In this document: piece by piece, positions 1-64,000 of the stretch | Layout of the letters: each line of letters starts with the position of its first letter | Position numbering within the stretch: position 1 is the first letter of the stretch | Source: Oscillospiraceae bacterium | GTDB lineage: Bacteria > Bacillota > Clostridia > Oscillospirales > Oscillospiraceae | Assembly: GCA_902760845.1 (NCBI GenBank) | Contig: CACWHX010000004.1 | Location: forward strand, 1-64,000 | Length of the DNA stretch: 64,000 nucleotides | Direction: 5' to 3' | Program-made: the position numbers and the translations under genes | The notes under the pieces: model-generated | The model's database searches: none | Told to the model about the DNA's origin: nothing | The model's input: only the letters and a program-made list of their open reading frames with translations

Positions 1-95
1 GCCGCCGTGCGGAGGAGCACATCGAGGCGTTTCTGGAGCAATACTACGCCGAGCATCCCGAGTGGGTGCGCGCGCGGCAGGACCGCGCCGTGTGA
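1..95 (+). CDS. C-terminal end of an unidentified protein
   Basis: An open frame enters from the left edge and ends with TGA at 93-95. The visible tail of about 30 residues is acidic, then basic (it includes FLEQYYAEHPEWV), and has no recognisable motif, so no function is offered. A strong hairpin terminator follows 25 bases later, consistent with a true gene end. Only the frame and stop are seen; the identity needs upstream sequence. Confidence 0.55.
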   Translation, partial: RRAEEHIEAFLEQYYAEHPEWVRARQDRAV

Positions 96-120
96 GCCGG
101 TCCGACGAAAGCGCGCATAG

Positions 121-160
121 AAAACCGGAGCCTGCAAGAAATTGCAGGCTCCGGTTTTTG
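121..160. terminator. Bidirectional intrinsic terminator
   Basis: A perfect 17-bp stem (121-137 with 142-158) closes a GAAA tetraloop and has A-rich and T-rich flanks. It sits between the end of the left-edge gene and the convergent SDR gene, so it can serve both strands. Confidence 0.9.
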
Positions 161-161
161 T

Positions 162-869
162 TCAGATGACCAGGCCGCCGTCTACGCCGACGATCTGGCC
201 GGTGAGAAACCGCGTGCCGGGCTCCGCCAGGAGCGCGATGACCTCCGCCACGTCCTGCGGCGTCCCGATGCGGCAGAGGGCCGTGTCCTCCGCGAGCGCG
301 GCGCGGTCGTCCGGCGTGAGATTCGCGATCATATCCGTGTCGATGCAGCCGGGGGCGACGGCGTTTACGCGAATGCCGGAGGGGCCGAGCTCCTTGGCCA
401 GCGCCCTGGTCAGCGCGATGACGGCGCCCTTCGTCGCGGAATACGCAGCCTCGCATGAGGCGCCGTTGGCGCCAAGTATGGAGGCGACATTGATGATCTG
501 CCCGGCCTTTTCGCGCACCATGTGCGGAACGGCGCACCGGCAGCAGTGAAAGATTCCGGTCACGTTCACATCGAACAGCCGCTGCCACTGCGCCGGCGCA
601 AGATCCGTGAGCAGTCCGGCGTGCGCGATTCCGGCGTTGTTGACCAGCAGGGAAACCGGGCCGGTCTGCGCAAACATGCGCTCCACCTGCCGCAAATCGG
701 CGACATCGGCCTGTATGGCGCGGCCGCCGGTCCGCGCGGCAATGCGGTTCGCCGCGGCCGCGGAATGGAGATAGTTCACGTGAACCGTCCAGCCGCGCGC
801 CGCCAGCGCCAGCGCCGTGGCCGCGCCGATGCCGCGCGAGCCGCCTGTGACCAATGCGATTTTTTCCAC
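162..869 (-). CDS. SDR-family NAD(P)-dependent oxidoreductase (FabG-like)
   Basis: A 235-residue classical short-chain dehydrogenase/reductase. The N-terminal nucleotide-binding glycine motif (TGGSRGIG), the NNAG motif and the catalytic YxxxK (YSATK), with an upstream serine in NVASI, are all present, so the fold and active site look intact. The length is slightly short of the roughly 245 residues usual for 3-oxoacyl-ACP reductases. Translation probably starts at GTG 869, five to seven bases after a GGGAGGGA ribosome site. It is monocistronic and lies beyond the RNase P RNA hairpin. FabG-type 3-ketoacyl reduction is the best family guess; the substrate cannot be told from sequence. Confidence 0.88.
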   Translation of the reverse strand: MEKIALVTGGSRGIGAATALALAARGWTVHVNYLHSAAAANRIAARTGGRAIQADVADLRQVERMFAQTGPVSLLVNNAGIAHAGLLTDLAPAQWQRLFDVNVTGIFHCCRCAVPHMVREKAGQIINVASILGANGASCEAAYSATKGAVIALTRALAKELGPSGIRVNAVAPGCIDTDMIANLTPDDRAALAEDTALCRIGTPQDVAEVIALLAEPGTRFLTGQIVGVDGGLVI

Positions 870-912
870 GTCTGTCCCTCCCGAAAGCGGATGACGGATC
901 CCTTCGCCCGAG

Positions 913-942
913 CCGCCGCAGACGAGAAAACGTCTGCGGCGG
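913..942 (-). terminator. Hairpin downstream of rnpB
   Basis: A perfect 12-bp stem (913-924 with 931-942) with a six-base loop lies just past the rnpB 3' end on the minus strand. It lacks a following T-tract, so it may stop transcription weakly or mark the 3' processing boundary. Confidence 0.55.
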
Positions 943-944
943 TT

Positions 945-1299
945 TGCGCGAGCCGGTCTGTAAGCCGGGTTCTGTGTTCAGCAGCCATCTATCTAGGCGC
1001 GTCGTTGCCGGCGCGCTCCAGCCACCTCCCTGGGACGGCCGGGCCGGCCTGCATGTCCCTCCGCGGTGTTGCTCCGGATAGAGTTTACAGCATCGGACTG
1101 TCTCCAGCCGACACGTGCGCTCTTACCGCACGTTTCCACCCTTACCGCCGCTGCCACGCAGCGGCGGCGGTATCTTTCTGTTGCACTTGTCCGAGGGTCG
1201 CCCCTGGCGGGTGTTACCCGTTATCCTTGCCCTATGGAGCCCGGACTTTCCTCACGCGCGGCCTTTCGGCCTGCGCGCGCGGCTGCTCGGCCTGCTCGC
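945..1299 (-). ncRNA. rnpB: RNase P RNA, bacterial type
   Basis: The catalytic RNA that trims tRNA 5' leaders. Read on the minus strand it shows the conserved blocks in order: GAGGAAAGTCCGGGCTCC, then ATAGGGCAAGGATAACGGGTA in two conserved pieces, GGTGGAAACGTGCGGTAAGAG-like central elements, and near the 3' end CACAGAACCCGGCTTACAG. The 5' GCGAGC and 3' GCTCGC segments can form helix P1. The 5' end is set by the promoter at 1306-1334; the 3' end is estimated from P1 and may be off by about ten bases. Confidence 0.95.
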
Positions 1300-1305
1300 C
1301 CGCTT

Positions 1306-1334
1306 ATTGTACCCATCCGCGCGCCGTTCGTCAA
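1306..1334 (-). promoter_or_regulatory. rnpB promoter (sigma-A type)
   Basis: On the minus strand, TTGACG (1334-1329) and TACAAT (1311-1306) are separated by exactly 17 bp, placing transcription start near 1299, at the first base of the P1 helix. Confidence 0.85.
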
Positions 1335-1353
1335 GCGCAAAAAGCGATTTTGC

Positions 1354-1382
1354 TTGTGTTCATGAGAAATGGGCAGTATAAT
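1354..1382 (+). promoter_or_regulatory. murD promoter
   Basis: TTGTGT (1354-1359) and a perfect TATAAT (1377-1382) with a 17-bp spacer. It is back to back with the rnpB promoter and only about 20 bases before the murD start, giving a very short leader. Confidence 0.8.
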
Positions 1383-1402
1383 ACACGAGAGGAGTGATAT
1401 CG

Positions 1403-2785
1403 TTGGACGTTTCCGCATATCTTGGCAGCTTGAAGGACAAACGCATCGGCGTCGTCGGCTTCGGCGTGAGCAACCAGCCCCTGGTCGGCGCGCTGCTCGA
1501 CGCGGGATGCGACGTGACCGTCTGCGACCGGCGCGAGCGCGCGGCGCTGGGCGCCGCGGGGGAGCGCGCCGCCGCGCGCGGCGCGAAGATGCAGCTGGGC
1601 GACGGGTATCTTGACCGGCTCGATTTCGATGTGATCTTCCGCACACCGGGCCTGCTGCCGACGGCGCCGGAGCTTGTGCAGGCGGCGCGGCGCGGCGCGG
1701 TGCTCACGTCTGAAATGGAGGCGTTCTGCGCGCTCTCCCCCTGCCGGATCCTGGCGATCACCGGCAGCGACGGCAAGACCACGACCTCGACCGTCACGGC
1801 GGAGGTTCTGAAAGCGGCCGGACACACCGTCCATCTCGGCGGCAACATCGGCACGCCGCTTTTCACGCGCCTGCCGGAGATTCGCCCGGACGACCTTGCC
1901 GTGCTGGAGCTGAGCTCGTTCCAGCTCCACAGTATGCGGTGCCGCCCCGCCGTGGCCGTTATCACAAACGTCTCTCCAAACCATCTGGATGTGCATCCGG
2001 ATTTTGCGGACTATGTTGCGGCCAAGCAGAATATTTACCGCAATCAGGGGCCGGAGGGTGTTCTGGTGCTGAACGCGGGAGACGCGCACACGCCGCAGTT
2101 TGCCGCCGAGGCGCCCGGCGAGGTGCGCCTGTTCAGCAGCGCCGGCGCGGTTGAAAACGGCGTGTATCTGCAGGACGGCGTCATTTACCGCGCGCGCGGC
2201 GGGGAGACGGCGCCGATCATGAACGCGGCGGACATCCGCATTCCCGGCGCGCACAACGTGGAGAACTACATGGCGGCCTTTGCCGCACTGGGCGATTTGG
2301 CGTCGCGCGAGGCGTGCGTTTCCGTGGCGAAGGCATTTCCCGGCGTGCCGCACCGCATGGAGCTGATCCGCGAGCTGAACGGCGTGCGGTTTTACAACGA
2401 CTCCATCGCCTCCAGCCCGACGCGCGCCATCGCGGGGCTGCACGCGCTGCCGAAGCCGCCGATCATCCTGCTCGGCGGGCACGACAAGCATATCCCGTTT
2501 GACGAGCTGGGCGACAAGGTCTGCCTGCACGCAAAGGCGGCCGTGCTCTGCGGCGAAACGGCGGAACCAATCGCCGCGGCGATCCGCGCGTCGAAGCACT
2601 ATGACCCGAAGGCGCTCCCGGTCGTGGTGCTGGACGATTTTCGCGCCGCGGTGGAGACGGCGTACCGCCTGGCGCGGCCGGGCGATATCGTGACGCTCTC
2701 GCCGGCGTGCTCGTCGTTTGACCGATTCAAAAATTTCGAGGAGCGCGGCAACACGTTCCGCGCCATTGTGGAATCGCTCGAATAA
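1403..2785 (+). CDS. murD: UDP-N-acetylmuramoylalanine--D-glutamate ligase
   Basis: A cytoplasmic Mur ligase that adds D-Glu to UDP-MurNAc-L-Ala in peptidoglycan precursor synthesis. An N-terminal Rossmann-type UDP-binding domain (VVGFGVSN) is followed by the ATP loop GSDGKTTT near residue 120, the Mur ligase central signature NVSPNHLD and a C-terminal domain with GGHDKHIPFDEL. The length of 460 residues is normal. TTG 1403 is preferred because GAGAGGAG lies eight bases upstream; the in-frame GTG at 1394 would have no spacing. It is expressed from its own promoter and yunB follows after 49 bases. Confidence 0.95.
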   Translation: MDVSAYLGSLKDKRIGVVGFGVSNQPLVGALLDAGCDVTVCDRRERAALGAAGERAAARGAKMQLGDGYLDRLDFDVIFRTPGLLPTAPELVQAARRGAVLTSEMEAFCALSPCRILAITGSDGKTTTSTVTAEVLKAAGHTVHLGGNIGTPLFTRLPEIRPDDLAVLELSSFQLHSMRCRPAVAVITNVSPNHLDVHPDFADYVAAKQNIYRNQGPEGVLVLNAGDAHTPQFAAEAPGEVRLFSSAGAVENGVYLQDGVIYRARGGETAPIMNAADIRIPGAHNVENYMAAFAALGDLASREACVSVAKAFPGVPHRMELIRELNGVRFYNDSIASSPTRAIAGLHALPKPPIILLGGHDKHIPFDELGDKVCLHAKAAVLCGETAEPIAAAIRASKHYDPKALPVVVLDDFRAAVETAYRLARPGDIVTLSPACSSFDRFKNFEERGNTFRAIVESLE

Positions 2786-2834
2786 GCGCATTTTTTCGCC
2801 CCTGCCGGCATATGCATGACAGGGGGGATGTGTC

Positions 2835-3473
2835 ATGCGGGGATTCCGCCGCCGCGGACTGCGGCTTTCCCGGCGCGGCCGGCTGCGGCTGATCGGCCTG
2901 CTGGTTTTGGCGGCGGCGCTGTTCGTTCTGCTGTATCTGACGCCGCAGGGGATGCGCTTTGTGACCGATCTCGCGGTAAACGCCGCGACCGAAATGATCC
3001 GCGCGAAGATCAACGCCGCCGTGCAGGATGTGATCCGCGACACGGCGGATGACGCTTATTATTCCTATCAGACGGACGCCGGCGGGCGCGTTTCGGCGGT
3101 CAGCGTCAATGTAAACCGCGTGAATGAGACCGCCGCCGCGCTGCTTGCGGCCGCGCTGGAGACGGAGGAGACCAACCACACGCTGAGCATGGAGATGCCG
3201 GTGGAAACGCTGCTGGGCGCCAATATCCTGTTCGGCACGCCGACGATCCCGGTGCGGGTGCTGCTGCTCACGACCTCGCACGTGGACTATCACAACGAGT
3301 TTTCCGCCGCCGCGATCAATCAGAGCAAGTACCAGCTTTTTCTGCACATCACCGTAAACATCGACGTCATTCTCCCGTGGGGTCGCGACGAGGCGAGCGT
3401 GGAGTCGGACGTTTTGCTGGCCGAGACCGTCATCATCGGCGACGTTCCCGGCACATATTTAGAAGTGGAGTAA
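2835..3473 (+). CDS. yunB: Sporulation protein YunB family
   Basis: A 212-residue protein with a basic N-terminus, one membrane helix at about residues 15-35, then an extracytoplasmic domain. The C-terminal part (VDYHNEFSAAAINQSKYQL, then ETVIIGDVPGTYL) matches the conserved region of YunB, a mother-cell sporulation protein of unknown biochemical role in Bacillus. It supports an endospore-forming ancestry. The ATG follows a GGGGGGATG-rich ribosome site. It lies directly upstream of ligA, with only five bases between the stop and the ligA start, so the two are likely cotranscribed. Confidence 0.85.
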   Translation: MRGFRRRGLRLSRRGRLRLIGLLVLAAALFVLLYLTPQGMRFVTDLAVNAATEMIRAKINAAVQDVIRDTADDAYYSYQTDAGGRVSAVSVNVNRVNETAAALLAAALETEETNHTLSMEMPVETLLGANILFGTPTIPVRVLLLTTSHVDYHNEFSAAAINQSKYQLFLHITVNIDVILPWGRDEASVESDVLLAETVIIGDVPGTYLEVE

Positions 3474-3478
3474 CCCAT

Positions 3479-5455
3479 ATGGACGCACAAAAAGAGATCA
3501 CCGCCCTGCGCCGCGAGATCGAGCGGCACAATCTGCTGTACTATGTCAACGACGCGCCGGAAATTTCAGATTTTGAATATGACGCGCTCCTGCGCCGCCT
3601 GGAGGAGCTGGAGGCGGCGCACCCGGAGTACGCCTCGCCGGATTCGCCGACGCAGCGCGTGGGCGGCTATGCGCTCAACACGTTTGCGCAGGTGCGGCAC
3701 GAGGTGCCGCTGGAAAGCCTGCAGGACGTGTTTTCGTTTGACGAGCTGCGCGCGTTCGGCGAGCGGATGGACGCGACGCTCCCCGAGGCGCACGGATACG
3801 TCGTCGAGCCGAAGATCGACGGGCTGTCCATGTCGCTGGAATATGAGGACGGCGTGTTCGTGCGCGGCGCGACACGGGGCGACGGCACGATCGGCGAGGA
3901 CGTGACGGAGAATCTCCGCACGGTGCGGAATCTTCCGCAAAAGCTCGAAAACGCCCCGTCCCGGCTGATCGTGCGCGGCGAGGTATATATGGCGCACGAT
4001 GTGTTTCGGGACATCAACGCCGTGCGCGAGGTGAACGGGGAGGCGCTGCTGGCCAACCCCCGCAACGCCGCCGCGGGGTCCATTCGCCAGCAGGACCCGA
4101 AGGTGGCGGCGCAGCGCCGGCTGGATATCATCATTTTCAACCTCCAGCTCGTGAGCGACCGCAGCTTCGCGACGCACGCCGACACGCTGGATTACCTGAA
4201 AAGCCTTGGCTTTCCAACGGTGCCGTACCAGCGCTGCGACACGCTGGAGGCGTGCTGCGCGCGCATCGACTGGATCGGCGACAATCGGGAGCAGTATCCC
4301 TTCGACATTGACGGCGCGGTCATCAAGATCGACCGGCTGTCCCAGCGCGCGGCGCTTGGGAGCACGGCGAAGTTCCCGCGCTGGGCGGTGGCGTACAAAT
4401 ACCCGCCGGAGAAGAAGGAGAGCGTCGTGCGCGACATTGTGATCCAGGTTGGCCGCACGGGCGTGCTCACGCCGAAGGCGGTCATCGACCCGGTGCGCCT
4501 CGCCGGGACGACCGTGACGAACGCGACGCTGCACAACGCGGATTATATCGAGAAGCTCGACCTGCGCATCGGCGACACGGTGCTCGTGCAGAAGGCGGGG
4601 GAGATCATCCCGGAGGTGCTGCAGGTCGTGCGTGAAAAGCGCCCGGCGGACGCTGTGCCGTTCACGATGCCGGAGACGTGCCCGGAATGCGGCGCGCCCG
4701 TTGTGCGGGATGAGGACGGCGTGGCGCTGCGGTGCATGGGCGCGGAGTGCCCGGCGCAGCGGCTGCGGAACATCGTGCATTTCGCGTCCCGCGACGCGAT
4801 GGATATCGACGGCCTCGGCGTTTCGATCTGCGACGCGCTCATCCGCGCGGGGCTGGTGCATTCGCCGGCGGAGCTGTATTATCTGGAGCCGCAGTCGGTC
4901 GCCGCGCTGGAGCGCATGGGCGAAAAGTCCGCAGAGAATCTGATGAACGCGCTGGAAAAGAGCAAGGAAAACGGGCTTGCGCGCCTGCTGTGCGCGTTTG
5001 GCATCCGGCAGGTGGGGCAGAAGGCGGGCAAGGTGCTCGCGGCGCATTTTGAGACGCTGGACGCGCTCATGGCGGCGTCGGAGGAGGCGCTCACCGCGAT
5101 CCCGGATATCGGCCCCACAACGGCGGCGTACCTGCGCGGCTGGTTTGCCGATCCCCAGTCGCAGCACCAGATCCGGCTGTTGCGCGAGGCGGGCGTGAGC
5201 TTCGCTTCCAAGGAGCAGGTGGTCGATCACCGCTTCGCCGGAAAGACGTTCGTCCTCACGGGCGCACTGGAGCATTTCACACGCGACGAGGCGAGCGCGA
5301 TCATCGAGCAGTACGGCGGCAAGACGGCCGGCTCCGTCTCGAAGAAGACAAGCTATCTTCTGGCCGGGGAGAACACCGGTTCAAAATATCAGAAGGCGCT
5401 CGATCTCGGCATTCCGATTCTCGACGAGGCGGCGTTTCTCGAAATGACGCAGTGA
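3479..5455 (+). CDS. ligA: NAD-dependent DNA ligase
   Basis: Seals nicks in replication and repair using NAD. The 658 residues contain the Ia NAD-binding domain, the adenylated lysine in the KIDG motif (Lys112), the OB-fold (TLHNADYI), a four-cysteine zinc finger (CPECG, then CMGAEC), helix-hairpin-helix repeats and a C-terminal BRCT domain (FAGKTFVLTGAL). The ATG at 3479 is preferred over an earlier in-frame GTG at 3377 because it starts exactly where LigA proteins start and follows GTGGAG. It sits in a housekeeping run with yunB and tatD. Confidence 0.97.
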   Translation: MDAQKEITALRREIERHNLLYYVNDAPEISDFEYDALLRRLEELEAAHPEYASPDSPTQRVGGYALNTFAQVRHEVPLESLQDVFSFDELRAFGERMDATLPEAHGYVVEPKIDGLSMSLEYEDGVFVRGATRGDGTIGEDVTENLRTVRNLPQKLENAPSRLIVRGEVYMAHDVFRDINAVREVNGEALLANPRNAAAGSIRQQDPKVAAQRRLDIIIFNLQLVSDRSFATHADTLDYLKSLGFPTVPYQRCDTLEACCARIDWIGDNREQYPFDIDGAVIKIDRLSQRAALGSTAKFPRWAVAYKYPPEKKESVVRDIVIQVGRTGVLTPKAVIDPVRLAGTTVTNATLHNADYIEKLDLRIGDTVLVQKAGEIIPEVLQVVREKRPADAVPFTMPETCPECGAPVVRDEDGVALRCMGAECPAQRLRNIVHFASRDAMDIDGLGVSICDALIRAGLVHSPAELYYLEPQSVAALERMGEKSAENLMNALEKSKENGLARLLCAFGIRQVGQKAGKVLAAHFETLDALMAASEEALTAIPDIGPTTAAYLRGWFADPQSQHQIRLLREAGVSFASKEQVVDHRFAGKTFVLTGALEHFTRDEASAIIEQYGGKTAGSVSKKTSYLLAGENTGSKYQKALDLGIPILDEAAFLEMTQ

Positions 5456-5468
5456 GGGGGGCGCTCGA

Positions 5469-6230
5469 ATGTATTTTGACACCCATGCCCACTACGACAG
5501 CTCGAAGTTTGACGCCGACCGGGACGCGGTGCTGCGCGCCCTGCCGGAGAGCGGCGTGACGCTTGTGGTCGATCCCGGCGACAATACGGAGCGGTCCGCA
5601 CGTGCCGTGGACCTTGCGCAGACATATCCCTTTCTCTATGCAGCCGTGGGCTGGCATCCGGAGGAGGCCGAGGGCTGGACGGACGAAAGTCTGGACGAGA
5701 TTCGCGCGCTGGCACGGCGGCCGAAGGTCGTCGCCATCGGGGAGATCGGGCTGGACTATTACTGGGACAAAACCCACTGCGACCTGCAAAAGCGGATGTT
5801 TCGCGCGCAGCTCGAGCTGGCGCTGGAGCTGGACCTCCCGGTCATCGTGCACGACCGGGACGCGCACGGCGATTGTCTGGAACTCGTGCGCGGCTATGAC
5901 GGCCTGCGCGGGGTGTTCCACTGCTTTTCCGGCAGCGTGGAGATGGCGCAGGCGCTGCTGAGGCGCGGATGGTATCTCGGCTTTGACGGGCCGATCACCT
6001 ACAAGAACGCCGTGCGCGCGCTGGAGGTTCTCCGCGCCTGCCCGATGGACCGCATTCTGCTGGAGACGGATTCGCCCTATCTCGCGCCGGTGCCGAACCG
6101 CGGCAGGCGCAACGATTCGCGTAATCTGCCGTACATCGCGGCGGTCGTCGCGCGGGAAAAGGGGCTGACGACCGAGGAGGTCGCGGCGGCAACGATGGAA
6201 AACGGAAAACAACTTTTTGGAATACGGTGA
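5469..6230 (+). CDS. TatD-family metal-dependent hydrolase
   Basis: A 253-residue TIM-barrel metallohydrolase of the TatD family, likely a DNase or deoxyribonuclease in DNA quality control. Metal-binding residues appear in THAHYD at the N-terminus, GEIGLDYYWD, VIVHDRDAH, FHCFSG and the C-terminal LETDSPY. The length is normal. The ATG follows GAGGGGGGC thirteen bases after ligA, so it is probably in the same operon. The exact physiological substrate of bacterial TatD paralogues is not settled. Confidence 0.93.
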   Translation: MYFDTHAHYDSSKFDADRDAVLRALPESGVTLVVDPGDNTERSARAVDLAQTYPFLYAAVGWHPEEAEGWTDESLDEIRALARRPKVVAIGEIGLDYYWDKTHCDLQKRMFRAQLELALELDLPVIVHDRDAHGDCLELVRGYDGLRGVFHCFSGSVEMAQALLRRGWYLGFDGPITYKNAVRALEVLRACPMDRILLETDSPYLAPVPNRGRRNDSRNLPYIAAVVAREKGLTTEEVAAATMENGKQLFGIR

Positions 6231-6234
6231 TGCG

Positions 6235-7026
6235 ATGGGAAAGATAGAATTACATGGCGCGCCGAACACGCGCGATTTGGGCGGCATCCCGACGCGGGAC
6301 GGCCGCGCGCTGCGGCCGAGTCTGCTGCTGCGCAGCGGGGAGCTCTCCCGCCTGACGCGGGAGGACGCGGAAACTCTGCGGCGCGTCCCTCTGACAACGG
6401 TGGTTGATTTTCGCACGGAGCGGGAGAGAACGCTCCAGCCGGACACGGTGATTCCCGGCGTGACCTACGAGGCGTGCCCGATCATCGAGCAGATGCAGGG
6501 AGGCATCACACGCGAGGCGGAGCCGAGCGACATTCCGCCCTTTTTCCTCGGCGCCATGCGCGCGGGAATGGATGCGGAAAACAAGATGACGGACCTGTAC
6601 ACGCCGCTGGTGGAAAGCGCGTACAGCGTCGCGCACTATCGGCAGTTTTTCGAGCTGGTGCTGCGGCAGGGGGACGGAGCGCTTTTGTATCACTGCACGG
6701 CGGGGAAGGACCGTGTCGGCGTCGGCACGATGCTGCTGCTCACGGCGCTGGGCGTGGAGCGGGAGACGATCCTGGAGGATTATCTGCGCACAAACGAATA
6801 CGTCGCGGCGGTGACGGAGTGGACCGTGGAGCGCGTCCGGCAGTATACGGACGATCCGGCGGCCGTCTTTGCCGTGCGCGCGTTTGACGCCGCGCGGGAG
6901 CGGTATCTGGGCGCCGCGTGGCAGTCGATCGACGCACGCTACGGCTCGGTCGAGGCGTTTTTGGAGCAGGCGCTCGGCGTGGGAGCGCCGGAGCGCGCCG
7001 CGCTGCGGGAAAAGTATTTGGTGTAA
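6235..7026 (+). CDS. Tyrosine/serine protein phosphatase (DSP-like)
   Basis: A 263-residue cytosolic phosphatase. The N-terminal NTRDLGG and the P-loop HCTAGKDRVGVG (CX5R) are the hallmarks of the bacterial tyrosine-phosphatase family related to lipid phosphatases (Tyr_phosphatase_3). The general acid region and a helical C-terminus are retained. ATG 6235 begins four bases after the tatD stop and is preferred over an upstream in-frame TTG (6217) because family members begin near GKIELHGAPNTRD. The gene ends the plus-strand run and is followed by a long hairpin. Protein or phosphoinositide substrates are both possible. Confidence 0.88.
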   Translation: MGKIELHGAPNTRDLGGIPTRDGRALRPSLLLRSGELSRLTREDAETLRRVPLTTVVDFRTERERTLQPDTVIPGVTYEACPIIEQMQGGITREAEPSDIPPFFLGAMRAGMDAENKMTDLYTPLVESAYSVAHYRQFFELVLRQGDGALLYHCTAGKDRVGVGTMLLLTALGVERETILEDYLRTNEYVAAVTEWTVERVRQYTDDPAAVFAVRAFDAARERYLGAAWQSIDARYGSVEAFLEQALGVGAPERAALREKYLV

Positions 7027-7040
7027 AATTGATATTCAAA

Positions 7041-7085
7041 GAGCCCGGCGCGGAAATTTCGATCCGAAATTTCCGCGCCGGGCTC
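7041..7085. terminator. Long perfect inverted repeat (terminator)
   Basis: A 20-bp perfect stem (7041-7060 with 7066-7085) and five-base loop lie between convergent transcription units. The T-tract is modest (CCTTTG), but the stem is very stable. Confidence 0.75.
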
Positions 7086-7143
7086 CTTTGCCCGCAGCGA
7101 GGCGGCGGAAGCGCAGAACAGCGGCAACCTTATGGCATCCTTG

Positions 7144-7604
7144 TCATGACAGTCGAAATTCCTTCCAATCGTCCAGCCTGAGCAGAACGGGCGCTTCGCC
7201 GAACGCGGCGCCGACGTCTATGTTGATCCAGGTCTGCGTTTTTATGAGGCTTCCCCTGTGCGAATCTCCGTAGGAGAACGTGGGCGTGTGGCCGAAAATC
7301 GTGATGATATCGTCGAAATACGCATCCATTATGTCAGGGGACGCCCACATCAGCTCGTCGCTTGTGTATTCTGACAGCTTCTTATTGGGTGCAAAGTGAT
7401 CCAGCCCGGCGTGGACGAGCAGAAAATCTTTGTCGTTCACTGTGACAGCCTCGTAGAGCGGCGCATCCCGCAGATAATCGAGGATGTCCTGCTGCGTGTC
7501 CGCCGGCAGCTTCCTGAGCGCCTTCAGGGTGACATCTCCGCCGTTGCGCATGTAATCCTGAAGCAATCCCATGCGTTCGGCGGTGAGATTTCCTTTTCTG
7601 AGTC
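7144..7604 (-). pseudogene. Metallophosphatase C-terminal fragment (5' half lost)
   Basis: The reading frame encodes about 150 residues matching the C-terminal half of bacterial Ser/Thr-type metallophosphatases: FLLVHAGLD, SEYTSDELMW, the metal-binding IIFGHTPT and a terminal RLDDWKEFRL. The N-terminal half that should carry DxH, GDxxDRG and GNHE is absent. In its place the frame runs into a chain of palindromes starting at 7605, translating to nonsense. With two of the metal-binding motifs gone it cannot be a working phosphatase. A non-canonical start could still express the fragment, but no ribosome site is visible. Confidence 0.75.
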
Positions 7605-7840
7605 TGTCGAAAAAATATTTTTCGACAGGGAGGATTGCGCTGCATTCCTTGCCCTCGTTCGCGAATGCGATTCGCGATAGGAGGGCAATCCATTCCGCGA
7701 GAAGTATTTTTGCCCCACGGCGAAGCCGCGGGGCAAAAATAATTTGACCCAATTCGCGCCTTCGGGCGCGAACTCTGCGAGGCTTTTTTGACAAGCTGGG
7801 CAAAGGAAACGCTGACTTTTCAGCGTTTCCTTTGCCTTTT
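7605..7840. repeat. Chain of five consecutive hairpins
   Basis: Within 235 bases there are inverted repeats at 7605-7627 (10-bp stem), 7649-7688 (8-bp outer stem enclosing TCGCGA palindromes), 7706-7740 (11-bp stem plus inner CGGC/GCCG), 7753-7772 (8-bp stem, TTCG loop) and 7799-7836 (17-bp perfect stem, followed by TTTT on the plus strand). The chain begins exactly where the phosphatase fragment loses homology, so it looks inserted or rearranged. It resembles an intergenic palindromic mosaic; no transposase or terminal direct repeat is visible. Confidence 0.7.
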
Positions 7841-7895
7841 GAAAAAACAGTATACCAGCGAAAAACGGCTCCCGCCAATCCATATCCCGCGCACA

Positions 7896-8984
7896 CTATG
7901 CTTTCAGCTTGCTGATTGCCTCTATGCGGGTGGCGGCGCCCAGCTTGCGAAACAGATTGGCCAGGTGCACCTTCGCGGTGTTGGCGCTGATGTGCATGGC
8001 CTCCGCGATTTCCCGGTTCGTGCAGCCCCGCGCAAGCATCTCGGCCACCTCGGTTTCGCGCCTTGTGAGATCATATTTTTTTGCCGCGGCGGGGTCCAGC
8101 TGAACGATGCCCGGCGATCCCCGGCGCAGGGTCACGAGAAGCGCCCGCTGACTTGTTTCCGCATAGCGATAGCTGATCGGCCGCAGGCGGATCTGACAGC
8201 CCGCGATCTCGCCCGCAAGCCCATCGGCCTGCTCCAGGCGATCCGCGCTCAGCTGGTTCTCCCGCAAAATTCGCGCCGCGACTGCGGAGAAATCTGTTGT
8301 TTCCAGCCATTTCTCCGCGAACGACTCCGCGCCGCCGCTTTTTGCGAGCGTTTCCAGCTTGCCGTCCAAAATCGCGTAGTATGGCTCCGCGGTCTCGGCC
8401 AGCGCGCGGACGCAGTCGCTCAACCCCCGCTCCCGCTGATATCGCAGCCGCACCTGCATGTGGGCGGCCAGGGTATCCCGGATGTGCTGGATCCGCTCCC
8501 GATCCCTGGCGCTCAGCTCGCTCTCCTCCTCCGTGAGACACAGCGCGATGCAGATCACCGGAGATACGTTCAGATACAGCGCAACCGCGTGGCTGAAGCC
8601 CATGGCGCGCAGCTTGCCCATAAAGGCGGAGTTGTCATAGTCCCCGTCCGGCGTGTCCTGTGTGTAGGACACCCCCTGCCAGCGATTGCTGGCCCGGCGG
8701 CGCTTCATGGATTCATACATCACCCGCTCGCTGTTGTAGGCGGCCGCGCAGCTGATGAGATAGTCCTGGCTCATGTTGAGACTGGTCATATACTCCACGT
8801 GCGGAAAGGCGAGCCCGTCTCCCATGTTCAGCACGAAGGCGAGCGTTCTCCGCCAGCCGAAGATTTCCTCAAGCAGGCGGAGCATCTCCCGGTAAAGATC
8901 GCTTTCGTCGGCTTGGAGCAGTCCTGTTGAAAGCGCGAAAAGCTTCTGATAGTCTGCCTTTGACAGCCCGGACTCTGCCACCAT
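7896..8984 (-). CDS. LuxR-family transcriptional regulator
   Basis: A 362-residue regulator with a C-terminal LuxR/NarL helix-turn-helix (LTRRETEVAEMLARGCTNREIAEAMHIS, written here in parts: LTRRETEVAEML and NREIAEAMHISANTAKVHL). The N-terminal 290 residues have no receiver-domain aspartate pattern and no recognised ligand domain, so it is probably a one-component sensor. It is transcribed divergently from the flavoreductase gene at 9160, with 175 bases of shared control region containing two inverted repeats. It is therefore the probable regulator of the 9160-11817 redox pair. Such solo LuxR proteins commonly control inducible reductases in gut anaerobes (family knowledge, not shown here). 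Confidence 0.85.
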   Translation of the reverse strand: MVAESGLSKADYQKLFALSTGLLQADESDLYREMLRLLEEIFGWRRTLAFVLNMGDGLAFPHVEYMTSLNMSQDYLISCAAAYNSERVMYESMKRRRASNRWQGVSYTQDTPDGDYDNSAFMGKLRAMGFSHAVALYLNVSPVICIALCLTEEESELSARDRERIQHIRDTLAAHMQVRLRYQRERGLSDCVRALAETAEPYYAILDGKLETLAKSGGAESFAEKWLETTDFSAVAARILRENQLSADRLEQADGLAGEIAGCQIRLRPISYRYAETSQRALLVTLRRGSPGIVQLDPAAAKKYDLTRRETEVAEMLARGCTNREIAEAMHISANTAKVHLANLFRKLGAATRIEAISKLKA

Positions 8985-9159
8985 GCATCCCTCCGTTTCG
9001 ACTTCGTTCTTTTATTATAGTGACTGCGCCGATAACATGCAAGAAAAAAATAATCCAAAAGGATTAGAAAGATGCTTCCTTTGGCGAATGGTAATTCGAC
9101 TGGAATTTGTTATCCTGTTAACAAGAAGCAAAACAAAAAAATAACAGGAGGAATGCCAA
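8985..9159. promoter_or_regulatory. Divergent control region with two inverted repeats
   Basis: For the luxR gene, TTGCAT (9042-9037) and TATAAT (9019-9014) on the minus strand have a 17-bp spacer. Two inverted repeats lie between the divergent genes: TAATCC-AAAA-GGATTA (9051-9066) and TTGTTA-TCCTGT-TAACAA (9107-9124), each a candidate operator. The second lies about 35 bases before the 9160 start. Confidence 0.55.
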
Positions 9160-10317
9160 TTGTCAGCCAAAATTGAGAATCTGGTGGAGAACTACTCCGC
9201 CGTGCGGGAATCCGTGGCCAACACAAAGCAGTATGGCCCGGATGTCACCAAGCCGCAGGGCCCCTGGCTGCTGGACTATGTCAAGCAGCTGCATCCCCGC
9301 CGTCTCCGGATGCGGGTGACCGAGAAGTTCGATGTGACCGAGAGCGTGAAGTCGTTCCATCTGGTGCCTGTCGATCAGTATCTTCCGCCCTTCCAGGCCG
9401 GGCAGTATGTGCAGGTGATGGTGGACGCGGAGGGCATCCATACCGGACGGCCCTACAGCATCTCCTCGTCTCCCGCCCAGCGCGGATACTATGAAATCAC
9501 CGTGCGCCGCAAGGACGACGGCCTGGTCTCCAACTTCCTGCACGATCAGGTTCAGGTGGGCGATATCCTCACCACCACCGGACCCGCCGGACACATCTAC
9601 TTCAATCCGCTTTTCCACAGCAAAAAGCAGGTGCTTCTGGCCGGCGGCAGCGGCATCACGCCCTTCCTCAGCATGATCCGGGAAGCGACGGACGGGAACC
9701 TTGATCGGGAAATTCATCTGATTTACGGCTGCCGCACGCCGGACGACGCGCCCTACATCGAGGAGCTGAGAAGACGCGCCGCCATGCACCCCAATCTCAA
9801 GGTGGACCTGGTCATTTCCGAGCCGGATGAAAGCTGGGACGGTCCCCAGGGCTTCATCACGGCGGAGCTGATCCGCAGCCTTGGAGTGGATGTAGAGGGC
9901 AGCACCTTCTATATCTGCGGCCCCCAGGCCATGCAGGCCTTCCTGGCCCCGGAGCTTGCGAAGCTCAACATCCCCGGCAAGCGCATCCGCCGCGAAATGT
10001 TCGGCGCCGCGGATGACATTACTCAGGACGCCGCCTGGCCCGAGGAGATTTCCGGCGACACGCGGTTTACCGTGAAGTACGGCGACCAGGTCATTTCCGC
10101 CAGCGCGGACGAGACCATTCTGACCGCGCTGGAAAAGGCGGGCATCCGGCATGAAAGCTGCTGCCGCTCCGGCGAGTGCAGCGCCTGCCGCATGAAGCTG
10201 GTCTCCGGCAGCGTGTTCCAGGCGTCCACTGTGCTGCTGCGCAGGGCGGACATGAAAGCAGGCTACATCCATGTATGCGCTTCCTATCCGATCTCGGATG
10301 TGGAAGTCGCGGACTGA
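9160..10317 (+). CDS. FAD- and [2Fe-2S]-containing NAD(P)H oxidoreductase
   Basis: A 385-residue electron-transfer flavoprotein of the ferredoxin-NADP reductase superfamily. An N-terminal extension of about 50 residues is followed by an FAD-binding barrel (RPYSISSSP), an NAD(P)-binding domain (GGSGITPF, YICGPQAM) and a C-terminal plant-type [2Fe-2S] domain (CCRSGECSAC, distal cysteine in HVCAS). This layout is that of phenol/toluate dioxygenase-type reductases and Hcr. The start is TTG 9160 because AGGAGG is eight bases upstream and the nearby ATG (9153) frame stops at once. It probably passes electrons to the flavoenzyme encoded 21 bases downstream. Confidence 0.88.
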   Translation: MSAKIENLVENYSAVRESVANTKQYGPDVTKPQGPWLLDYVKQLHPRRLRMRVTEKFDVTESVKSFHLVPVDQYLPPFQAGQYVQVMVDAEGIHTGRPYSISSSPAQRGYYEITVRRKDDGLVSNFLHDQVQVGDILTTTGPAGHIYFNPLFHSKKQVLLAGGSGITPFLSMIREATDGNLDREIHLIYGCRTPDDAPYIEELRRRAAMHPNLKVDLVISEPDESWDGPQGFITAELIRSLGVDVEGSTFYICGPQAMQAFLAPELAKLNIPGKRIRREMFGAADDITQDAAWPEEISGDTRFTVKYGDQVISASADETILTALEKAGIRHESCCRSGECSACRMKLVSGSVFQASTVLLRRADMKAGYIHVCASYPISDVEVAD

Positions 10318-10338
10318 GCGGAAAGGAGGAACCAGAGC

Positions 10339-11817
10339 ATGCGCGAATTTGACGCAATCGTAATCGGCGCCGGCAACGGCGGAATGCTGGCAGCAAATGC
10401 CCTGCAGAAGGACGGCGCCCGGACCATTATCATTGAAAAACACAACACGCCCGGCGGCGCGGCGGAGAGCTTTTGCAGAGGCCGCTTTGAATTTGAGGCC
10501 GCGCTCCATCAATTGACCTGCCTGGGCACCGAGGATCATCCCGGCATCACCCGCAAGGTCTTTGACGAGCTTGGCGTAACAGAGCAGGTGGACTGGCTGG
10601 AAATGCCCAACATTGCCAGCATCATCGTCCCCGGCCAGATCACCTTCCCGCTGCCCTCGGACCGGGAGAAGATGGTGGCGACGCTGAGCCGCATTTTCCC
10701 CGAGGAAAAGGCGGGGATCGAGAAGTACTTCGAGGTCATCTTCGGCGTCATGGAGGACTACCACGCGCTCCTCGACTTTGATTACAACTCCAAGGACCCC
10801 CTGGCCCGCATGAACCCGGACGCCACGGCGGAGAAGTATCCGTACTTCTATCGGTACGCCTTCATGCCGCTGCCGCAGTTCTTCGCCCAGACGATGAAGA
10901 ACCCGCTGCTGATCGGCGCGCTGAGCACCATGGCCGCCTATTCCGGCCCGGTGCCCGAGTGCACGGTGCTGGACATCGCCAACTGGACCTACTACTACAT
11001 GGAGTATAAGCCCTATCATGTCCACGGCTGCTCGTTCTCCTTCTCCAGCGCGCTGATGGAATCCTTCCGCCGCATGGGCGGCACGCTGCTGTTCAACACC
11101 GCGGTGGAAAAGATTCTGGTGGAGAATGGCCGCGCCGTCGGCGTGGTGACCGAGTACGGCGAGGAGATCCGCGCCAAGGAGATCGTCGGCAACCTGTCAC
11201 CCATGCTGGTGTATCAGAACATGATCGACCCGAAGGATGTGCCCGCGGATGCGGTCCCCCAGTCCAAGGGCTACGCCATCCACTCCGCGCCCTCGCAGGT
11301 GTTCCTCGGCCTCGACTGCGAGCCCTGGGACGTGGGCATCCCCGACACCAATAACTTCATTCTGGTTCCGGAAGGGCGCATCATCGCCACCTGCCACGAC
11401 GTTGCGGACCCCTCCGTTCGGGGCTCCGGCAAATGCACGGTCACGCTGCTGCTCAGCGATCTGGGCGTCAACTGGCTGAACATCCCGCCTGAGAAGTATT
11501 TCGAGAAGAAATACGAGGTAGCCGAAAAGATGCTTGCCATCGCGGAAAAGGCTTTCCCCGGCATCCGGGAGCACATCGAGGAGATGGAGATTTCCTCCTC
11601 CGTCACCAACGCCCGCTTCCTCGGCGCGCCGGGCGGCACGATCGGCGGCCTGAAGATCTACAGCCGGGACTATGTCCTCTTCCCGGTCAAGAACGATCAG
11701 ATCCCCGGCCTGACGTTCTGCGGCGCCTGGGACAACAATCCGGGCGGTATGCATCCGTCCATGATGAGCGGCTGGAACGCCGGTCACGAGGCGGCCAGGA
11801 GAATCCTCGGCAAATAA
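10339..11817 (+). CDS. CrtI/phytoene desaturase-like FAD oxidoreductase
   Basis: A 492-residue flavoprotein with an N-terminal dinucleotide fold (DAIVIGAGNGGMLAA) and the phytoene desaturase/retinol saturase layout, including NTPGGAAESF and a C-terminal FAD contact (GAWDNNPGGMHPSMMSGWNAG). No carotenoid-synthesis gene is nearby, so a carotenoid substrate is unlikely. The pairing with a [2Fe-2S] NAD(P)H reductase and a LuxR regulator suggests reduction of an exogenous unsaturated or polycyclic substrate (inference). ATG 10339 follows AAAGGAGG. The unit ends at a strong terminator. Confidence 0.82.
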   Translation: MREFDAIVIGAGNGGMLAANALQKDGARTIIIEKHNTPGGAAESFCRGRFEFEAALHQLTCLGTEDHPGITRKVFDELGVTEQVDWLEMPNIASIIVPGQITFPLPSDREKMVATLSRIFPEEKAGIEKYFEVIFGVMEDYHALLDFDYNSKDPLARMNPDATAEKYPYFYRYAFMPLPQFFAQTMKNPLLIGALSTMAAYSGPVPECTVLDIANWTYYYMEYKPYHVHGCSFSFSSALMESFRRMGGTLLFNTAVEKILVENGRAVGVVTEYGEEIRAKEIVGNLSPMLVYQNMIDPKDVPADAVPQSKGYAIHSAPSQVFLGLDCEPWDVGIPDTNNFILVPEGRIIATCHDVADPSVRGSGKCTVTLLLSDLGVNWLNIPPEKYFEKKYEVAEKMLAIAEKAFPGIREHIEEMEISSSVTNARFLGAPGGTIGGLKIYSRDYVLFPVKNDQIPGLTFCGAWDNNPGGMHPSMMSGWNAGHEAARRILGK

Positions 11818-11830
11818 CAACATAATCGAA

Positions 11831-11885
11831 AAGGCGCTGCCTCGAAACAGTCGAAAGACTACGGAGAGGCAGCGCCTTCTTTTAT
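11831..11885 (+). terminator. Intrinsic terminator
   Basis: A 13-bp stem (11831-11843 with 11866-11878) with an internal AGTC/GACT mini-stem is followed by CTTTTATT. It ends the reductase/flavoenzyme unit. Confidence 0.88.
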
Positions 11886-11908
11886 TGCGGATGTGAGAGC
11901 CCGGGGGC

Positions 11909-12520
11909 TCAGCGCGCGCGTCGTTCAGCCGCCGCCAGCAGTCGGTCGATGCCGATGGCGAGCACGGCCGAGAGCAGGCTGCCCCACAGGATCTTGGCGA
12001 CGTTCATGGTGCGCAGGCCGTCAAACAAAATGGCGCCGAGGCCGCCCGCGTTGATGCAGGCGGCGATGGTGGCGATGCCGACCGTGGACACCAGCGCGAT
12101 GCGCAGCCCGGCGACAATCGCCCCTTTCGCCAGCGGCGCCTGCACCATGACCAGGCGCTGCATATGCGTCATGCCCATGCCCGCCGCGGCCTCCAGAACG
12201 CCCGGATCGACGCCGTCCAGCCCGGCGAGAAAATTCCGAAGCAGCAGATATTGATTGTAGATCACGAGCACGATGATGGCGGTGCGCCTGCCCAGACCGG
12301 TAACGGGAATCAGCAGCGCGAGCAGCGCGAGGCTCGGGATGGAATAAACCATGGAAAACAGATTCAGCAAGGCTCTGGAGAGCGCGCGGGAATAGCTGCA
12401 CACGACGGTGAGCAGGGCCGCGACCACGAGCGAGATCAGCAGCGTAATCACGACGATCTCCAGGTGCTCCAGCGTCGCGGAGAGCAGCTTGTCGGAATGT
12501 CGGGCCGCGTATTCGATCAT
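11909..12520 (-). CDS. Osmoprotectant ABC transporter permease (OpuCD/ProW type)
   Basis: A 203-residue inner-membrane permease of the glycine betaine/carnitine/choline importer. About five to six hydrophobic helices and the BPD_transp_1 EAA loop (LEAAAGMGMTHMQRLVMVQAPLA in part: EAAAGMGMTHMQ) are visible. It is the last gene of the operon and overlaps the ATPase gene by four bases. It is the second permease of the heterodimer, the first being at 14197. The substrate spectrum cannot be read from the permease. Confidence 0.9.
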   Translation of the reverse strand: MIEYAARHSDKLLSATLEHLEIVVITLLISLVVAALLTVVCSYSRALSRALLNLFSMVYSIPSLALLALLIPVTGLGRRTAIIVLVIYNQYLLLRNFLAGLDGVDPGVLEAAAGMGMTHMQRLVMVQAPLAKGAIVAGLRIALVSTVGIATIAACINAGGLGAILFDGLRTMNVAKILWGSLLSAVLAIGIDRLLAAAERRAR

Positions 12521-13284
12521 AGATAATTCTCCCAGAACTGTTCCTTGGCGCGGGCGGAGTTTACGAGCGACTGCACGAACGGATCGGCCGGGGCGCGGAT
12601 GATGGCGTCCGGCGTGTCAAACTGCAGAAGCTTCCCCTCGTTCATGAGGATCACGCGCGTTCCCAGCTTGAACGCCTCCTCAATGTCGTGCGTGACGAAG
12701 AGGATGGTCTTGCCCATGCCCCGGTGCAGAGAGAGCAGCTCGTCCTGCAGCTTCTCCCGCGTGATGGAGTCGATGGCGCCGAAGGGCTCGTCCATGAGCA
12801 TGATCTTCGGATCGACGGCGAGCGCCCGCGCAAGCCCCACGCGCTGCTGCTGTCCGCCGGAGAGCTGGTCGGGATACCGGTCCCGAAATTCGTCCGGCGC
12901 AAGACCCACCAGCTCCAGCAGCTCGTCGGTGCGCGCGCGGATGCGGTCTTTTTCCCATTTCAGGAGTCTTGGAACGGTGGCGATGTTCTCGCCCACGGTA
13001 TAGTGCGGGAACAGGCCCACCTGCTGGATGACATACCCAATGCGCCGCCGCACCTTCACCACGTCCACGGTGCTGATGTCTTCTCCGAACAGGACGATGC
13101 TGCCGCTGTCCGGCTCATAGAGGCGGTTAATCAGCTTCAGCAGCGTGGTCTTGCCGCAGCCGGAGGAGCCGAGGATCGTGATAAATTCACCCTCCCGAAT
13201 CGTGAGACTCACATGATCGACCGCGTTGCCGTTCGCGCCCGGGAAGGTTTTTGTGACGTCGTTGAACGCTATGGCCGTGCTCAT
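12517..13284 (-). CDS. Osmoprotectant ABC transporter ATP-binding protein (OpuCA type)
   Basis: The ATPase that energises betaine-type import. It has Walker A (GSSGCGKTT), Q-loop (YVIQQVG), signature (LSGGQQQRV) and Walker B (IMLMDEPFGAID), and ends at residue 255 just after the ABC domain. Typical OpuCA/ProV proteins carry C-terminal CBS domains that sense ionic strength; here these are absent, so gating by osmolarity would need another mechanism. ATG 13284 overlaps the binding-protein stop (ATGA) and is preferred over a GTG six bases upstream. It is translationally coupled to both neighbours. Confidence 0.9.
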   Translation of the reverse strand: MSTAIAFNDVTKTFPGANGNAVDHVSLTIREGEFITILGSSGCGKTTLLKLINRLYEPDSGSIVLFGEDISTVDVVKVRRRIGYVIQQVGLFPHYTVGENIATVPRLLKWEKDRIRARTDELLELVGLAPDEFRDRYPDQLSGGQQQRVGLARALAVDPKIMLMDEPFGAIDSITREKLQDELLSLHRGMGKTILFVTHDIEEAFKLGTRVILMNEGKLLQFDTPDAIIRAPADPFVQSLVNSARAKEQFWENYL

Positions 13285-14183
13285 TTGCACACCGTCTCGT
13301 AGAATTCCCGCGCCACGTCCTCGTACTCCATCTGCTCAATGTCCACCTTGGCGTTGAGGGCGACGATGGTTTCCGTGTCCAGCTTTGCGCTCACGGCGTT
13401 CAGCACGTCCGCTATTTCGGGATTTGCCTCCAGAAGCTCGTTGCGGATGATGGGCGCGAGATAGTAGGGCGGCCAGAAGCCCTTGTCGTCCTCCAGATAG
13501 GTGAAGCTGTCCTTATCCACCAGCTGCGCGTCCGTGGAGTAGCCGGGGCAGACGTCCGCCTCGTCGTTTTTCAGAATTTCGTATTTGATGCCGTTGTCGT
13601 ACACGTTGATGGATTTGAAGTTAAACTCGCCATAGACCTTTGCCAGGCCCGTCAGGCCGTCCTCTCGGTATTCAAATTCGCCCTGCGAGCACATGCGCAG
13701 CTTGTCGGCGTTCTGCTGGAGCTGGGACATGTTGTAGATGCCGTATTCCTCGGCGACGTCGGTGCGGATGGCGATGCCCTGCCGGTCGTTGATCTCCGTC
13801 GGCGTGAGCCAGGTGATGTCAAACTGCTCGTCGTAAGCTTCCTTGACGGTGTTATAGACCACGTCCGGGTCGCTCTCCATGTCCATTTGCAGCACGGACA
13901 GCAGACCCGTGCCGGTGTATTCCGGATAGAGGTCGATCTCGTCCGAGGTGATGGCGGTATGTACCATGGAGCCGGCGATGTCGAGGTCGCGCTCTACGGT
14001 GTAGCCCGCGTCCTCCAGCGCCAGCGCGTAGAGCTCCGCCACGATGAGGTTTTCGGTAAAATCCTTGGACCCCACGCGGATCACGCTGGCGGAGTCGTCG
14101 TCCTTGCCGCCGCAGCCGGCGAGAGACGCCGCCATACCGAATACGAGCGTGACCGCCAGGATTGCGGAAATGATTTTTTTCAT
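13281..14183 (-). CDS. Osmoprotectant-binding lipoprotein (OpuCC type)
   Basis: A 300-residue solute-binding lipoprotein. The signal peptide ends in the lipobox LAGC, followed by a short acidic linker and an OpuAC-type domain beginning IRVGSKDFTENLIVAELYALAL, recognisable from GSKDFTEN and DLYPEYTGTG. It captures betaine-like quaternary amines at the membrane outer face. It lies between the two permease genes and overlaps the ATPase gene. The C-terminal ANPEIADVLN segment is typical of the family. Confidence 0.92.
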   Translation of the reverse strand: MKKIISAILAVTLVFGMAASLAGCGGKDDDSASVIRVGSKDFTENLIVAELYALALEDAGYTVERDLDIAGSMVHTAITSDEIDLYPEYTGTGLLSVLQMDMESDPDVVYNTVKEAYDEQFDITWLTPTEINDRQGIAIRTDVAEEYGIYNMSQLQQNADKLRMCSQGEFEYREDGLTGLAKVYGEFNFKSINVYDNGIKYEILKNDEADVCPGYSTDAQLVDKDSFTYLEDDKGFWPPYYLAPIIRNELLEANPEIADVLNAVSAKLDTETIVALNAKVDIEQMEYEDVAREFYETVCK

Positions 14184-14196
14184 AGTACGTTCCTCC

Positions 14197-14823
14197 TTAT
14201 GCCGTTCGATGTCTCATGGTGATGCGCTCCGCCGCGGAGAACAGCAGGCCCGTGGCAAGCGACAGCAGCGCGACCGAGATGCCGCCGATGAGCAGCAGAT
14301 CGGTGCGAAAAAGACCGATACCCGCGAAGATGATATCGCCCAGGCCGCCCGCGCCGATCTTGGCGGCCAGCGTTGCGCTCGCGACGATTTCCACCGCCGC
14401 CGTTTTGACGCCGGTGAGGATCATGGGCGCGGCCAGGGGAAAGCGCACCCTGGTCCAGACCTGGCGCGGCTCCATGCCGATGCCGCTGGCGGTCTCCAGC
14501 AGGAAGGGCGCCACGCCCTCCAGCCCCGCCACGGTGTTCATCAGGATCGGCGGCACGGCGAGAATCACGAGCGCGACCACCGCCGGCGCCGTCCCGGTTC
14601 CGAGGATCGGCACCATCAGCAGCAAAATCGCGAGACTCGGGATGACCCGCAGCACGCTGAACAGCCCGGTGATGTATTTCTGACCGCGCCGGTACCGCAC
14701 GCAGAGCACGCCCGCGGGCACGCCGATCAGCACCGCAATCGCAAGCGACAGCAGGCTGATCTGAATGTGCGCGAGCAGCATCGCCAGAAAGCGGTCTCCG
14801 CTGGATTGGAAGTAGCTTTGCAT
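14197..14823 (-). CDS. Osmoprotectant ABC transporter permease (OpuCB type)
   Basis: A permease of about 208 residues with five to six membrane helices and the EAA loop (LLETASGIGMEPRQVWTRVRFPLA, seen as ASGIGMEPRQVW). The start is uncertain. A perfect AGGAGG (14852-14847) is followed directly by GTG 14847 with no spacing, by an in-frame ATC at 14838 with ideal spacing, and by ATG 14823, which matches family N-termini but is 23 bases away. ATG 14823 is reported on family grounds. The gene follows the nitroreductase stop within a few bases, so the importer belongs to the same operon. Confidence 0.88.
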   Translation of the reverse strand: MQSYFQSSGDRFLAMLLAHIQISLLSLAIAVLIGVPAGVLCVRYRRGQKYITGLFSVLRVIPSLAILLLMVPILGTGTAPAVVALVILAVPPILMNTVAGLEGVAPFLLETASGIGMEPRQVWTRVRFPLAAPMILTGVKTAAVEIVASATLAAKIGAGGLGDIIFAGIGLFRTDLLLIGGISVALLSLATGLLFSAAERITMRHRTA

Positions 14824-14850
14824 TTGCGTCCAGAGGATGGGAAACACCTC

Positions 14851-15723
14851 CTATTCGCTCGGTTCGGGGAATCTGGGGCGGTGGATGCGCGTGGGCTCGA
14901 TCCCGCGCTGGCTTCCTCTGGCGTACCGGACCTCCGGCCAGCCGAAGCCGATCATCACGCCGATTACATGATCGGCCGGAATGCCCAGAAGCGCGCAGAC
15001 TTCCGGCATGAGCGCCAGCACGTCCCGCGGGAAGCTCATCAATACGGCGCCAAGCCCGCGCGAGGCGCACAGCAGTTCAAAATAAACCGCGGCGACCGTC
15101 ACATCCTGCTCCGGCTCTCCCGCGCCGCGCGGCGCGTGCGGGACCAGCAGGTACGGCGCGGAGCAAAACAGCATCTCCGGGCGGACGGCCGCCTCCCAGC
15201 GCTTGAGCGCGTCATAGGACTCCCGGTCATACCCGGCGGGGAAGACGCCCCGCGCCGCGAGCCGTTCCATTTTGCCATAAGCGAGCGTGCGGAATGTGTC
15301 CATTTGCGCCCGGTCGTCGATCAGCGTAAACTCCACGAGCTGCTTGTTCCCGCCGTTGGGGGCGTTTCCCAACCGCTGAATCAGATCCGCGATCAGCTCC
15401 GGCGGCACGTCCCGCTTCAAAAAGCGCCGGTGCGAATGGCGGTTGGCGATGAGCGCGTCCAGCACCTGCGCGGCCTGCGCCGGCTCGACGGGCGGGAGAC
15501 TGTCCTCCGGCCGCTTTCCGAAAATCTGAATGGCCCCGGTCGGGCAGACGGACAGGCAGTGCTCGCACCGCCAGCAGCCGTACCAGCCGAATTGGTCGAT
15601 CTCGTCCATCTCGCACTTGCGCGCCCCGTTCAGCCGCAGGACGCTGCCGGGGCATACCTTGACGCACAGCCCGCAGCCGACGCATTTGGCTTGGTCAACC
15701 TGAAAATCCGCGATGTTTTGCAT
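14851..15723 (-). CDS. Ferredoxin-fused nitroreductase
   Basis: A 290-residue protein. Residues 1-70 hold two [4Fe-4S] cysteine sets (CVGCGLCVKVCP and CWRCEHCLSVCP) and residues 85-290 form an FMN-dependent nitroreductase fold (RHSHRRF near the start, PNGGNKQ, and a C-terminal FGWPEVRYAR). Family members reduce nitro groups, quinones or other electrophiles using ferredoxin-type electrons. It lies between the sirtuin-like gene (17-base gap) and the OpuC importer. Together with the redox-type HxlR regulator upstream this suggests a role in electrophile or oxidative stress (inference). Confidence 0.88.
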   Translation of the reverse strand: MQNIADFQVDQAKCVGCGLCVKVCPGSVLRLNGARKCEMDEIDQFGWYGCWRCEHCLSVCPTGAIQIFGKRPEDSLPPVEPAQAAQVLDALIANRHSHRRFLKRDVPPELIADLIQRLGNAPNGGNKQLVEFTLIDDRAQMDTFRTLAYGKMERLAARGVFPAGYDRESYDALKRWEAAVRPEMLFCSAPYLLVPHAPRGAGEPEQDVTVAAVYFELLCASRGLGAVLMSFPRDVLALMPEVCALLGIPADHVIGVMIGFGWPEVRYARGSQRGIEPTRIHRPRFPEPSE

Positions 15724-15740
15724 AGCGCCCCGCTCCTGTC

Positions 15741-16721
15741 TCAGCCGTCTGTTCGGCCGGGCGCCGGTTCGGCGTCCGTCAGCGCCGCGGCAATGTCCGT
15801 GATGCTGTGCGCAATGTCCGCGTTGATCCCGATGGCGCGGTCTCCCAGACTGTCCGGGACCACCGCCTTGGAGCGGTTCAGGCGAATCAGCGTGATATTC
15901 GGGTGGTTCTTTGTCAACCGCTCGAAGGGCAGCCGAATGATCGTTGGCGTGTTGAAGCCCACGCCCAGCTCCAGCAACGCCAGCTTGCCGTTCACGGCCT
16001 CGCTGAGAAAGGTGCTGAAGCGCTCCTCCGCGGCGTACCAGCTCTCATCCTGCACAAAGTAGTTGTCGCAGCGAAGATTCATCGCCATCGGTCCGCCGCA
16101 CACCGGGCACTTGGGTACCAGCTCCCCGGGGATTTTCACGCCCTGCCGTGCCTGATCCATCTCTCGGAACAGGGGCACGGCGTCATAGGTCTTTTGATGG
16201 CATCCCCGCTGGCACTGAATGAGACGGTAGCTCCCCTGGGTCGCAAAGATCTGCTCCGGGGGGCAGCCCGCCCTGTCAAACTGTTGATCGGTGTTTGTGG
16301 TGAGGATGAAGGTCTTTTTCCCCTCCAGCGCGCGCAGGACGGTTTTGTGCAGCGGCGTCACGTCCAGGTCCGCGCCGGCGGTCAGCGCCAGCTTCGACCA
16401 CAACCCCCAGCGGCTTTCCTCGTCGGGGAAGGGGTAAAAGCCCGCGGTGTACATGTCCTGCATGTACTGCCTGCCATAGGCCCTTTGGAATTCTCCGAAG
16501 TGCGCCTCGAAGAATTTCCCGCCATATTCCGCGCCGGCCGCGGTGCTCATGCCCGCGCCCGCGCCGATCAGCACGTAATCCGCCGCGCGCAGCGTCTGCG
16601 CGGCCCGCGCGACCTGCTCCGCGTACGGCGTGCTCTGGGTGATATAGTCATTGGCGATACCGCCGCTGAGGAAGGACTGAAAAGTCACCTTCCGGGCGGG
16701 CGTACGGATGTTTTTGAACAT
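15741..16721 (-). CDS. SirTM-like sirtuin (catalytic His replaced by Gln)
   Basis: A 326-residue Sir2-fold protein: NAD-binding GAGAGMSTAAG near residue 53, the TNTDQQFDRAG segment (Asn143, Asp145) and a zinc site (Cys170, Cys174, Cys205, Cys208). Where deacetylase sirtuins have the catalytic HG, this protein has TQG (Gln162). That substitution is characteristic of class M sirtuins (SirTM), which are protein ADP-ribosyltransferases acting on lipoylated GcvH-L in some pathogens. No macrodomain, GcvH-L or lipoate ligase gene is in this window, so the target is unknown. ATG 16721 has AGGAGG eight bases upstream; an earlier in-frame ATG (16781) has none. Confidence 0.82.
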   Translation of the reverse strand: MFKNIRTPARKVTFQSFLSGGIANDYITQSTPYAEQVARAAQTLRAADYVLIGAGAGMSTAAGAEYGGKFFEAHFGEFQRAYGRQYMQDMYTAGFYPFPDEESRWGLWSKLALTAGADLDVTPLHKTVLRALEGKKTFILTTNTDQQFDRAGCPPEQIFATQGSYRLIQCQRGCHQKTYDAVPLFREMDQARQGVKIPGELVPKCPVCGGPMAMNLRCDNYFVQDESWYAAEERFSTFLSEAVNGKLALLELGVGFNTPTIIRLPFERLTKNHPNITLIRLNRSKAVVPDSLGDRAIGINADIAHSITDIAAALTDAEPAPGRTDG

Positions 16722-16802
16722 TCTGGGTTCCTCCTTGGAATTTGCTGTTTCCAGGATACATCCGGCACGAAATAAATGCAATTACGCACTTATTTATTAC
16801 AT

Positions 16803-16820
16803 AGTTACTTTTTTGTAACT
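16803..16820. promoter_or_regulatory. Candidate HxlR operator
   Basis: AGTTAC-TTTTTT-GTAACT is a perfect 6+6 inverted repeat midway between the divergent sirtuin operon and the hxlR-type gene. HxlR/YodB proteins bind dyads in such divergent regions. AT-rich -10-like elements (TATAAT 16840-16845, TAAAAT 16853-16858) lie toward the regulator gene. Confidence 0.45.
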
Positions 16821-16895
16821 GTTGTGCGGCTTTGAATGTTATAATGTTATGTTAAAATACATGTATTCTATCACATTTTGAATGGAGGAGGCAAC

Positions 16896-17219
16896 ATGCT
16901 TACGAAGGAAGAGCTGCCTGAATGCCCCGTTGCCACCACGGTGCAGCTGATCGGCAGCAAGTGGAAGCTGCTGATTATGCGCAACCTGATGGATCGCCCG
17001 TGGCGCTTCAATGAGCTGCGAAAAAATCTGGATGGGATCAGCCAGAAGGTGCTTACCGACTGCCTCCGCGCCATGGAGGAGGACGGGATCCTTGTCCGCA
17101 CGGTCTATGCCGAGGTGCCGCCCCGCGTGGAGTATGCCCTGTCAGACCTGGGGGAGAGCATGCGCCCGGTGCTGGACGCCATGCGGGTCTGGGGAGAGAA
17201 CTACAAGGCGACGCTTTGA
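16896..17219 (+). CDS. HxlR-family transcriptional regulator with N-terminal Cys
   Basis: A 107-residue winged-helix regulator with the family signature CPVATTVQLIGSKWKLLI, in which Cys10 sits at the position of the redox-sensing cysteine of YodB and HypR. It is transcribed divergently from the sirtuin/nitroreductase/OpuC operon. Bacillus HypR likewise controls a nitroreductase gene, so redox or electrophile control of the minus-strand operon is a reasonable inference. The ATG at 16896 has GGAGGAGG six bases upstream. It probably acts as a dimer on the dyad at 16803-16820. Confidence 0.88.
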   Translation: MLTKEELPECPVATTVQLIGSKWKLLIMRNLMDRPWRFNELRKNLDGISQKVLTDCLRAMEEDGILVRTVYAEVPPRVEYALSDLGESMRPVLDAMRVWGENYKATL

Positions 17220-17250
17220 GCACGCGGGAAGGCTTTTTGTCAATTGCATG

Positions 17251-17280
17251 TTTACAAACAAGCCAGGAATCGGCTATAAT
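17251..17280 (+). promoter_or_regulatory. Promoter of the small lipoprotein gene
   Basis: TTTACA (17251-17256) and TATAAT (17275-17280) with an 18-bp spacer, about 110 bases before the ATG, so the lipoprotein is probably transcribed on its own. Confidence 0.65.
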
Positions 17281-17392
17281 GTAAATCAATCGTTGCCCGC
17301 AGCGAACCCGCCGCGCGCCGGCCGGAAGCAACGACCACCGCGAAACGATGCGAGAAAATGAGGATGGCAATCACATTTGAAAAGAGCATACC

Positions 17393-17806
17393 ATGAAAAA
17401 AGCAATTTGTATTCTGATGGCTGCCGTGATGCTGCTGAGCCTGTGCGCCTGCGGCTCCGGAGGGGAGGACGCTGAGGATGTCGTGTTCCAGAACGATCTG
17501 GATGTTGTGATCCACAGCATTTACATCAGCTCGTCCACCGAGGACGAGTGGGGAGATCCGGTGAACAGCGCGAAGCTCAATTCCGGCTCCTCGACCCACA
17601 TTGATTTTGATAAGTTTGCCGGAGACGGCGCTTATTATGACGTCGGCGTCGTGGATGAAAACAACGTGAACTACGACGTGTATGAGGTCTCGCTGGCGAT
17701 CGGCGATACGCTGGCCCTGTCGGAGTCCGACGGCACGCCGGTTCTGACCGTCACCGGGACGGACGGGAAAACCGCGACCTACGACGTCTACGCCTACGAC
17801 GGCTGA
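17393..17806 (+). CDS. Small hypothetical lipoprotein
   Basis: A 137-residue predicted lipoprotein: basic start, hydrophobic stretch and lipobox LCAC at about residues 17-20, then an acidic, beta-rich domain with the repeated pattern of short strands (VVFQNDLDVVIHSIYIS, DVGVVDENNVNYDVYEVSL). I do not recognise the family. It has its own promoter and a strong terminator. A role in surface binding or sensing is possible but not supported by any motif. Confidence 0.75.
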   Translation: MKKAICILMAAVMLLSLCACGSGGEDAEDVVFQNDLDVVIHSIYISSSTEDEWGDPVNSAKLNSGSSTHIDFDKFAGDGAYYDVGVVDENNVNYDVYEVSLAIGDTLALSESDGTPVLTVTGTDGKTATYDVYAYDG

Positions 17807-17844
17807 CGCGAAGCGGCCGCCGCGGAACTGAAGATAGGACCCAT

Positions 17845-17878
17845 CCGGGGCGCGGTTTCTGCCGCGCCCCGGTTTTCT
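17845..17878 (+). terminator. Intrinsic terminator
   Basis: An 11-bp GC stem (17845-17855 with 17862-17872) is followed by TTTTCT. Confidence 0.9.
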
Positions 17879-18126
17879 GCACCCCACGGTGAGGCCGGCA
17901 AGAATGATTTACCTCATGCAATATTTGATTACTCCTTTAATTGAATTAAAATTATTATACCAATAGAACCAGGGCATGTCAATAGTTAAAATATGATATG
18001 GCGATTAAACCAAATTGTCCCGCCGTGCTGAGCGGCTATGACTCGGCGGAGATGCGACGAAAAAAACAAGGAGGAGGCGGCCTGCCTGAAATCGCTTCAC
18101 GGCAGAGCTCGCGCTCCTCCTGATGG
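17879..18126. other. Intergenic stretch without a gene
   Basis: An AT-rich segment (about 17905-18015) is followed by GC-rich DNA with a possible CCGCCG/CGGCGG stem (18020-18052). No ribosome site with a credible frame is seen. It may hold the 3' region of the minus-strand aldo/keto reductase message. Confidence 0.5.
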
Positions 18127-19257
18127 TTATGCCTGCTGCTGCTCGAAAAGCTCCGCCGCTCTGGCGAGCTCCTCCCGGATCTGGATGTGCTGGGGGCATA
18201 CCCCCTCGCAGGCGCCGCACCGGATGCAGTTGACGGCCTGCTTTTTGCCGTGGCCGCCAACCAGCCAGCGCTCCTGGCTCTTGGCGGTGTCCAGATTGCC
18301 GTACAGCGTGTAAATGTTCTTCGCGGTGAAGGTGCCCGAAATGCCGATCTCCATGGGACAGACCTTGGCGCAGTAGTTGCAGGTCGTGCACGGGACCAGC
18401 GGAATCGCGGTAAGCGTCTCGCGCGCGGTTTCAATCGTGGCCTTCTGCGCCTCGGACAGGCTGGTAAAGCGCTGCATATAGGAGAGATTATCCTCCATCT
18501 GCTCCACGCTGCTCATGCCGGAGAGCACCACCAGAACGCCCTCCAGATCGGCGGCGAAACGAATCGCCCAGGACGCGGGGGAGGCGGAGGCGTCGGCCTG
18601 CGCCAAAACCTGAGCGACGGCCTCCGGGGGATTGGCGAGCAGGCCGCCCTTCACCGGCTCCATGACAATGACGGGCTTGCCGTATTTCCGCGCCATCTCG
18701 TAGACGCCGCGAGACTGGATGGCGGGATTTTCCCAGTCGGCATAGTTGATTTGCAGCTGCACGAACTCCGCCTCGGGGTGGGCGATGAGAATTTGCTCCA
18801 GCTCCTCCGGCGTGGAGTGGAAGGAGAAGCCGATGTGCCGGATCTTGCCCTCGGCCTTTTTCTCCTTTACAAACTCCCACATGTTGAAGTCGTCAAAGAA
18901 GTGCGTCCGCATCTCGCCCAGATTGTGCAGCAGATAGTTGTCAAAGTAGCCCGCGCCGGTCTTCTGCAGCGATTCCTCAAACTGCCGGATCGCGTCCTCG
19001 CGCGTCTCGCACCCGATCCAGGCGGCGTTCTTGGTGGCGAGCTGAAAGCGCTCTCTGGGATAACGCTCCACGAGCGCCTGCCGGATTGCGTCCTCAGAGC
19101 CCGGATAGGCCCACGCGGTGTCAAAGTAGGTAAAGCCCGCGTCCATGAAGCGATCCACCATGACCTTCACCTGCTCAATGTCGATGACCTCGTCCTTCTG
19201 CGGCAGGCGCATCAGACCAAAGCCCAGCTTCTTGATTTCCTGGTCAAAGAATTTCAT
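18127..19257 (-). CDS. Aldo/keto reductase with C-terminal [4Fe-4S] ferredoxin domain
   Basis: A 376-residue fusion. Residues 1-280 form the AKR TIM barrel (FDTAWAYPGSEDAI with the catalytic Asp and Tyr, KNAAW with Lys, and LLHNLG with His). The C-terminus has two cysteine clusters (CTTCNYCAKVCP and CIRCGACEGVCP) for [4Fe-4S] clusters. This domain order is common in anaerobic Clostridia and archaea and suggests electrons come from ferredoxin as well as NADPH. A promoter on the minus strand (TTGATT 19331-19326, TATGAT 19308-19303, 17-bp spacer) indicates it is transcribed alone. The substrate is unknown. Confidence 0.9.
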   Translation of the reverse strand: MKFFDQEIKKLGFGLMRLPQKDEVIDIEQVKVMVDRFMDAGFTYFDTAWAYPGSEDAIRQALVERYPRERFQLATKNAAWIGCETREDAIRQFEESLQKTGAGYFDNYLLHNLGEMRTHFFDDFNMWEFVKEKKAEGKIRHIGFSFHSTPEELEQILIAHPEAEFVQLQINYADWENPAIQSRGVYEMARKYGKPVIVMEPVKGGLLANPPEAVAQVLAQADASASPASWAIRFAADLEGVLVVLSGMSSVEQMEDNLSYMQRFTSLSEAQKATIETARETLTAIPLVPCTTCNYCAKVCPMEIGISGTFTAKNIYTLYGNLDTAKSQERWLVGGHGKKQAVNCIRCGACEGVCPQHIQIREELARAAELFEQQQA

Positions 19258-19302
19258 GTCCGTTCCTCCTCAAAAAAACTTAACGAATCCGCTTACTTCT
19301 AT

Positions 19303-19331
19303 ATCATATTGGTGTACCGAGAAAAAATCAA
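19303..19331 (-). promoter_or_regulatory. Promoter of the aldo/keto reductase gene
   Basis: TTGATT and TATGAT on the minus strand with exactly 17 bp between, about 45 bases before the start codon. Confidence 0.7.
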
Positions 19332-19360
19332 GGGGGTGCACGCAATTTCCGCGTGATCGA

Positions 19361-19404
19361 AAAGGGCAGATAACGCCCACGTCGTGGTGTGTTATCTGCC
19401 CTTT
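19361..19404. terminator. Bidirectional hairpin
   Basis: A 14-bp perfect stem (19361-19374 with 19391-19404) with A and T at its ends and an inner CCCAC/GTGG pair. It ends the small minus-strand gene and overlaps that gene's stop codon. Confidence 0.75.
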
Positions 19405-19670
19405 GGCCGCCCTGACGCCGCGGCGTCGGGACGATTGTTATGCTTCAATATCGGGGACCGGCGATCCGGCTCCGTCAGATAGCGTGGCCGCGGCGCGAAC
19501 ACCTCCGGCGGCGCCTTCCCGCTCTGGTGATAAAGCGCCCAAAGCTCCTTTTTGTCATAGTCCGTGCCGAATCGCATATTCAAAAACCGCCGGACGAACG
19601 GGAAATTCCAATGGTACTCGTCGATGCAGCGATGAAGCGCATCGGTGAATTTGGGATCGGGTGAAGTCAT
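19392..19670 (-). CDS. Small hypothetical protein
   Basis: A 92-residue basic, cytosolic protein with aromatic-rich segments (DEYHWNFPFVRRFLNMRFGTDY). It has no signal or membrane segment and I cannot assign a family. Its stop codon falls within the terminator stem, as in many bona fide short genes, and the start is ATG. Confidence is moderate because no strong ribosome site is obvious (a weak GAAAG lies upstream). Confidence 0.55.
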   Translation of the reverse strand: MTSPDPKFTDALHRCIDEYHWNFPFVRRFLNMRFGTDYDKKELWALYHQSGKAPPEVFAPRPRYLTEPDRRSPILKHNNRPDAAASGRPKGR

Positions 19671-19750
19671 ATGTCAGCTGCCAGCGCTTTCTTTCGGATT
19701 TTTTGCCACTGTGGAACTATACAAAACGGCGTTTGCCCGGAAAAAGAAAA

Positions 19751-19784
19751 CGCCGTCGCGAACGATACGAAGTTCGCGACGGCG
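19751..19784 (-). terminator. Terminator of tRNA-Leu
   Basis: A 13-bp perfect stem (19751-19763 with 19772-19784) directly after the tRNA on the minus strand, followed by TTTTCTTTTT. Confidence 0.9.
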
Positions 19785-19872
19785 TGGTGCGCGAGGCGGG
19801 ACTTGAACCCGCACGCCCGGAGTGAGCACTAGAACCTGAATCTAGCGAGTCTGCCAATTCCACCACTCGCGC
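19785..19872 (-). tRNA. tRNA-Leu (anticodon CAG)
   Basis: An 88-nt class II tRNA with encoded CCA. The acceptor GCGCGAG pairs with CTCGCGC, the anticodon loop TTCAGGT sits between CTAGA and TCTAG, a long variable arm follows, and the T-loop is GTTCAAGTC. It decodes CUG. Confidence 0.96.
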
Positions 19873-20022
19873 GCATTGAAAGCTTGATTATAATAGCATC
19901 TTCCGACACCATTGTCAAGGCATTTCTCTGATAAATTTTGTGAAAAAGAGAAAGCGACTCTGTTCAAGCGGACAATTTTCTGCTATACTGATGGCAATTT
20001 CAAAAACAGGGGTGAATCCTTC

Positions 20023-20829
20023 ATGACATTAAACCGCGCGGCGCTGAAAGCGGATGCCCGCGACCGGATGCGCCGGTATAAGCCAAACCCGATTCTGATG
20101 GGCCTGATCGTCGTTGCCATTGCGTGGCTGCTTCAGATTCTGTCGATGAACGTACTCGGACTGAGTCGGATCCAGCAATATTTCTACAGCGCCATGACAT
20201 CCTCCTATGCCAACTATGCGGAGGCCATGGAAAAATTAAACGAGCAGATGATGCAGTTCTGGACGAATTATCATCCGAGCGCGTTTGCGCGCCTTCTCGC
20301 CGTCGCGCTTGGTATCATGAATCTGATGATTAACGTGGGCTTCACGATTTACGCGCTGCATGTCTGCCGGGAAGAGAAGGCGGATTTCGGAAATCTTTTT
20401 GACGGCTTCGGCATCATCTTCCGCGTGCTGTGGCTGTCCATTTTAGAATATCTCTTTATCATGCTCTGGAGCCTGCTTCTGTTTTTCCCCGGCATCATCG
20501 CGATGTATCGCTACCGGCAGGCCATCTATCTTCTGATCGAGCATCCGGAAATGTCCGCGATGCAGTGCATCACGGCGAGCAAGGAGCTGATGCGCGGGCA
20601 CAAGTGGGAGCTGTTTGTGCTCGATTTGAGCTTCCTCGGCTGGGACCTGCTGGAGGCGCTCGTATTTCCGCTGGTCATCTGGCTGCTGCCGTACAAGGAG
20701 CTGACCTACGTCAACTACTATCGCGCGCTGGTCGAGCAGCCCGGCGCCCAGAATGGCAACGTGCATATCTACGAGGGGAAATTCACCGATATTCCGGACG
20801 ATCATCACGACGATCCGTACTCATCCTAA
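20023..20829 (+). CDS. DUF975-family membrane protein
   Basis: A 268-residue integral membrane protein with four to five hydrophobic helices. The conserved DUF975 region appears in the middle and end (FFPGIIAMYRYRQAIYLL, then ASKELMRGHKWELFVLDLSFLGWDLL seen as MRGHKWELF and FLGWDLL). Its function is unknown in the family. ATG 20023 follows AGGGGTG at good spacing, and a TATACT element lies at about 19984. A 26-bp GC palindrome follows the gene. It appears monocistronic. Confidence 0.87.
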   Translation: MTLNRAALKADARDRMRRYKPNPILMGLIVVAIAWLLQILSMNVLGLSRIQQYFYSAMTSSYANYAEAMEKLNEQMMQFWTNYHPSAFARLLAVALGIMNLMINVGFTIYALHVCREEKADFGNLFDGFGIIFRVLWLSILEYLFIMLWSLLLFFPGIIAMYRYRQAIYLLIEHPEMSAMQCITASKELMRGHKWELFVLDLSFLGWDLLEALVFPLVIWLLPYKELTYVNYYRALVEQPGAQNGNVHIYEGKFTDIPDDHHDDPYSS

Positions 20830-20834
20830 GGCCA

Positions 20835-20880
20835 GACACGCACTTCCGGCCGGGCGCATGCGCCCGGCCGGAGGCGTGTC
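20835..20880. terminator. Perfect GC palindrome after the DUF975 gene
   Basis: A 26-bp perfect palindrome (20846-20871) nested in an outer GACACGC/GCGTGTC stem (20835-20841 with 20874-20880). There is no T-tract, so it is a strong RNA or cruciform structure rather than a textbook terminator. Confidence 0.6.
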
Positions 20881-20893
20881 TGCGGCGCACCGG

Positions 20894-20922
20894 TTGAATT
20901 CCCGGTGAATTGGTGGTATATT
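20894..20922 (+). promoter_or_regulatory. rrf2-iscS promoter
   Basis: TTGAAT (20894-20899) and TATATT (20917-20922) with a 17-bp spacer, about 25 bases before the AGGAGG of the rrf2 gene. Rrf2/IscR proteins usually autoregulate, so their operator probably overlaps this site. Confidence 0.7.
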
Positions 20923-20952
20923 AAAAACATCACCAATGAGGAGGCGAATGAT

Positions 20953-21363
20953 ATGGTAATCTCATCAAAGGGGCGCTACGCGCTGCGCATGATGCTGGAT
21001 CTCGCGCAGCATGACGACGAGGGCTTTGTGTCGCTCAAGTCCGTGTCGCAGCGTCAGGAGGTTTCGCTGAAATATATGGAGGCCATTGCCGCGATGCTGA
21101 ACCATGCGGGGCTCGTGCAGAGCCAGCGCGGCAAGGAGGGCGGCTATCGCCTGAGCAGCCCGGCGTCGGAGATCACCGTTGCCAAGGTGCTGCACAGCAC
21201 GGAGGGGAGCCTCGCGGCGGTCGCCTGCCTGGAGCTGGGCGAAAGCACCTGCGAGCGGGCGGACCGGTGCCTCACGCTGCCGCTCTGGAAAAAGCTCGAC
21301 GCGATGATGGATACATATCTCTCCGGCGTCACGGTGCAGGATCTGCTGGACGGCAAGGTCTGA
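20953..21363 (+). CDS. Rrf2-family (IscR-like) regulator
   Basis: A 136-residue winged-helix repressor (MVISSKGRYALRMMLDLA; recognition helix region SLKYMEAIAAMLNHAGLV). Three cysteines (CLELGESTCERADRC) match the cluster-ligand region of IscR, so it probably senses Fe-S status. The start ATG follows GAGGAGG. The cysteine desulfurase gene begins two bases after its stop, making this the classic Fe-S regulator/desulfurase pair. Confidence 0.92.
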   Translation: MVISSKGRYALRMMLDLAQHDDEGFVSLKSVSQRQEVSLKYMEAIAAMLNHAGLVQSQRGKEGGYRLSSPASEITVAKVLHSTEGSLAAVACLELGESTCERADRCLTLPLWKKLDAMMDTYLSGVTVQDLLDGKV

Positions 21364-21365
21364 GC

Positions 21366-22505
21366 ATGAAGGTCTATGCGGATCATGCCGCAACCACGAG
21401 GCTGAGCGCGGCGGCCAGGGAAGCGATGCTTCCGTATTTTGACGAGCTCTATGGCAATCCCAGCACGCCGTACGCCCTGGGACGGCAGGCAGCGGAGCGG
21501 CTGTTTGCCTGCCGGACGGAGCTGGCCCGGCTGCTCGGCGCCGCCAGACCGGAGGAGATTGTGTTCACCTCCTGCGGAAGCGAATCGGACAACCAGGCGA
21601 TATTATCCGCCGCATGGTCCGGCGCGCGGCAGGGGAAGCGCCATTTGATCTCCACAAAGTTTGAACACCACGCGGTGCTGCGCACCCTGGAAAAACTGCG
21701 GACACAGGGCTTTGAAGTCACGCTGCTGGACGTGCACGAAAACGGGATCGTTCTGCCGTCCGACGTGGCGCGCGCGCTCCGTCCGGACACGGCGCTGGTG
21801 AGCGTGATGTTTGCCAACAACGAGATCGGCACGGTCCAGCCCGTGGCGGAGATCGGCGCGCTCTGCCGCGAGCGGGGCGTGCTGTTTCACACCGACGCCG
21901 TGCAGGCCGTCGGTCATCTGCCCGTGGACGTGCAGGCCATGCGGATTGATCTGCTCTCCGCCTCGGCGCACAAGTTTCGCGGCCCGCGAGGCGCGGGCCT
22001 GCTCTATGCCCGCAGGGGCGTGGAGCTGGCGCGGCTCATCGAAGGCGGCGGACAGGAGCGCGGCTTTCGCGCCGGGACGGAAAACACGCCCGCAATCGCC
22101 GGGATGTGCGCGGCGCTGCGCGAGGCGTCAGAGCACATGGAGCAGACTGCCGCGCGCGTTGCGGCGCTGCGCGACCGGCTGATCGCGGGCCTGGAGACGA
22201 TTCCCGGCGCGCAGCTGAACGGGGACCGGACGCGCCGCGTGCCGGGAACGGTGAATTTCAGCTTTGCGGGCGTCGAGGGCGAGGCGCTCCTGCTCATGCT
22301 GGACCAGCGGGGGATTGCCGCGGCGTCCGGCAGCGCGTGCACCGCCGGCGCGCTGGAGCCGAGCCATGTGCTGCTCGCGCTGGGCCAGCCGCCCGCGCTT
22401 GCGCGCAGCGCCCTGCGCCTCTCCCTCGGGGAGGAGAACACCAATGCGGAGATCGACTACCTGATTGCATCGGTCAGAGCGTGCGTCGAAGCGCTCCGCA
22501 AATAA
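21366..22505 (+). CDS. Cysteine desulfurase (NifS/IscS family)
   Basis: A 379-residue PLP enzyme that takes sulfur from cysteine for Fe-S clusters or thio-modification. The N-terminal YADHAATT, the PLP lysine in SASAHKFRGPRG and the persulfide cysteine in ASGSACTAG are intact. It is translated right after the Rrf2 gene. No iscU/nifU scaffold gene follows, unlike many clostridial operons, so the scaffold is elsewhere or SUF is used. ATG 21366 is chosen because the upstream in-frame extension lies inside rrf2. Confidence 0.94.
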   Translation: MKVYADHAATTRLSAAAREAMLPYFDELYGNPSTPYALGRQAAERLFACRTELARLLGAARPEEIVFTSCGSESDNQAILSAAWSGARQGKRHLISTKFEHHAVLRTLEKLRTQGFEVTLLDVHENGIVLPSDVARALRPDTALVSVMFANNEIGTVQPVAEIGALCRERGVLFHTDAVQAVGHLPVDVQAMRIDLLSASAHKFRGPRGAGLLYARRGVELARLIEGGGQERGFRAGTENTPAIAGMCAALREASEHMEQTAARVAALRDRLIAGLETIPGAQLNGDRTRRVPGTVNFSFAGVEGEALLLMLDQRGIAAASGSACTAGALEPSHVLLALGQPPALARSALRLSLGEENTNAEIDYLIASVRACVEALRK

Positions 22506-22512
22506 AAAACAG

Positions 22513-22542
22513 GCGCCCGGTCACATGACCGGGCGCTCAAGC
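22513..22542. terminator. Bidirectional terminator between iscS and rodA
   Basis: An 11-bp stem (22513-22523 with 22526-22536); on the minus strand it is followed by CTGTTTTTTATT. Confidence 0.85.
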
Positions 22543-22568
22543 TGTCGGAAAGCTTGTTTACAGCGGCG

Positions 22569-23717
22569 TCAATAGTAGATGCGATTTCGCCGCTGCTTTG
22601 GTCGGAAGCGCACGCCGGACACCATGCCGAGCGCGGCAAACGTGGCGAGCAGGGACGAGCCGCCATAGCTGAAAAACGGCAGCGTAATGCCGATGACGGG
22701 CGTGATGCCGATGCACATGCCGATGTTCTCAAAGGTCTGAAACGTCAGAAACGCCGCGACGCCGAAGCACACGAGCGCGCTGAGATCGTTCCCCGACCGG
22801 ACGCCGATGACGACGCAGCGGATGATGATAATCAGCAGCAGCGCGATGACGGCAACGCAGGCGATCATGCCCAGCTCCTCGCCGATGACGCCGAAGATAA
22901 AGTCGGTGTGTTTCCCGGGAAAGGCGTTGGATTGGCTCTGCGTGCCGTGATAGAGCCCCGTCCCGGTCAGGCGTCCGGAGGCAAGGGCGAGCTTGCTCTT
23001 GTGCGGCTGCCAGTTGATGCCAATGTTGGTCGGGTCGATCGAGCTGTCATAGGGCGCGAGGATACGCTGCTTCTGGTAATCGCGCAGGACGAAATTCCAG
23101 ATGAGCGGGATCATCGCCGCGATCAGCGCAAAACCGATGGCGAACCAATGCAGCGCGAACCCCGCGGAAAAGAGCATCACCAGGAAAATGAAAAAGAAGA
23201 TCAGCGCGGAGCCAAGGTCCTTGGAGACAACGAGGATCAGACCGAAGACCAGCACAAAATGCACTGCGAGCTGCATCGCCGAGAGCGGCGCGTTCAGTCC
23301 GTTCGTGCTGCGCTTCAAAGAGTCGATCTGCTTGGCGAGAATGATGATAAACGTGAGCTTCACGATCTCGGTCGGCTGAATGCCGATGCCGAAAAACCGG
23401 AACCAGCTGCGGTTGCCGGTACCGTCGTCCACGCCAAAGGGGATCAGCAGCAGCAGAAACACAACGTTAAAGATGCTGAGAATGAACCATTTATCCGCCA
23501 GAACGTCGATGTCCAGCACCGTCATGGCGACGAAGGCGACAATGCCGATCAGCATGGAGGCGACCTGCACAATGACATACTTCATGGGCTGCGGATAGCT
23601 GGCCGTCGCGCTGGAGATGACGACGATGCCGAAAACGGCGCAGAGGATGGCCATGACCAGAAGAAAAATATCCGCGCGGCGGAAAAAATCCTTTGCCGCA
23701 GCGTGAAATCGTTTCAT
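22569..23717 (-). CDS. rodA: FtsW/RodA/SpoVE-family peptidoglycan polymerase
   Basis: A 382-residue SEDS glycosyltransferase with about ten membrane helices. It has the SEDS signatures NGTGNRSWF-like GTGNRSWFRF, IQPTEIVKLTF, and the C-terminal PFFSYGGSSLLATFAALGMV. It polymerises lipid II in the elongasome (RodA) or in cortex synthesis (SpoVE). The RSWFRFFG spacing and the neighbouring SLH-hydrolase gene do not decide between these; RodA is slightly favoured. The ATG follows GGAGGTGATC. It is monocistronic on the minus strand. Confidence 0.9.
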   Translation of the reverse strand: MKRFHAAAKDFFRRADIFLLVMAILCAVFGIVVISSATASYPQPMKYVIVQVASMLIGIVAFVAMTVLDIDVLADKWFILSIFNVVFLLLLIPFGVDDGTGNRSWFRFFGIGIQPTEIVKLTFIIILAKQIDSLKRSTNGLNAPLSAMQLAVHFVLVFGLILVVSKDLGSALIFFFIFLVMLFSAGFALHWFAIGFALIAAMIPLIWNFVLRDYQKQRILAPYDSSIDPTNIGINWQPHKSKLALASGRLTGTGLYHGTQSQSNAFPGKHTDFIFGVIGEELGMIACVAVIALLLIIIIRCVVIGVRSGNDLSALVCFGVAAFLTFQTFENIGMCIGITPVIGITLPFFSYGGSSLLATFAALGMVSGVRFRPKQRRNRIYY

Positions 23718-23769
23718 GCAGGATCACCTCCCTGTCAGTGGATTGCCGGAATCCCTGTGCGGATTCGCG

Positions 23770-24819
23770 TTATGCGTAAAACTCGTGCGTGCCGATTTTC
23801 GCGACGAAGGTATAGTTTGTCCGCAACGTATTCAGCCAGGTGCTGTTGGAGGTTGCGTCGGGGTTGATGAAATACAGGCTGTTTCCGACCGGGTTGCTCT
23901 CTCCGCTCATGCAAATCTGCGCGGCGCGCAGCGCATCGGCGCTGGGGGTCTTGTTGATTGCGCCGTTCTGCACGGGCGTAAACTGATCCGCCTCATAAAT
24001 GACGCCTTCAATCGTGTTCGGAAACGACGGCGAGGCGACGCGGTTGAGCACCACATAGCCGACGGCGAGCATCCCGTCAAACGGCTCCGCGCCCGCCTCG
24101 GCGTAAATGATGCGTGCGAGCAGATGGGTCTCATCCTCGCTCTGCGGCAGGGGAGCGAAGCTGTCGTCCAGCGCGGCGTTGACCTCCAGCAGCGCCGTCC
24201 GCAGCCGCGTCAGCACGGTGGCGCCCTCCGCCCGGGTCAAAACCTCGCCGGGGTTCACATTTCCGTCTGTGTCGCCGCGCAGCAGACCATACTGCCGCAG
24301 CAGCTCCACGCTCTCCTGCGCCCAGCCGGAGACGCGCGCCGCATCTTTGAAGTATGCCGTGGGCATGTCCGGCGCGCTCAGCTGGACGTTTTTTGCCGTG
24401 AGATAGCGCGCCACAAACGTTGCCATTTGCTCTCTTGTGAGCTGGCCGTCGGGTGCGAAAATGGTGAGCGACGTGCCGGTGGCGAGGCCCTTGCTTGCCG
24501 CCCATGTGACGTATGGAGAGAAGTAGTCTCCCGGCTTCACGTCCGAAAAGCGGCCGTTATTTATGTACCGGCCCGCGTCCACATGCTCCATCCGGCCGAG
24601 AATCGTAATGAACTGTGCCCGCGTCATGCTGGTCTCCGGGCTGAACGTTGTGGCGCTGGTGCCGTTCACCATGCCGTTGTCAACGCAGTACTGCACCGCG
24701 TCATAAAACCACATGCCGGGGCGTACGTCCGAAAAATTCGCTGCTGCCAGCGCGGATGTGCCGAGTATACATACCAGCACAATCGCCAGCAGCATAGACA
24801 GGAACTGCTTTCGTTTCAT
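23770..24819 (-). CDS. SLH-anchored cell-wall hydrolase (SleB/CwlJ type)
   Basis: A 349-residue exported protein. A signal peptide (MKRKQFLSMLLAIVL...ALA) is followed by three SLH repeats (FSDVRPGMWFYDAV, FSDVKPGDYFSPYV, FKDAARVSGWAQESV) and a C-terminal Hydrolase_2 domain with the catalytic glutamate in IIYAEAG and conserved LNRVASPSFPNTI. SleB-like enzymes cut cortex or septal peptidoglycan; linkage to SLH repeats suggests the vegetative wall as the site of action. ATG 24819 has GGAGG eight bases upstream. It faces tsaE divergently. Confidence 0.9.
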   Translation of the reverse strand: MKRKQFLSMLLAIVLVCILGTSALAAANFSDVRPGMWFYDAVQYCVDNGMVNGTSATTFSPETSMTRAQFITILGRMEHVDAGRYINNGRFSDVKPGDYFSPYVTWAASKGLATGTSLTIFAPDGQLTREQMATFVARYLTAKNVQLSAPDMPTAYFKDAARVSGWAQESVELLRQYGLLRGDTDGNVNPGEVLTRAEGATVLTRLRTALLEVNAALDDSFAPLPQSEDETHLLARIIYAEAGAEPFDGMLAVGYVVLNRVASPSFPNTIEGVIYEADQFTPVQNGAINKTPSADALRAAQICMSGESNPVGNSLYFINPDATSNSTWLNTLRTNYTFVAKIGTHEFYA

Positions 24820-24915
24820 AAGGGGGTCCTCCAATCAGAGAAAACTTGTGTTTGCGCGTATCTGGGAATCTGCCTGCTTATGTCACGCAGCACACAGTAT
24901 AACACAGAAAATTGC

Positions 24916-24945
24916 TTTACGCAACGTTGGGTCCCGTGTTATAAT
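24916..24945 (+). promoter_or_regulatory. tsaE-tsaB promoter
   Basis: TTTACG (24916-24921) and TATAAT (24940-24945) with an 18-bp spacer, just upstream of the tsaE ribosome site. Confidence 0.7.
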
Positions 24946-24966
24946 AGATCACCGAAAAGGAAAGTG

Positions 24967-25401
24967 ATGGAATTGCAGATTTTTGAGACGCACAGCGAGG
25001 CGGAAACCGAGCGCGCGGGAGAGGCGTTTGCCGCCGCGCTGCCGGACGGCGCCGTTGTTGCGATGTATGGCGAGCTGGGCGCCGGGAAGACGGCGTTCGT
25101 GCGCGGAATGGCGCGCGGGATGGGCATCGACTGCCGCGTCTCCAGCCCGACCTTCACGATCGTGAACGAATACTCGGGCCCGCGCGAGCTGATCCACTTC
25201 GATATGTACCGGCTGAAGAGCGGGGACGAGCTGTTTGATATCGGCTGGGAGGATTATCTGGCGCGCGGCGCGGTCTGCGCCGTGGAGTGGAGCGAGAACG
25301 TGGAGGATGCGTTTTACGGCGACGAGATCGTCGTGCGCTTTGAGAAAACGTCCGAGACCGGACGGCGCATCACGGTAGAGGGAGGCGCATATCCATGCTG
25401 A
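24967..25401 (+). CDS. tsaE: tRNA t6A-synthesis ATPase TsaE
   Basis: A 144-residue P-loop ATPase needed with TsaB and TsaD for N6-threonylcarbamoyl-adenosine at position 37 of ANN-decoding tRNAs. Walker A (GELGAGKT), the SPTFTIVNEY segment and HFDMYRL are conserved. ATG 24967 follows GGAAAGTG; the frame is open far upstream but that lies antisense to the hydrolase gene. It overlaps tsaB by seven bases. tsaD is not in the window. Confidence 0.95.
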   Translation: MELQIFETHSEAETERAGEAFAAALPDGAVVAMYGELGAGKTAFVRGMARGMGIDCRVSSPTFTIVNEYSGPRELIHFDMYRLKSGDELFDIGWEDYLARGAVCAVEWSENVEDAFYGDEIVVRFEKTSETGRRITVEGGAYPC

Positions 25402-26096
25402 TTCTGGCGCTGGAGTCGAGCGCGAAGGCGGCCTCCGCCGCGCTCTGTCGCGACGGCGCGCTGCTGGCGCAGACGGTGCAGTGCAGCGGCCTGACGCATA
25501 GCCGCACGCTGCTGCCGATGGCGGAGGACCTGATAAAGAACGCGGGCGCCGCGCTTTCGGAGATCGATCTTTTCGCCGTGGCGCACGGTCCCGGTTCGTT
25601 CACCGGCGTGCGCATCGGCGTCTCGACGGCAAAGGGCCTCGCCTGGGCGGCGCAAAAGCCGGCCGTCGGCGTCTCCACGCTGGAGGCGATGGCGTGGCAT
25701 GGCCTCGCGGCGGGCGAGCGCGCGCTGATCTGCCCCGTGATGGACGCGCGGCGCGGCCAGGTCTACAATGCGCTGTTCGAGCTGCGCGGCGCGCGCCCGG
25801 AGCGGCTGACCGCGGACCGCGCGATTTCGATGGAAAACCTGCTGTCAGAGCTGGCGGCGGCAAAAAAAAGCGCGTTTCTGGTTGGCGACGGGGCCGCGCT
25901 GTGCTATAATGCCTGTTTGGAGCGTGGCGTACCGGCCATGCTCGCGCCGGAAAATCTCGCGCAGCAGAGCGCGTGGGGCGTGGCGATGGCCGCGCGCGGC
26001 AAAGCGCCCGGCACGGCCGACGATCTGCAGCCGGTCTATCTCCGCCTCTCGCAGGCGGAGCGCGAGCGGCAGGCTCGATTGGCCCGGGAGTCGTGA
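25395..26096 (+). CDS. tsaB: tRNA t6A-synthesis protein TsaB
   Basis: A 233-residue ASKHA-fold scaffold partner of TsaD. It shows [14 protein letters not shown], the [20 protein letters not shown] motif and [12 protein letters not shown]. Length is normal. It is translationally coupled to tsaE and followed 34 bases later by upp. It is expected to be part of the essential cytosolic t6A complex. Confidence 0.94.
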
Positions 26097-26130
26097 GAAC
26101 GAAAAAAAGAATACAGAAGGAGACAATACC

Positions 26131-26760
26131 ATGAGCAAGGTACACGTATTTGACCATCCGCTGATCCAGCACAAGCTGTCGATCCTCCGCGACAAGAACA
26201 CCAGCGTAAAGGAATTTCGGGAGCTCGTCTCCGAAATCGCGATGCTGATGTGCTTTGAAGCGACGCGCGACCTTCCGCTGGAGGAGGTCCAGGTGGAGAC
26301 GCCGGTCGCGATGGCGACCTGCCGTCAAATCGCCGGCAAAAAGCTCGCCGTCGTGCCGATCCTGCGCGCCGGCCTTGGCATGGTGGACGGAATGGTCACG
26401 ATGATGCCGAACGTCAAGGTGGGGCACATCGGCCTGTTTCGCGACCCGGATACGCTGGCGCCGGTGAAGTATTACTTCAAGATGCCGCCCGATATTGCCG
26501 AGCGCGACGCGATCATCGTCGATCCCATGCTGGCGACCGGCGGCAGCGCGGCGGCCGCGACGACGTTCCTGAAGGAGGTCGGCGTGAAGCATATCAAGCT
26601 CATGAGCGTGATTGGCGCGCCGGAGGGCGTTTCGCTCATGCAGAAGGAGCATCCGGACGTTGACATTTACGTTGCCGCGCTGGACGATCATCTGAACGAG
26701 CATGGCTATATCGTCCCCGGCCTTGGCGACGCCGGCGACCGCATCTTCGGCACGAAGTAG
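26131..26760 (+). CDS. upp: Uracil phosphoribosyltransferase
   Basis: A 209-residue salvage enzyme converting uracil and PRPP to UMP. The PRPP-binding loop [12 protein letters not shown] and the C-terminal [13 protein letters not shown] are characteristic. The ATG follows AGAAGGAG. It lies in the tsaE-tsaB run and ends at a terminator. Confidence 0.96.
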
Positions 26761-26799
26761 GCCCTGCCGGGAAGCGCATTCAACGGAGAAATCCATGGA

Positions 26800-26831
26800 C
26801 AGGCGGGCTCGCACGGGTTCGCCTGTTTTTT
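26800..26831 (+). terminator. upp terminator
   Basis: CAGGCG (26800-26805) pairs with CGCCTG (26820-26825), extended by the inner GG/CC bases, and is followed by six T. Confidence 0.8.
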
Positions 26832-26841
26832 GCGGCGGTGC

Positions 26842-26879
26842 TTGCAATTTGGTGGAAACTGTGGTAACCTGTCGCTAAC
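26842..26879 (+). promoter_or_regulatory. apbE promoter with a weak GTTAG-type dyad
   Basis: TTGCAA (26842-26847) and TAACCT (26865-26870) are 17 bp apart. A half-conserved dyad, GTAAC-CTGTCG-CTAAC (26864-26879), overlaps the -10. Its right half and six-base spacing match the palindrome found before the SLH-FMN gene and the pilus operon; its left half matches three of five bases. Confidence 0.4.
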
Positions 26880-26938
26880 TGCTTCGATGATCCGTTTGAA
26901 GCATGTTTGCAGAAACCCGATCGGAAAGGAACATCCCG

Positions 26939-27979
26939 ATGAAGCATTCCAAACCGGCCCGCGTGCTTGCGGTGCTGCTCGCCTGCGTGCTGCTGTGCGC
27001 GTGCGAAAAGCAGGAAGCGAGTGTTGAGGGCGTGACGAGCTCAGTCTTCGCCATGGACACGATTATGGACCTCACGCCCTATGGCGCGGCGGCGGAGGAG
27101 GCAAACACCGCGGCCGAGGCTCGCATCCTGGAGCTGGAGTCACTTTTTTCCGTCACACAGGAGGGGAGCGACGTATACCGCGCGAATCACGGCGACGGCG
27201 TCCCGGTGACGGTGTCGGAGGATACGGCCGCGCTGCTGGAAACGGCGCTGCGCGTCTGCGCGCAGACGGACGGCGCGCTGGACATTTCGATCTACCCCGT
27301 GCTGCGGACGTGGGGCTTTACCACAGGGAGCTACCAGGTGCCGGACGAGGCGGAGATCCAGTCGCTGCTGGAGCGCGTGAATTATCGGGATATAGCGTTT
27401 GACGCCGATGCGCGCACGGTGTCGCTGCCGGACGGAATGGAAATCGACCTCGGCAGCGTCGCCAAGGGCTACACCGGCGATCAGGTGATGCAGGTGTTCC
27501 GGGACACGGGCGTCACGTCGGGGATGATTAACCTCGGCGGGAACGTGCAGGTGCTCGGGACGAAGCCGGACGGCAGCGCCTGGCGCGTCGCCGTGCAGGA
27601 CCCGCGGGGCGACGGGTATGTCGGCGTGATCGAGGCGGTCGATCAGGCGGTCATCACCTCCGGCGGCTATCAGCGCTATTTTGAGCAGGACGGGGAAATC
27701 TATTGGCACATCCTTGACCCCGCAACCGGCGCCCCGGCGCACAGCGGCGTGATCTCCGCCACGGCTGTCGGTGACTCCGGCACAATGTGCGACGCGCTCT
27801 CAACGGCGCTGTTTGTCATGGGCGCCGATCGCGCCGAGGACTATTGGCGGACCTATGGCGGGTTTGACTATCTGCTCGTCACAGAGGACGGAAAAATCAT
27901 TCTGACAGAGGGGCTGGCCGACCGGTTTGAACCCCTCGGCACATGGGAAAGCAGCTCCGTTACGGTGGTGAAGAAATGA
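26939..27979 (+). CDS. apbE: FAD:protein FMN transferase (ApbE/FmnB), lipoprotein
   Basis: A 346-residue lipoprotein (lipobox LLCAC) that covalently attaches FMN through a phosphodiester bond to Thr/Ser in exported FMN-binding domains. The family signature TSGGYQRYFEQDGEIYWHILDP (seen as SGGYQRYF and HILDPATGAP), the DLGSVAKGY motif and the metal-binding DALSTALFVMG are present. It heads a cluster that contains its likely substrates: FMN-binding domain genes at 29099, 31973 and 33544. The pilin at 53149 is a further candidate. In Listeria FmnB performs this job for the electron-transfer lipoprotein PplA. ATG 26939 follows GGAAAGGAA. It overlaps the next gene by four bases. Confidence 0.95.
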   Translation: MKHSKPARVLAVLLACVLLCACEKQEASVEGVTSSVFAMDTIMDLTPYGAAAEEANTAAEARILELESLFSVTQEGSDVYRANHGDGVPVTVSEDTAALLETALRVCAQTDGALDISIYPVLRTWGFTTGSYQVPDEAEIQSLLERVNYRDIAFDADARTVSLPDGMEIDLGSVAKGYTGDQVMQVFRDTGVTSGMINLGGNVQVLGTKPDGSAWRVAVQDPRGDGYVGVIEAVDQAVITSGGYQRYFEQDGEIYWHILDPATGAPAHSGVISATAVGDSGTMCDALSTALFVMGADRAEDYWRTYGGFDYLLVTEDGKIILTEGLADRFEPLGTWESSSVTVVKK

Positions 27980-28362
27980 AAAAGACCTCGTTCTGGGTCA
28001 TTTTGATTGCGGCGGTCGCCCTGCTGGCCGGGGTCGCCGCGGTGTGGCTGCAGATTCGCGGCGCGGGCGCGACCATAGCGAACATCTATCAGGACGGCGT
28101 CTGCATCCGCTCCATTGATCTCAGCAGCCTGACCGAGACCGTGACGTTCACGGTCGAAGGCCCCGCCGGTACGAATACCATTGAGGCGGAGCACGGGCGC
28201 ATCCGGGTCTCGCACGCGGAATGTCCGGACCAGGTCTGCGTGGAGATGGGCTGGCGTTCCGACGGCGCGTCGCCGATCGTGTGCCTGCCGAACAAACTTG
28301 TGATCCGGCTGGAGAACACGGCCGCGAGCGCCACGCCGGAGATTGACGGGGTGACGGGATGA
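27976..28362 (+). CDS. eetA: EetA-like NusG domain II protein
   Basis: A 128-residue protein with one N-terminal membrane helix (about residues 5-25) and an extracytoplasmic NusG domain II (IYQDGVCIRSIDL, HAECPDQVCVEMGW, PIVCLPNKLVI). The position between apbE and a Gx-transporter-type gene is that of EetA in flavin-based extracellular electron transfer loci, where EetA and EetB are needed to pass electrons from quinol to exported flavoproteins; the mechanism is not known. Translation is coupled to apbE by ATGA and to the next gene by another four-base overlap. The assignment rests on family plus context. Confidence 0.78.
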   Translation: MKKTSFWVILIAAVALLAGVAAVWLQIRGAGATIANIYQDGVCIRSIDLSSLTETVTFTVEGPAGTNTIEAEHGRIRVSHAECPDQVCVEMGWRSDGASPIVCLPNKLVIRLENTAASATPEIDGVTG

Positions 28363-28868
28363 AGGGCATGACGACCAGACAGCTGAGCCTGATGGCGCTG
28401 CTCACGGCCATCGCGCTCGCCATTCACGTGGCGGAGGCGCAGATTCCCGCGCCGGTGCCGATCCCCGGCGTGAAGCTGGGACTTGCGAATATCATCACGG
28501 TCTACGCGGTGTTTACGCTTGGCGCGGGCCCGGCGTGCATGATCCTGGCCGCGCGCATCTTGCTGGGGAGCCTGTTTGCCGGCCAGGCGATCTCGCTGCT
28601 GTACAGTCTGGCGGGCGGCCTGCTGTGCCTCCTGGCCATGCTGCCGCTGCGCAAGGTCCTCACACGAAAGCAGATCTGGGTCTCCAGCGTGATCGGCGCC
28701 ATTTTTCACAACGTCGGGCAGATCCTTGTGGCGATTGTCGTGACCGGTACGCCCGCAATCGCGAGCTATTTCCCGGTGCTGCTGCTCTCCGGTATTGCGG
28801 CGGGCCTCTTTACCGGCTTTGCGGCGCAGGCGCTGATTGCGAGGATGGATAAGCGCAAAAAGCAATGA
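28359..28868 (+). CDS. eetB: EetB-like Gx transporter-family membrane protein
   Basis: A 169-residue membrane protein with about five helices, of the family once named heptaprenyl diphosphate synthase component I and also called Gx transporter. The ECF-S-like region PIPGVKLGLANIITVYAVF and glycine-rich membrane segments are typical. It is translationally coupled to the EetA-like gene and followed by a terminator, so apbE-eetA-eetB form one operon. In electron-transfer loci this is the EetB position. An isoprenoid role seems unlikely because no synthase catalytic subunit is adjacent. Confidence 0.78.
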   Translation: MKGMTTRQLSLMALLTAIALAIHVAEAQIPAPVPIPGVKLGLANIITVYAVFTLGAGPACMILAARILLGSLFAGQAISLLYSLAGGLLCLLAMLPLRKVLTRKQIWVSSVIGAIFHNVGQILVAIVVTGTPAIASYFPVLLLSGIAAGLFTGFAAQALIARMDKRKKQ

Positions 28869-28894
28869 GCACACACGCAGTTTTCTCAATCGCA

Positions 28895-28939
28895 CGGAAC
28901 CCATATGCCAGGCCCGGCATACGGGTTCCGGCTTTTTTT
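28895..28939 (+). terminator. Terminator of apbE-eetA-eetB
   Basis: A 15-bp stem (28895-28909 with 28916-28930, one mismatch) is followed by GGC and seven T. Confidence 0.9.
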
Positions 28940-28985
28940 GGGACAGAAAACGGAAAATTGAAACAAAAAGATGCCGGAAAAGGGA

Positions 28986-29014
28986 TTGACTTTTCCGCCT
29001 TTAAATGCTATGGG
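28986..29014 (+). promoter_or_regulatory. Promoter of the SLH-FMN gene
   Basis: TTGACT (28986-28991) with a 17-bp spacer to TATGGG (29009-29014), preceded by TGC as an extended -10. The dyad at 29057 lies downstream, between the start of transcription and the ribosome site. Confidence 0.5.
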
Positions 29015-29056
29015 TAACTCGAGTTTGGCAATGCTAACTTTTATTTTTAAGCAGAG

Positions 29057-29072
29057 GTTAGTTTCCGCTAAC
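29057..29072. promoter_or_regulatory. GTTAG-N6-CTAAC operator, copy 1
   Basis: GTTAGTTTCCGCTAAC is a perfect dyad 26 bases before the ATG of the SLH-FMN gene. The same dyad, 14 of 16 bases identical, lies before the flavin-pilin operon (54899-54914). A single half-site (GCTAAC) also occurs at 29033-29038. The position suggests a repressor site. The regulator is unknown. Confidence 0.65.
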
Positions 29073-29098
29073 GAAAAAGAAATGAAAGGGGTCATTCC

Positions 29099-31849
29099 AT
29101 GAAGAAAAAGCAAATCCTCGGCCTGCTCCTGAGCCTGGTTCTGGTGCTGGCGCTGGTGCCGGCGGCACACGCGGCGGACATTGTGGAGCCATTCACGGAT
29201 GTTCCGACCGGCGTGTTTTACTCCGACCCGGTCGCGTGGGCGGTGGACGAGGCCATCACAAACGGCACGTCCGCGACGATGTTCAGCCCGGAAAAGGTCT
29301 GCACGCGCGGGGAGATCGTCACATTCCTGTATCGTTACGCCGGCAAGCCCGCGGTATCGAATGTGAAAAATCCGTTTACGGACGTAGCGGAAGGTACGTT
29401 CTACTATAACGCCGTCCTCTGGGCGGTGGCCAATGAGATCACCAACGGCATGACGCCGACGACGTTCGGACCGGACAGCCCGTGCACCCGCGCGCAGATC
29501 GTCACGTTCCTGTACCGCTATGCCGGGAAGCCCGCGGTGTCGGGCGCGTCGAATCCGTTTACGGATGTGAAGGCGGACAATTATGCGTACGACGCGATTC
29601 TCTGGGCGGTGGACAATGGGATCACCAACGGCATGACGCCGACGACGTTCGGGCCCGACAATCCGTGCACCCGCGCGCACGCGGTGACGTTCCTGTATCG
29701 CTATGCGCAGACGGTGCCGGAAGAGTCTGTGGTCTATGTTCTGATGAACATTCCGTACGATACGTTCTATCGGAACGTGATCGGCACGGCGCAGCAGAGC
29801 GGGATCGACGCAGTGACGTCCTCCACCGGCAAAAAGGCCGCGTACTTCTGGGACGGCACGGTGAAGGGGAACGCGGAGGTTGCGTTCGGCGCGGACAAGA
29901 CCATTTACGGCGTGCGTTTCCCGGTCGCGCTCTCCGCGTCTGATTTCGACAAGCTGAGCACGAACCTTGAAAAGAGCGATGCGTACTATGCGGAGCGGCT
30001 CAATGAAACGCCCGCGCTGTACACCACGGCCACGGTGTCCGATAACGGCGGCGTGACGCTCAATCCGCTGGACGCGCAGGCCACGGCGCTTTCGGGCGCG
30101 ACGGTTTCGCTCTCGGACGAAAGCAAGCATGGCGACTACCTGCTTACGATCACCAATGACGGCGGCGTTCTCTCCAGCGCCGACAAGGCGACCTTTGCGG
30201 TTTACGGCGCCGTGCTGAAAACGGCGGACAAGGAATATGCGCTGCGCCACCTTGAAAATCTCTACTACAAGGATTTCAACGAGATTGCGTTCTGCACGAC
30301 TTCCACCGTGACCGGCAAGAATCTTGTGGTGGACCCCGAGTATTTCGCCGATCTGGAGGGGAAGACGATCACGGAGATCGACTACTACACGAATGCCGGC
30401 ATCTTCACCATCCAGACGAACGTGAAGGTGACGCCGGCCGCCTATGCGCTGATGAACATCCCGTACGACGTGTTCTACAGCGCGGAGGGGACCGCGAGCT
30501 TTGACGCGGACGCGGTGTCCTCCGCGACCAATAAGGTCGGCAACTACGGCAAGGCCGGCGGCGCGTTCCACTCGATCGCGACGGCGAGCGTGGCCGATGA
30601 CGGAACCGTTACCGCCGTGGGCGGCGCGAACGGCGCGCACCTGGAGGGCGTGACCTGGCCCGTCAAAGTGGCCGACGCGGAGCAGCTCGCGCTGCTCGGC
30701 GGCAAGGAGATCACCAACGACACGACCGTGACGGTCGCGACGGTTGGCCGCGGAGCGACGAGCTCCACGGATCTCACCGGTGCCGCGACGCTGATGGAGG
30801 CCCCGGCCTATTCCTACTACATCCTGGACGGCAAGCCGGACTATTACATGGAGCTGACCGTGAACGGCACGACGCCCGCGTTCTCCGCGCTCGTCGGCCG
30901 GGCGACCACGGTGGACAATCTGGAGGCCGGCGTGTCCTATGCCACCAACTGGGGCGACGTGCAGCTGGATCTGTCCAAGGCGGCGGAGGTGTCCGACAAG
31001 CAGGTGAACGCGATGGTCATCACCACGAAGGACGGCGCCTCGGCAGGCATGATCCATCTGTATAACGTCTGGTCCAACAGCGACATCGGCTGGAGAGTCG
31101 CGAACGTGCAGGGGCTGGACGGCACGACCATCACGAACATTCGTTACTACTGCAACGACAAGAACGGCAATTACTTCGTCTACGATTATCCGGTCTCTCT
31201 GGACATTCTGCCGATCTATACCGGCGAAGTGACCGCCGCGTTCGCGGACAGCGGCACGGTTGAAGTGACCGGGCTTCCGGCGGATATCCAGAACCCGACG
31301 GCAAAGGTGTATCACACCACCGGCGGCAGAAACCCGGTTCTGACCTACCTCACGCCGACCTACATCGACCCGGCGGACGGCGACGTTGAGCCGGAGACCG
31401 TTCCGGTCACGGACGGCAAGATTGCGCTGACGAACGCGCCCGAGGACGGCAAGACCTATGTCGTCGTGATCGGCAGCGACAACTATTTCGCCATCACGAT
31501 CTCGGCCGAGTATGTCAACGTGGACGGCGACTATACCGCGACGGCGACCGTGCAGGACGTGGAAGGCGATTTTGCCGACTATGACATCACGGTTCAGGTC
31601 ACGGTTTCCGATGGAAAGATCAGCGACCTGAAGGTGACCGAATACGGCACTGCGTATGACAGCGACAACGATCCCTATATGAAAAGAGCGCTGACCAGCG
31701 GCAGGGGCGGCGTTGCCGGCATCGCCGCGCAGGTGCAGGGACAGGATGCCACCGGCGCGCTGCAGATCGACGCGGTAACCAGCGCGACGTGCTCCTCCAA
31801 GGCGCTGATCGAGGCGATCGACGCCGCGCTCGCGGCAATCCGCGCGTAG
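29099..31849 (+). CDS. SLH-domain surface protein with FMN-binding motifs
   Basis: A 916-residue exported protein. A signal peptide (to AHA, residue 25) is followed by three SLH repeats (about residues 30-205), which bind secondary wall polymer. A central region has two related modules beginning VLMNIPYDTFY and ALMNIPYDVFY, and the C-terminus is an FMN_bind-like domain (about 815-916). The flavinylation-type motif D-x-x-[ST]-x-A-[ST] appears as DAVTSAT (Thr897), DAVSSAT (Thr477) and the imperfect DAVTSST (Thr243). The first small residue is Ser rather than the usual Gly, so flavinylation is inferred. It would place flavins in the S-layer/wall, beyond the membrane-anchored carriers encoded downstream. 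Confidence 0.85.
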   Translation: MKKKQILGLLLSLVLVLALVPAAHAADIVEPFTDVPTGVFYSDPVAWAVDEAITNGTSATMFSPEKVCTRGEIVTFLYRYAGKPAVSNVKNPFTDVAEGTFYYNAVLWAVANEITNGMTPTTFGPDSPCTRAQIVTFLYRYAGKPAVSGASNPFTDVKADNYAYDAILWAVDNGITNGMTPTTFGPDNPCTRAHAVTFLYRYAQTVPEESVVYVLMNIPYDTFYRNVIGTAQQSGIDAVTSSTGKKAAYFWDGTVKGNAEVAFGADKTIYGVRFPVALSASDFDKLSTNLEKSDAYYAERLNETPALYTTATVSDNGGVTLNPLDAQATALSGATVSLSDESKHGDYLLTITNDGGVLSSADKATFAVYGAVLKTADKEYALRHLENLYYKDFNEIAFCTTSTVTGKNLVVDPEYFADLEGKTITEIDYYTNAGIFTIQTNVKVTPAAYALMNIPYDVFYSAEGTASFDADAVSSATNKVGNYGKAGGAFHSIATASVADDGTVTAVGGANGAHLEGVTWPVKVADAEQLALLGGKEITNDTTVTVATVGRGATSSTDLTGAATLMEAPAYSYYILDGKPDYYMELTVNGTTPAFSALVGRATTVDNLEAGVSYATNWGDVQLDLSKAAEVSDKQVNAMVITTKDGASAGMIHLYNVWSNSDIGWRVANVQGLDGTTITNIRYYCNDKNGNYFVYDYPVSLDILPIYTGEVTAAFADSGTVEVTGLPADIQNPTAKVYHTTGGRNPVLTYLTPTYIDPADGDVEPETVPVTDGKIALTNAPEDGKTYVVVIGSDNYFAITISAEYVNVDGDYTATATVQDVEGDFADYDITVQVTVSDGKISDLKVTEYGTAYDSDNDPYMKRALTSGRGGVAGIAAQVQGQDATGALQIDAVTSATCSSKALIEAIDAALAAIRA

Positions 31850-31886
31850 GCGCACGCACGCGGCGGGCTGCCAAACAACCCATCCG

Positions 31887-31913
31887 TGGCGGGGAGTGTT
31901 TCGCTCCCCGCCA
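31887..31913. other. Intergenic hairpin
   Basis: A 10-bp perfect stem (31887-31896 with 31904-31913) without a T-tract, between the SLH-FMN gene and the multi-FMN gene. It may tune expression of the downstream membrane genes relative to the abundant surface protein. Confidence 0.55.
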
Positions 31914-31972
31914 TGTGTGGGTTTCCCGCCCGCCGTGGGGAATAAAATTCGTTTTGGATGGGAGGAATGCGC

Positions 31973-33547
31973 ATGGATCAAACGCGAAGCGCCGTATGGA
32001 GCCGCTGGCGGTTTCTGCTGTTTTTGCTGCCGGCGGTGCTGGTCGCCGTTCTCGTTTCCATTACGCTGCCGCGCACGGCGCCGCAGCTGGAGGCGATTCC
32101 GGAGCGGCTGGAGCTGCTCACGGGCGGCGACGGACCCTCGCAGGCCGCGCTGACGCTGCCGGTGGACGTTGCGGACGGCGTCTATACCGGCTCCGCGCGC
32201 GGCTTCGGCGGCCCGATAACCGTGGAGGTCACGGTCAAGGACCGCCGGATCACAGCCGTGGAGATCGTATCCGCCGCCGGGGAGACCGAAAACTATTTCC
32301 GCCAGGCCCGGCGCGTGCTCGAGGCGGTCTATGAAAAGCAAACCTGGGAGGTCGATGTCGTCTCCGGCGCGACCTACAGCAGCCGCGGCATTCTCGGCGC
32401 GATCCAAAACGCGCTGACCGGCGAGACGGTGAACAACCCCGCGCCGCCGCAGGCGAACGCGGGCAAACGGGCGGCGGTTGACACCTTCGACGAACCGGCG
32501 GCTTATCGGGACGGCGTCTATCGCGGCACGGCGCAGGGCTTTGGCGGCGATATCACCGTGGAGGTGACGATCAGCGGCGGCAGGATTGCGGCGATCAACG
32601 TCGTCAGCGCGTCAGGGGAGACGCAGACCTATCTCACGCGCGCGCTCTCAGTCGTCTCCGCCATGCGCAACGCGAACTCGCCGAATGTGGACACGGTTTC
32701 CGGCGCGACGTTCAGCTCCGCCGGGATCATCAACGCGACGAAACGCGCCCTGAGGCAGGCGGCGGCGGACCCGGACAGTCCGGCGATTGCGGAGCCCGCG
32801 GACCCGGCGCCGGTGGACAATCCGGACGCGATGCCGGAAAAGCCGCTCGCGGACGGCGTCTATACCGGCACCGGCGAGGGGTTCGGCGGGGATATCACCG
32901 TGCAGGTCACGGTCTCCGGCGGCCGGATCACGGCTGTGGAGATCGTCAGCGCCGACGGAGAAACGGCGGCGTATCTGAACCGCGCCAAGGCGCTGCTGCC
33001 GAAGGTTCTCGGCACGCAGGGGACGCACGTGGACGCCGTTTCCGGCGCGACCTACAGCTCGAAGGGGATTTTGGAGGCAATCGACGCGGCGCTTCGCAAG
33101 GCGGCCGGCGAGGACGCGGCCGAAACGCCGCAGCCGTCCGAGCCGCCGACACCGTCAGATCCGCCGGACGAGCCGGAGTCTCCGTATGCGGACGGCGTCT
33201 ATACCGCGTCGGCGTGGTGCGACGACGGGGAGGACTTCCGCTACCAGATCGTCGTCACGATCACGATCACCGACGGGAGAATCGCCGCTGTGCATATGGA
33301 GCGCGGGCTTGACGAATCGGACGACCCGTCCGCCAACGACGTCTACTACAACCGCGCGCTGAACGGCGCGACGCGAAACGGCGTGACGACGCCGGGCATC
33401 CCGGCGCAGATCGTAAGCAGACAGACCGCGGACGGGATCGATGCTGTGAGCCGCGCGACCTATACCTCCAACGCCGCCCAGGCCGCGGCGCGGCAGGCGC
33501 TCGCGCAGGCGACGGCGGCGAAAAACGGAGGGGGCGCGTCGGGATGA
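31973..33547 (+). CDS. Membrane-anchored protein with four FMN-binding domains
   Basis: A 524-residue protein with one N-terminal membrane helix (about 13-32) and four tandem FMN_bind domains joined by Pro/Asp/Glu-rich linkers. Each begins DGVYTG-like and contains FGGxITVxV. The attachment motifs are DVVSGAT (Thr134), DTVSGAT (Thr246), DAVSGAT (Thr360) and a degenerate DAVSRAT (Thr496, Arg in place of Gly). Multi-flavinylated proteins of this type are proposed as flavin wires across the wall, with FMN added by ApbE. ATG 31973 is preferred, seven bases after GGGAGG. It overlaps the next gene by four bases and begins the three-gene membrane part of the locus. Confidence 0.92.
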   Translation: MDQTRSAVWSRWRFLLFLLPAVLVAVLVSITLPRTAPQLEAIPERLELLTGGDGPSQAALTLPVDVADGVYTGSARGFGGPITVEVTVKDRRITAVEIVSAAGETENYFRQARRVLEAVYEKQTWEVDVVSGATYSSRGILGAIQNALTGETVNNPAPPQANAGKRAAVDTFDEPAAYRDGVYRGTAQGFGGDITVEVTISGGRIAAINVVSASGETQTYLTRALSVVSAMRNANSPNVDTVSGATFSSAGIINATKRALRQAAADPDSPAIAEPADPAPVDNPDAMPEKPLADGVYTGTGEGFGGDITVQVTVSGGRITAVEIVSADGETAAYLNRAKALLPKVLGTQGTHVDAVSGATYSSKGILEAIDAALRKAAGEDAAETPQPSEPPTPSDPPDEPESPYADGVYTASAWCDDGEDFRYQIVVTITITDGRIAAVHMERGLDESDDPSANDVYYNRALNGATRNGVTTPGIPAQIVSRQTADGIDAVSRATYTSNAAQAAARQALAQATAAKNGGGASG

Positions 33548-33993
33548 AGCGAAATTACATCGGGAAGCTCGCGAGCCTCGTGCTGATTCTGGCGGTGCTG
33601 TTCGCTTATCAGAGCGTGGCGAAGGCGCGGGAGGCACAGGTCGCGCAGAACCAGGCGGAGATTGCCGAGATCGACGCCTACAACCGGGAGCTTCTCCGGC
33701 AGCAGGGAGGCGGCAGCGCCTCCTACGAGCCGGGGACCTATACAGGGGAGGGCCAGGGCTTCGGCGGCGCGATCACGGTCTCCGTGACGGTGTCCGAAAC
33801 GGAGATCGAGGCAATCGAGGTGCTGACCCATGCCGGAGAGGACCCCGCGTACTTTTCGACCGCGGAATCCGTAGTGGACGCGGTTTTGCGCGCCCAGGGG
33901 ACCGATGTTGACACGGCCTCCGGCGCGACGTTCAGCTCGCTCGGCCTGCTGGACGCGATCAACGCTGCGCTGGAGGAGGCGGTGAAGGGATGA
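33544..33993 (+). CDS. Single-domain membrane-anchored FMN-binding protein
   Basis: A 149-residue protein with an N-terminal membrane helix (about 8-25), a short coiled segment rich in Ala/Gln/Glu and one FMN_bind domain (YTGEGQGFGGAITVSV). The attachment motif DTASGAT gives Thr129 as the predicted flavin site. It is sandwiched by ATGA overlaps between the four-domain protein and the NapH-like protein, so the three are co-translated. It is a likely first extracytoplasmic acceptor from the membrane ferredoxin. Confidence 0.92.
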   Translation: MKRNYIGKLASLVLILAVLFAYQSVAKAREAQVAQNQAEIAEIDAYNRELLRQQGGGSASYEPGTYTGEGQGFGGAITVSVTVSETEIEAIEVLTHAGEDPAYFSTAESVVDAVLRAQGTDVDTASGATFSSLGLLDAINAALEEAVKG

Positions 33994-34892
33994 AGCAGCG
34001 GGAAAACACGGCCGCGCAGCCGGCGCTGTGCCGGCGTCGGCTGCGCGGCAGAAAGCGCGCCGCGTGGCTGCGAACCGGTGTGCAGACGGTGTTCTTTTTT
34101 GCCATGCCGGGCGCGTTTGTCGCCGGCTTTTCCGGGGTGAAGAGCCTGTTTCAGAGCGTTGGCGCGGGCCAGCCGCTGCAGTGGAGCGGCTTTGTCGCGG
34201 CGCTGGTCGCGCTGTGCGCGTTCACCATCGTGTTCGGGCGGTTTTTCTGCGGCTATCTCTGCGCGTTCGGGAGCCTGGGCGACTTTGTCTACTGGCTCTC
34301 CGGCGTCGTGCAGAAGAAAGTGTTCAGGCGCCGGACGCAGTATCGCCTCCCGGACAGGCTGACACCCCTTGGCCAGAAGGTCAAATACGCCGTGCTCGCG
34401 CTGATCGTGATCCTCTGCGCGCTGAACGTCTATGACAGTCTCGGCGGCTGGAGTCCGTGGTCCGTCTTTTCGTTTTTGACGGCGCTTCGGTTTTCGTTTA
34501 GCGGCTATGAGATCGGCGTGCTCCTGCTGCTTTTGATCGTCGCGGGCATGGCGGTGAAGGAGCGGTTCTTCTGCCAGTTTCTCTGCCCGATGGGCGCCGT
34601 TTTCTCGCTGCTGCCGATTTTGCCCTTCGCCATGCTGCGGCGCGACCCGGAAAACTGCCTCACCGGCTGCCAGGCGTGCAAAAAGCAGTGCCCGGTCTCG
34701 ATCCGGCTGGAGGCGGACGGATTTCAAAACGGCGAATGTATTTCGTGCGAGCGCTGCGCGACCGTCTGCCCCAGGGAGAATTTGACGCGATGGGACAGAA
34801 GACCGGGCCAAAACGTGGCGCTTCCCGTGCTGTTCAAGGCGGCGCTCTTTTTTGCCCTGGGCGCCTGGCTCGGCCTGTGCCGGTTTCTGTGA
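33990..34892 (+). CDS. NapH-like membrane [4Fe-4S] protein
   Basis: A 300-residue polytopic membrane protein of the NapH/NosR-C/YccM type. About five helices carry FCGYLCAFG and FCQFLCPMG, membrane-proximal cysteine motifs typical of this family. A C-terminal ferredoxin domain has CLTGCQACKKQCP and CISCERCATVCP for two [4Fe-4S] clusters. Such proteins couple quinol or cytosolic donors to exported redox carriers. Overlap with the FMN gene and the shared terminator make it the electron-entry candidate for the flavin proteins (inference). Confidence 0.9.
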   Translation: MKQRENTAAQPALCRRRLRGRKRAAWLRTGVQTVFFFAMPGAFVAGFSGVKSLFQSVGAGQPLQWSGFVAALVALCAFTIVFGRFFCGYLCAFGSLGDFVYWLSGVVQKKVFRRRTQYRLPDRLTPLGQKVKYAVLALIVILCALNVYDSLGGWSPWSVFSFLTALRFSFSGYEIGVLLLLLIVAGMAVKERFFCQFLCPMGAVFSLLPILPFAMLRRDPENCLTGCQACKKQCPVSIRLEADGFQNGECISCERCATVCPRENLTRWDRRPGQNVALPVLFKAALFFALGAWLGLCRFL

Positions 34893-34908
34893 AGCCTTGC
34901 GCGAACAA

Positions 34909-34950
34909 AAACCCCCGAATACGCAATTCTTGTGTGTTCGGGGGTTTCTT
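34909..34950. terminator. Bidirectional terminator
   Basis: AAACCCCCGAA (34909-34919) pairs with TTCGGGGGTTT (34937-34947), with A/T flanks, between the convergent NapH-like and exonuclease genes. Confidence 0.9.
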
Positions 34951-34952
34951 TC

Positions 34953-35942
34953 TCAGCCCTGCGCTGCCTGCGCGCTTTTTGCGCGGCGGCGCGGCTTTCC
35001 GCGCCCGCGCTTGCGGGCGTGCGCGGCCTTGCTCTTGTAGTAGCTCTCCATGCTCTCCGTCGCCTGATAGACCAGCCGGGTGATCGACCAGGTGCAGTCC
35101 TCCGCCTTGTGGAATTTCAGCCGCACGAGCAGCTTGCCGTGCTCCGGACAGACGCCGAGCGTCATATATCGCTGGTCGCCCTGATTGATCCACTTGGAAT
35201 AGTGCATCTCATGGCCGCAGAGCGGACACGGCGGATGCACGAACGCCTTGTCGCCGAAGGCCTCCGCCTTTGTGGGATAGACGTCCGAGGCGACATGCTC
35301 CAGCGGGGTCGGCCCGTCCGCGGCCGCGTGCTGCTCCAGCGGCAGCCGGGTCGCGAGCTTTTTTTCCGCCTCGCTGTATTCCGAGAGGCCCCGCAGCATG
35401 TTCAGATGCGTGCAGACCAGCGCGGTGTTGTATGCGTCGCCGAGCGCGTCGTGCGCCACGCGCGTCTGGTCGATGGCGAAATGCTCCATCGCCGTGGCAA
35501 GCGACCGCTGCGAGCGTTCGCCGTCGGTCTGCAGGTTGTAGATCAGCTGGAGATTGACCCAGCCCGCGATCCAGTCCCAGTCCAGATCGTGGATGATGAT
35601 GTTCTGCTCCATGATCCCCTGATCGTCGCAGCCCCACGTGATAAACGTCACATCGTCGCCGCACCACTCGCGAAACTGCGCCAGGGCCTTGGGAAAGCTC
35701 ACGCCGTGCGAAAGGCGCTCGCGGTCAAAGCCGGTGAGCTTCTTGACTCTGTAGTGCATCCGCTTGAAGTAAACGGGCTTGACGTCAATTTGAAATTCCT
35801 CGCCGGGGGTCATATCGTCGTTCAGGCGCACGGCGCCGATCTGGATGATCTCGCCCCGCAGGCGAATGGGCAGCTTGTTGAACACGGAGGACTGCGCGCT
35901 CATGGCCTGGTTCCACTCCAGATCTATCACAACATAGTGCAT
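34953..35942 (-). CDS. DEDDh-type 3'-5' exonuclease domain protein
   Basis: A 329-residue nuclease. The N-terminal domain has Exo I (VIDLEWNQ), Exo II around WGCDDQGIM and Exo III (HDALGDAYNTA), i.e. a DnaQ/RNase T-like DEDDh set. A C-terminal segment has a possible zinc pair (CPLCGHE...GVCPEHG) and ends in a very basic tail (ARKRGRGKPRRRAK). It may act on RNA or DNA; similar proteins are annotated as sporulation-inhibitor KapD-like or generic exonucleases. ATG 35942 follows AAAGGAATG. It is monocistronic. Confidence 0.87.
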   Translation of the reverse strand: MHYVVIDLEWNQAMSAQSSVFNKLPIRLRGEIIQIGAVRLNDDMTPGEEFQIDVKPVYFKRMHYRVKKLTGFDRERLSHGVSFPKALAQFREWCGDDVTFITWGCDDQGIMEQNIIIHDLDWDWIAGWVNLQLIYNLQTDGERSQRSLATAMEHFAIDQTRVAHDALGDAYNTALVCTHLNMLRGLSEYSEAEKKLATRLPLEQHAAADGPTPLEHVASDVYPTKAEAFGDKAFVHPPCPLCGHEMHYSKWINQGDQRYMTLGVCPEHGKLLVRLKFHKAEDCTWSITRLVYQATESMESYYKSKAAHARKRGRGKPRRRAKSAQAAQG

Positions 35943-36024
35943 CGAATAACCATTCCTTTCGTATGACGCGGTCATTATAACACACTATTTTGAACCGCGC
36001 ACTCTTTTTTTGGAGAAATCCCTG

Positions 36025-36054
36025 TTTACCGGCAGGGAACGGATATGGTATAAT
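36025..36054 (+). promoter_or_regulatory. ddl-murF promoter
   Basis: TTTACC (36025-36030) and TATAAT (36049-36054) with an 18-bp spacer. A short GCCCC/GGGGC hairpin lies in the leader before the ribosome site. Confidence 0.7.
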
Positions 36055-36154
36055 AACTGCGATTGCGCAGCTATGATGTGATGAAAGTCTGTTTTCCCGC
36101 CCCTGACGGGGCAGGCGAAACACACGACAAATGATGGTGAAAGGGGCCTTTCCT

Positions 36155-37201
36155 ATGAAAATTGCAGTGTTGTGCGGCGGCCTGAGCCCGGAGCGGAACG
36201 TCTCGCTCTCCAGCGGGACGAAGATTGCGAGCGCGCTGATGGAGCGGGGACACCGGGTCGTGCTGCTGGATATGTTCCTCGGTCTGGAGGACTACGAGGG
36301 CGAAATCGCCGATGTCTTTGAAAACCCGCCCGCGCTGGGCGATACCCGAATTCCGACGCTCGCGCCGGATCTGACGGCGCTGCGCGCGCAGCGCAGGTGG
36401 AACAGCCCCAGTCTCTTCGGGCGGCATGTTCTGGAGGTCTGCGCCATGGCGGACATCGTGTTTCTCGCGCTGCACGGCCGCACGGGCGAGGACGGGCGCG
36501 TGCAGGCGACGTTCGACCTGCTCGGCATCCCCTATACCGGCAGCGGGCATCTCGGCAGCGCCATTGCGATGGATAAGGACCTGACCAAGCGGCTCGTCGC
36601 GCCGGCGGGCGTGCGCACGCCCGCGTGGGAGATCGTGGACAGCGCGGCCATGGACCTGGAGCGCCTTTGCGCGGAGACGGCGCTGCCGTGCGTCGTAAAG
36701 CCGGATGACTCCGGGTCGAGCATCGGCGTGGCCATTGCGCGCACGCGCGAGGAGCTGCGCGCCGCGCTGCTGGACGCTGCGCGTGAGGGCAGCCGCGTCG
36801 TCGTGGAGCAGTACATCGCCGGCCGCGAGATTCAGATCGGCATTCTGGACGGGAAGGCCCTGCCCAGCATTGAGATCATCCCGGCGGAGGGCTTTTACGA
36901 CTACAAAAACAAATATCAGCCCGGCGCGGCGGAGGAGATCACGCCCGCGCCCATCCCGCCGGAGACGGAGCGGGAGCTGGCGGAGGCCGCGCTGACGGTG
37001 TTCAATACGCTGGGCCTGCGCGCCTATTCCCGCGCGGATTTTATTCTGGACGCGGAGGGGAAGCTCTGGTTTCTGGAGATCAACACCCTGCCCGGCATGA
37101 CGCCGACGAGCCTTGTCCCGCAGGAGGCGGCGGTCGTCGGGCTGAGCTACGGCGACCTGTGCGAAAAGATCATCGAGATCGCGCTGCGCGGCGAGGCGTA
37201 A
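36155..37201 (+). CDS. ddl: D-alanine--D-alanine ligase
   Basis: A 348-residue ATP-grasp enzyme making D-Ala-D-Ala for the peptidoglycan stem. It has VLCGGLSPERNVSLSSG at the N-terminus, ALHGRTGEDGRVQATFDLLG (part), the ATP-binding CVVKPDDSGSSIGV and the C-terminal FLEINTLPGMTPTSLVP. The Tyr/Phe specificity position cannot be assigned by eye. ATG 36155 follows AAAGGGG. murF starts three bases after its stop, so the two products act consecutively from one message. Confidence 0.95.
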   Translation: MKIAVLCGGLSPERNVSLSSGTKIASALMERGHRVVLLDMFLGLEDYEGEIADVFENPPALGDTRIPTLAPDLTALRAQRRWNSPSLFGRHVLEVCAMADIVFLALHGRTGEDGRVQATFDLLGIPYTGSGHLGSAIAMDKDLTKRLVAPAGVRTPAWEIVDSAAMDLERLCAETALPCVVKPDDSGSSIGVAIARTREELRAALLDAAREGSRVVVEQYIAGREIQIGILDGKALPSIEIIPAEGFYDYKNKYQPGAAEEITPAPIPPETERELAEAALTVFNTLGLRAYSRADFILDAEGKLWFLEINTLPGMTPTSLVPQEAAVVGLSYGDLCEKIIEIALRGEA

Positions 37202-37204
37202 GCG

Positions 37205-38560
37205 ATGACCGGTTATTGTGTTTCGGACGTTGCGGCCGTCGTTGGCGGCGCGCTCTCCGGCAGCGGCGCCGCCGCCGTGACAGGCGTCGTGATCGACAGC
37301 CGCATGGCCGGGCCGGGCAGTCTCTTTGCCGCGCTCCCCGGCGCTCACGTGGACGGGCACGATTATATTGCCAGGGCGTTTGAAAATGGCGCGGCCTGCT
37401 GCCTTGCCCTGCGTGTTCCGGCGGGGGAGACGCGGCCGATCATCGTTGTGCCGGATGTGGCGGCGGCGCTGGAGCGGCTCGCGGCGGATTATCGCGCGCG
37501 GCTTGATATCCCGGTGCTCGGCGTCACCGGCAGCGTGGGCAAGACGACGGCGAAGGAGATGGTCGCCGCCGTGTTGTCGCAGCGCTTTTCGGTGCTGAAA
37601 ACGGAGAAGAATCTGAACAACCAGCTCGGTGTTCCGCTCACGCTTTTCCGCATTGAGCCGGAGCATGAGATTGCGGTCGTGGAGATGGGCGTCTCGCATT
37701 TTGGCGACATGGCGCCGCTCGCCGCCATGGTGCGGCCGACGGCCATGCTCTTTACCGTCATCGGCCGGGCGCACCTGGAGTTCTTTGGCGACCGTGCGGG
37801 CGTATTCCGGGAAAAGACCTCCGTGCTGGATACAATGCCGGAGGATTCGCCCGTATTCTGCAACGGGGACGACGACCTGCTGCGCGGCCTGGAGTGCCGC
37901 CAGCGCAAGGTGACGTTCGGCCTGTCCGAGGGATGCGCGGTGCGTGCCGAGGACGTGCGCGCGCTCGGCTCCGGCGGCACGGCCTGCACCATCGTCTGGG
38001 GGGAGCGCCGCCTGGCGGCGCATATCCCGGCATACGGCGAACACATGGTCCATGCCGCGCTGGAGGGCGCGGCGGTCGGGTTTGCATACGGCCTGACGGA
38101 TGCGGAGATTCTGCGCGGCATCGCGGCGTATCGGCCGGTGGGCGGCCGCGCGGGCGTCGTCCAGTCTGAGAGCTTGACGATCATAGACGACTGCTATAAC
38201 GCCAACCCGGACTCCACTGCCGCGGCGCTGCGCTCGCTGCGCACGATGGAGTGTGGACGCAGAGTCGCGATTCTCGGCGACATGGGCGAGCTGGGCGAAG
38301 CCGCCGCCGCGCTGCACCGGGAAACCGGACGGATCGCCGCGGAGCAGGGGATAGACCTGCTCGTCACGTGCGGCGCGCTCGCGGCGAATATCGCGGCCGG
38401 CGCGCGGGATGCGGGGATGACGGACGCGCGGCAGTATGACGCTGTGCCGCCGCTGCTCGACGCGCTGCCGGAGCTGATCCGCCCCGGCGACTGCGTGCTT
38501 GTGAAGGCGTCGCACTACATGCAGTTTGAGAAGATCGTAGAGGCGCTGAAGGGCATTTAA
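37205..38560 (+). CDS. murF: UDP-MurNAc-tripeptide--D-alanyl-D-alanine ligase
   Basis: A 451-residue Mur ligase joining D-Ala-D-Ala to the precursor. It has the N-terminal DSRMAGPGSLFAALPG substrate domain, ATP loop GSVGKTTAKEM, KTEKNLNNQLGVPLTL, and C-terminal DDCYNANPDS and GDMGELGE. Length is normal. It follows ddl and ends at a bidirectional terminator. Confidence 0.96.
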   Translation: MTGYCVSDVAAVVGGALSGSGAAAVTGVVIDSRMAGPGSLFAALPGAHVDGHDYIARAFENGAACCLALRVPAGETRPIIVVPDVAAALERLAADYRARLDIPVLGVTGSVGKTTAKEMVAAVLSQRFSVLKTEKNLNNQLGVPLTLFRIEPEHEIAVVEMGVSHFGDMAPLAAMVRPTAMLFTVIGRAHLEFFGDRAGVFREKTSVLDTMPEDSPVFCNGDDDLLRGLECRQRKVTFGLSEGCAVRAEDVRALGSGGTACTIVWGERRLAAHIPAYGEHMVHAALEGAAVGFAYGLTDAEILRGIAAYRPVGGRAGVVQSESLTIIDDCYNANPDSTAAALRSLRTMECGRRVAILGDMGELGEAAAALHRETGRIAAEQGIDLLVTCGALAANIAAGARDAGMTDARQYDAVPPLLDALPELIRPGDCVLVKASHYMQFEKIVEALKGI

Positions 38561-38567
38561 AACCGAT

Positions 38568-38610
38568 GGGGCTGCGAAAAAACGCTTTCGTTTTTCGCAG
38601 CCCCTCTTTT
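38568..38610. terminator. Bidirectional terminator
   Basis: GGGGCTGCGAAAAA... pairs with ...TTTTTCGCAGCCCC (38568-38604), followed by TCTTTTTATTT, between murF and bofA. Confidence 0.92.
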
Positions 38611-38622
38611 TATTTATGTAGC

Positions 38623-38892
38623 TCAAAACAAATATTTAATCAGCAGCAGCAATACCAGTCCTGGGAAGCCGAATACGCCGATCACGAGCGCGTTGATCCA
38701 GTTCATGCCGAGCGAGATGCCCAGAAAATCGCCGAAGAAATTCAGCAGGAAGAGCGCGACGAACCCGAGCCCGGTGTTGATGAGCAGCTTGAACAAAAAT
38801 TTCAGCGGCCCGCGAAAGAGCTTTACCACCAGCCAGAGAATGAACACAGCGGCGACGATCACCAGGGCGTCGGATAAAATATTGTTTGCCAT
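38623..38892 (-). CDS. BofA-family pro-sigma-K processing inhibitor
   Basis: An 89-residue protein with two to three membrane helices and the BofA family pattern (KLLINTGLGFVALFLLNFFG, then NWINALVIGVFGFPGLVLLLL, recognised from LINTGLG and GVFGFPG). In Bacillus BofA restrains SpoIVFB processing of sigma-K; many clostridia keep the gene without SpoIVF. It lies after the DUF2508 gene, the usual order. Confidence 0.87.
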   Translation of the reverse strand: MANNILSDALVIVAAVFILWLVVKLFRGPLKFLFKLLINTGLGFVALFLLNFFGDFLGISLGMNWINALVIGVFGFPGLVLLLLIKYLF

Positions 38893-38904
38893 GACGGCTC
38901 CTTT

Positions 38905-39120
38905 CTATTGCGACAGTTGCTTCAGGTCGTGTACGGCGCAGTTATACTTTGCGCGCAGGGCGTTGATTTCAAAGATGCAGGCGTCCATCTGCATCGGGTC
39001 CGCGAGGTTGTCAAACCGGGAATAGGCCTGCTCCAGATCCCGGCGGATGCCCCGCATTTCATCGGTGACGCGGCGAATTTCCGCGCGCTGCATCCGGCGC
39101 TGCTTTTTCTGACTGCTCAT
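38905..39120 (-). CDS. DUF2508 (YaaL-like) small protein
   Basis: A 71-residue, highly charged, helical protein (EMRGIRRDLEQAYSRFDNLADP) that matches the small YaaL/DUF2508 family lying next to bofA in Firmicutes. The function is unknown. It is 12 bases upstream of bofA, on the same strand. Confidence 0.8.
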   Translation of the reverse strand: MSSQKKQRRMQRAEIRRVTDEMRGIRRDLEQAYSRFDNLADPMQMDACIFEINALRAKYNCAVHDLKQLSQ

Positions 39121-39229
39121 GTACGAAAAGCCTCCATGCTTTTTCTGTACATTCTATGCCGGAACAATGGTTTTTAAACAGGGAATTGTAAAAATTTCCG
39201 AACATAGCGCGGCCGGCCGCGCATATACT

Positions 39230-39485
39230 ACGAGCGGAAACCATTCGACGCACGAGACGCATACGGAAAAACGCGAGGGCCGAACCGAGCTTGCAGCAGC
39301 ACAATCGGGGAGCGATGGCCCGCACCTTTTGCCGGCACAGGACATTGCGCTTCGTGCGGGAACGACGCGCTCCGCTTACGGCAGGAGAACCGTTCCGTGC
39401 GAATGCGCTTCAAGTGCCGGAACGGAGCGGATGCGCGTTTCGGGGCGGCGGGAGTTTGTGCTTGATACGGCTCCCGCATTTTTTT
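39230..39485 (+). ncRNA. Possible structured RNA (low confidence)
   Basis: No gene fits the 545 bases between DUF2508 and the topoisomerase gene. Within it are nested complementary pairs: GGGCC/GGCCC around 39278-39325, TGCCG/CGGCA around 39340-39396, and CCGTTCCG/CGGAACGG around 39390-39428. These are followed by a textbook terminator (39448-39485). A possible -10 (TATACT 39224-39229) lacks a clear -35. The conserved core of SRP RNA, tmRNA and 6S RNA was not recognised. Confidence 0.35.
39448..39485 (+). terminator. Intrinsic terminator in the gene-free stretch
   Basis: GCGGGAG (39448-39454) pairs with CTCCCGC (39471-39477), followed by ATTTTTTTATTT. No plus-strand coding gene precedes it, which implies an upstream non-coding transcript. 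Confidence 0.75.
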
Positions 39486-39575
39486 ATTTGCCGAACGTCT
39501 GCCTCAGCGCGCGCTCCGTGGGGATGTACGAGAAACATAAAAACCCACATATCCGATCCTCCTTCGCTTTATGGC

Positions 39576-39604
39576 TTGCAATTTCTGCAGAGGTACGATA
39601 TACT
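39576..39604 (+). promoter_or_regulatory. Promoter of the topoisomerase operon
   Basis: TTGCAA (39576-39581) and TATACT (39599-39604) with a 17-bp spacer, about 60 bases before the first start codon. Confidence 0.78.
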
Positions 39605-39666
39605 AAATCAGTTACAGTTTCCCGCACGGGAACACCACATCTTGTGATACATGAGGGAAAAAGCAA

Positions 39667-41652
39667 ATGGCAAAGACCCAGAATGCGGAATACGGCAACG
39701 ACAGCATCTCCATGCTCAAGGGCGCGGAGCGCGTACGCAAGCGTCCGGAGGTCATTTTCGGCTCCGACGGGCTGGAGGGGTGCGAGCACGCCGTGTTTGA
39801 GATTCTCTCGAACGCCATTGACGAGGCGCGCGAGGGCTATGGCAACATTATAACAGTCACGCGGTTTGAAGACAAGTCCATCGAGGTGGAGGACTTCGGC
39901 CGCGGCTGCCCGGTGGACTGGAACGAGGCGGAGCAGCGCTACAACTGGGAGCTGATCTTCTGTGAGATGTATGCCGGCGGCAAATATCGAAACAACGAGG
40001 GCGAGAGCTATGAATTTTCGCTCGGTCTGAACGGCCTCGGCGCGTGCGCCACGCAGTATGCCTCGGAGTATATGGACGTGACCATCCGGCGCGACGGGCG
40101 AAAGTACGCCCTGCACTTCCAGCGCGGCGAGATTGTGGGCGATCTCACCAGCGAGCCCGCCGACCGGAAGAAGACCGGCACGACCATCCGCTGGCGGCCG
40201 GATCTGGACGTGTTCACGGATATCAGCGTCCCGGTGGAATATTTTCAGGATGTGCTGCACCGGCAGGCGGTGGTAAACCAGGGCGTGACGTTCCGCCTGC
40301 GCGTGGAGCGGGACGGCAGGTTTGACACGACGGAGTACCGCTACGAAAATGGCATCGTGGACTACGTCGCGGAGCTCGCCGGCGACGACGCGCTGACGCC
40401 GCCGCACAATATCGAGACCGAGCGGCGCGGCCGCGACCGCGCGGACAAACCGGAATACAAGGTGAAGATTTCGGCGGCATTCTGCTTTTCCAATCGCGTG
40501 AACGTGCTGGAATATTACCACAACTCCTCGTGGCTGGAGCATGGCGGCGCGCCGGAAAAGGCGGCGAGAAGCGCCTTTACTTCCGCCATCGACGGCTACA
40601 TCAAAAAGCAGGGGAAGTATCAGAAAAGCGAGAGCAAGATCAGCTTTCAGGACGTGCAGGACTGCCTGATCCTCGTGACGAACTGCTTTTCCACCACGAC
40701 CTCCTACGAAAACCAGACCAAAAAGGCCATCACGAACAAGTTCATTCAGGAGGCCATGACGGAGTTTTTCCGCGAGCAGCTGGAGATTTATTTCATCGAG
40801 CACAAGCCGGAGGCGGACCGTATTCTGGAGCAGGTGCTCATCAACAAGCGCAGCCGCGAGCAGGCGGAAAAGGCGCGCCTGAATCTGAAAAAGAAGCTCA
40901 CCGGAAACGTCGATCTCGCCAACCGCGTGCAGAAATTTGTGGACTGCCGTTCCAGAGATGTTTCGCGCCGCGAAATCTACATCGTCGAGGGCGATTCGGC
41001 GCTCGGCGCGTGCAAGCTTTCGCGCGACGCGGAGTTTCAGGGCATCATGCCCGTGCGGGGAAAGATTCTCAACTGCCTCAAGGCGGACTATACGCGCATT
41101 TTTAAAAGCGATATCATCACGGACCTCATGCGCGTGCTCGGCTGCGGCGTGGAGGTGCAGTCGAAGCAGGCGAAGGACCTCTCCGCGTTTTCGCTGGAAA
41201 ACCTGCGCTGGAACAAGATCATCATCTGTACCGACGCGGATGTGGACGGCTTTCAGATTCGCACGCTGATCCTCACGATGCTCTACCGCCTCGCGCCGAC
41301 GCTCATCCGCGAGGGCTATGTGTATATCGCGGAGTCGCCGCTCTATGAAATCGAGTCGAAGGGCAAGACGTACTTTGCCTATTCCGACCGGGAAAAGGCA
41401 GAAATTGTGGAGAGCCTGAACGGCGCGAAGGCGACCATCAACCGGTCCAAGGGTCTCGGCGAGAACGATCCGGACATGATGTGGATGACGACGATGAACC
41501 CCGAGACGCGAAAGCTCATCCGCGTGATGCCGGAGGACGTCGAGCGCACGGCGCAGATGTTCGATCTCCTCCTGGGCGACAATCTCGCCGGGCGCAAGGA
41601 GCATATCGCGGCGTTCGGCAGCCAGTTTTTAGACCTGGCCGACATTTCCTGA
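39667..41652 (+). CDS. Type II topoisomerase subunit B (ParE-like, divergent)
   Basis: A 661-residue ATPase subunit. The GHKL ATPase motifs (ILSNAIDEAREG, VEDFGRGCPVDW, SLGLNGLGACATQ) and Toprim motifs (YIVEGDSALGACK, CTDADVDGFQI) are present but differ from canonical GyrB/ParE (EGDSAGG, DGxHI). It is paired with a ParC-like subunit downstream, forming a full enzyme. Ordinary gyrase genes are expected elsewhere near dnaA, so this is the decatenating or an accessory topoisomerase. ATG 39667 follows GAGGG. Confidence 0.9.
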   Translation: MAKTQNAEYGNDSISMLKGAERVRKRPEVIFGSDGLEGCEHAVFEILSNAIDEAREGYGNIITVTRFEDKSIEVEDFGRGCPVDWNEAEQRYNWELIFCEMYAGGKYRNNEGESYEFSLGLNGLGACATQYASEYMDVTIRRDGRKYALHFQRGEIVGDLTSEPADRKKTGTTIRWRPDLDVFTDISVPVEYFQDVLHRQAVVNQGVTFRLRVERDGRFDTTEYRYENGIVDYVAELAGDDALTPPHNIETERRGRDRADKPEYKVKISAAFCFSNRVNVLEYYHNSSWLEHGGAPEKAARSAFTSAIDGYIKKQGKYQKSESKISFQDVQDCLILVTNCFSTTTSYENQTKKAITNKFIQEAMTEFFREQLEIYFIEHKPEADRILEQVLINKRSREQAEKARLNLKKKLTGNVDLANRVQKFVDCRSRDVSRREIYIVEGDSALGACKLSRDAEFQGIMPVRGKILNCLKADYTRIFKSDIITDLMRVLGCGVEVQSKQAKDLSAFSLENLRWNKIIICTDADVDGFQIRTLILTMLYRLAPTLIREGYVYIAESPLYEIESKGKTYFAYSDREKAEIVESLNGAKATINRSKGLGENDPDMMWMTTMNPETRKLIRVMPEDVERTAQMFDLLLGDNLAGRKEHIAAFGSQFLDLADIS

Positions 41653-41666
41653 AGGGGAGAGAAGCG

Positions 41667-41951
41667 ATGAATATCAAAACCGCAAGAAGAATGGTCCTGC
41701 TGTTTATGGCGCTGTCCGTGCTGATGGCGCTCGTGGGTCTGATCTTTTTCGAGCCGGGCACAACCGTCAGCATGTATGTGACGATGCTGGCCTTTGTGCT
41801 TATGGTGCTGGCGCTGGTGTTTCTCTTCGGGTTCTGCAAGTGCCCGTGGTGCGGCAGACGCATCACGACCGGACTGATGAAAATCGAGGTCTGCCCGCAC
41901 TGCAGGCGCGACCTGGAGACGGGTATGAAGCGCAAGGGAAAACGGAAATAA
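41667..41951 (+). CDS. Small membrane zinc-ribbon protein
   Basis: A 94-residue protein with two hydrophobic helices (about 9-29 and 35-56) and a cytosolic tail holding two CxxC pairs (CPWCGRR and CPHCRRD) suited to one zinc ion, ending in KRKGKRK. The family is not recognised. It lies between the two topoisomerase genes with short spacings and a GGGGAG ribosome site, so it is cotranscribed; a functional link to the topoisomerase is not demonstrated. Confidence 0.75.
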   Translation: MNIKTARRMVLLFMALSVLMALVGLIFFEPGTTVSMYVTMLAFVLMVLALVFLFGFCKCPWCGRRITTGLMKIEVCPHCRRDLETGMKRKGKRK

Positions 41952-41986
41952 TCCCGGCCGACACACTGGCCTGAAGGAAGAAAGCT

Positions 41987-44221
41987 ATGCCAAGAAAAAA
42001 AGCAGCACAATCGAAAAAAACGAACCATCCGGACGTTGTCGGCCTGCGGGCGGAGGTCATCTCCCAGCCCATCACCGAGACGCTGGAGCAAAACTACATG
42101 CCCTACGCCATGAGCGTGATCGTCTCGCGCGCGATTCCGGAGATCGACGGCTTCAAGCCGAGCCACCGCAAGCTCCTGTACACGATGTACAAGATGAATC
42201 TGCTCTCGGGCGGGCGCACGAAGTCCGCCAACATCGTGGGGCAGACGATGCGTCTGAACCCCCACGGCGACGCCGCGATTTACGAGACGATGGTGCGCCT
42301 TTCCAGGGGATACGGCGCGCTCCTCGCCCCGTTTGTGGACTCCAAGGGCAACTTCGGCAAGGTCTTTTCGCGCGACATGTCCTATGCCGCGTCCCGCTAT
42401 ACCGAGGCGAAGCTCTCCGCCATCTGCGCGGAGCTGTTTCGCGACATTGACAGCGACACCGTGGATTTTGTGGACAACTATGACGGCACCATGCGGGAGC
42501 CGGCGCTGCTGCCCACGACGTTTCCGAACGTGCTCGTCTCGGCGAACACGGGCATTGCCGTCGGCATGGCGAGTCAGATCTGCGGCTTCAACCTCGCCGA
42601 GGTCTGCGAGACGACGATCGCTCTGCTTGAAAATCCGGAGCATGATCTGGTGTCCACGCTGCCCGCGCCCGATTTTCCGACCGGCGGCGAGATTTTATAT
42701 GACCGCGCGGAAATGGCGGAGATTTACCGCACCGGCCGCGGCAGTGTGAAGGTGCGCGCCCGCTGGCGATTCCTGCCGAAAGAAAATATCCTGGAAATCT
42801 ACGAGATTCCGTACTCCACCACCGTAGAGGCCATCATCGACAAGGTCGCGGATCTCTCCAAGGCGGGGAAGCTGCGCGAAATCGCCGACATGCGCGACGA
42901 GACGGACCTGAGCGGCCTGAAGCTCGCCATTGATCTCAAGCGCGGGAGCGACCCGGAAAAGGTCATGGCAAAGCTCTTCAGGCTCACCCCGCTGTGCGAC
43001 AGCTTCGCTTGCAATTTCAACATTCTCATTGCCGGCAACCCCCGCGTCATGGGCGTGGGCGAGATTCTGGACGAGTGGACGGCCTGGCGGCAGGAGTGCA
43101 TCCGCCGCCGCGTGTTCTTCGATCTGAATAAAAAGCGCGAGAAGCTTCATCTCCTGCACGGTCTGGGCAAAATTTTGCTGGACATCGACCGCGCCATTGC
43201 GATCATCCGCAATACGGAGCGCGAGGCCGACGTGGTGCCGAATCTCATGGCGGGCTTTGAGATCGACGAGGTGCAGGCCAACTACGTCGCGGAGATTCGG
43301 CTGCGGAACATCAACCGCGAATACATCCTGAAGCGGCTCGACGAGACGGAGGCGCTGGAAAAGGCGATTGCCGATCTCGAGGCGACGCTGAAAAGCCGCG
43401 CGCGCGTCCGCGGCATCATCATCCGCGAGCTGAAGGCGGTCATAAAGAACTATCCCGCGCCGCGCCGCACGGGCATTGTGGATGCGTCGGAGGCGACGGA
43501 CGAGCCGGAGGAGGACCTAACGCCGGATTACCCTGTGCATCTTTTCCTCAGCCGCGAGGGCTACTTCAAAAAAATCACGCCGCTGTCCCTGCGCATGGGC
43601 GGCGAACAGAAATACAAGGAGAACGACAGCCTGAGCCAGACGTTCGAATCGACCAACCGCGGGGAACTTTTGGTGTTCACCGACCGTCAGCAGGTATATA
43701 AGGCCAGGCTCAGCGATTTTGCCGACACGAAGGCGTCGGCGCTGGGCGTCTATCTGCCGGGCGCCCTCGGCATGGACGAGGGGGAGAGCGTGCTGTGCAT
43801 GCTCGATCCCGGCGATTACAAAGGCGAGCTGCTGCTGGCGTTTGAAAACGGCAAGGTCGCGCGCATTCCGCTCGCGGCGTATGAGACGAAGTCGAACCGC
43901 CGGCGGCTCACCGGCGCTTATTCCGACAAAAGCCCGCTGGTGGCGGTGCTGCCGCTGCGCGAGGAGGGGGAGTTCGCGCTCTTCTCCACGGAGGGGCGCG
44001 CGCTGATCTTCAAATCGGCGTCGCTTGCGCCCAAGACCTCGCGCACGACGCAGGGCGTCGCGGTCATGACGCTGAAGAAAAAATATTGTGTGGAGCGCGC
44101 GGCGCCCGTCGCCGATACGCCCATCCAAAACCACAGCCGATATCGCGTGCGGAATCTTCCGGCCGCCGGTGCGCTGCTGCGCGAGGAAGATCGCGGCGAG
44201 GAGCAAATGAGTTTGATTTAG
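41987..44221 (+). CDS. Type II topoisomerase subunit A (ParC-like)
   Basis: A 744-residue breakage-reunion subunit. It has the winged-helix region with YAMSVIVSRAIPEIDGFKPSHRKLLYTM (seen as SRAIPEIDGFKPSHRK), the PHGDAAIYETMVRL segment and the catalytic tyrosine in SYAASRYTEAKLS. The coiled-coil gate and a shortened C-terminal beta-pinwheel (about 500-744) follow, without an obvious GyrA box, which favours a topoisomerase IV-like activity. It is the third gene of its operon. Confidence 0.92.
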   Translation: MPRKKAAQSKKTNHPDVVGLRAEVISQPITETLEQNYMPYAMSVIVSRAIPEIDGFKPSHRKLLYTMYKMNLLSGGRTKSANIVGQTMRLNPHGDAAIYETMVRLSRGYGALLAPFVDSKGNFGKVFSRDMSYAASRYTEAKLSAICAELFRDIDSDTVDFVDNYDGTMREPALLPTTFPNVLVSANTGIAVGMASQICGFNLAEVCETTIALLENPEHDLVSTLPAPDFPTGGEILYDRAEMAEIYRTGRGSVKVRARWRFLPKENILEIYEIPYSTTVEAIIDKVADLSKAGKLREIADMRDETDLSGLKLAIDLKRGSDPEKVMAKLFRLTPLCDSFACNFNILIAGNPRVMGVGEILDEWTAWRQECIRRRVFFDLNKKREKLHLLHGLGKILLDIDRAIAIIRNTEREADVVPNLMAGFEIDEVQANYVAEIRLRNINREYILKRLDETEALEKAIADLEATLKSRARVRGIIIRELKAVIKNYPAPRRTGIVDASEATDEPEEDLTPDYPVHLFLSREGYFKKITPLSLRMGGEQKYKENDSLSQTFESTNRGELLVFTDRQQVYKARLSDFADTKASALGVYLPGALGMDEGESVLCMLDPGDYKGELLLAFENGKVARIPLAAYETKSNRRRLTGAYSDKSPLVAVLPLREEGEFALFSTEGRALIFKSASLAPKTSRTTQGVAVMTLKKKYCVERAAPVADTPIQNHSRYRVRNLPAAGALLREEDRGEEQMSLI

Positions 44222-44240
44222 CCTGAGGAGGCGACCGTTT

Positions 44241-45101
44241 TTGAAATTCCGGCGCTATTCTTTTCTGGATTGTGTAAAGATCGTTGTGGGCGCGGTGCTC
44301 GCGGCGGCGGGCTTTCAGTTTTTCACATTGCCGAACGATATCGTTTCCGGCGGCGTGACGGGCCTCGCGCAGATCATTTTTCTGCTCACGAGGGTGCCGG
44401 TCGGCGTGCTGATTATCGCGATGAATATTCCGCTGTTCGTCGTATGTTGGAAGCGGCTCGGCCTGAACAGTCTCATCGGCGCGCTCGTGGTGATGCTCCT
44501 CAACTCTGTGCTGATTGATCTCTTTGCGCTGACGAAGCTTGTCGCAACCGACGAGCCGCTGCTCGCGGCGGTCTATGGCGGCGTGCTGAATGGCCTGGGC
44601 TATGGGCTGGTGTATACGGTCGGAATGACCGGAGGCGGGGTGGACATCGTGGCAAAGCTCCTGCGCCGCCACTATCCGCACATCAATTTCGGCACCTTCC
44701 TACTGCTTATGAACGTGATCGTGGTGCTGACGTTCGCGGTCCTGTTCCGCAAGTATGACAGCTGCATGTATACCATGATTAACATGTTCATCAGCACCCG
44801 AGTCATCAATCTCGTGCTCTATGGTCCGGGCGTTTCGAACGTGTGCTATATCATCTCGGATAAGAGCGAGAAGATCAAGGACGCCATCACCTGTGAAATG
44901 GGCCGCGGCGTCACGTTTTTGAAGGCGGAGGGGGCCTGGTCGCATCAGGACCGGCCGGTCATTCTCTGTGTCATCAAGCGGCCGGAGATCGCGCGCCTGC
45001 GCAGTCTGGTGCGCAGCGCGGACCCGGATGCGTTTGTGATCGTGACCGAGGCAAAGGATGTGTTCGGCAAGGGCTTTGAAAGCATCCTGAGCGAGGACTG
45101 A
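44241..45101 (+). CDS. YitT-family membrane protein (DUF2179)
   Basis: A 286-residue protein with five membrane helices (GAVLAAAGFQFFTLPNDIVSGGVTG region) and a C-terminal cytosolic DUF2179 domain (ISDKSEKIKDAI...ITEAKDVFGKGF-like). The function of the YitT family is unknown. Translation begins at TTG 44241, nine bases after AGGAGG. It probably belongs to the same plus-strand run as the topoisomerase genes. Confidence 0.9.
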   Translation: MKFRRYSFLDCVKIVVGAVLAAAGFQFFTLPNDIVSGGVTGLAQIIFLLTRVPVGVLIIAMNIPLFVVCWKRLGLNSLIGALVVMLLNSVLIDLFALTKLVATDEPLLAAVYGGVLNGLGYGLVYTVGMTGGGVDIVAKLLRRHYPHINFGTFLLLMNVIVVLTFAVLFRKYDSCMYTMINMFISTRVINLVLYGPGVSNVCYIISDKSEKIKDAITCEMGRGVTFLKAEGAWSHQDRPVILCVIKRPEIARLRSLVRSADPDAFVIVTEAKDVFGKGFESILSED

Positions 45102-45113
45102 AAGGAACCGGAC

Positions 45114-46235
45114 ATGCGCAGACAATTTCCGGCGCTGCTGTGCGCGGCGCTGCTGCTGCTGCTGAGTCTGACCGGCTGCGGCAGCCTGTTTGAAAAGGAA
45201 TATCTCTCAGTCAGCCCATATGAGGATCAAGACAGTCCCGGCGCGTCGGACACGACCGAGATCCACACCTATGGGTCGCTGCTGCGCGCGCTCAACGCCA
45301 TGGTCGCGCAGTATGAGACCGACCGCGTGCTGGTGTTCGCGGATTATGACGGGATCATTGCCGACGATCTGGCCAAGGCGACCTGGGAGCTGCGCAGCAA
45401 CACGGCGCTCGGCGCATACTGCGTCCGCTCCATTGACTATGAGACGGAGCAGGTCGTCGCCTATTGCGAGGCGGATGTGACCATCACCTATAAGCGCACG
45501 GCGGACGAGGTGAAGTCCATTTACCACGCACAGACGCGCGGCGCGCTGACAGAGAGCATCGTCGATGCGCTGCGCGCGCAGCGCACGAAATTTGCCGTCC
45601 AGATGAACACCGGCGTGCTCGACGAGGCGGACGTTTCCGCGCTGGTGCAGCTGGCGTGTCTGAACCATCCGCTGCTTGTGGTGGACGTTCCCGCGGTGGA
45701 TATCACGATGTACACCGGCGGAACAAACCAGAAAATTTTTGAGGTCACGCTGCGTTATTCCATCACGCAGAGCGAGATTGCCACGCGCCGCGCCGCGCTG
45801 TCCGAGGCGGTGCAGCAGCTGGCCGGCGCCGTGGAAGCGCATCGGGAGGACACGGCGCTCCTGGCCTGCGACGCGGTCGCGCGCGTCTGCACGGCGGATG
45901 GCGCGGCGGGCGGGACGGCGTATGAGGCGCTGGTGCTCGGCGCCGCGGACAGCCGGGGGCTTGCCATGGCGTATAAGGCGGTATGCGACGCGCTGGACGT
46001 TCCGTGCGAGGTCGTAGACGGGCAGCTTGACAGCGCCGAGCACGACTGGAACATCGTTGAGATTGCGGGCAGCCGCTACCATGCGGACCTCACCGGATAT
46101 TTCGGCACGCTCTGGCTCCAGCCGGACAGCGATATCTGGGGGCGCTACTGGTGGAACACGGAGGAATATTCCGCGTGCACCTCGCCCGCGTTCTCCTGGC
46201 AGCCGGGGCAGGCGCTGGCGGAACCGGACGCCTGA
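45114..46235 (+). CDS. Lipoprotein with degenerate transglutaminase-like domain
   Basis: A 373-residue lipoprotein (lipobox LTGC). The last third resembles a bacterial transglutaminase-like domain: a helix with AMAYKAVCDALDVPCEVVDG, then HDWNIVEIAGSRYHADLTG with the His and Asp of the triad. The nucleophile position reads AADSRG, with Ser where GVC is expected, so protease or transglutaminase activity is doubtful and a binding role is more likely. The N-terminal two thirds are not recognised. It starts 12 bases after yitT. Confidence 0.78.
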   Translation: MRRQFPALLCAALLLLLSLTGCGSLFEKEYLSVSPYEDQDSPGASDTTEIHTYGSLLRALNAMVAQYETDRVLVFADYDGIIADDLAKATWELRSNTALGAYCVRSIDYETEQVVAYCEADVTITYKRTADEVKSIYHAQTRGALTESIVDALRAQRTKFAVQMNTGVLDEADVSALVQLACLNHPLLVVDVPAVDITMYTGGTNQKIFEVTLRYSITQSEIATRRAALSEAVQQLAGAVEAHREDTALLACDAVARVCTADGAAGGTAYEALVLGAADSRGLAMAYKAVCDALDVPCEVVDGQLDSAEHDWNIVEIAGSRYHADLTGYFGTLWLQPDSDIWGRYWWNTEEYSACTSPAFSWQPGQALAEPDA

Positions 46236-46258
46236 ATCAAGAAAAAAAGATAAAACGC

Positions 46259-46286
46259 TTGACAAGTGCGCAAATTGTGGTAAAAT
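46259..46286 (+). promoter_or_regulatory. tRNA-Gly promoter
   Basis: Consensus TTGACA (46259-46264) and TAAAAT (46281-46286) with a 16-bp spacer; the tRNA begins 20 bases later. Confidence 0.85.
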
Positions 46287-46306
46287 AACGCTTGCGTTCT
46301 CAGAAT

Positions 46307-46382
46307 GCGGGCGTAGCTCATTTGGCAGAGCGCCACCTTGCCAAGGTGGAGGTAGCGAGTTCGAATCTCGTCGCCCGCTCCA
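46307..46382 (+). tRNA. tRNA-Gly (anticodon GCC)
   Basis: A 76-nt cloverleaf with encoded CCA. The acceptor GCGGGCG pairs with CGCCCGC, the anticodon arm is CCACC-TTGCCAA-GGTGG and the T-loop GTTCGAATC. Confidence 0.97.
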
Positions 46383-46383
46383 G

Positions 46384-46417
46384 AAAAAAAGCCTTGTCAG
46401 ACGACAGGGCTTTTTTT
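46384..46417 (+). terminator. tRNA-Gly terminator
   Basis: GCCTTGTC (46391-46398) pairs with GACAGGGC (46403-46410), flanked by A7 and T7. Confidence 0.92.
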
Positions 46418-46473
46418 GGTTCGCATAATACGTTGATTCGTGGATTTGTCATTACGCAAGGAGGTCATTACCC

Positions 46474-47871
46474 GTGCATACAGACGTTGTCATCGTCGGC
46501 GCAGGACCCGCCGGGATCTTTACCGCGCTGGAGATGATCCGCAAGGGGAGCAGGAAAAAAATCCTCATGGTCGAAAAGGGCGTCGCCATCGAAAACCGCC
46601 ATTGTCCGAAGTCGCAGACCGGCAAGTGCATGAACTGCAAGCCCTACTGCCATATCACCACGGGGTTTTCCGGCGCGGGCGCTTTTTCAGACGGAAAGCT
46701 GTCCCTGTCCTGTGAGGTGGGCGGCGATTTGCCGAGTCTGGTCGGCGAGCAGCTCACGCAGGAGACCATTCACTATGCCGACGGGATTTATCTGGAATAC
46801 GGCGCCGACGAGCATGTGGAGGGTCTTGGAAACACCGAGGCGGTCAAGAAGATCCGCACGCGCGCCATCCGCGCCGGCCTGCGCCTTGTAGACTGCCCGA
46901 TCCGGCACCTCGGCACCGAGAAGGCGCACGAGGTCTACCGCGCGATCGAGGACGATCTTGCCGCGCACGGCGTGGAAATGCTGTTTGGCTGTCAGTGCGT
47001 GGATCTCATCATGGACGGCGACCGCTGCCTGGGCGTAGTCGTGGAGGACGGGGCGCAGACGCGGGAGATTTATGCGTTGCACACCGTCGTTGCCACCGGC
47101 CGCCGCGGGGCGGACTGGCTGGAGAAAATCTGCCTGGAGCACAGCGTGGAGCATCAGCCCGGCACGGTTGATATCGGCGTGCGCGTCGAGGTGCGCAGCG
47201 AGATCATGGAGTCGGTCAACAGTATCCTCTACGAGTCCAAGCTGATCGGCTATCCGCAGCCGTTTAAGAACAAGGTGCGCACGTTTTGCCAGAACCCCGG
47301 CGGCTTTGTGTCGCAGGAAAACTATGACAACGATCTCGCCGTCGTGAACGGGCACGCCTATAAGGAACTCAAGTCGGAGAATACAAACGTCGCCATTCTC
47401 TGCTCCCACAATTTTTCCGTGCCCTTCAACCAGCCCATCGCCTATGCGCAGAAGGTGGGAGAGCTCACGAACATGCTCGGCGCGGGGCACATTATGGTGC
47501 AGCGCTTCGGCGACATTCTCGACGGCAAGCGCACCTGGCAGAAGGAGCTTGCGCAGTCAAACGTGCGCCCCACGCTGCCGGATGCGGTCGCGGGCGACAT
47601 CAGCTCCGCCATGCCGTATCGGGCCATGACGAACATCATCAATTTCATCAAGGCCATGGACGAGGTCGTCCCGGGCTTCGCGGCGTATGAGACGCTGCTG
47701 TATTCCCCGGAGCTGAAGTTCTATTCCAACCGCATCAAGATGGATGAAAACCTGAACACGAACATCCCCGGCCTGCACTGTCTCGGCGACTCCTCCGGCT
47801 GGACGCGCGGGCTGATGATGGCGTCCGCCATGGGCGTGCTGATGGGCCGTCGGCTCGCGGAGGAAGAATGA
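46474..47871 (+). CDS. FAD-dependent oxidoreductase
   Basis: A 465-residue flavoprotein with an N-terminal dinucleotide fold (DVVIVGAGPAGIFTA) and C-terminal FAD contact (GLHCLGDSSGWTRGLMMASAMGVLMG). A cysteine-rich segment (CPKSQTGKCMNCKPYC) near residue 45 is characteristic of a clostridial family usually annotated only as NAD(P)/FAD-dependent oxidoreductase. The substrate is unknown. GTG 46474 follows AAGGAGG. It is not an NDH-2-type dehydrogenase by motif, so it cannot be placed in the electron-transfer chain. Confidence 0.88.
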   Translation: MHTDVVIVGAGPAGIFTALEMIRKGSRKKILMVEKGVAIENRHCPKSQTGKCMNCKPYCHITTGFSGAGAFSDGKLSLSCEVGGDLPSLVGEQLTQETIHYADGIYLEYGADEHVEGLGNTEAVKKIRTRAIRAGLRLVDCPIRHLGTEKAHEVYRAIEDDLAAHGVEMLFGCQCVDLIMDGDRCLGVVVEDGAQTREIYALHTVVATGRRGADWLEKICLEHSVEHQPGTVDIGVRVEVRSEIMESVNSILYESKLIGYPQPFKNKVRTFCQNPGGFVSQENYDNDLAVVNGHAYKELKSENTNVAILCSHNFSVPFNQPIAYAQKVGELTNMLGAGHIMVQRFGDILDGKRTWQKELAQSNVRPTLPDAVAGDISSAMPYRAMTNIINFIKAMDEVVPGFAAYETLLYSPELKFYSNRIKMDENLNTNIPGLHCLGDSSGWTRGLMMASAMGVLMGRRLAEEE

Positions 47872-47946
47872 GAACGGCGACGATCTGGAGCCGCGCAATC
47901 GCCTGTGTGCGCTGAAGGTATCTCTTGAAGCAGGGGAGGGGGCGCG

Positions 47947-48333
47947 ATGAAGCATGAGATCATATCCCGGCGCGTGTACGAGCTGAAGGATGGCGAGCCG
48001 GGCTGCCGCGTGCTGGTGGACCGGCTGTGGCCGCGCGGCGTGCGCAGAGAGGCGCTCGGCGATTTCCGGTGGGCGAAGGGGCTTGCGCCGTCCCCGGAGC
48101 TGCGAAGATGGTTTGGGCACGCGGAGGAGCGGTTCGACGCCTTTGCAGGCTTGTACCGCGCGGAGCTGGATCACAATCCGGAGGCGCGTGCGTTCGCGGC
48201 GGAGACGGCGGCGATTCTGGAGCGGCAGGATGTGCTGCTCCTGTATGCGGCGAAAAGCCCCGCGTGTAACCATGCGGTCGTTCTGAAGACGTGGCTGCTG
48301 GAGCAAATGAAAGGGGGAAGCGACCATGCTTGA
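47947..48333 (+). CDS. DUF488-family protein
   Basis: A 128-residue cytosolic protein with the family core RVYELKDGEPGCRVLVDRLWPRG (in part) and LLYAAKSPACNHAVVLK. DUF488 proteins have a rhodanese-like or nucleic-acid-linked fold of unknown function. The ATG follows GGGGAGGGGGC. It overlaps the GNAT gene by eight bases. Confidence 0.88.
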   Translation: MKHEIISRRVYELKDGEPGCRVLVDRLWPRGVRREALGDFRWAKGLAPSPELRRWFGHAEERFDAFAGLYRAELDHNPEARAFAAETAAILERQDVLLLYAAKSPACNHAVVLKTWLLEQMKGGSDHA

Positions 48334-48574
48334 GATTGTGTTTGAAAAAGAAGAAAACCGCGCCGCCGCCTATGCGGACGGGAAGCTCGCCGGCGTTTGC
48401 CAGTTTGAAATTTCCGGGGAAACGTGGACGATCACGCACACGGAGGTCGATCCGGCATACAGCGGGCAGGGCATTGCAGGGCGGCTGGTGAATGCCGTGG
48501 CCGACGCGGCGAAAAGCGAGCGCGTCACGCTCACCGCCTCGTGCTCCTATGCCCGAAAGGTACTGAACCTGTGA
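48326..48574 (+). CDS. Small GNAT-type N-acetyltransferase (YjdJ-like)
   Basis: An 82-residue minimal acetyltransferase. It has the acetyl-CoA-binding pattern VDPAYSGQGIAGRLVNAV and the C-terminal CSYARKVL typical of the short GNAT_acetyltr_2/YjdJ group. It is translationally coupled to the DUF488 gene. The substrate is unknown. Confidence 0.87.
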   Translation: MLEIVFEKEENRAAAYADGKLAGVCQFEISGETWTITHTEVDPAYSGQGIAGRLVNAVADAAKSERVTLTASCSYARKVLNL

Positions 48575-48582
48575 ATCCCGGC

Positions 48583-48618
48583 AAAAAAGGCCGCCCCGAA
48601 TCGGGGCGGCAATTTTTA
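48583..48618. terminator. Bidirectional terminator
   Basis: GCCGCCCCGA (48590-48599) pairs with TCGGGGCGGC (48601-48610); T-rich on both strands. It ends the GNAT gene (plus) and the Cys-rich peptide unit (minus). Confidence 0.92.
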
Positions 48619-48653
48619 TAGATTCTGTCTCTCTATCTGCATATCCCGAAGGA

Positions 48654-48722
48654 TCAGCAGCCAAACCCACAGAGCTGGCACAGAAGCTGCCAAAGCGTAT
48701 TGCAGTTAAAATTGCACATCAT
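48654..48722 (-). CDS. 22-residue cysteine-rich peptide
   Basis: A very short gene with all signals. It has a perfect AGGAGG five to eight bases before tandem ATGs, an own promoter (48764-48791) and a terminator 36 bases after the TGA. The peptide starts MMCNFNCN, has a central TLWQLLCQLC and ends GFGC: five cysteines in a hydrophobic chain. No family is recognised. It lies downstream of the pilus operon on the same strand. It might be a leader, a membrane-active or metal-binding peptide, or a RiPP-like precursor, but no modifying enzyme gene is adjacent. Confidence 0.6.
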   Translation of the reverse strand: MMCNFNCNTLWQLLCQLCGFGC

Positions 48723-48763
48723 CTGAACCTCCTGTCAAGTATTTGTCTCTCGAGGACGCTGTA

Positions 48764-48791
48764 AGCATAGCATATCAGTAGGTTTTTTCAA
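48764..48791 (-). promoter_or_regulatory. Promoter of the Cys-rich peptide
   Basis: On the minus strand TTGAAA (48791-48786) and TATGCT (48769-48764) are 16 bp apart, giving a start about 35 bases before the ATG. Confidence 0.6.
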
Positions 48792-48895
48792 ATGCAATGT
48801 CTGTCAGGCGAGGGAATGTATGCTTGCCGTCCCTGCGGCCCATTGCGGGCCTGACATGCCGCTTGCCAGTAGGAAAAGCGGGAATCTCGTCCCTG

Positions 48896-49438
48896 CTAAA
48901 AATCTCGCCTGCGGATTGTTGTAATGATCTTTCCCAGCAGATCGTCCGTCCTGACCGGACCATAGTAGCGGCTGTCCACCGCGTTTTCGCGGTTGTCTCC
49001 CAAAACGAAAACCTCTCCGTCCGCCAGCGTGATCGGATATACCGCGCCGCCTACAAATGCCAATGTCTCGCCTGCCGCGTAGTCCTCCTGCTGATAATAG
49101 CCGTTGATGCGCAGGCCGTCGCTTGTGATGTCCACGCGGTCTCCGGCCGTTGCCACGACGCGCAGGATCGAAAGCGTCCCGTCCCGGTTTCGGACCGCGA
49201 CCACATCCCGCACCTCGTACGTATGGTCCAGCCGGTAGTACACGGCCAGGTCCCGGTCCCGGATGGAGGGCGCCATGTCGTTGCCGCGCACGGAGCAGAC
49301 GCCGAAGACAAAGCGCTCCAGCAGAAAGAGCGCGGCCGCAATCACCATGAGCTTAATCAAAAGCGCCAGAAGGTCCGAGCGCAGAGAGGGCTGCTTCGGC
49401 ACAGCCGCCGCTTCAGCGGCTGCTTTCTTTTTTCGCAT
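48896..49438 (-). CDS. sipA: SipA-like pilus-assembly protein (inactive signal peptidase I paralogue)
   Basis: A 180-residue protein with the signal peptidase I fold. It has one N-terminal helix (about 22-42), the box normally reading SM-x-P (here GNDMAPSI), GDRVDI and the C-terminal FVLGDNRENAVDSRYYGPV. The catalytic serine is replaced by Asp54 and the lysine position reads ILRVV (Leu92), so peptidase activity is not expected. Streptococcal SipA, encoded in pilus islands with Spy0128-type pilins, likewise has Asp in place of Ser and is needed for pilus polymerisation. It overlaps the sortase gene by 26 bases and ends the operon. Confidence 0.85.
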   Translation of the reverse strand: MRKKKAAAEAAAVPKQPSLRSDLLALLIKLMVIAAALFLLERFVFGVCSVRGNDMAPSIRDRDLAVYYRLDHTYEVRDVVAVRNRDGTLSILRVVATAGDRVDITSDGLRINGYYQQEDYAAGETLAFVGGAVYPITLADGEVFVLGDNRENAVDSRYYGPVRTDDLLGKIITTIRRRDF

Positions 49439-50303
49439 TGCTTTTTCGATGCCTCCAATAGATTGTCAGGAGCAAAACCAGCAGCACGAGCGCAATCCAT
49501 ACCGCGTATGGAATGCCCCACAGCGAATGCCGCCGTGCTGCCTGCGCCGCGGTGTCCGCCGCGGCAGGCTCGGGCCGCGCGCTGACCGCGGCCGCCAGGA
49601 TCATCCTGCCATTGGTTTCGGAGGACGCGCAGGTGCTGAGCAGCACGATCCGCTCGCCTTCCTCGGGGAGCGCGTCGCTTTTCTGCTCAGCGAGCTCCAG
49701 CAGTCCGCGCAGGTACGCCCCGCTTTCCGCATCCGAAGTCTCCGGCGCGTAGACCGTCTGGTCATAGCCGTCCGCCCGAAGGAACGCAAAGATCCGCAGT
49801 GCGTGATTTTGCCCGTTATAAAAGAGGCTTCCAGTCTGGTGGGCGGCAAAGAAATCCTCGTCCGCAAAGGCGTCAAAGCAGCCGAACATATTGTCCCTTT
49901 CCATGTGGTGCCCATAGAAAATCGAGACCCTGTCCGTCATCTCCCGGCTGTTTCGGAAGTCCAGAAAAATGCTGCCGGACAGGGAAAACTCCCGCTCTGC
50001 GGACAGGTTGATATATTCAAAATTATCCGCTCCCTGCACGACCGGGTAGTCGATTTTCGTGTCGTCCACGGTCAGCCAACCGAAGACGTCCGGATTCCGT
50101 TCGCACAGCTGCGAAAAGGTCAGGTGTTCGCTTTCGGTTGGCTTATACTGCGCGTAGCGCACGGCGTCCGCTTCCTTCGCGATTTGCCCGGAGTCCCAGA
50201 GAATGTACGCGCCGAACAAAAACAGCGCCAACACCACGGTCAGCACGATCAGATTGATCGCCTCGTCGATCACGGCCACAATCCTTCGCCCGGCACTCCG
50301 CAT
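49413..50303 (-). CDS. Class B-type sortase (pilus sortase)
   Basis: A 296-residue transpeptidase. An N-terminal membrane helix (about 15-37) is followed by the sortase barrel with the catalytic His in FYGHHM (132/133), Cys225 in LLSTCAS and Arg233 in ETNGRM. Unusually it has a second C-terminal membrane helix (about 264-283) and basic tail. Class B-type sortases polymerise pili in FCT-type islands. Its likely substrates are the NPLTG, SPLTG and PVKTG proteins encoded just upstream. ATG 50303 overlaps the previous stop by one base. Confidence 0.93.
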   Translation of the reverse strand: MRSAGRRIVAVIDEAINLIVLTVVLALFLFGAYILWDSGQIAKEADAVRYAQYKPTESEHLTFSQLCERNPDVFGWLTVDDTKIDYPVVQGADNFEYINLSAEREFSLSGSIFLDFRNSREMTDRVSIFYGHHMERDNMFGCFDAFADEDFFAAHQTGSLFYNGQNHALRIFAFLRADGYDQTVYAPETSDAESGAYLRGLLELAEQKSDALPEEGERIVLLSTCASSETNGRMILAAAVSARPEPAAADTAAQAARRHSLWGIPYAVWIALVLLVLLLTIYWRHRKSNAKKESSR

Positions 50304-50896
50304 CACGCGCCCTGCCTTTTGCGCCGCGGCCGAAAGCACAAGACGAGGAGAACGGCGCCCGATACGCTCATCAGCGCAAGATAGACGGCGGGGCGGGCCT
50401 CGTCTCCTGTTTTCACCGGCGCGGTGCTGTTTGGCGTCGGCGCGGGCGATGGGGAGACCGCTGCGACCGGCGTGAGCGCAAACGTGATTTCGCTCTTTTT
50501 GCCGTCCTCGTTGTAGGCGAATACCGAGACAGAGCCGTCGCCGCGCACGCGCAGCAGCACCCGGCAGGATGCCGGTGTGACTGTGCAGCCCTGCGTCTTT
50601 TCGGCCCGCAGCGTATACCAGAAGTCCCCGGCGACGTCAGTTGGGATGGGGGCAAATGCGCCCTCTGCACTCCCGCTGAGCGTCAGCGTGCGCTGCGCCT
50701 CCGGCGGCATGGGATTCGACGGCGCGTCCGGGCTGAGCGTATAGGTGACGGATGCGGTCGCGTCAGCGGTCAAACTCTGGCGCACCGGGACAGACACGGC
50801 ATCCGCCGCCCATCCCGTCACGGGAAGCGCGACGAGGAGCATTGCCAGCAGCAGGAGGCCTGAAACCAGCACCCTGATACAGCATTTTGTTCTCAT
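50303..50896 (-). CDS. Small pilin/anchor subunit with PVKTG sorting signal
   Basis: A 197-residue exported protein: signal peptide (to GWAAD), a single FctA/FctB-like beta domain (TASVTYTLSP, DFWYTLRAEKTQGC, SEITFALTPV), a Pro/Ser/Thr-rich stalk (PSPAPTPNSTAPV) and the sorting motif PVKTGDEA followed by a membrane helix and RPRRKRQGA. The small size and proline-rich stalk suit a basal pilin that attaches the fibre to the wall. It lies between the vWA pilin and the sortase. Confidence 0.82.
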   Translation of the reverse strand: MRTKCCIRVLVSGLLLLAMLLVALPVTGWAADAVSVPVRQSLTADATASVTYTLSPDAPSNPMPPEAQRTLTLSGSAEGAFAPIPTDVAGDFWYTLRAEKTQGCTVTPASCRVLLRVRGDGSVSVFAYNEDGKKSEITFALTPVAAVSPSPAPTPNSTAPVKTGDEARPAVYLALMSVSGAVLLVLCFRPRRKRQGA

Positions 50897-50953
50897 AAAG
50901 CATTCCTTCTCCTTGATCCAGCCGCCGGAAGGCGGCTGGATCAGATCCTTCCG

Positions 50954-53119
50954 TCACCCACGGGCACGTTTCCGCTTCCGGTCGAACATGACTCCTGCGG
51001 CCGCGAATACCGCGAGCAGAAGCACGATCAAAAACGGCGCGTTGTTTTCCACCAGTCCCGTGAGCGGACTGTCCACATAGGCGTTGGTGAAGTCCACTTT
51101 GTTTTCGCCTTCGCCGGTGGTTTGATCCTGCACCTTCAGCTCCGAGCCGGCGCTCGCCGTGAAGGGCGTTGCGTTCTCCGTGCCGTCCGTGGTCACGACG
51201 GCCTTGGGCGCGTAGCTCTCTGCCGCGGCCTCTGTGACGGTGTAGCCCGTGCCAACGGGCACGGTAAAGGTGATCGTCTCGCCGTCCTTCAGCTGGAAGC
51301 TGTGCGCGTCGCCGTATTCCACCGTCGCGCCGTCGGTCGTGGGCTTCACGGTTCCGGCATTGTTCGCCGCCGTGAAGACGATGGTGTAGTCAAACGCCTT
51401 CGACGTGTCCGCGTGATTTCCCGTCACCGTCTTGCCGATCGTCAGCTCCGTGGTCTTCACACCCTTCGTGTAGGTGTTTTCAAACGTCATCGTATCGACC
51501 TTGACGCTCGTGTCGGCGGCGTTCGTCAGCGTCACGTGACCATTGTTGACGCCGTCCGTGTAATCGGTCTCGACGGTGTCCGAAGCGGTTTTGCAGACCT
51601 TGATGGACAGGATGTATTCTGCGCTGTCATACTGCACACGCTCCAGATTGGATGCCGCATAGGTGTCCGGCTTCTCCTTGATGGAGTAGGTGAAAACGCC
51701 CTCCCCGGTGAATGACGAGAGGTCCGGGAGCGCCATGCTGCCGGTTTTTACGATCTGGTTGTTGCCATCCGGCGTGTCGCTGCTGCTGAAGCTGATCGTC
51801 ACGTCGCCGATCGCCGGCCCGCCGTTTGTCGGCGTTGCCTCGAAGACGAAGCCGGCCGCCGGGACCGTGCCGTCGCCGCTGTTTACCGTGAGGGTCTTCT
51901 CAAGCTGGATGGTCGTGGCGGAGGGCGCCTGCTTCGTGAGCGTGATCTGCGGCTCCTCGGCGTAGGGGACGGTGTTTTCGTCGCTCCCGTAGAAATAGCG
52001 AAGCGTTGCGCCGTCGTTGCTGGGGAGGCTGATGCTGTCGGTGCTTGCCGCGTTCGCCGCATCCCGCGCGCTTTGCGTGGGCTTCACATCAAAGCCCACG
52101 GAGAGAACCTCCCCGTCCGGGACCTCGCCGCTGTAGGTAACGGAGACGGTCTTGCCGTTCACGCTGGTTGTGTACTTGTTGGATGCGACCGCCGTGCCGT
52201 TCAGTGTGACCGTCGGGGAAAAGCCGCCGTCCAGCTCCACGTACTGACTGAGCGTGTCGGAAATGGTGACGTTGGAGAGCGGGGTGGAGGATACCGTCGT
52301 CTCCTCCTGGATGATCTGAAGCGCGCTGTTGAACGCATTCACCATTGCGCTTGCGTTTGCCGCAGCATAATATTTATTCGCGTCGCTGGCGATGCTTTTG
52401 ATCTTATCGTCAGACTCATACCAGTAGGCTGGCGGCAGGCCGACGGAAAAAACCGTCGCCTTCTGTTTGACGGCGTTTGCCGCGGCGTTGATGGTCGCCT
52501 GAGAGTCGCTCGCATCGCCGTCGGAGAAGAAGATGACATATTTGTTGTTGCCGTCGTTTTTTATGACGCTGCCGTCAAGCTGCGCGTTGGCGGCGTTCAG
52601 CCCGGGCGCATAGGTGGTATCATAGGAATAATTATCGTTATGAAGCGTCAGACCGTCTATGATTCCGTTCAGCGTCTGTTTGCTTGTCGCCGATATCGAG
52701 GTCCAGTCCTGATTCGTCCAGACGGGCGTACTCCCCGAGTTGCTGGTCATGCCGAAGGTAATCAGCGTGATATGCGAATCGCTGTCGTTTTTCAGGCCGG
52801 ACACAAATTGCTTGACAGCGCTCTGTATGGCGCTGAGTCTCGTCGTCCCATCGGACATCGTCGATTTCATGGAGCTTGTGACGTCTATGACCAGAACGAT
52901 ATCCGCGTGCCCGTTCGTTGTTGTCGTGCTGGAGCTGCTGGACACCTTGTCTTTCCCCGTCACGTTCAGTGTCAGGGTGTAGGCGTCTCCACTGCCGCTG
53001 ATGCTCTTGTGGTGTGTTGGGACGGTGTCCGCCGCCAGCGCCGCCGGCATGAGCCCGACCAGCAGCGTCAGCGCCATCAGCACGCTCAAAAGCCTGCTTA
53101 CCTGTTTTTTTGCTTTCAT
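50954..53119 (-). CDS. vWA-domain pilin with Spy0128-type isopeptide domains
   Basis: A 721-residue exported surface protein. A signal peptide (to ALA, residue 30) precedes a vWA domain with a MIDAS-like DVTSSM (Asp79) and SDGDASDS. Two Spy0128/FctA-type domains follow, each with a candidate isopeptide Lys (in LEKTLT and IGKTVT) and Asn (in FENTYTK and FTNAYVD). The end is DSPLTGLVE (683-691), a membrane helix and RKRKRARG. vWA pilins are usually tip adhesins. ATG 53119 follows GAAGGAG at seven bases; an upstream in-frame start at 53152 would overlap the previous stop. Confidence 0.9.
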   Translation of the reverse strand: MKAKKQVSRLLSVLMALTLLVGLMPAALAADTVPTHHKSISGSGDAYTLTLNVTGKDKVSSSSSTTTTNGHADIVLVIDVTSSMKSTMSDGTTRLSAIQSAVKQFVSGLKNDSDSHITLITFGMTSNSGSTPVWTNQDWTSISATSKQTLNGIIDGLTLHNDNYSYDTTYAPGLNAANAQLDGSVIKNDGNNKYVIFFSDGDASDSQATINAAANAVKQKATVFSVGLPPAYWYESDDKIKSIASDANKYYAAANASAMVNAFNSALQIIQEETTVSSTPLSNVTISDTLSQYVELDGGFSPTVTLNGTAVASNKYTTSVNGKTVSVTYSGEVPDGEVLSVGFDVKPTQSARDAANAASTDSISLPSNDGATLRYFYGSDENTVPYAEEPQITLTKQAPSATTIQLEKTLTVNSGDGTVPAAGFVFEATPTNGGPAIGDVTISFSSSDTPDGNNQIVKTGSMALPDLSSFTGEGVFTYSIKEKPDTYAASNLERVQYDSAEYILSIKVCKTASDTVETDYTDGVNNGHVTLTNAADTSVKVDTMTFENTYTKGVKTTELTIGKTVTGNHADTSKAFDYTIVFTAANNAGTVKPTTDGATVEYGDAHSFQLKDGETITFTVPVGTGYTVTEAAAESYAPKAVVTTDGTENATPFTASAGSELKVQDQTTGEGENKVDFTNAYVDSPLTGLVENNAPFLIVLLLAVFAAAGVMFDRKRKRARG

Positions 53120-53148
53120 ACTGTTTCTCCTTCTATTTTTTTGCTTTT

Positions 53149-54837
53149 TCACGCACGCCGGCGCCTGCGGTCAAGCGCGATCCCCGCCGCCGCGAGGACG
53201 GCGGCCAGCATGAGGATCAAAAACGGCGCGTTGCGCTCCGCCACGCCCGTGAGGGGATTGTCGTCATAAGTGTTGGTGAAGTCCGCCGCGTTCGTTCCAT
53301 CGACGATGCTGCCGCTTATGGTCAGCGCCTGTCCCGACTGTCCGCTTTCGTCGCGCCGCGTGTCGCCCGCGGTCACGGCCGCGCTGGGGAGATAGTTGGG
53401 CGCCGCCGCCTCGGTGATGGTATATGTTGTCCCCACAGGCGCGCTGAACGCAAGGCTCTGCCCGTCCTTCAGCGCAAAGCTTTTGGGCGTGCCGTAGGAG
53501 AGCGTCTCGGCCGCGCCGTCAATGGTGACGGTGGGCGCTTTGCCGCTCGAGACCCCATCCGGGTCCGTAAACGTGATGGTATAGGAAAAATCCCTGGACG
53601 AATCCGCATGCCTGCCGGAGACGGTTTTGCGCACGGTCAGCGTGCCGTCCGTCACCTTGCTGTAGGTGTTCTCGAACAAAAGCGCGTCGCACTTTTCGCC
53701 GACGGCCGCTCCGCTGTCATCCAGCCTGCGGATCTCCGTGCCGCACGGCTCGTACTTCCCGTCGCCGGTTTTGCAGAACTTGAGCTTCACCTGGTACGCG
53801 GCAGTGTCATAGACCATACGCTCGCCGGCCTGAGCCTGAAAGGTGTCCGCCGCTTCCCGGACGATGTAAGTGAATGTGCCCGCGGCGTGCAGCGCATCGG
53901 CGGGAATCGTGACAGAAACGCGCTTTGTCGCCCTCCCGGAGACCGCCGCGTCCTCCGGTCCAAACGTGATCGTCTGGGGCGCGATCTGCGGTGCGTTCGC
54001 ATCTGTGGAAGTAAAGGTGAATCGAAACGCGGCGCTCGGCGTCTCCGCCGCCTGGACATTCAGCGTCTTTTCCAGCTCCAGAACCTGCACCCCGTTGCCA
54101 GACGGATCCGTTCCGCCGCCGTTCGGCGCGCTTCCAAGCGCGTTTTTGATTGCGTCGGCAATGCACGCGCGATAGCCCTGCGGTGTTGCCGACGTCACGG
54201 CGTCTACAACCTCGGCGTTGGCGACGCTGCCCAGATACGCGCTACGCACCTGGTCCAGCAGGGAGTACCAGGAGCCGTCCGCATCCCGGATGACGATGTT
54301 GGTGATTTTTTCGTCGGACACCGTCACGTCAAGCGTGATGAAATGGCCGTTCGCCATGCTGCCTGTTCCGGTATACACGCCGTCCGCGACGCCGGAGGCG
54401 TCCTGCTGCGAGCCGGCTTTTGCGGGCGCGCTGGCCAGCGCCCGCTCGATCGCCTGGATCATATCCGAGGAATACTTGCCGGAGCTGCTTCCGGAGCCGC
54501 CCACTGAGGCCGACGAAACAGCGTCTATGCCGGAGCATGTTTCCAGCGTTGCCGGCTTGCCGATATAGCTGCCCTTCACGCTGTTCAGCAGATCGTTGAA
54601 CCGACTCTGCTTATCACTCGCATAGACGGTCATGTTGGATATGACGCCGTCGCTGACCGTCACATATACCGTGCCGTAGTAGTATTTGAGCTTGCCGTCG
54701 CTCCTTTTTGTCACGGTCACGGAGCTGGAATAGACGCCGTCCTCCGCCGTCTCGCCCGCGTTCAGCGCGAGCGCCTCCATGGCGCATAAGGACAGCAGCA
54801 TTACAGCCGCCAGAACCAGGGACACGATTTTTTTCAT
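53149..54837 (-). CDS. Flavin-binding pilin: two FMN-binding domains fused to isopeptide pilin domains
   Basis: A 562-residue exported protein and first gene of the pilus operon. After a signal peptide (to about 25) come two FMN_bind-like domains (33-135 and 152-234) with attachment-type motifs DAVSSAS (Ser111) and DAVTSAT (Thr218). Two Spy0128/FctA-type domains follow, with candidate isopeptide residues Lys257/Asn390 and Lys404/Asn522 and glutamates in REA and TEA. The sorting signal is NPLTG (527-531), then a membrane helix and RRRRRA. The motifs carry Ser where Gly is usual, as in the SLH protein at 29099. If flavinylated by ApbE and polymerised by the sortase, it would form a flavin-bearing pilus (inference). 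ATG 54837 follows AAAGGGGGAG. Confidence 0.88.
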   Translation of the reverse strand: MKKIVSLVLAAVMLLSLCAMEALALNAGETAEDGVYSSSVTVTKRSDGKLKYYYGTVYVTVSDGVISNMTVYASDKQSRFNDLLNSVKGSYIGKPATLETCSGIDAVSSASVGGSGSSSGKYSSDMIQAIERALASAPAKAGSQQDASGVADGVYTGTGSMANGHFITLDVTVSDEKITNIVIRDADGSWYSLLDQVRSAYLGSVANAEVVDAVTSATPQGYRACIADAIKNALGSAPNGGGTDPSGNGVQVLELEKTLNVQAAETPSAAFRFTFTSTDANAPQIAPQTITFGPEDAAVSGRATKRVSVTIPADALHAAGTFTYIVREAADTFQAQAGERMVYDTAAYQVKLKFCKTGDGKYEPCGTEIRRLDDSGAAVGEKCDALLFENTYSKVTDGTLTVRKTVSGRHADSSRDFSYTITFTDPDGVSSGKAPTVTIDGAAETLSYGTPKSFALKDGQSLAFSAPVGTTYTITEAAAPNYLPSAAVTAGDTRRDESGQSGQALTISGSIVDGTNAADFTNTYDDNPLTGVAERNAPFLILMLAAVLAAAGIALDRRRRRA

Positions 54838-54891
54838 AGGCTCCCCCTTTGTTTTTCCGCGCCGAAGTTCAGAGCGCGGGGATAGAAAGTA

Positions 54892-54914
54892 ATTATAAGT
54901 TAGCATAAACTAAC
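54892..54914 (-). promoter_or_regulatory. Pilus operon promoter with GTTAG-N6-CTAAC operator, copy 2
   Basis: On the minus strand the dyad GTTAGTTTATGCTAAC (54914-54899) lies immediately upstream of a consensus TATAAT (54897-54892). No good -35 stands at 16-18 bp, so a bound protein could block or activate. It matches 14 of 16 bases of the dyad at 29057-29072, and both are preceded by G. Confidence 0.65.
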
Positions 54915-55030
54915 CTAACTTAGCAAAAGATAACACAAGGAGAATAAAAAAGCAACCCCTACGACCGGGAAAATTTCTGATTTCACAAATTTTAAGAAAT
55001 AAACCCAGGGCAGGAAAATCACTCCCACAG

Positions 55031-55401
55031 CAGCGGAAGAAGGATTCGAACCCCCGGACCGCGTTGCGGCCCGGGGCGCGCTGCGCGCGGAGATAAATAA
55101 TGTGAGGGTTCGAATCCCGCGGCCAGAAACAAAAGAGAGCGATTTACCCATTCGGGCAAATCGCTCTCCTGGCAGCGGAAGAAGGATTCGAACCCCCGGA
55201 CCGCGTTGCGGCCTGGGGCGCGCTGCGCGCGGTGATTAAAAAATGTGAGGGTTCGAATCCTGCGCCCAGAAAAAAAGAGAGCGATTTACCCATTCGGGCA
55301 AATCGCTCTCCTGGCAGCGGAAGAAGGATTCGAACCCCCGGACCGCGTTGCGGCCCAGAAACAAAAGAGAGCGATTTACCCATTCGGGCAAATCGCTCTC
55401 C
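55031..55401. repeat. Tandem array of tRNA-Gln 3'-end fragments and terminator hairpins
   Basis: Three partial copies of the tRNA 3' end (CCA, acceptor and T-arm; at 55031-55053, 55170-55195, 55312-55337) alternate with three near-identical hairpins (55135-55168, 55277-55310, 55367-55400; 11-bp stem GAGAGCGATTT/AAATCGCTCTC). Two units also hold an inverted T-arm copy (about 55104-55117 and 55247-55260) and CG-rich mini-palindromes. Unit spacing is about 140 bases, with the last unit shortened to 90. The hairpin next to the intact tRNA serves as its terminator. The rest looks like repeated duplication or integration scars. Confidence 0.8.
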
Positions 55402-55475
55402 TGGCAGCGGAAGAAGGATTCGAACCCTCACAAACGGAGTCAGAGTCCGGTGTGCTACCATTACACAATTCCGCT
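55402..55475 (-). tRNA. tRNA-Gln (anticodon CTG)
   Basis: A 74-nt tRNA with encoded CCA. The acceptor AGCGGAA pairs with TTCCGCT, the anticodon loop CTCTGAC lies between CGGA and TCCG, and the T-loop is GTTCGAATC. It decodes CAG. It is the only complete copy in the array. Confidence 0.95.
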
Positions 55476-55543
55476 ACGCGCAATGATATTATACAGGACT
55501 TTTTCGTTTTGTCAAGAGGAAATTTTCCTTTTGAATGGAAAAA

Positions 55544-55575
55544 TTCCCCGCGCGCATCAAACAGCGCGCGGGGAA
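55544..55575 (-). terminator. ackA terminator
   Basis: A 12-bp stem (55544-55555 with 55564-55575); on the minus strand it is followed by TTTTTCC. Confidence 0.85.
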
Positions 55576-55596
55576 AGCAAACTGCCTTCGGAAGCG

Positions 55597-56793
55597 TCAG
55601 CCGCAGATCTCTTTGGTGTCGCGGGCGATGACAAGCTCCTCGTTCGTCGGGATGACAAAGACCTTGACTCTGGAATCGGGCGTGGAGATCATGATATCCT
55701 CGCCGCGCTTGGCGTTGGCTTCGTCGTCGATGGTGACGCCCAGATAGCCGAAATACTCCGAAATGGCCTTGCGCGAGGACTTGGAGTTTTCGCCGATGCC
55801 GGCGGTGAAGATGATGGCGTCCACGCCGTTCATCGCGGCGACGTAGGAGCCGGCGACCTTTGCGACCCAGTAGTGGAACATATCCAGCGCGAGCCGCGCG
55901 CGGTCGTTGCCCTCGGCCGCGGCGTTGTCAAGATCGCGGAAATCGGAGCTGACGCCGGAGACGCCCAGCACGCCGGACTTTTTGTTGAGGATGTTCAGCA
56001 TCTCGTCGATGGTGATGCCGTACTTGTTCATGATGAACTGGATCACGCCGCTGTCCAGATCGCCGCAGCGCGTGCCCATCGGCAGACCCACGAGCGGCGT
56101 GAAGCCCATGGAGGTATCCACGCACTTTCCACCGTCGATGGCAGCGATGGAGCTGCCGTTGCCCATGTGGCAGGAGATGATCTTCAGGTCTTCCACAGGC
56201 TTGCCCATGAGCTCCGCGCAACGTGCGGACACGTAGCGATGGCTGGTGCCGTGGAAGCCGTAGCGGCGGATGCCGTCGTTGGCGTAATATTCATAAGGAA
56301 TGGCGTACATATAGGCTTTGCCGGGCATGGTTTGGTGGAACGCGGTGTCAAACACGGCGACCATCGGCACGTCGCCCATGACCTTGCGGCAGGCGTTGAT
56401 GCCGGTGATGTTGGCGGGGTTGTGCAGCGGGGCGAAGGGGGTGCACTCCTCCAGCGCGGCCATAACGGCGTCGTCGATCTTCACCGAGCAGGCAAACTTC
56501 TCGCCGCCGTGGACGACACGGTGGCCGACGGCGTCGATCTCGCTCATGGAGGCGACCACGCCGTAGTCGCTGCTTGTGAGCTTGTCGATGACCGCGGCAA
56601 TGGCCTCGGAGTGGGTGGGCATGGCGAGGTCCTCGTCGAACACCGGCTTGCCGCCGATGAGCGGGGTGTGCTTCAGGTGCCCGTCGATGCCGATGCGCTC
56701 GCACAGGCCCTTGGCCAGCACAGACTCGTTCTCCATGTCGATCAGCTGATACTTCAGGGAAGAGCTGCCGGCGTTGATGACAAGAATTTTCAT
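55597..56793 (-). CDS. ackA: Acetate kinase
   Basis: A 398-residue ASKHA-fold kinase making ATP from acetyl phosphate, the last step of acetate fermentation. It has [55 protein letters not shown] and FTAGIGENS. The ATG at 56793 is at the canonical family start; a longer frame upstream has no support. pta is not adjacent. It is divergent from tmcAL. Confidence 0.98.
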
Positions 56794-56869
56794 AGTACAG
56801 ATTCCTTTCCGGTTGTAAAATAGTAAAAAAGACGGTATGATGGAAATGACAAACGTCATAACCTTTCTT

Positions 56870-56897
56870 ATTTTAATACATTTCCCATAAAAGGCAA
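56870..56897 (-). promoter_or_regulatory. ackA promoter
   Basis: On the minus strand TTGCCT (56897-56892) and TAAAAT (56875-56870) with a 16-bp spacer. Confidence 0.65.
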
Positions 56898-56924
56898 GCG
56901 TTTTTTGTGAAAGAAGGGACAAAA

Positions 56925-58130
56925 ATGCAAAATGTCATTGGAATTGTGGCGGAATATAACCCGTTTCACAATGGACACAGCCTGCATCTGGAAGATGCGC
57001 GCGCGCGGCTCGGAGAAGAGAGCGGCGTGGTGTGCGTCATGTCCGGCGATTTTGTCCAGCGGGGGGAGGCGGCGGTCTATTCCAAGTTTGCCCGCGCGGA
57101 GGCCGCGGTGCGCTGCGGCGCCGATCTTGTGCTGGAGCTGCCACTCCCGTGGGCCCTCTCGTCGGCGGAGGGATTTGCGCGCGGCGCGGTCGGGCTGCTG
57201 GGGCAGATCGGGGTCGTGACGCATTTGAGCTTCGGCAGCGAGTGCGGCGAAATCGAGCCGCTGCGCCGCGTGGCCGAGGCGCTGCTCGATCCCGGCATCG
57301 GCGCGGACATCCGCGCGGAGATGCAAACCGGCGATTCCTTCGCCGCGGCGCGCCAGCGCGCGGTGTCAAAGCGCGTGGGCGCGCTTGCGGAGCTGCTGGA
57401 GGCGCCGAACAACATTCTTGCCGTGGAATATCTGAAAGCGCTGTATGACCAGCGCCTCTCGCTGCGGCCGATGACCGTGCGCCGCGCCGGCGCCGGGCAC
57501 GACGCCGCCGGGGAGGGACGGCTTCGCTCCGCCTCGGAGCTGCGCAGCTTTCTCGGCGCGGGGCGGGACATTCGTCCGTACGTGCCCGCCCTGGCGGCGA
57601 ACGTCTATGCGCGCGAGACGGAGCTGGGCCGCGGCCCGGTGCTGCCGGATGCCCTGGAGACGGCCATGCTCTCCCGCCTGCGCATGCTGCCGCGGGAGGT
57701 CTATCTCGCGCTCCCCGACGCGGACGAGGGGCTGGGAAACGCGCTTTATCATGCCGCGCACGAGGAGGCGACGCTCAGCGCCGTGCTCGCCGCGGCAAAA
57801 TCCAGGCGCTACGCGCTCTCGCGCCTGCGCCGGATGACGATGTGCGCGGCGCTTGGCGTCGCCTCCGGGATGGCGGAGGGAACGCCGCCCTACGCGCGCG
57901 TGCTGGCGGCAAACGAGCGGGGCAGGGGGCTCCTGCGCGAAATGAACGAGCGGAGCGCGGTCCCGATCGTCACAAAGCCCGCCGCCGCGCGCACGCTGCC
58001 GGAGCCGGTGCGCGGCGTGTTTGCGCACACCGCCGACGCGCATGATCTCTACGTTCTGGCATACACCGCGCGCGAGGAGCGCCGCTGCGGCGGCGACTGG
58101 CGACGCAGTCCGACGATGGTTTCTTTTTGA
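56925..58130 (+). CDS. tmcAL: tRNA(Met) cytidine acetate ligase
   Basis: A 401-residue enzyme (formerly YlbM/DUF795) that uses acetate and ATP to make N4-acetylcytidine at the wobble base of elongator tRNA-Met. The nucleotidyltransferase motif [29 protein letters not shown] and the SFGSE segment are conserved. It uses acetate, the product of the divergently encoded kinase, though a regulatory link is only suggested by position. ATG 56925 follows AGAAGGGA. Confidence 0.95.
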
Positions 58131-58183
58131 CTGATATGACAAGATTCTCCTGTCAAAATGTTTCGAAATCATGAATTTTTATA

Positions 58184-58212
58184 TTGCTTTTTCGAGAAAT
58201 AGATAGTATAAT
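58184..58212 (+). promoter_or_regulatory. liv operon promoter
   Basis: TTGCTT (58184-58189) and TATAAT (58207-58212) with a 17-bp spacer, 80 bases before livK. Confidence 0.8.
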
Positions 58213-58291
58213 CTTTGCATGATTTGCAGAGGACATTTGTTCGCCGTGTGTGGACAGTGTTCTGGGCAAAAAAATCTGAGGAGGAATGACA

Positions 58292-59500
58292 ATGAAAAAA
58301 GCAATTGCGCTTGTGCTTGCGCTGGTCATGGTATTCGCGCTGTGCGCCTGCGGCAACAGCAACAGCGGCGGCAATGACGCGCAGGGCTCCGCGCCGGCGG
58401 CGTCCGGCGACAAGGTCGTCAGGATCGGCGTCTTTGAGCCGGCCAGCGGCGACTCCGGCGCCGGCGGCAAGAAGGAGACGCTCGGCATGCAGTATGCCAA
58501 TTCCGAGACTCCGACCGTTGAGATCGGCGGCGAGACCTACAATGTCGAGCTCGTCTATGCCGACAATGGCTCCAGCACCGATAAGGCCGTCTCCGCGGCT
58601 TCCCAGCTCGTGAGCCAGAACGTGGCGCTCGTACTCGGCTCCTACGGCTCCGGCGTGTCCATCGCCGCGTCCGACACCTTTAAGGACGCCGGCCTTGCGG
58701 CCGTTGGCGTCACCTGCACCAACCCGCAGGTCACGGCCGGCAACGACCACTATTTCCGCATCTGCTTCCTGGACCCGTTCCAGGGCACCGTCCTCGCCAA
58801 CTATGCGGCGAACGAGCTGAATGCGACGAAGGCCTACTGCCTCGGCGAAGTCGGCAACGAGTATGACCAGGGCCTGGTCGCGTACTTCAAGCAGGCGTTC
58901 GAAGCCGCCGGCGGCACGGTCATCACCGACAGCTTCCCGACCAACAACTCCGACTTCTCCTCTTACATCAACAAGGCCAAAAACGAGGGCGCCGAGGTGT
59001 TCTTCGCGCCGGTCTCCATCGCCTATTCCACCCAGATTGTCAGCCAGGCGGCATCCCTGAATGTGGATTTCCCGTTCCTCGGCTCCGACACGTGGGATGA
59101 CAACATGGTGCTGCAGGCCGCGGCCGGCACGAATGTGCAGGTTTTCGTGACCACCTTCTATGCCGAGGGCGGCAACCCGACCTTCGACGAGGGCATCAAG
59201 GCGTACATCAACAGCAATTCCGACGCGAAGACCGCGAATGGCGGCGACGACACCATTTCCGCCGTCACGGCGATGGGCTATGACGCCTACTATGTGGCGC
59301 TCGAGGCGCTGAAGGCCGCCGGCTCCACCGATCCCGAGGCCGTCAAGGCCGCGCTTCCCGGCGTGACCTACAGCGGCGTGTCCGGCGACATTTCGTTTGA
59401 CGCGACGGGCGACGCGATCCGCGACACCGCCTATATCAAGACCATCAACACGGCGGACAGCGTCTGGGAGTTCGTGACCCAGCAGAAGGCGGGCGAGTAA
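58292..59500 (+). CDS. livK: Branched-chain amino-acid ABC transporter binding lipoprotein
   Basis: A 402-residue Leu/Ile/Val-type periplasmic-binding fold anchored by a lipobox (LCAC). After a Ser/Gly-rich linker it shows VVRIGVFEPASGDSGAGGKKETLG, characteristic of the Peripla_BP_6 family, and GSYGSGVSIAASDTFKDAGL. Related amides can also be ligands. It is separated from the permeases by 200 bases with two hairpins, which would give more binding protein than membrane subunits. ATG 58292 has GGAGG at seven bases. Confidence 0.95.
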   Translation: MKKAIALVLALVMVFALCACGNSNSGGNDAQGSAPAASGDKVVRIGVFEPASGDSGAGGKKETLGMQYANSETPTVEIGGETYNVELVYADNGSSTDKAVSAASQLVSQNVALVLGSYGSGVSIAASDTFKDAGLAAVGVTCTNPQVTAGNDHYFRICFLDPFQGTVLANYAANELNATKAYCLGEVGNEYDQGLVAYFKQAFEAAGGTVITDSFPTNNSDFSSYINKAKNEGAEVFFAPVSIAYSTQIVSQAASLNVDFPFLGSDTWDDNMVLQAAAGTNVQVFVTTFYAEGGNPTFDEGIKAYINSNSDAKTANGGDDTISAVTAMGYDAYYVALEALKAAGSTDPEAVKAALPGVTYSGVSGDISFDATGDAIRDTAYIKTINTADSVWEFVTQQKAGE

Positions 59501-59530
59501 TCTCACCGCGCTTCACGCATAAGGTTCAGA

Positions 59531-59600
59531 CCGGAGGGGAGGGGCTTCGGCTCCTCCCCTTCACCGGATGCGGGCATGGGGCTTCGTGCCCGCGTCCGCT
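59531..59600 (+). promoter_or_regulatory. Two intercistronic hairpins in the liv operon
   Basis: AGGGGAGG/CCTCCCCT around a CTTCGG loop (59535-59560) and GCGGGCA/TGCCCGC (about 59570-59595). Neither has a T-tract; they probably attenuate or stabilise the livK message. Confidence 0.6.
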
Positions 59601-59702
59601 GGTGCGGAACTTGAGCTGCTACGAGAGCTGCGGGCGTGCACCGCGGCCTTCGCGGCGGCTTAAATACCGTTTTTGACACATCCATAACAGAGAGGTAGAC
59701 CG

Positions 59703-60578
59703 ATGCAATTTTTTGTTTCTCAAATTCTGTCCGGCATCTCCCTCGGCGGCCAATATGCGCTGATCGCCATCGGCTATACGATGGTCTACGGCATTCTGCG
59801 CCTGATTAACTTCGCGCACGGCGACGTGTTCATGTGCGCGGGCGTGATGATGGTGTTCATGTCCGCCTCGATGCCGATCTATGCTTCCATTCCGCTCATG
59901 CTGGTTTTGACGGTGCTGCTCGGCTTTGTGATCGAGCGCGCGGCCTATAAGCCGCTGCGCACCGCGCCGCGCATGTCCGTCATGATCTCGGCCATCGGCG
60001 TGAGCTATCTGCTGCAAAATCTCGCGCTCTACGCCACCGGCGGTCAGCCGCAGACGTATCCGACGCTGCCGTTCATTTCCAACAGCGTCACGATCCTCGG
60101 CGCGCCCACGCACTGGGTCACGGTCATCACGCCGGTCCTTGTGGTGCTGCTGGTGCTGGCGTTGCAGTGGCTCATCAATCACACCAAGATCGGCATGGCC
60201 ATGCGTGCCGTCGCCAAGGATTTTGAGACCAGCCAGCTCATGGGCATCAAGATCAACCGCGTCATCTCCGTCACGTTTATCATCGGCTCGTTTCTTGCGG
60301 CGGTCGGCTCGCTGCTTTACTTTACGAACTATCCCACCGTCGTGCCGCTCTCCGGCGCGATGCCCGGACTCAAGGCGTTCGTCGCCGCAGTGTTCGGCGG
60401 CATCGGCTCGATTCCCGGCGCGGTCATCGGCGCGTTCATCATCGGCATTGTGGAGACGCTCATCAAGGGCACGAGCTATACCGTGTTTTCCGATGCGTTT
60501 ACGTTTGCCCTGCTGATTATTATTCTCGTGGTCAAGCCCACCGGCCTCTTCGGCGAGCGGGCCACGGACAAGGTTTGA
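59703..60578 (+). CDS. livH: Branched-chain amino-acid ABC transporter permease LivH
   Basis: A 291-residue membrane permease with about eight helices (SLGGQYALIAIGYTMVYGILRLINFAHGD) characteristic of LivH and the C-terminal FGGIGSIPGAVIGAFIIG. It forms the membrane channel with LivM. It starts the permease-ATPase part of the operon. Confidence 0.96.
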   Translation: MQFFVSQILSGISLGGQYALIAIGYTMVYGILRLINFAHGDVFMCAGVMMVFMSASMPIYASIPLMLVLTVLLGFVIERAAYKPLRTAPRMSVMISAIGVSYLLQNLALYATGGQPQTYPTLPFISNSVTILGAPTHWVTVITPVLVVLLVLALQWLINHTKIGMAMRAVAKDFETSQLMGIKINRVISVTFIIGSFLAAVGSLLYFTNYPTVVPLSGAMPGLKAFVAAVFGGIGSIPGAVIGAFIIGIVETLIKGTSYTVFSDAFTFALLIIILVVKPTGLFGERATDKV

Positions 60579-60594
60579 GAGGAGGGGATCACAG

Positions 60595-61791
60595 ATGCCA
60601 AAGACCAAACAGCAAACCTCCGGCAGCGGCAAGCTGATTACCCTCCTGATTGTGGCCGCCTTTATGGCGCTCACGATCATCCTGGAAAACACCATGTCGC
60701 CAAGCTCTCTGCTCTTTACGGTCATCAAAAAGGGCGCGGTCTATTCGCTTGTCGCCGTTTCGATGAACCTGCTCAACGGCTTCACGGGCCTGTTCTCGCT
60801 GGGGCAGGCGGGCTTCATGCTCCTGGGCGCGTATACATATGCCATTTTCATGATCCCGAGCGACGTGCGCGACAGCGTGTATTATCTGTTCAACGGCTCG
60901 TCCGTGCACTTCTCGTTCCAGGAGATGTTCGGCGCGATTTTCGGCACGGCCGGCTTCGGCGGCGCGGTGAGCCTGGTGCTCGGCGTGCTGGTCGCCATTA
61001 TCTGCGCCGGCATTGTCGCGGCGATCTTCGCGTATCTCATCGGGCTTCCGGTGCTGCGCCTCAAGAGCGATTATCTCGCCATTGCGACGCTCGGCTTTGC
61101 GGAGATCATCCGCGCGATTTTCCAGTGGGATAAGCTTGGCCCCGTGACGAACGGCGCCAACATGCTCAAGAATTTCCCGACGTTTGCGGACTTTAATATT
61201 AAGAACGCCTCCGGGCAGATCGTGCTGCGGCTTTCGGCATTCGTGCCGGTCTTTCTCTCCGCCGTGTGCATCTTCATCATCGTGCTGCTCATCAACTCGT
61301 CCTATGGCCGCGCGTTCAAGGCCATCCGCGACGACGAGATTGCGGCCGAGGCCATGGGCGTGAATCTTGCGCACCATAAGCGGCTGTCCTTCTGCATCAG
61401 CTCGTTCTTCGCCGGCGTGGGCGGCGCGCTGTTTGCCATGTTCACCACCATGGTGCAGGCGAAGGTGTTCACCTCCACCATGACATATGAGATTTTGCTC
61501 ATCGTCGTCATCGGCGGCATCGGCTCCGTTTCCGGCAGCTGCATCGCGTCGCTTTTGTACATTGCGGCCTCCGAGTGGTGGCTGCGCTTTCTCGATAACG
61601 AGACGTATATCAACGGGACCCGCGTCCCGCTGCTGCGCAGCGGCTTTCGCATGGTCGTGTTCTCCGTCATCATTATGATCGTCGTGCTGTTCTTCCGCCA
61701 GGGCATCATGGGCTCGCGCGAGCTGCCGGAGCTGCTCCGCAGGCGTCCGAAGAAGCAGCCGGCCGTGGAGGAGGTGCGGACGCATGAGTAA
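60595..61791 (+). CDS. livM: Branched-chain amino-acid ABC transporter permease LivM
   Basis: A 398-residue permease with about nine helices. NLLNGFTGLFSLGQAGFMLLGAYTYA and the cytosolic EAA-like loop SSYGRAFKAIRDDEIAAEAMGVNLAHHK mark LivM. A basic C-terminal tail follows the last helix. It overlaps livG by eight bases. Confidence 0.95.
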   Translation: MPKTKQQTSGSGKLITLLIVAAFMALTIILENTMSPSSLLFTVIKKGAVYSLVAVSMNLLNGFTGLFSLGQAGFMLLGAYTYAIFMIPSDVRDSVYYLFNGSSVHFSFQEMFGAIFGTAGFGGAVSLVLGVLVAIICAGIVAAIFAYLIGLPVLRLKSDYLAIATLGFAEIIRAIFQWDKLGPVTNGANMLKNFPTFADFNIKNASGQIVLRLSAFVPVFLSAVCIFIIVLLINSSYGRAFKAIRDDEIAAEAMGVNLAHHKRLSFCISSFFAGVGGALFAMFTTMVQAKVFTSTMTYEILLIVVIGGIGSVSGSCIASLLYIAASEWWLRFLDNETYINGTRVPLLRSGFRMVVFSVIIMIVVLFFRQGIMGSRELPELLRRRPKKQPAVEEVRTHE

Positions 61792-62626
61792 CAACATCCT
61801 CAGCGTGGAGAACATCACCATGCAGTTCGGCGGCGTCATCGCGGTGAACAATCTCACCATCGAGGTGCCGGAGCATAAGATCGTCGCGCTCATTGGCCCG
61901 AATGGCGCGGGAAAGACCACGGCCTTCAACTGCATCACCGGCGTATATGAGCCGACCAACGGCCGCGTCCGGTTCCTGGACGAGACGATCGTGGAAAACC
62001 ACCCGCACGGGAAGATGAAGAAATCCTATGCCGGGGAGAATGCGGGGCTGTACACGCATGTTGTCAGTCCCACGCCGGACACGATCACCCAGCTCGGCAT
62101 TGCCCGCACGTTCCAGAACATCCGACTCTGGAAGAGCATGACCGTGTTTGAAAACGTGCTCACGGCGAAGCACATGCGCGCCCGGCAAAACGTCTTTTCC
62201 GCGACGTTCCGCGGCAACGCGAAAGAGGAAAAGCGGATGCGCGAGGAGACGATGCAGCTTCTGCAGGAGCAGGGGCTGGAGCATCACAAGGACGATCTTG
62301 CCACGAGCCTGCCCTACGGTCTGCAGCGCCGGCTGGAGATTGCCCGCGCGCTCGCGACGAATCCGAAGCTGCTGCTGCTCGACGAGCCGGCCGCGGGCAT
62401 GAACCCACAGGAAACGCAGGAGCTTGCCCAGTTCATCCGCGAGATTCGGGAGAAATACGGCCTCACCGTTTTTCTGATCGAGCACCACATGGACCTCGTC
62501 ATGAAAATCTCCGACTATATCTACGTCATCGACTTCGGCAGCGAGATTGCGCAGGGCGTGCCGAAGGACGTGCAGAACAACCAGCACGTGATCGACGCCT
62601 ATCTGGGGGTGGTGGAAGATGCGTGA
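61784..62626 (+). CDS. livG: Branched-chain amino-acid ABC transporter ATPase LivG
   Basis: A 280-residue ATPase with Walker A (GPNGAGKTT), a typical LivG insertion, a degenerate signature (TSLPYGLQRRLEIARAL) and Walker B (LLLLDEPAAGMNP). The LPYG-type signature in place of LSGG is normal for LivG. It overlaps livF by eight bases. Confidence 0.96.
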   Translation: MSNNILSVENITMQFGGVIAVNNLTIEVPEHKIVALIGPNGAGKTTAFNCITGVYEPTNGRVRFLDETIVENHPHGKMKKSYAGENAGLYTHVVSPTPDTITQLGIARTFQNIRLWKSMTVFENVLTAKHMRARQNVFSATFRGNAKEEKRMREETMQLLQEQGLEHHKDDLATSLPYGLQRRLEIARALATNPKLLLLDEPAAGMNPQETQELAQFIREIREKYGLTVFLIEHHMDLVMKISDYIYVIDFGSEIAQGVPKDVQNNQHVIDAYLGVVEDA

Positions 62627-63329
62627 ACCGATCCTGAAAATCAGTGACCTCAAGGTCAACTATGGCGGCATTGAAGCCGTCAAGGGCATTTCCTTTGACG
62701 TGCCGGAGGGCGAGATCGTCACGCTCATCGGCTCCAACGGCGCGGGCAAAAGCTCCACGCTGCGCACCATTGCGGGGCTGGTAAAGCCCGTGTCCGGCAG
62801 CGTTGCGCTGCAGGGCGAGGACATTACCGGCAAGGACCCCGACGCCATCGTCGCCAGAGGCGTGACGCTCGTGCCGGAGGGGCGCCGCATTTTCCCGGAC
62901 ATGACCGTTCTGGAAAATCTCAAGATCGGCGCATACCTGCGCAAGGATGATCTGACGGACGATCTCGATTGGGTCTTTTCGCTTTTCCCGCGCCTCAAGG
63001 AGCGCAGCTGGCAGGCCGGCGGCACGCTTTCCGGCGGCGAGCAGCAGATGCTTGCGGTTGGCCGCGCGCTGATGAGCCGCCCGCGTCTGCTGATGATGGA
63101 CGAGCCGTCGCTCGGCCTCGCGCCGCTCGTCGTGCGTGACATTTTCTCCATCATCCAGGAGATCAACAAGCAGGGCGTCACGATCCTGCTCATCGAGCAG
63201 AACGCCAACATGGCGCTCAAAATCGCGGACATCGGCTATGTGCTGGAAACCGGGCGTCTGATCCTGTCCGGCACCGGCGCCGAGCTGCTGGTAAATGAGG
63301 ATATAAAAAAGGCATATCTTGGCGCGTAA
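62619..63329 (+). CDS. livF: Branched-chain amino-acid ABC transporter ATPase LivF
   Basis: A 236-residue ATPase with Walker A (GSNGAGKSS), signature (LSGGEQQMLAVGRALM) and Walker B (LLMMDEPSLGLAP). It pairs with LivG under the LivH/LivM channel. It is the last gene of the liv operon and is followed by a terminator. Confidence 0.96.
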   Translation: MREPILKISDLKVNYGGIEAVKGISFDVPEGEIVTLIGSNGAGKSSTLRTIAGLVKPVSGSVALQGEDITGKDPDAIVARGVTLVPEGRRIFPDMTVLENLKIGAYLRKDDLTDDLDWVFSLFPRLKERSWQAGGTLSGGEQQMLAVGRALMSRPRLLMMDEPSLGLAPLVVRDIFSIIQEINKQGVTILLIEQNANMALKIADIGYVLETGRLILSGTGAELLVNEDIKKAYLGA

Positions 63330-63338
63330 GCCATGTCA

Positions 63339-63370
63339 ACGCCTGCCGGGGTGCGCCCGGCAGGCGTTTT
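63339..63370 (+). terminator. liv operon terminator
   Basis: ACGCCTGCCGGG (63339-63350) pairs with CCCGGCAGGCGT (63356-63367), followed by TTTT. Confidence 0.88.
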
Positions 63371-63470
63371 GCGCAAAAGAGGGCGGCGCGGGAACAATTG
63401 CGCGGCGCGCAGCGTCATTTATTACGTCATGGAACCATTGTATATGGGAAACAGAGAAATGAGGTGCCAC

Positions 63471-64000
63471 ATGAAACGATCTTGCATGCTTCTTCTGGCC
63501 TTGTGCCTGCTTGTCGGACTGCTCGCCGGCTGCGGGACGGACAAACCGGCCAGCACCGCGCAGCCGACGGCGAGCGGCGCCGCGCCTGAGATTGAAACGC
63601 TTTCCCTGCGCTTCGCCGCGTCGTACCAGGAGGTCTATGACGCGCTGCAATCCGCGCAGGAGAACATGAAAAACAGCAGCTATCGCGGCCCGGATTCCAC
63701 GGTCGATTTTGCCGATGCCGCGGCGACGGAGGGCGCAGGTGACCTGGGCGCCGCAGGAGAGGCGGGTACGCCCTACTATTCCGGCACAAACGTGCAGGTC
63801 GCGGGCGTGGACGAGGGCGATATTGTAAAGACAGATGGAGAATATCTTTACATTCTGCGCGAGTATGAGCTCATCATCATGCAGGTGAACGGCGCAGACG
63901 TGGAGGAGGTCTCCCACACCATGATCGGTCAGGCGTGGGACCGGGAGGAATATGAGGACGGCGGCAGCCGCAGCCGGGAGAAGAGCCCCTTTGCGCTCTA
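63471..64000 (+). CDS. Beta-propeller domain lipoprotein (5' part)
   Basis: The first 176 codons of a gene running off the right edge. A lipobox (LLAGC) is followed by a low-complexity Ala/Gly/Ser region and the motif TNVQVAGVDEGDIVKTDGEYLY, which opens the secreted beta-propeller family (Beta_propel, DUF2258-type). These proteins are about 600 residues; their function is unknown, with a surface or protease-inhibitor-like role proposed. The start is ATG 63471 after GAGGTG. Confidence 0.85.
   Translation, partial: MKRSCMLLLALCLLVGLLAGCGTDKPASTAQPTASGAAPEIETLSLRFAASYQEVYDALQSAQENMKNSSYRGPDSTVDFADAAATEGAGDLGAAGEAGTPYYSGTNVQVAGVDEGDIVKTDGEYLYILREYELIIMQVNGADVEEVSHTMIGQAWDREEYEDGGSRSREKSPFAL

Follow-up and report, generated by a model that had tools for sequence, protein, structure and literature searches.

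Gene content and layout of the locus

The window analyzed here is a 64,000-nucleotide stretch of DNA from an Oscillospiraceae bacterium of the gut (positions 1 to 64,000 of contig CACWHX010000004.1), in which the ORF coordinates and Pfam families confirm a set of seven flavinylation genes on the + strand at positions 26939-34892. The first three genes form a cassette that consists of apbE (26939..27979; PF02424, E 1.9e-84), a gene for a small secreted or membrane protein of the EetA-like NusG_II family with a single N-terminal TM (27976..28362; PF07009, E 3e-30), and a gene for an EetB-like ECF-S subunit (28359..28868; PF07456, E 7.8e-40), the only eetB-like gene in this genome. The apbE product contains a lipobox-like LLCAC and, judging from its sequence, is a lipoprotein FAD:protein FMN transferase, the predicted flavinylation enzyme; a second apbE is located on contig C19 of the same genome. 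An intrinsic terminator, a strong GC-rich hairpin followed by T7, lies after the cassette (28895..28939). The next gene (29099..31849) encodes a 916 aa surface protein with a signal peptide, three SLH repeats, Tp47-fold units and one FMN_bind domain, and is separated by a 123-base spacer (folding at -68.8 kcal/mol), which includes a very stable hairpin without a T-run (31886..31914), from the gene for FMN4 (31973..33547), a protein with one N-terminal TM and four FMN_bind domains (32201-32416, 32537-32752, 32879-33094 and 33245-33502; PF04205, E 1.2e-57). The set is completed by FMN1 (33544..33993), with one N-terminal TM and a single FMN_bind domain (PF04205, E 2.8e-14), and a NapH-like polytopic ferredoxin (33990..34892; two PF12801 matches, E 1.1e-13), downstream of which there is a further terminator, an 18-bp hairpin with a short T stretch at its end (34909..34947).

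The 4-base ATGA overlaps that the original prediction reported for the apbE, eetA-like and eetB-like genes are real, and the same overlaps join FMN4 to FMN1 and FMN1 to napH. The seven genes do not constitute a single operon because the terminator at 28895-28939 splits apbE-eetA-eetB from the rest, with the second terminator following napH. All four families named in advance (PF07009, PF07456, PF04205 and PF02424) were matched in the respective proteins, as were the families of the four-domain and one-domain FMN proteins and the NapH-like ferredoxin, and these matches support the view of a flavinylation locus with multi-flavin carriers and a wall-anchored end. A Pfam search of the genome detected FMN_bind in six domains at the locus and in RnfG, and nowhere else; given this confinement and the recurrence of the combination at 62 loci, the gene set is beyond chance.

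Recurrence of the gene set and the apbE-eetA-eetB cassette

Across gut Clostridia, among them Faecalibacterium prausnitzii, Blautia and Coprococcus, the same gene set was found at 62 napH loci. FMN1 is immediately upstream of napH at 57 of these, and a multi-FMN protein, apbE and eetB are encoded near napH at 47, 46 and 30 loci, respectively. Among the congeners, the gene order is SLH-Tp47like, FMN1, napH, apbE, eetA, eetB at locus L033 and napH, apbE, eetA, eetB, SLH at L034; in genome G044 (L035), a single-chain fusion of FMN_bind with NapH adjoins apbE.

In Listeria, EetB is no electron carrier but the ECF substrate subunit that binds FAD and exports it for use by ApbE, and a clean eetA deletion leaves EET normal (PMC9973259). 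By analogy, the EetB-like subunit is a probable FAD exporter supplying ApbE; no genes for an FmnA ECF-T protein or an ECF ATPase adjoin the cassette. On the basis of the published Listeria genetics, electron passage through EetAB is rejected so that, of the two entry points originally proposed, the NapH-like protein is retained and EetAB is dropped.

Because apbE-eetA-eetB is present in most of the genus in other neighborhoods, without napH, the cassette appears also to serve Rnf (through RnfG), and a complete rnfCDGEAB is located on contig C60 of the same genome; we conclude that it probably serves both Rnf and the FMN/NapH genes. One could go further and propose that it serves Rnf only, its adjacency to the FMN and NapH genes being incidental and the latter forming a separate system, in line with this distribution, with the complete Rnf, with the terminator that sets eetB apart from the SLH gene, and with the observation that the most frequent setting of eetB in Clostridia is beside Rnf (PMC9973259). 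Nevertheless, this appears distinctly unlikely, considering that the cassette directly follows napH in two congeners, that apbE so often accompanies napH (46/62 loci), and that FMN4 and FMN1 require an ApbE.

The SLH-anchored surface protein and Tp47

After its signal peptide, the surface protein has three SLH repeats, a wall or S-layer anchor (29186..29683, approximate bounds; PF00395, 3 stretches, E 6.1e-31), and ends with an FMN_bind domain (31583..31831; PF04205, E 2.5e-10 to 9.3e-10). Pfam and PDB sequence searches with the middle of the protein yielded nothing useful; K1-lyase_N and NEAT-LRR gave weak, sub-threshold matches and were rejected as its identity. The AlphaFold2 model of the second of two units in this region (30434..31522; pLDDT 88.6) retrieved Tp47 (1o75) in a Foldseek search (E 1.3e-9) and in VIA (Z 17.4, 286 residues aligned, rmsd 4.8; runner-up Z 8.0). 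When the Ig domain was removed, the N-terminal 254 aa still matched Tp47 (Z 11.9, 198 residues, rmsd 3.6; runner-up 5.0), and Foldseek with this part alone ranked Tp47 at the top, though at no better than E 1.8e-3. The first unit (29735..30433) is degenerate and was delineated by partial iterated-profile matches (domain E 2.6e-15 and 7.2e-31) and by a genome search with A2.

At the sequence level, the identity of the SLH protein to Tp47 is about 14%, and the Tp47 Pfam models PF14889 and PF14888 have no match in it at E up to 10. An hhalign comparison with Tp47 (38 vs 21 domains) gave E 5.5e-6 and probability 86, and that of A2 with A3 a probability of 4.6, confined to the motif segment; the profile-profile support depends on the alignment and, therefore, the Tp47 claim rests on structure. 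The original prediction overlooked that the SLH protein is made up mostly of Tp47-fold repeats. The units share a loop motif, D-x-x-[ST]-[SR]-A-T, with D and T invariant in 34 window-type copies, and each of the 21 Tp47-type copies examined has it too; it reads DAVSSAT in the second unit of the window protein and DAVSRAT in Treponema pallidum Tp47. The SLH protein was originally described as carrying FMN motifs; one of these lies in its single FMN_bind domain, and the others, DAVSSAT and DAVTSST, belong to Tp47-fold units instead.

Tp47 is a dominant and well-known surface antigen of the syphilis bacterium, puzzling in its function and annotated solely as a penicillin-binding protein. Tp47 (TP0574, PDB 1o75) and the window unit have in common the whole-unit fold, the D-x-x-[ST]-x-A-T loop motif and FMN-binding proteins in the genomic vicinity (in T. 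pallidum, TP0572, two locus tags away). The two differ in that Tp47 is a lipoprotein with PBP-Tp47_a/c domains, whereas the window protein consists of SLH-anchored repeats that fall below the Tp47 Pfam models. True PF14889/PF14888 matches occur in the sister loci L107, L129, L133 and L144, and a Tp47-like unit or true Tp47 Pfam domain is encoded nearby at 46 of the 52 well-flanked loci (of 62); the Fisher test for Tp47 near napH (p 7e-17) ignores phylogeny and is not taken as a probability. Tp47_c is found in 3 of the 395 genomes of the order, in all three at flavinylation loci.

FMN carriers, class of the system and proposed electron path

The ApbE substrate motif, D-x-x-[ST]-G-A-[ST] (from PMC12052999), is canonical in FMN4 domains 1-3 and in FMN1. 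Domain 4 of FMN4 (DAVSRAT) and the FMN_bind domain of the SLH protein (DAVTSAT) deviate from it; these missing canonical motifs count against the conduit model proposed below. FMN4 resembles CbFMN4 and SaFMN3 in its tandem FMN_bind domains on a single chain; these two are ApbE-flavinylated but were studied as recombinant proteins outside their operon, with no surface partner assigned (PMC10339131). The NapH-like protein, the only one of its PF12801 type in the genome, has about five hydrophobic helices, two C-x3-C[PA] motifs following TM helices and two 4Fe-4S motifs. It is not the NapH of a periplasmic nitrate reductase: it scores 77 bits against the curated NCBIfam NapH models (cut-offs 234 and 213), and there are no nap genes in the neighborhood. 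As in NosR and PceC, one FMN domain is paired with a polytopic Fe-S protein, but in those proteins FMN_bind is fused to the NapH-like part whereas the locus has two overlapping genes, with no N2O or organohalide reductase nearby.

Listeria-type EET is operationally defined by a membrane NDH-2 (K03885) inside the flavinylation cluster (PMC8238504). No NDH-2 is encoded in the cluster, and none of the genome's 17 Pyr_redox_2 matches is NDH-2-like by length, TM prediction or family models. The UbiA prenyltransferase (PF01040) has no match in the genome (controls 14/14 positive), which is 97.5% complete so that a quinone gene could be missing from the assembly; several congeners have a weak UbiA match within a lipid-type gene cluster. 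Once all FMN_bind proteins of the genome were accounted for, no PplA-type protein exceeded the cut-off, with FMN4 reaching 50.9 bits against the PplA model NF041941 (cut-off 325). The original prediction, which noted that the window lacks PplA, NDH-2 and quinone genes and took the locus for a variant of Listeria EET, was correct on the absence, which extends to the genome; the gene set, nevertheless, belongs to a separate, already described class (PMC8238504), that of NapH-like, multi-flavinylated and wall-anchored systems. The locus combines a multi-TM PF12801 protein clustered with FMN_bind and ApbE, more than one FMN_bind domain on one protein, and an SLH protein, matching the NapH-like systems of Meheust et al. 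2021 (PMC8238504, Fig. 4A, 6D-F), with their separate, including multi-FMN, FMN_bind proteins, and the large SLH/Rib/FIVAR wall proteins for which a through-the-wall path was proposed there. With the Listeria monocytogenes system (Ndh2, EetA, EetB, FmnA, FmnB, PplA, Dmk) it shares ApbE and the EetA-like and EetB-like proteins, in place of Ndh2, PplA and the demethylmenaquinone prenyltransferase having the NapH-like protein and wall-anchored multi-flavin carriers. A route by which electrons of NADH reach a flavoprotein lipoprotein by way of quinone and EetAB could draw on the shared cassette (PF07456 and PF02424 over cut-off) and on the weak PplA resemblance of FMN4 but, in view of the missing components and of the Listeria data on EetB and EetA, is hardly credible.

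From the computed gene content and domains, the repeated occurrence of the set, the Tp47 fold, and the absence of quinone and NDH-2 genes, we infer a direction, donor, carrier order and acceptor side for what is, with some confidence, a flavin electron conduit of the NapH type that leads to the cell surface. EetB, together with housekeeping ECF subunits, would export FAD, from which ApbE would couple FMN covalently to FMN_bind domains. The NapH-like protein would accept electrons at its cytosolic 4Fe-4S centres, more likely from reduced ferredoxin or a different carrier of the cytosol than from quinol, which is disfavoured given that neither a quinone prenyltransferase nor an NDH-2 was detected. 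FMN1, the putative split counterpart of the FMN domain that NosR/PceC-type proteins carry as a fusion, would take the electrons outside, membrane-anchored FMN4 would pass them across the wall, and the SLH-anchored Tp47-fold protein with its C-terminal FMN_bind would dock or reduce an extracellular acceptor. Counting against the conduit, the locus has no recognisable acceptor gene, and apbE-eetA-eetB is found across the genus without napH. The reverse direction, with oxidation of an extracellular donor and electrons going inward, has a precedent in certain NapH-like systems that serve oxidases (PMC8238504) but is very improbable for a fermentative anaerobe with Rnf and a locus without an oxidase gene.

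The purpose of the same conduit might be to reduce heme or ferric iron so that it can be taken up, or to detoxify oxygen, instead of disposing of electrons in a respiration-like manner. Two sister surface proteins (L114 and L133) contain a Shr-like hemoglobin-interacting domain (HID), flavinylation has been linked to iron assimilation (PMC8238504), SaFMN3, a multi-FMN protein, is reactive towards oxygen (PMC10339131), and F. prausnitzii copes with oxygen by extracellular riboflavin reduction (PMC4486957). The window SLH protein has no HID, however, and no iron or heme transporter adjoins the window genes, and we consider such a purpose rather unlikely.

The new element, compared to the conduits described previously, is the Tp47-fold identity of the surface protein, which suggests a job for the whole Tp47 family and can now be assigned to the wall protein that multi-flavin operons encode. 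PMC8238504 calls these large wall proteins unannotated, and its main text makes no reference to Tp47, Faecalibacterium or Blautia; here the proteins acquire a fold, and the set becomes a recurring block by which abundant genera of the human gut are credited with a complete candidate conduit. In the literature searched, no link of flavinylation to Tp47 or to Faecalibacterium was found. Tp47 thereby gains a testable redox context. As a tentative possibility, the Tp47 fold could be a dedicated part of flavin-based EET across phyla, with the D-x-x-[ST]-[SR]-A-T loop as a site of ApbE-type covalent FMN attachment or of flavin docking. If so, the F. prausnitzii set would be the missing machinery of extracellular flavin reduction, which has been measured but for which a likely flavin reductase is the sole agent named (PMC4486957), and the syphilis antigen would be primarily a redox surface protein partnering TP0572, its penicillin binding being incidental.

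Gene organization and the role of the apbE-eetA-eetB cassette

Family-model searches bore out the gene content in the original prediction: the seven genes at 26939-34892 on the forward strand (apbE, eetA-like, eetB-like, the gene for a 916-aa SLH surface protein, FMN4 and FMN1, encoding membrane proteins with four and one FMN_bind domains, and napH-like, encoding a polytopic ferredoxin, PF12801) are all present, and each matches its family. The locus belongs to contig C4 of a 2.09 Mb MAG (118 contigs, 97.5% complete). ATGA overlaps join apbE, eetA and eetB, a trio ended by a terminator at 28895-28939, and the SLH gene starts 230 bases after it; FMN4, FMN1 and napH are likewise joined by ATGA overlaps and followed by a terminator at 34909-34947. 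Given the predicted terminators and the gene spacing, at least two transcription units can be predicted. A very stable hairpin without a T-run (31886-31914) separates the SLH gene from FMN4 and may set their relative expression.

In the window genome, FMN_bind domains occur only at this locus and in RnfG; a complete rnfCDGEAB set, with curated models over the cut-off, is found on contig C60. The genome encodes two ApbE proteins, one EetB and one NapH-like protein. A bifunctional riboflavin kinase/FAD synthetase is encoded four genes away from the second ApbE (contig C19; locus L037, 3202-9060), which adjoins no FMN_bind protein. Elsewhere in the window, at 48896-54837 on the reverse strand, genes for sortase, signal peptidase, VWA and FctA-type (isopeptide) proteins form a probable sortase-built pilus cluster.

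Electron entry through EetAB, one of the two routes initially proposed, is rejected because the Listeria EetB is a FAD-binding ECF-S subunit required for FAD export to ApbE, and a clean eetA deletion leaves extracellular electron transfer at the wild-type level (PMC9973259). The apbE-eetA-eetB cassette is present in most genomes of the genus, in varied neighborhoods and mostly without napH, which identifies FAD supply and flavinylation, including that of Rnf, as its basic role.

Predicted flavin attachment sites and recurrence of the gene set

The ApbE motif, D-x-x-[ST]-G-A-[ST] (PMC12052999), is fitted by FMN4 domains 1-3 (DVVSGAT, DTVSGAT and DAVSGAT) and by FMN1 (DTASGAT); FMN4 domain 4 (DAVSRAT) and the FMN_bind domain of the SLH protein (DAVTSAT) deviate from it. 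Judged by these motifs, therefore, four predicted sites are confident and two doubtful. Among about 237 FMN_bind domains of carrier proteins from related loci, 8 have arginine at the glycine position, so such variation is not private to the window.

A search of named genomes for NapH homologs, with a three-sequence alignment as the query, recovered 62 loci, several of them shortened by contig ends. These come from Faecalibacterium prausnitzii and other Faecalibacterium, Blautia luti, B. wexlerae, B. schinkii and B. massiliensis, Coprococcus catus, Hominifimenecus, Butyricicoccus, uncultured Roseburia, one Coriobacteriia MAG and many ruminant-gut MAGs. Six-frame profile searches showed that the frame immediately preceding napH encodes FMN_bind in 57 of the 62 loci; 47 have a multi-FMN protein, 46 have apbE and 30 have eetB. 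Faecalibacterium loci have the arrangement Tp47-FMN2/3-FMN1-napH and lack apbE within 9 kb; the window species' congeners carry the set in a different order (loci L033 and L034). In genome G044 (L035), an FMN domain and NapH are fused in one protein, with apbE adjacent, which supports FMN1 as the likely direct partner of NapH.

A Tp47-like unit in the surface protein

No Pfam model covers residues 213-808 of the SLH protein, and a PDB search by sequence yielded no informative match. Iterated profiles revealed in this protein a repeat unit, 'YVLMNIPYxxFYxAE...D-x-[FV]-[ST]-S-A-T-x-x-K', common to 34 large secreted proteins adjoining these operons. Partner proteins from Faecalibacterium, Blautia, Coprococcus and Coriobacteriia contain PBP-Tp47_a and PBP-Tp47_c (Pfam, E down to 1e-75), and Tp47 domains sometimes stand beside the new unit and FMN_bind in one chain (L133). 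For the AlphaFold2 model of unit 2 of the window (30434..31522; 363 aa, pLDDT 88.6), the top Foldseek match is Treponema pallidum Tp47 (1o75, E 1.3e-9). VIA-align gave Z 17.4 for Tp47 (286 residues, rmsd 4.8), the runner-up reaching Z 8.0 on just one Ig domain; with the unit predicted without its Ig domain, the values were Z 11.9 (198 residues, rmsd 3.6) and, for the next entry, 5.0. From these models, we conclude that the window-type unit has the Tp47 fold. Sequence-profile support for the relationship varies with the alignment used; the shared motif, shared genomic setting and co-occurrence in one chain make common descent likely.

The loop sequence is FDAVSRAT in Tp47, D-x-V-[ST]-R-A-T in the gut Tp47 proteins and D-x-x-[ST]-S-A-T in window-type units, where D26, T32 and K34 are invariant in 34 copies and the window loop is predicted to be disordered (pLDDT below 50 at 25-33). 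Except that the glycine of the motif is substituted, the loop looks like an ApbE site; its flavinylation is putative, and replacing this glycine with alanine is reported to lower flavinylation (reviewed in PMC12052999). In T. pallidum, TP0572, annotated as an FMN-binding domain protein (PMC5607219), is two locus tags from TP0574, which is Tp47 (PMC11100446).

The unit or Tp47 domains lie within 9 kb of napH in 46 of 52 adequately flanked loci, and Tp47 domains proper in 19 of the same 52. The reverse search, across 395 genomes of the order, detected Tp47_c in 3, each time at a flavinylation locus (two full napH-FMN-apbE blocks, one FMN_bind plus apbE) and in a chain that also contains the new unit; these counts ignore phylogeny and, given an apparent overlap of one of the three contigs with L125, are not fully independent of the napH loci. 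In the window genome, the unit is confined to this locus. The congeners G005 and G007, which lack napH, also carry it, once adjoining an SLH-FMN_bind protein, so the partnership with napH is not absolute. At L041 of G007 (11848-19463), FMN_bind and the Tp47-like unit are carried by two neighboring giant SLH proteins, one each, and neither napH nor apbE is nearby; these proteins are a possible stand-alone surface flavoprotein pair.

The NapH-like, multi-flavinylated, SLH class has been described (PMC8238504), so the locus belongs to a known kind; the Tp47 fold of the wall protein and its recurring tie to flavinylation are new as far as the literature, supplementary tables and subscription papers aside, shows.

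Proposed electron donor, path and acceptors

No UbiA-family prenyltransferase was found in the window genome by a search that was positive in all 14 control genomes. Weak UbiA matches occur in seven of nine congeners; the three examined (G001, G003 and G007) lie in one conserved lipid-type gene cluster and do not adjoin menaquinone genes. None of the 17 Pyr_redox_2 proteins of the window genome is NDH-2-like by length, TM prediction or, for the four to which they were applied, family models. An endogenous quinol is therefore an unlikely donor to NapH; Rnf is present and NapH has two 4Fe-4S motifs on the cytosolic side, which together suggest ferredoxin.

From the observed parts of the conduit and their co-occurrence, we infer its order, direction, donor and acceptor: most likely, electrons would pass from a cytosolic donor to the Fe-S centers of NapH, then to FMN1, FMN4, the SLH-anchored Tp47-like flavoprotein and, finally, an external acceptor. 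Candidate acceptors are free flavins or oxygen, considering F. prausnitzii physiology (PMC4486957), ferric iron and heme. At L114 and L133, Tp47-like surface proteins include a Shr-like hemoglobin-interacting domain (PF07550), a hint that heme may be a ligand in some lineages.

At L039 of the congener G001 (9630-13387), one protein joins FMN_bind to a cytochrome c552-type nitrite reductase (PF02335), and the next genes encode assembly proteins (ResB and CcsA-type); this fusion would be an NrfA-like enzyme with covalently bound flavin in a Gram-positive genus. Gene order at L047, L049 and L051 (congeners G004, G007 and G003), judged by size and start sequence only, is similar.

What the first reader, a model, noticed from the sequence alone, without database searches (positions are those of the whole stretch)
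48896..54914. A sortase pilus operon whose first pilin carries two FMN-binding domains
Seen: the 562-residue product of 53149-54837 has two FMN_bind-like domains with DAVSSAS and DAVTSAT motifs, then two Spy0128-type isopeptide domains with candidate Lys/Asn pairs, then NPLTG, a membrane helix and an Arg tail. The downstream genes encode a vWA pilin (SPLTG), a small PVKTG subunit, a class B-type sortase and a SipA-like protein, in FCT-like order. Known: ApbE attaches FMN to exported FMN_bind domains; Spy0128 pilins are polymerised by class B-type sortases with SipA. Inferred: a covalently polymerised pilus decorated with flavin, possibly a wire or redox antenna for extracellular electron transfer. 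I know of no described pilus of this kind.
Basis: partly seen in the sequence, partly recalled or inferred. Interest (0 to 1): 0.93.

Follow-up and report, generated by a model that had tools for sequence, protein, structure and literature searches.

The report
Flavin-carrying sortase pilus of gut anaerobes
A gut-type anaerobic bacterium carries genes for a covalently built surface hair whose first building block bears two domains of the kind that hold redox-active flavin, a combination I found described nowhere and which recurs in a few rumen relatives, once right beside the gene for the enzyme that attaches the flavin.

Summary
Window 48896-54837 (- strand) is a five-gene class B sortase pilus operon: pilin with N-terminal tandem repeats, vWA pilin, small FctB-like subunit, sortase, catalytically dead SipA-like protein. 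The pilin's two N-terminal domains are FMN_bind relatives. Pfam misses them in this protein, but direct homologues of each domain exceed the Pfam cut-off, domain 2 matches this genome's own FMN_bind proteins by profile comparison, and the AlphaFold model's best PDB match is a flavinylated FMN domain. The acceptor Ser/Thr is conserved in all homologues, although the motif has Ser where ApbE's consensus has Gly. New evidence: (i) the window also holds an ApbE/NapH-like/multi-FMN electron-transfer cluster, ending 14 kb away; (ii) a relative has the same operon 30 bp from apbE; (iii) in three relatives the FMN tandem and the vWA domain form one protein (dockerin-bearing in two) beside a pilin gene. 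That fusion points to an accessory, tip-like redox adhesin rather than a continuous wire. Covalent flavin, polymerisation and electron transfer remain untested. I rate it a new variant of a known kind (FctA-type pilus joined to ApbE-type flavoprotein), rare in sampled relatives but recurrent.

The parts
53149..54837 (-). FMN-domain pilin, 562 aa (signal peptide, 2 FMN_bind-like, FctA, DUF7601, NPLTG-TM-Arg)
54418..54747 (-). FMN_bind-like domain 1 (aa 31-140)
   Evidence: homologues L089 and L093 over PF04205 cut-off at the same domain; alignment A2
54505..54525 (-). candidate flavinylation motif DAVSSAS, acceptor Ser111
54127..54402 (-). FMN_bind-like domain 2 (aa 146-237)
   Evidence: hhalign to window FMN_bind domains 97.2%, E 4e-11; homologues L084 and L085 over cut-off
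54184..54204 (-). candidate flavinylation motif DAVTSAT, acceptor Thr218
53659..54078 (-). FctA (Spy0128-like) isopeptide domain with Lys-Glu-Asn triad and acceptor Lys 8 residues before the Asn
53266..53646 (-). DUF7601 isopeptide domain with Lys-Glu-Asn triad
53245..53259 (-). NPLTG sorting signal
50954..53119 (-). vWA pilin, 721 aa (vWA with MIDAS-like DVTSS, DUF7604, FctA-like region, DUF7601, SPLTG)
50303..50896 (-). small FctB-like base subunit, PVKTG
   Evidence: srtB_target just below cut-off
49413..50339 (-). class B sortase (likely true start ATG at 50302, overlapping the previous stop)
   Evidence: TIGR03064 over cut-off; His, Cys and Arg conserved
48896..49438 (-). SipA-like pseudo-signal-peptidase
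26939..27979 (+). ApbE flavin transferase, lipobox LLCAC
   Evidence: PF02424 E 1.9e-84
27976..28362 (+). NusG_II-domain protein
28359..28868 (+). Hpre_diP_synt_I / Gx-type membrane protein
29099..31849 (+). SLH-domain surface protein with C-terminal FMN_bind (DAVTSATCSS)
31967..33547 (+). membrane-anchored protein with four FMN_bind domains
   Evidence: PF04205 x4, E 1.2e-57
33544..33993 (+). single FMN_bind protein with N-terminal membrane helix
33990..34892 (+). NapH-like 4Fe-4S membrane protein
   Evidence: PF12801 E 1.1e-13

Best explanation
The operon builds a covalent, FctA-type pilus polymerised by a dedicated class B sortase with SipA help, and one of its pilins is a diflavin protein. 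After export, the ApbE lipoprotein (26.9 kb in the window) attaches FMN to Thr218 and probably Ser111, then sortase links the pilin through NPLTG into the fibre beside the vWA pilin. The vWA (MIDAS) module grips a surface and the FMN domains act as a tethered redox site reached by electrons from the NapH-like / four-FMN / SLH-FMN chain of the same window. The result is a redox-active adhesin that reduces (or oxidises) an acceptor at the point of contact, most likely at or near the tip. Shown by sequence: gene content, FMN_bind homology, conserved acceptor residues, isopeptide triads, sortase and SipA features, linkage to apbE. Inferred: flavinylation, polymerisation, electron source and acceptor.
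For: FMN_bind identity: homologues of domain 1 (L089 29.6 bits, L093 23.6) and of domain 2 (L084 23.9, L085 22.3) exceed the Pfam cut-off of 22; hhalign of domain 2 against window FMN_bind domains 97.2%, E 4e-11; best Foldseek PDB match is 8p2a, with 8p2b at ranks 3 and 9 (TMt 0.56-0.64). Acceptor Ser/Thr in all homologues, canonical GAT in three of six domain 2 copies. Pilin features. Genomic links: apbE cluster ending 14 kb from the operon; apbE 30 bp away in L082. FMN tandem and vWA fused in L074/L086, L075/L083, L085 and L084. Precedent: E. faecalis Ebp pili bind iron oxides through a MIDAS tip adhesin and aid EET (PMC11878085).
Against: Motifs have Ser where the consensus has Gly; a Gly-to-Ala change cut flavinylation to about 50% and Ser acceptors are poorer than Thr (PMC12052999). 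ApbE is common in the order (162 of 197 genomes), so its mere presence proves little. Foldseek E-values are weak (0.06-0.17) with IscU decoys interleaved. No direct evidence of flavin, fibre or electron flow. The operon is accessory: not conserved in the genus.
Confidence: 0.58

Rival explanations
1. The FMN_bind domains have lost flavin attachment and serve as structural or adhesive modules; the pilus is an ordinary adhesive pilus.
For: No Gly in either motif; Pfam misses the domains in this protein; domain 1 carries a ~10-residue insert after the motif; vWA adhesin in the same operon.
Against: Acceptor Ser/Thr kept in every homologue across several families, with GAT in domain 2 of L084, L085 and L086; the same S-for-G motif occurs in the SLH protein of the ApbE cluster; apbE adjacency in L082.
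Confidence: 0.24
2. The FMN pilin is the shaft subunit and successive diflavin units make a continuous flavin wire along the pilus.
For: The pilin has its own FctA-DUF7601-NPLTG module and the conserved acceptor Lys, so it could polymerise.
Against: In relatives the shaft-type pilin lacks FMN domains and the FMN tandem sits on a separate large protein; the subunit length I would expect from Spy0128-type pilins (general knowledge) exceeds tunnelling distance.
Confidence: 0.1
3. The FMN pilin is a wall- or pilus-anchored flavin reservoir or oxidoreductase partner unrelated to the NapH cluster, for example serving an unknown extracellular reductase.
For: In L083, L085 and L086 apbE lies on another contig; FMN_bind domains are used modularly with many reductases (PMC8238504).
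Against: The window holds a full candidate transmembrane electron path 14 kb away; no reductase gene seen in the pilus operons.
Confidence: 0.08

Closest known systems
FctA/Spy0128-type (FCT) pili of Streptococcus pyogenes and PitB-type pili
   Same: FctA and DUF7601 isopeptide domains, acceptor Lys before the Asn, class B sortase, SipA lacking Ser/Lys (PMC4049620, PMC7900414)
   Different: Two FMN_bind-like domains on one pilin, vWA on the other; different gene order; clostridial host
Multi-flavinylated extracytosolic proteins and NapH-like ApbE clusters (Meheust et al. 2021, PMC8238504)
   Same: ApbE, multi-FMN_bind protein, NapH-like protein and SLH wall protein present in the window; cell-wall-anchored FMN proteins already noted there
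   Different: No sortase, pilus, pili or LPXTG term in that paper's main text; here FMN_bind sits on a pilin with its own sorting signal
SaFMN3/CbFMN4 flavinylated domains (PDB 8p2a, 8p2b; PMC10339131)
   Same: Best structural matches of the modelled N-terminus and top (weak) sequence-profile match for 8p2b
   Different: Canonical GAT-type motif; soluble multi-domain proteins, not pilins
Enterococcus faecalis Ebp pili in EET (PMC11878085)
   Same: Sortase pilus with MIDAS tip adhesin that promotes electron transfer to iron oxides
   Different: There the pilus role is adhesion; no FMN domains are reported on its pilins

Membership tests
FctA/Spy0128-type sortase pilus | FctA/CnaB-type domains with Lys-Glu-Asn isopeptide triads | tested here: met
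   PF12892 and PF24547 over cut-off; triads aligned in six pilins
FctA/Spy0128-type sortase pilus | Sorting signal, membrane helix, basic tail | tested here: met
   NPLTG/SPLTG/PVKTG with tails
FctA/Spy0128-type sortase pilus | Acceptor lysine near Spy0128 K161 | tested here: met
   Invariant Lys 7-8 residues before the Asn; K161 precedes N168 by 7
FctA/Spy0128-type sortase pilus | Class B sortase with His/Cys/Arg and SipA without Ser/Lys | tested here: met
   TIGR03064 over cut-off; alignment; SipA criteria
FctA/Spy0128-type sortase pilus | Covalent high-mass polymer on the surface | not testable with these tools
   needs protein biochemistry
FMN_bind (PF04205) | Match to the family model | tested here: inconclusive
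   Window protein not hit; direct homologues of both domains over cut-off; hhalign 97.2% for domain 2
FMN_bind (PF04205) | FMN_bind fold | tested here: inconclusive
   pLDDT 79.6; best PDB match an FMN domain, prob 0.97, TMt 0.56-0.64, but E 0.06-0.17
ApbE substrate | Dxx[S/T]GA[S/T] motif | tested here: not met
   Both motifs read Dxx[S/T]SA[S/T]; Gly replaced by Ser. Not filed as a proven ApbE substrate
ApbE substrate | Exported, in a genome with exported ApbE | tested here: met
   lipobox in the window ApbE
ApbE substrate | Covalent FMN on the acceptor residue | not testable with these tools
   needs UV gel or mass spectrometry
NapH-like flavinylation cluster (window 26.9-34.9 kb) | ApbE plus PF12801 protein plus FMN_bind protein | tested here: met
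   definition from PMC8238504

The most novel reading that the evidence does not exclude
A covalently polymerised bacterial pilus that carries covalent flavin and works as a contact-dependent redox organelle, supplied by a NapH-like/multi-FMN membrane chain: a non-cytochrome, sortase-built appendage for extracellular electron transfer.
Probability: 0.5. Interest if true: 0.93.

Novelty: new variant of a known kind. Interest (0 to 1): 0.8.

Why it matters
The main known extracellular conduits are multihaem cytochrome filaments and membrane-near flavoproteins. A flavin-bearing sortase pilus would be a third solution, one that needs no haem, and would join adhesion to redox chemistry in one fibre. 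It is easy to test: flavin fluoresces on SDS gels and the pilus would run as a ladder.

Tried and rejected
Pfam and NCBIfam directly on the pilin for FMN_bind: no hit. P0001 alone as a genome-contig query: nothing. Presence of ApbE in all five carrier genomes looked supportive but the base rate is 82%, so I rely on adjacency only. A cohesin reading of the N-terminal domain of the relatives' shaft-type pilins was tested: no PDB profile match and a poor model (pLDDT 42.8), so it stays unproven. Orthologues in the genus: none. Foldseek alone does not prove the fold (E 0.06).

Full report
What is there. Five genes run on the minus strand from 54837 to 48896 with short gaps or overlaps (29 and 57 bp, then a stop/start overlap, then overlapping reading frames), as one operon. 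Gene 1 (562 aa) has a signal peptide, two N-terminal repeats with DAVSSAS (acceptor Ser111) and DAVTSAT (acceptor Thr218), FctA and DUF7601 isopeptide domains, NPLTG, a membrane helix and an Arg tail. Gene 2 is a vWA pilin with SPLTG, gene 3 a small subunit with PVKTG, gene 4 a class B sortase over its curated cut-off, gene 5 an S26 protein lacking the Ser/Lys dyad. In S. pyogenes SipA the dyad is Asp48/Gly85 (PMC4049620); here the Ser position is Asp as well. All Lys-Glu-Asn triads and a Lys 7-8 residues before the first Asn, where Spy0128 has K161 before N168 (PMC7900414), are conserved in six related pilins.

Are the N-terminal domains FMN_bind? Pfam does not see them in the window protein. 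Three lines say yes. Direct homologues: domain 1 of L089 (29.6 bits) and L093 (23.6) and domain 2 of L084 (23.9) and L085 (22.3) pass the PF04205 cut-off of 22. Profile comparison: domain 2 against the window's own FMN_bind domains gives 97.2%, E 4e-11. Structure: the AlphaFold model of residues 27-240 (pLDDT 79.6) has 8p2a, an FMN domain of a multi-flavinylated protein, as best PDB match, and 8p2b at ranks 3 and 9; E-values of 0.06-0.17 and IscU decoys make this supportive only. The acceptor residue is Ser or Thr in every homologue. The weak point is Ser for Gly in the motif: ApbE's consensus is D-x-x-[S/T]-G-A-[S/T], a Gly-to-Ala change left about half the flavinylation and Ser acceptors are poorer (PMC12052999). 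The same S-for-G form occurs in the SLH protein of the window's ApbE cluster, and three of six domain 2 homologues have canonical GAT.

Surroundings. The finding as given does not mention that 26.9-34.9 kb of the same window encodes ApbE, NusG_II, a Hpre_diP_synt_I membrane protein, an SLH surface protein ending in FMN_bind, a four-FMN_bind membrane protein, a single FMN_bind protein and a NapH-like 4Fe-4S membrane protein. That matches the NapH-like and multi-flavinylated clusters with SLH proteins of Meheust et al. 2021 (PMC8238504), whose main text has no pilus, pili, sortase or LPXTG. It holds six of the seven FMN_bind matches and one of the two ApbE genes found in the genome. By my rough, after-the-fact reckoning a random operon would lie this close in about 2% of cases.

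Relatives. Sampling finds the tandem in well under 1% of genomes (2 of 394 in the order sample besides the window; 1 of 298 in one family). L082 has the same five-gene operon (FMN pilin with DTVSSAT and DAVTSAT, 57% identical over the tandem) and, 30 bp beyond it, convergent apbE, then Hpre_diP_synt_I and NusG_II genes. L086 and L083 (also held as L074 and L075) and L085, Ruminococcus/Clostridiales assembled genomes, have the tandem fused to vWA, DUF7604 and repeats, next to a pilin with FctA-DUF7601-PPTG (L085: PPTG seen, Pfam not run on its pilin), a sortase and (L074, L075) a small subunit and a SipA-like protein. In L074 and L075 the fused protein ends in a dockerin-like module; the L075 module matches R. 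bromii and scaffoldin dockerins in the PDB; the L085 copy is incomplete. L084 has tandem, vWA and LPSTG in one 1939-aa protein. So the FMN tandem and the vWA module keep company as one polypeptide elsewhere and as neighbouring genes here; in relatives the shaft-type pilin has no FMN domain. This argues for an accessory or tip position.

Mechanism. ApbE loads FMN; sortase links the pilin into the fibre; vWA binds a surface; electrons come from the NapH-like/four-FMN/SLH-FMN chain; the flavin acts at the contact point. E. faecalis Ebp pili give a precedent for MIDAS-dependent binding to iron oxides helping EET (PMC11878085). A continuous wire is unlikely because Spy0128-type subunits are, from general knowledge, about 10 nm long. 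Flavinylation, polymerisation and electron flow are inferred, not shown.

Mobility. The genus lacks the operon. In G007 the ackA-tRNA-Gln stretch carries no pilus. In the window three extra copies of the tRNA-Gln tail sit between the tRNA and the operon, so the operon looks like an insertion.

Novelty. Paper searches combining flavinylation or FMN-binding terms with sortase, pilin or LPXTG gave no description of such a pilus; the library is incomplete. Both parent kinds are known, so I call it a new variant of a known kind. ApbE presence alone is not evidence: 162 of 197 genomes of the order have it.

Noticed in passing
L074/L086, L075/L083, L079 (G280): Pilus operons whose large partner protein ends in a dockerin-like duplicated F-hand while the pilin starts with a beta-rich, cohesin-looking domain; in L079 the docked protein looks like a subtilisin-type protease. 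May be pili loaded by cohesin-dockerin pairing; the cohesin part is unproven.
   Followed up: partly
window 55028-55475: tRNA-Gln followed by three extra copies of its 3' tail, two of them with the same terminator hairpin as the gene's own, just upstream of the pilus operon; a genus mate (L107/L114) has a single copy and no pilus.
   Followed up: partly
L068 (own genome C45) 4584-11741: Second, ordinary class B sortase pilus operon (1454-aa protein, SipA-like, FctA-type pilin, sortase 40% identical) with no FMN motif seen.
   Followed up: no
window 29099-31849: SLH surface protein with further flavinylation-like motifs (DAVTSST, TALSGAT, DAVSSAT) in unassigned middle domains; possible extra flavin sites outside recognised FMN_bind domains.
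   Followed up: no
L087 8986-12795, L089, L094: Surface FMN proteins (L087 beside ApbE/NapH genes) that combine FMN_bind with Shr-like haemoglobin-interacting (HID) domains, one with a C-terminal VKTG sortase-type signal.
   Followed up: no
L003 (G068) 529-1893: NapH-like membrane protein fused directly to a C-terminal FMN_bind domain (DAVSGAT).
   Followed up: no
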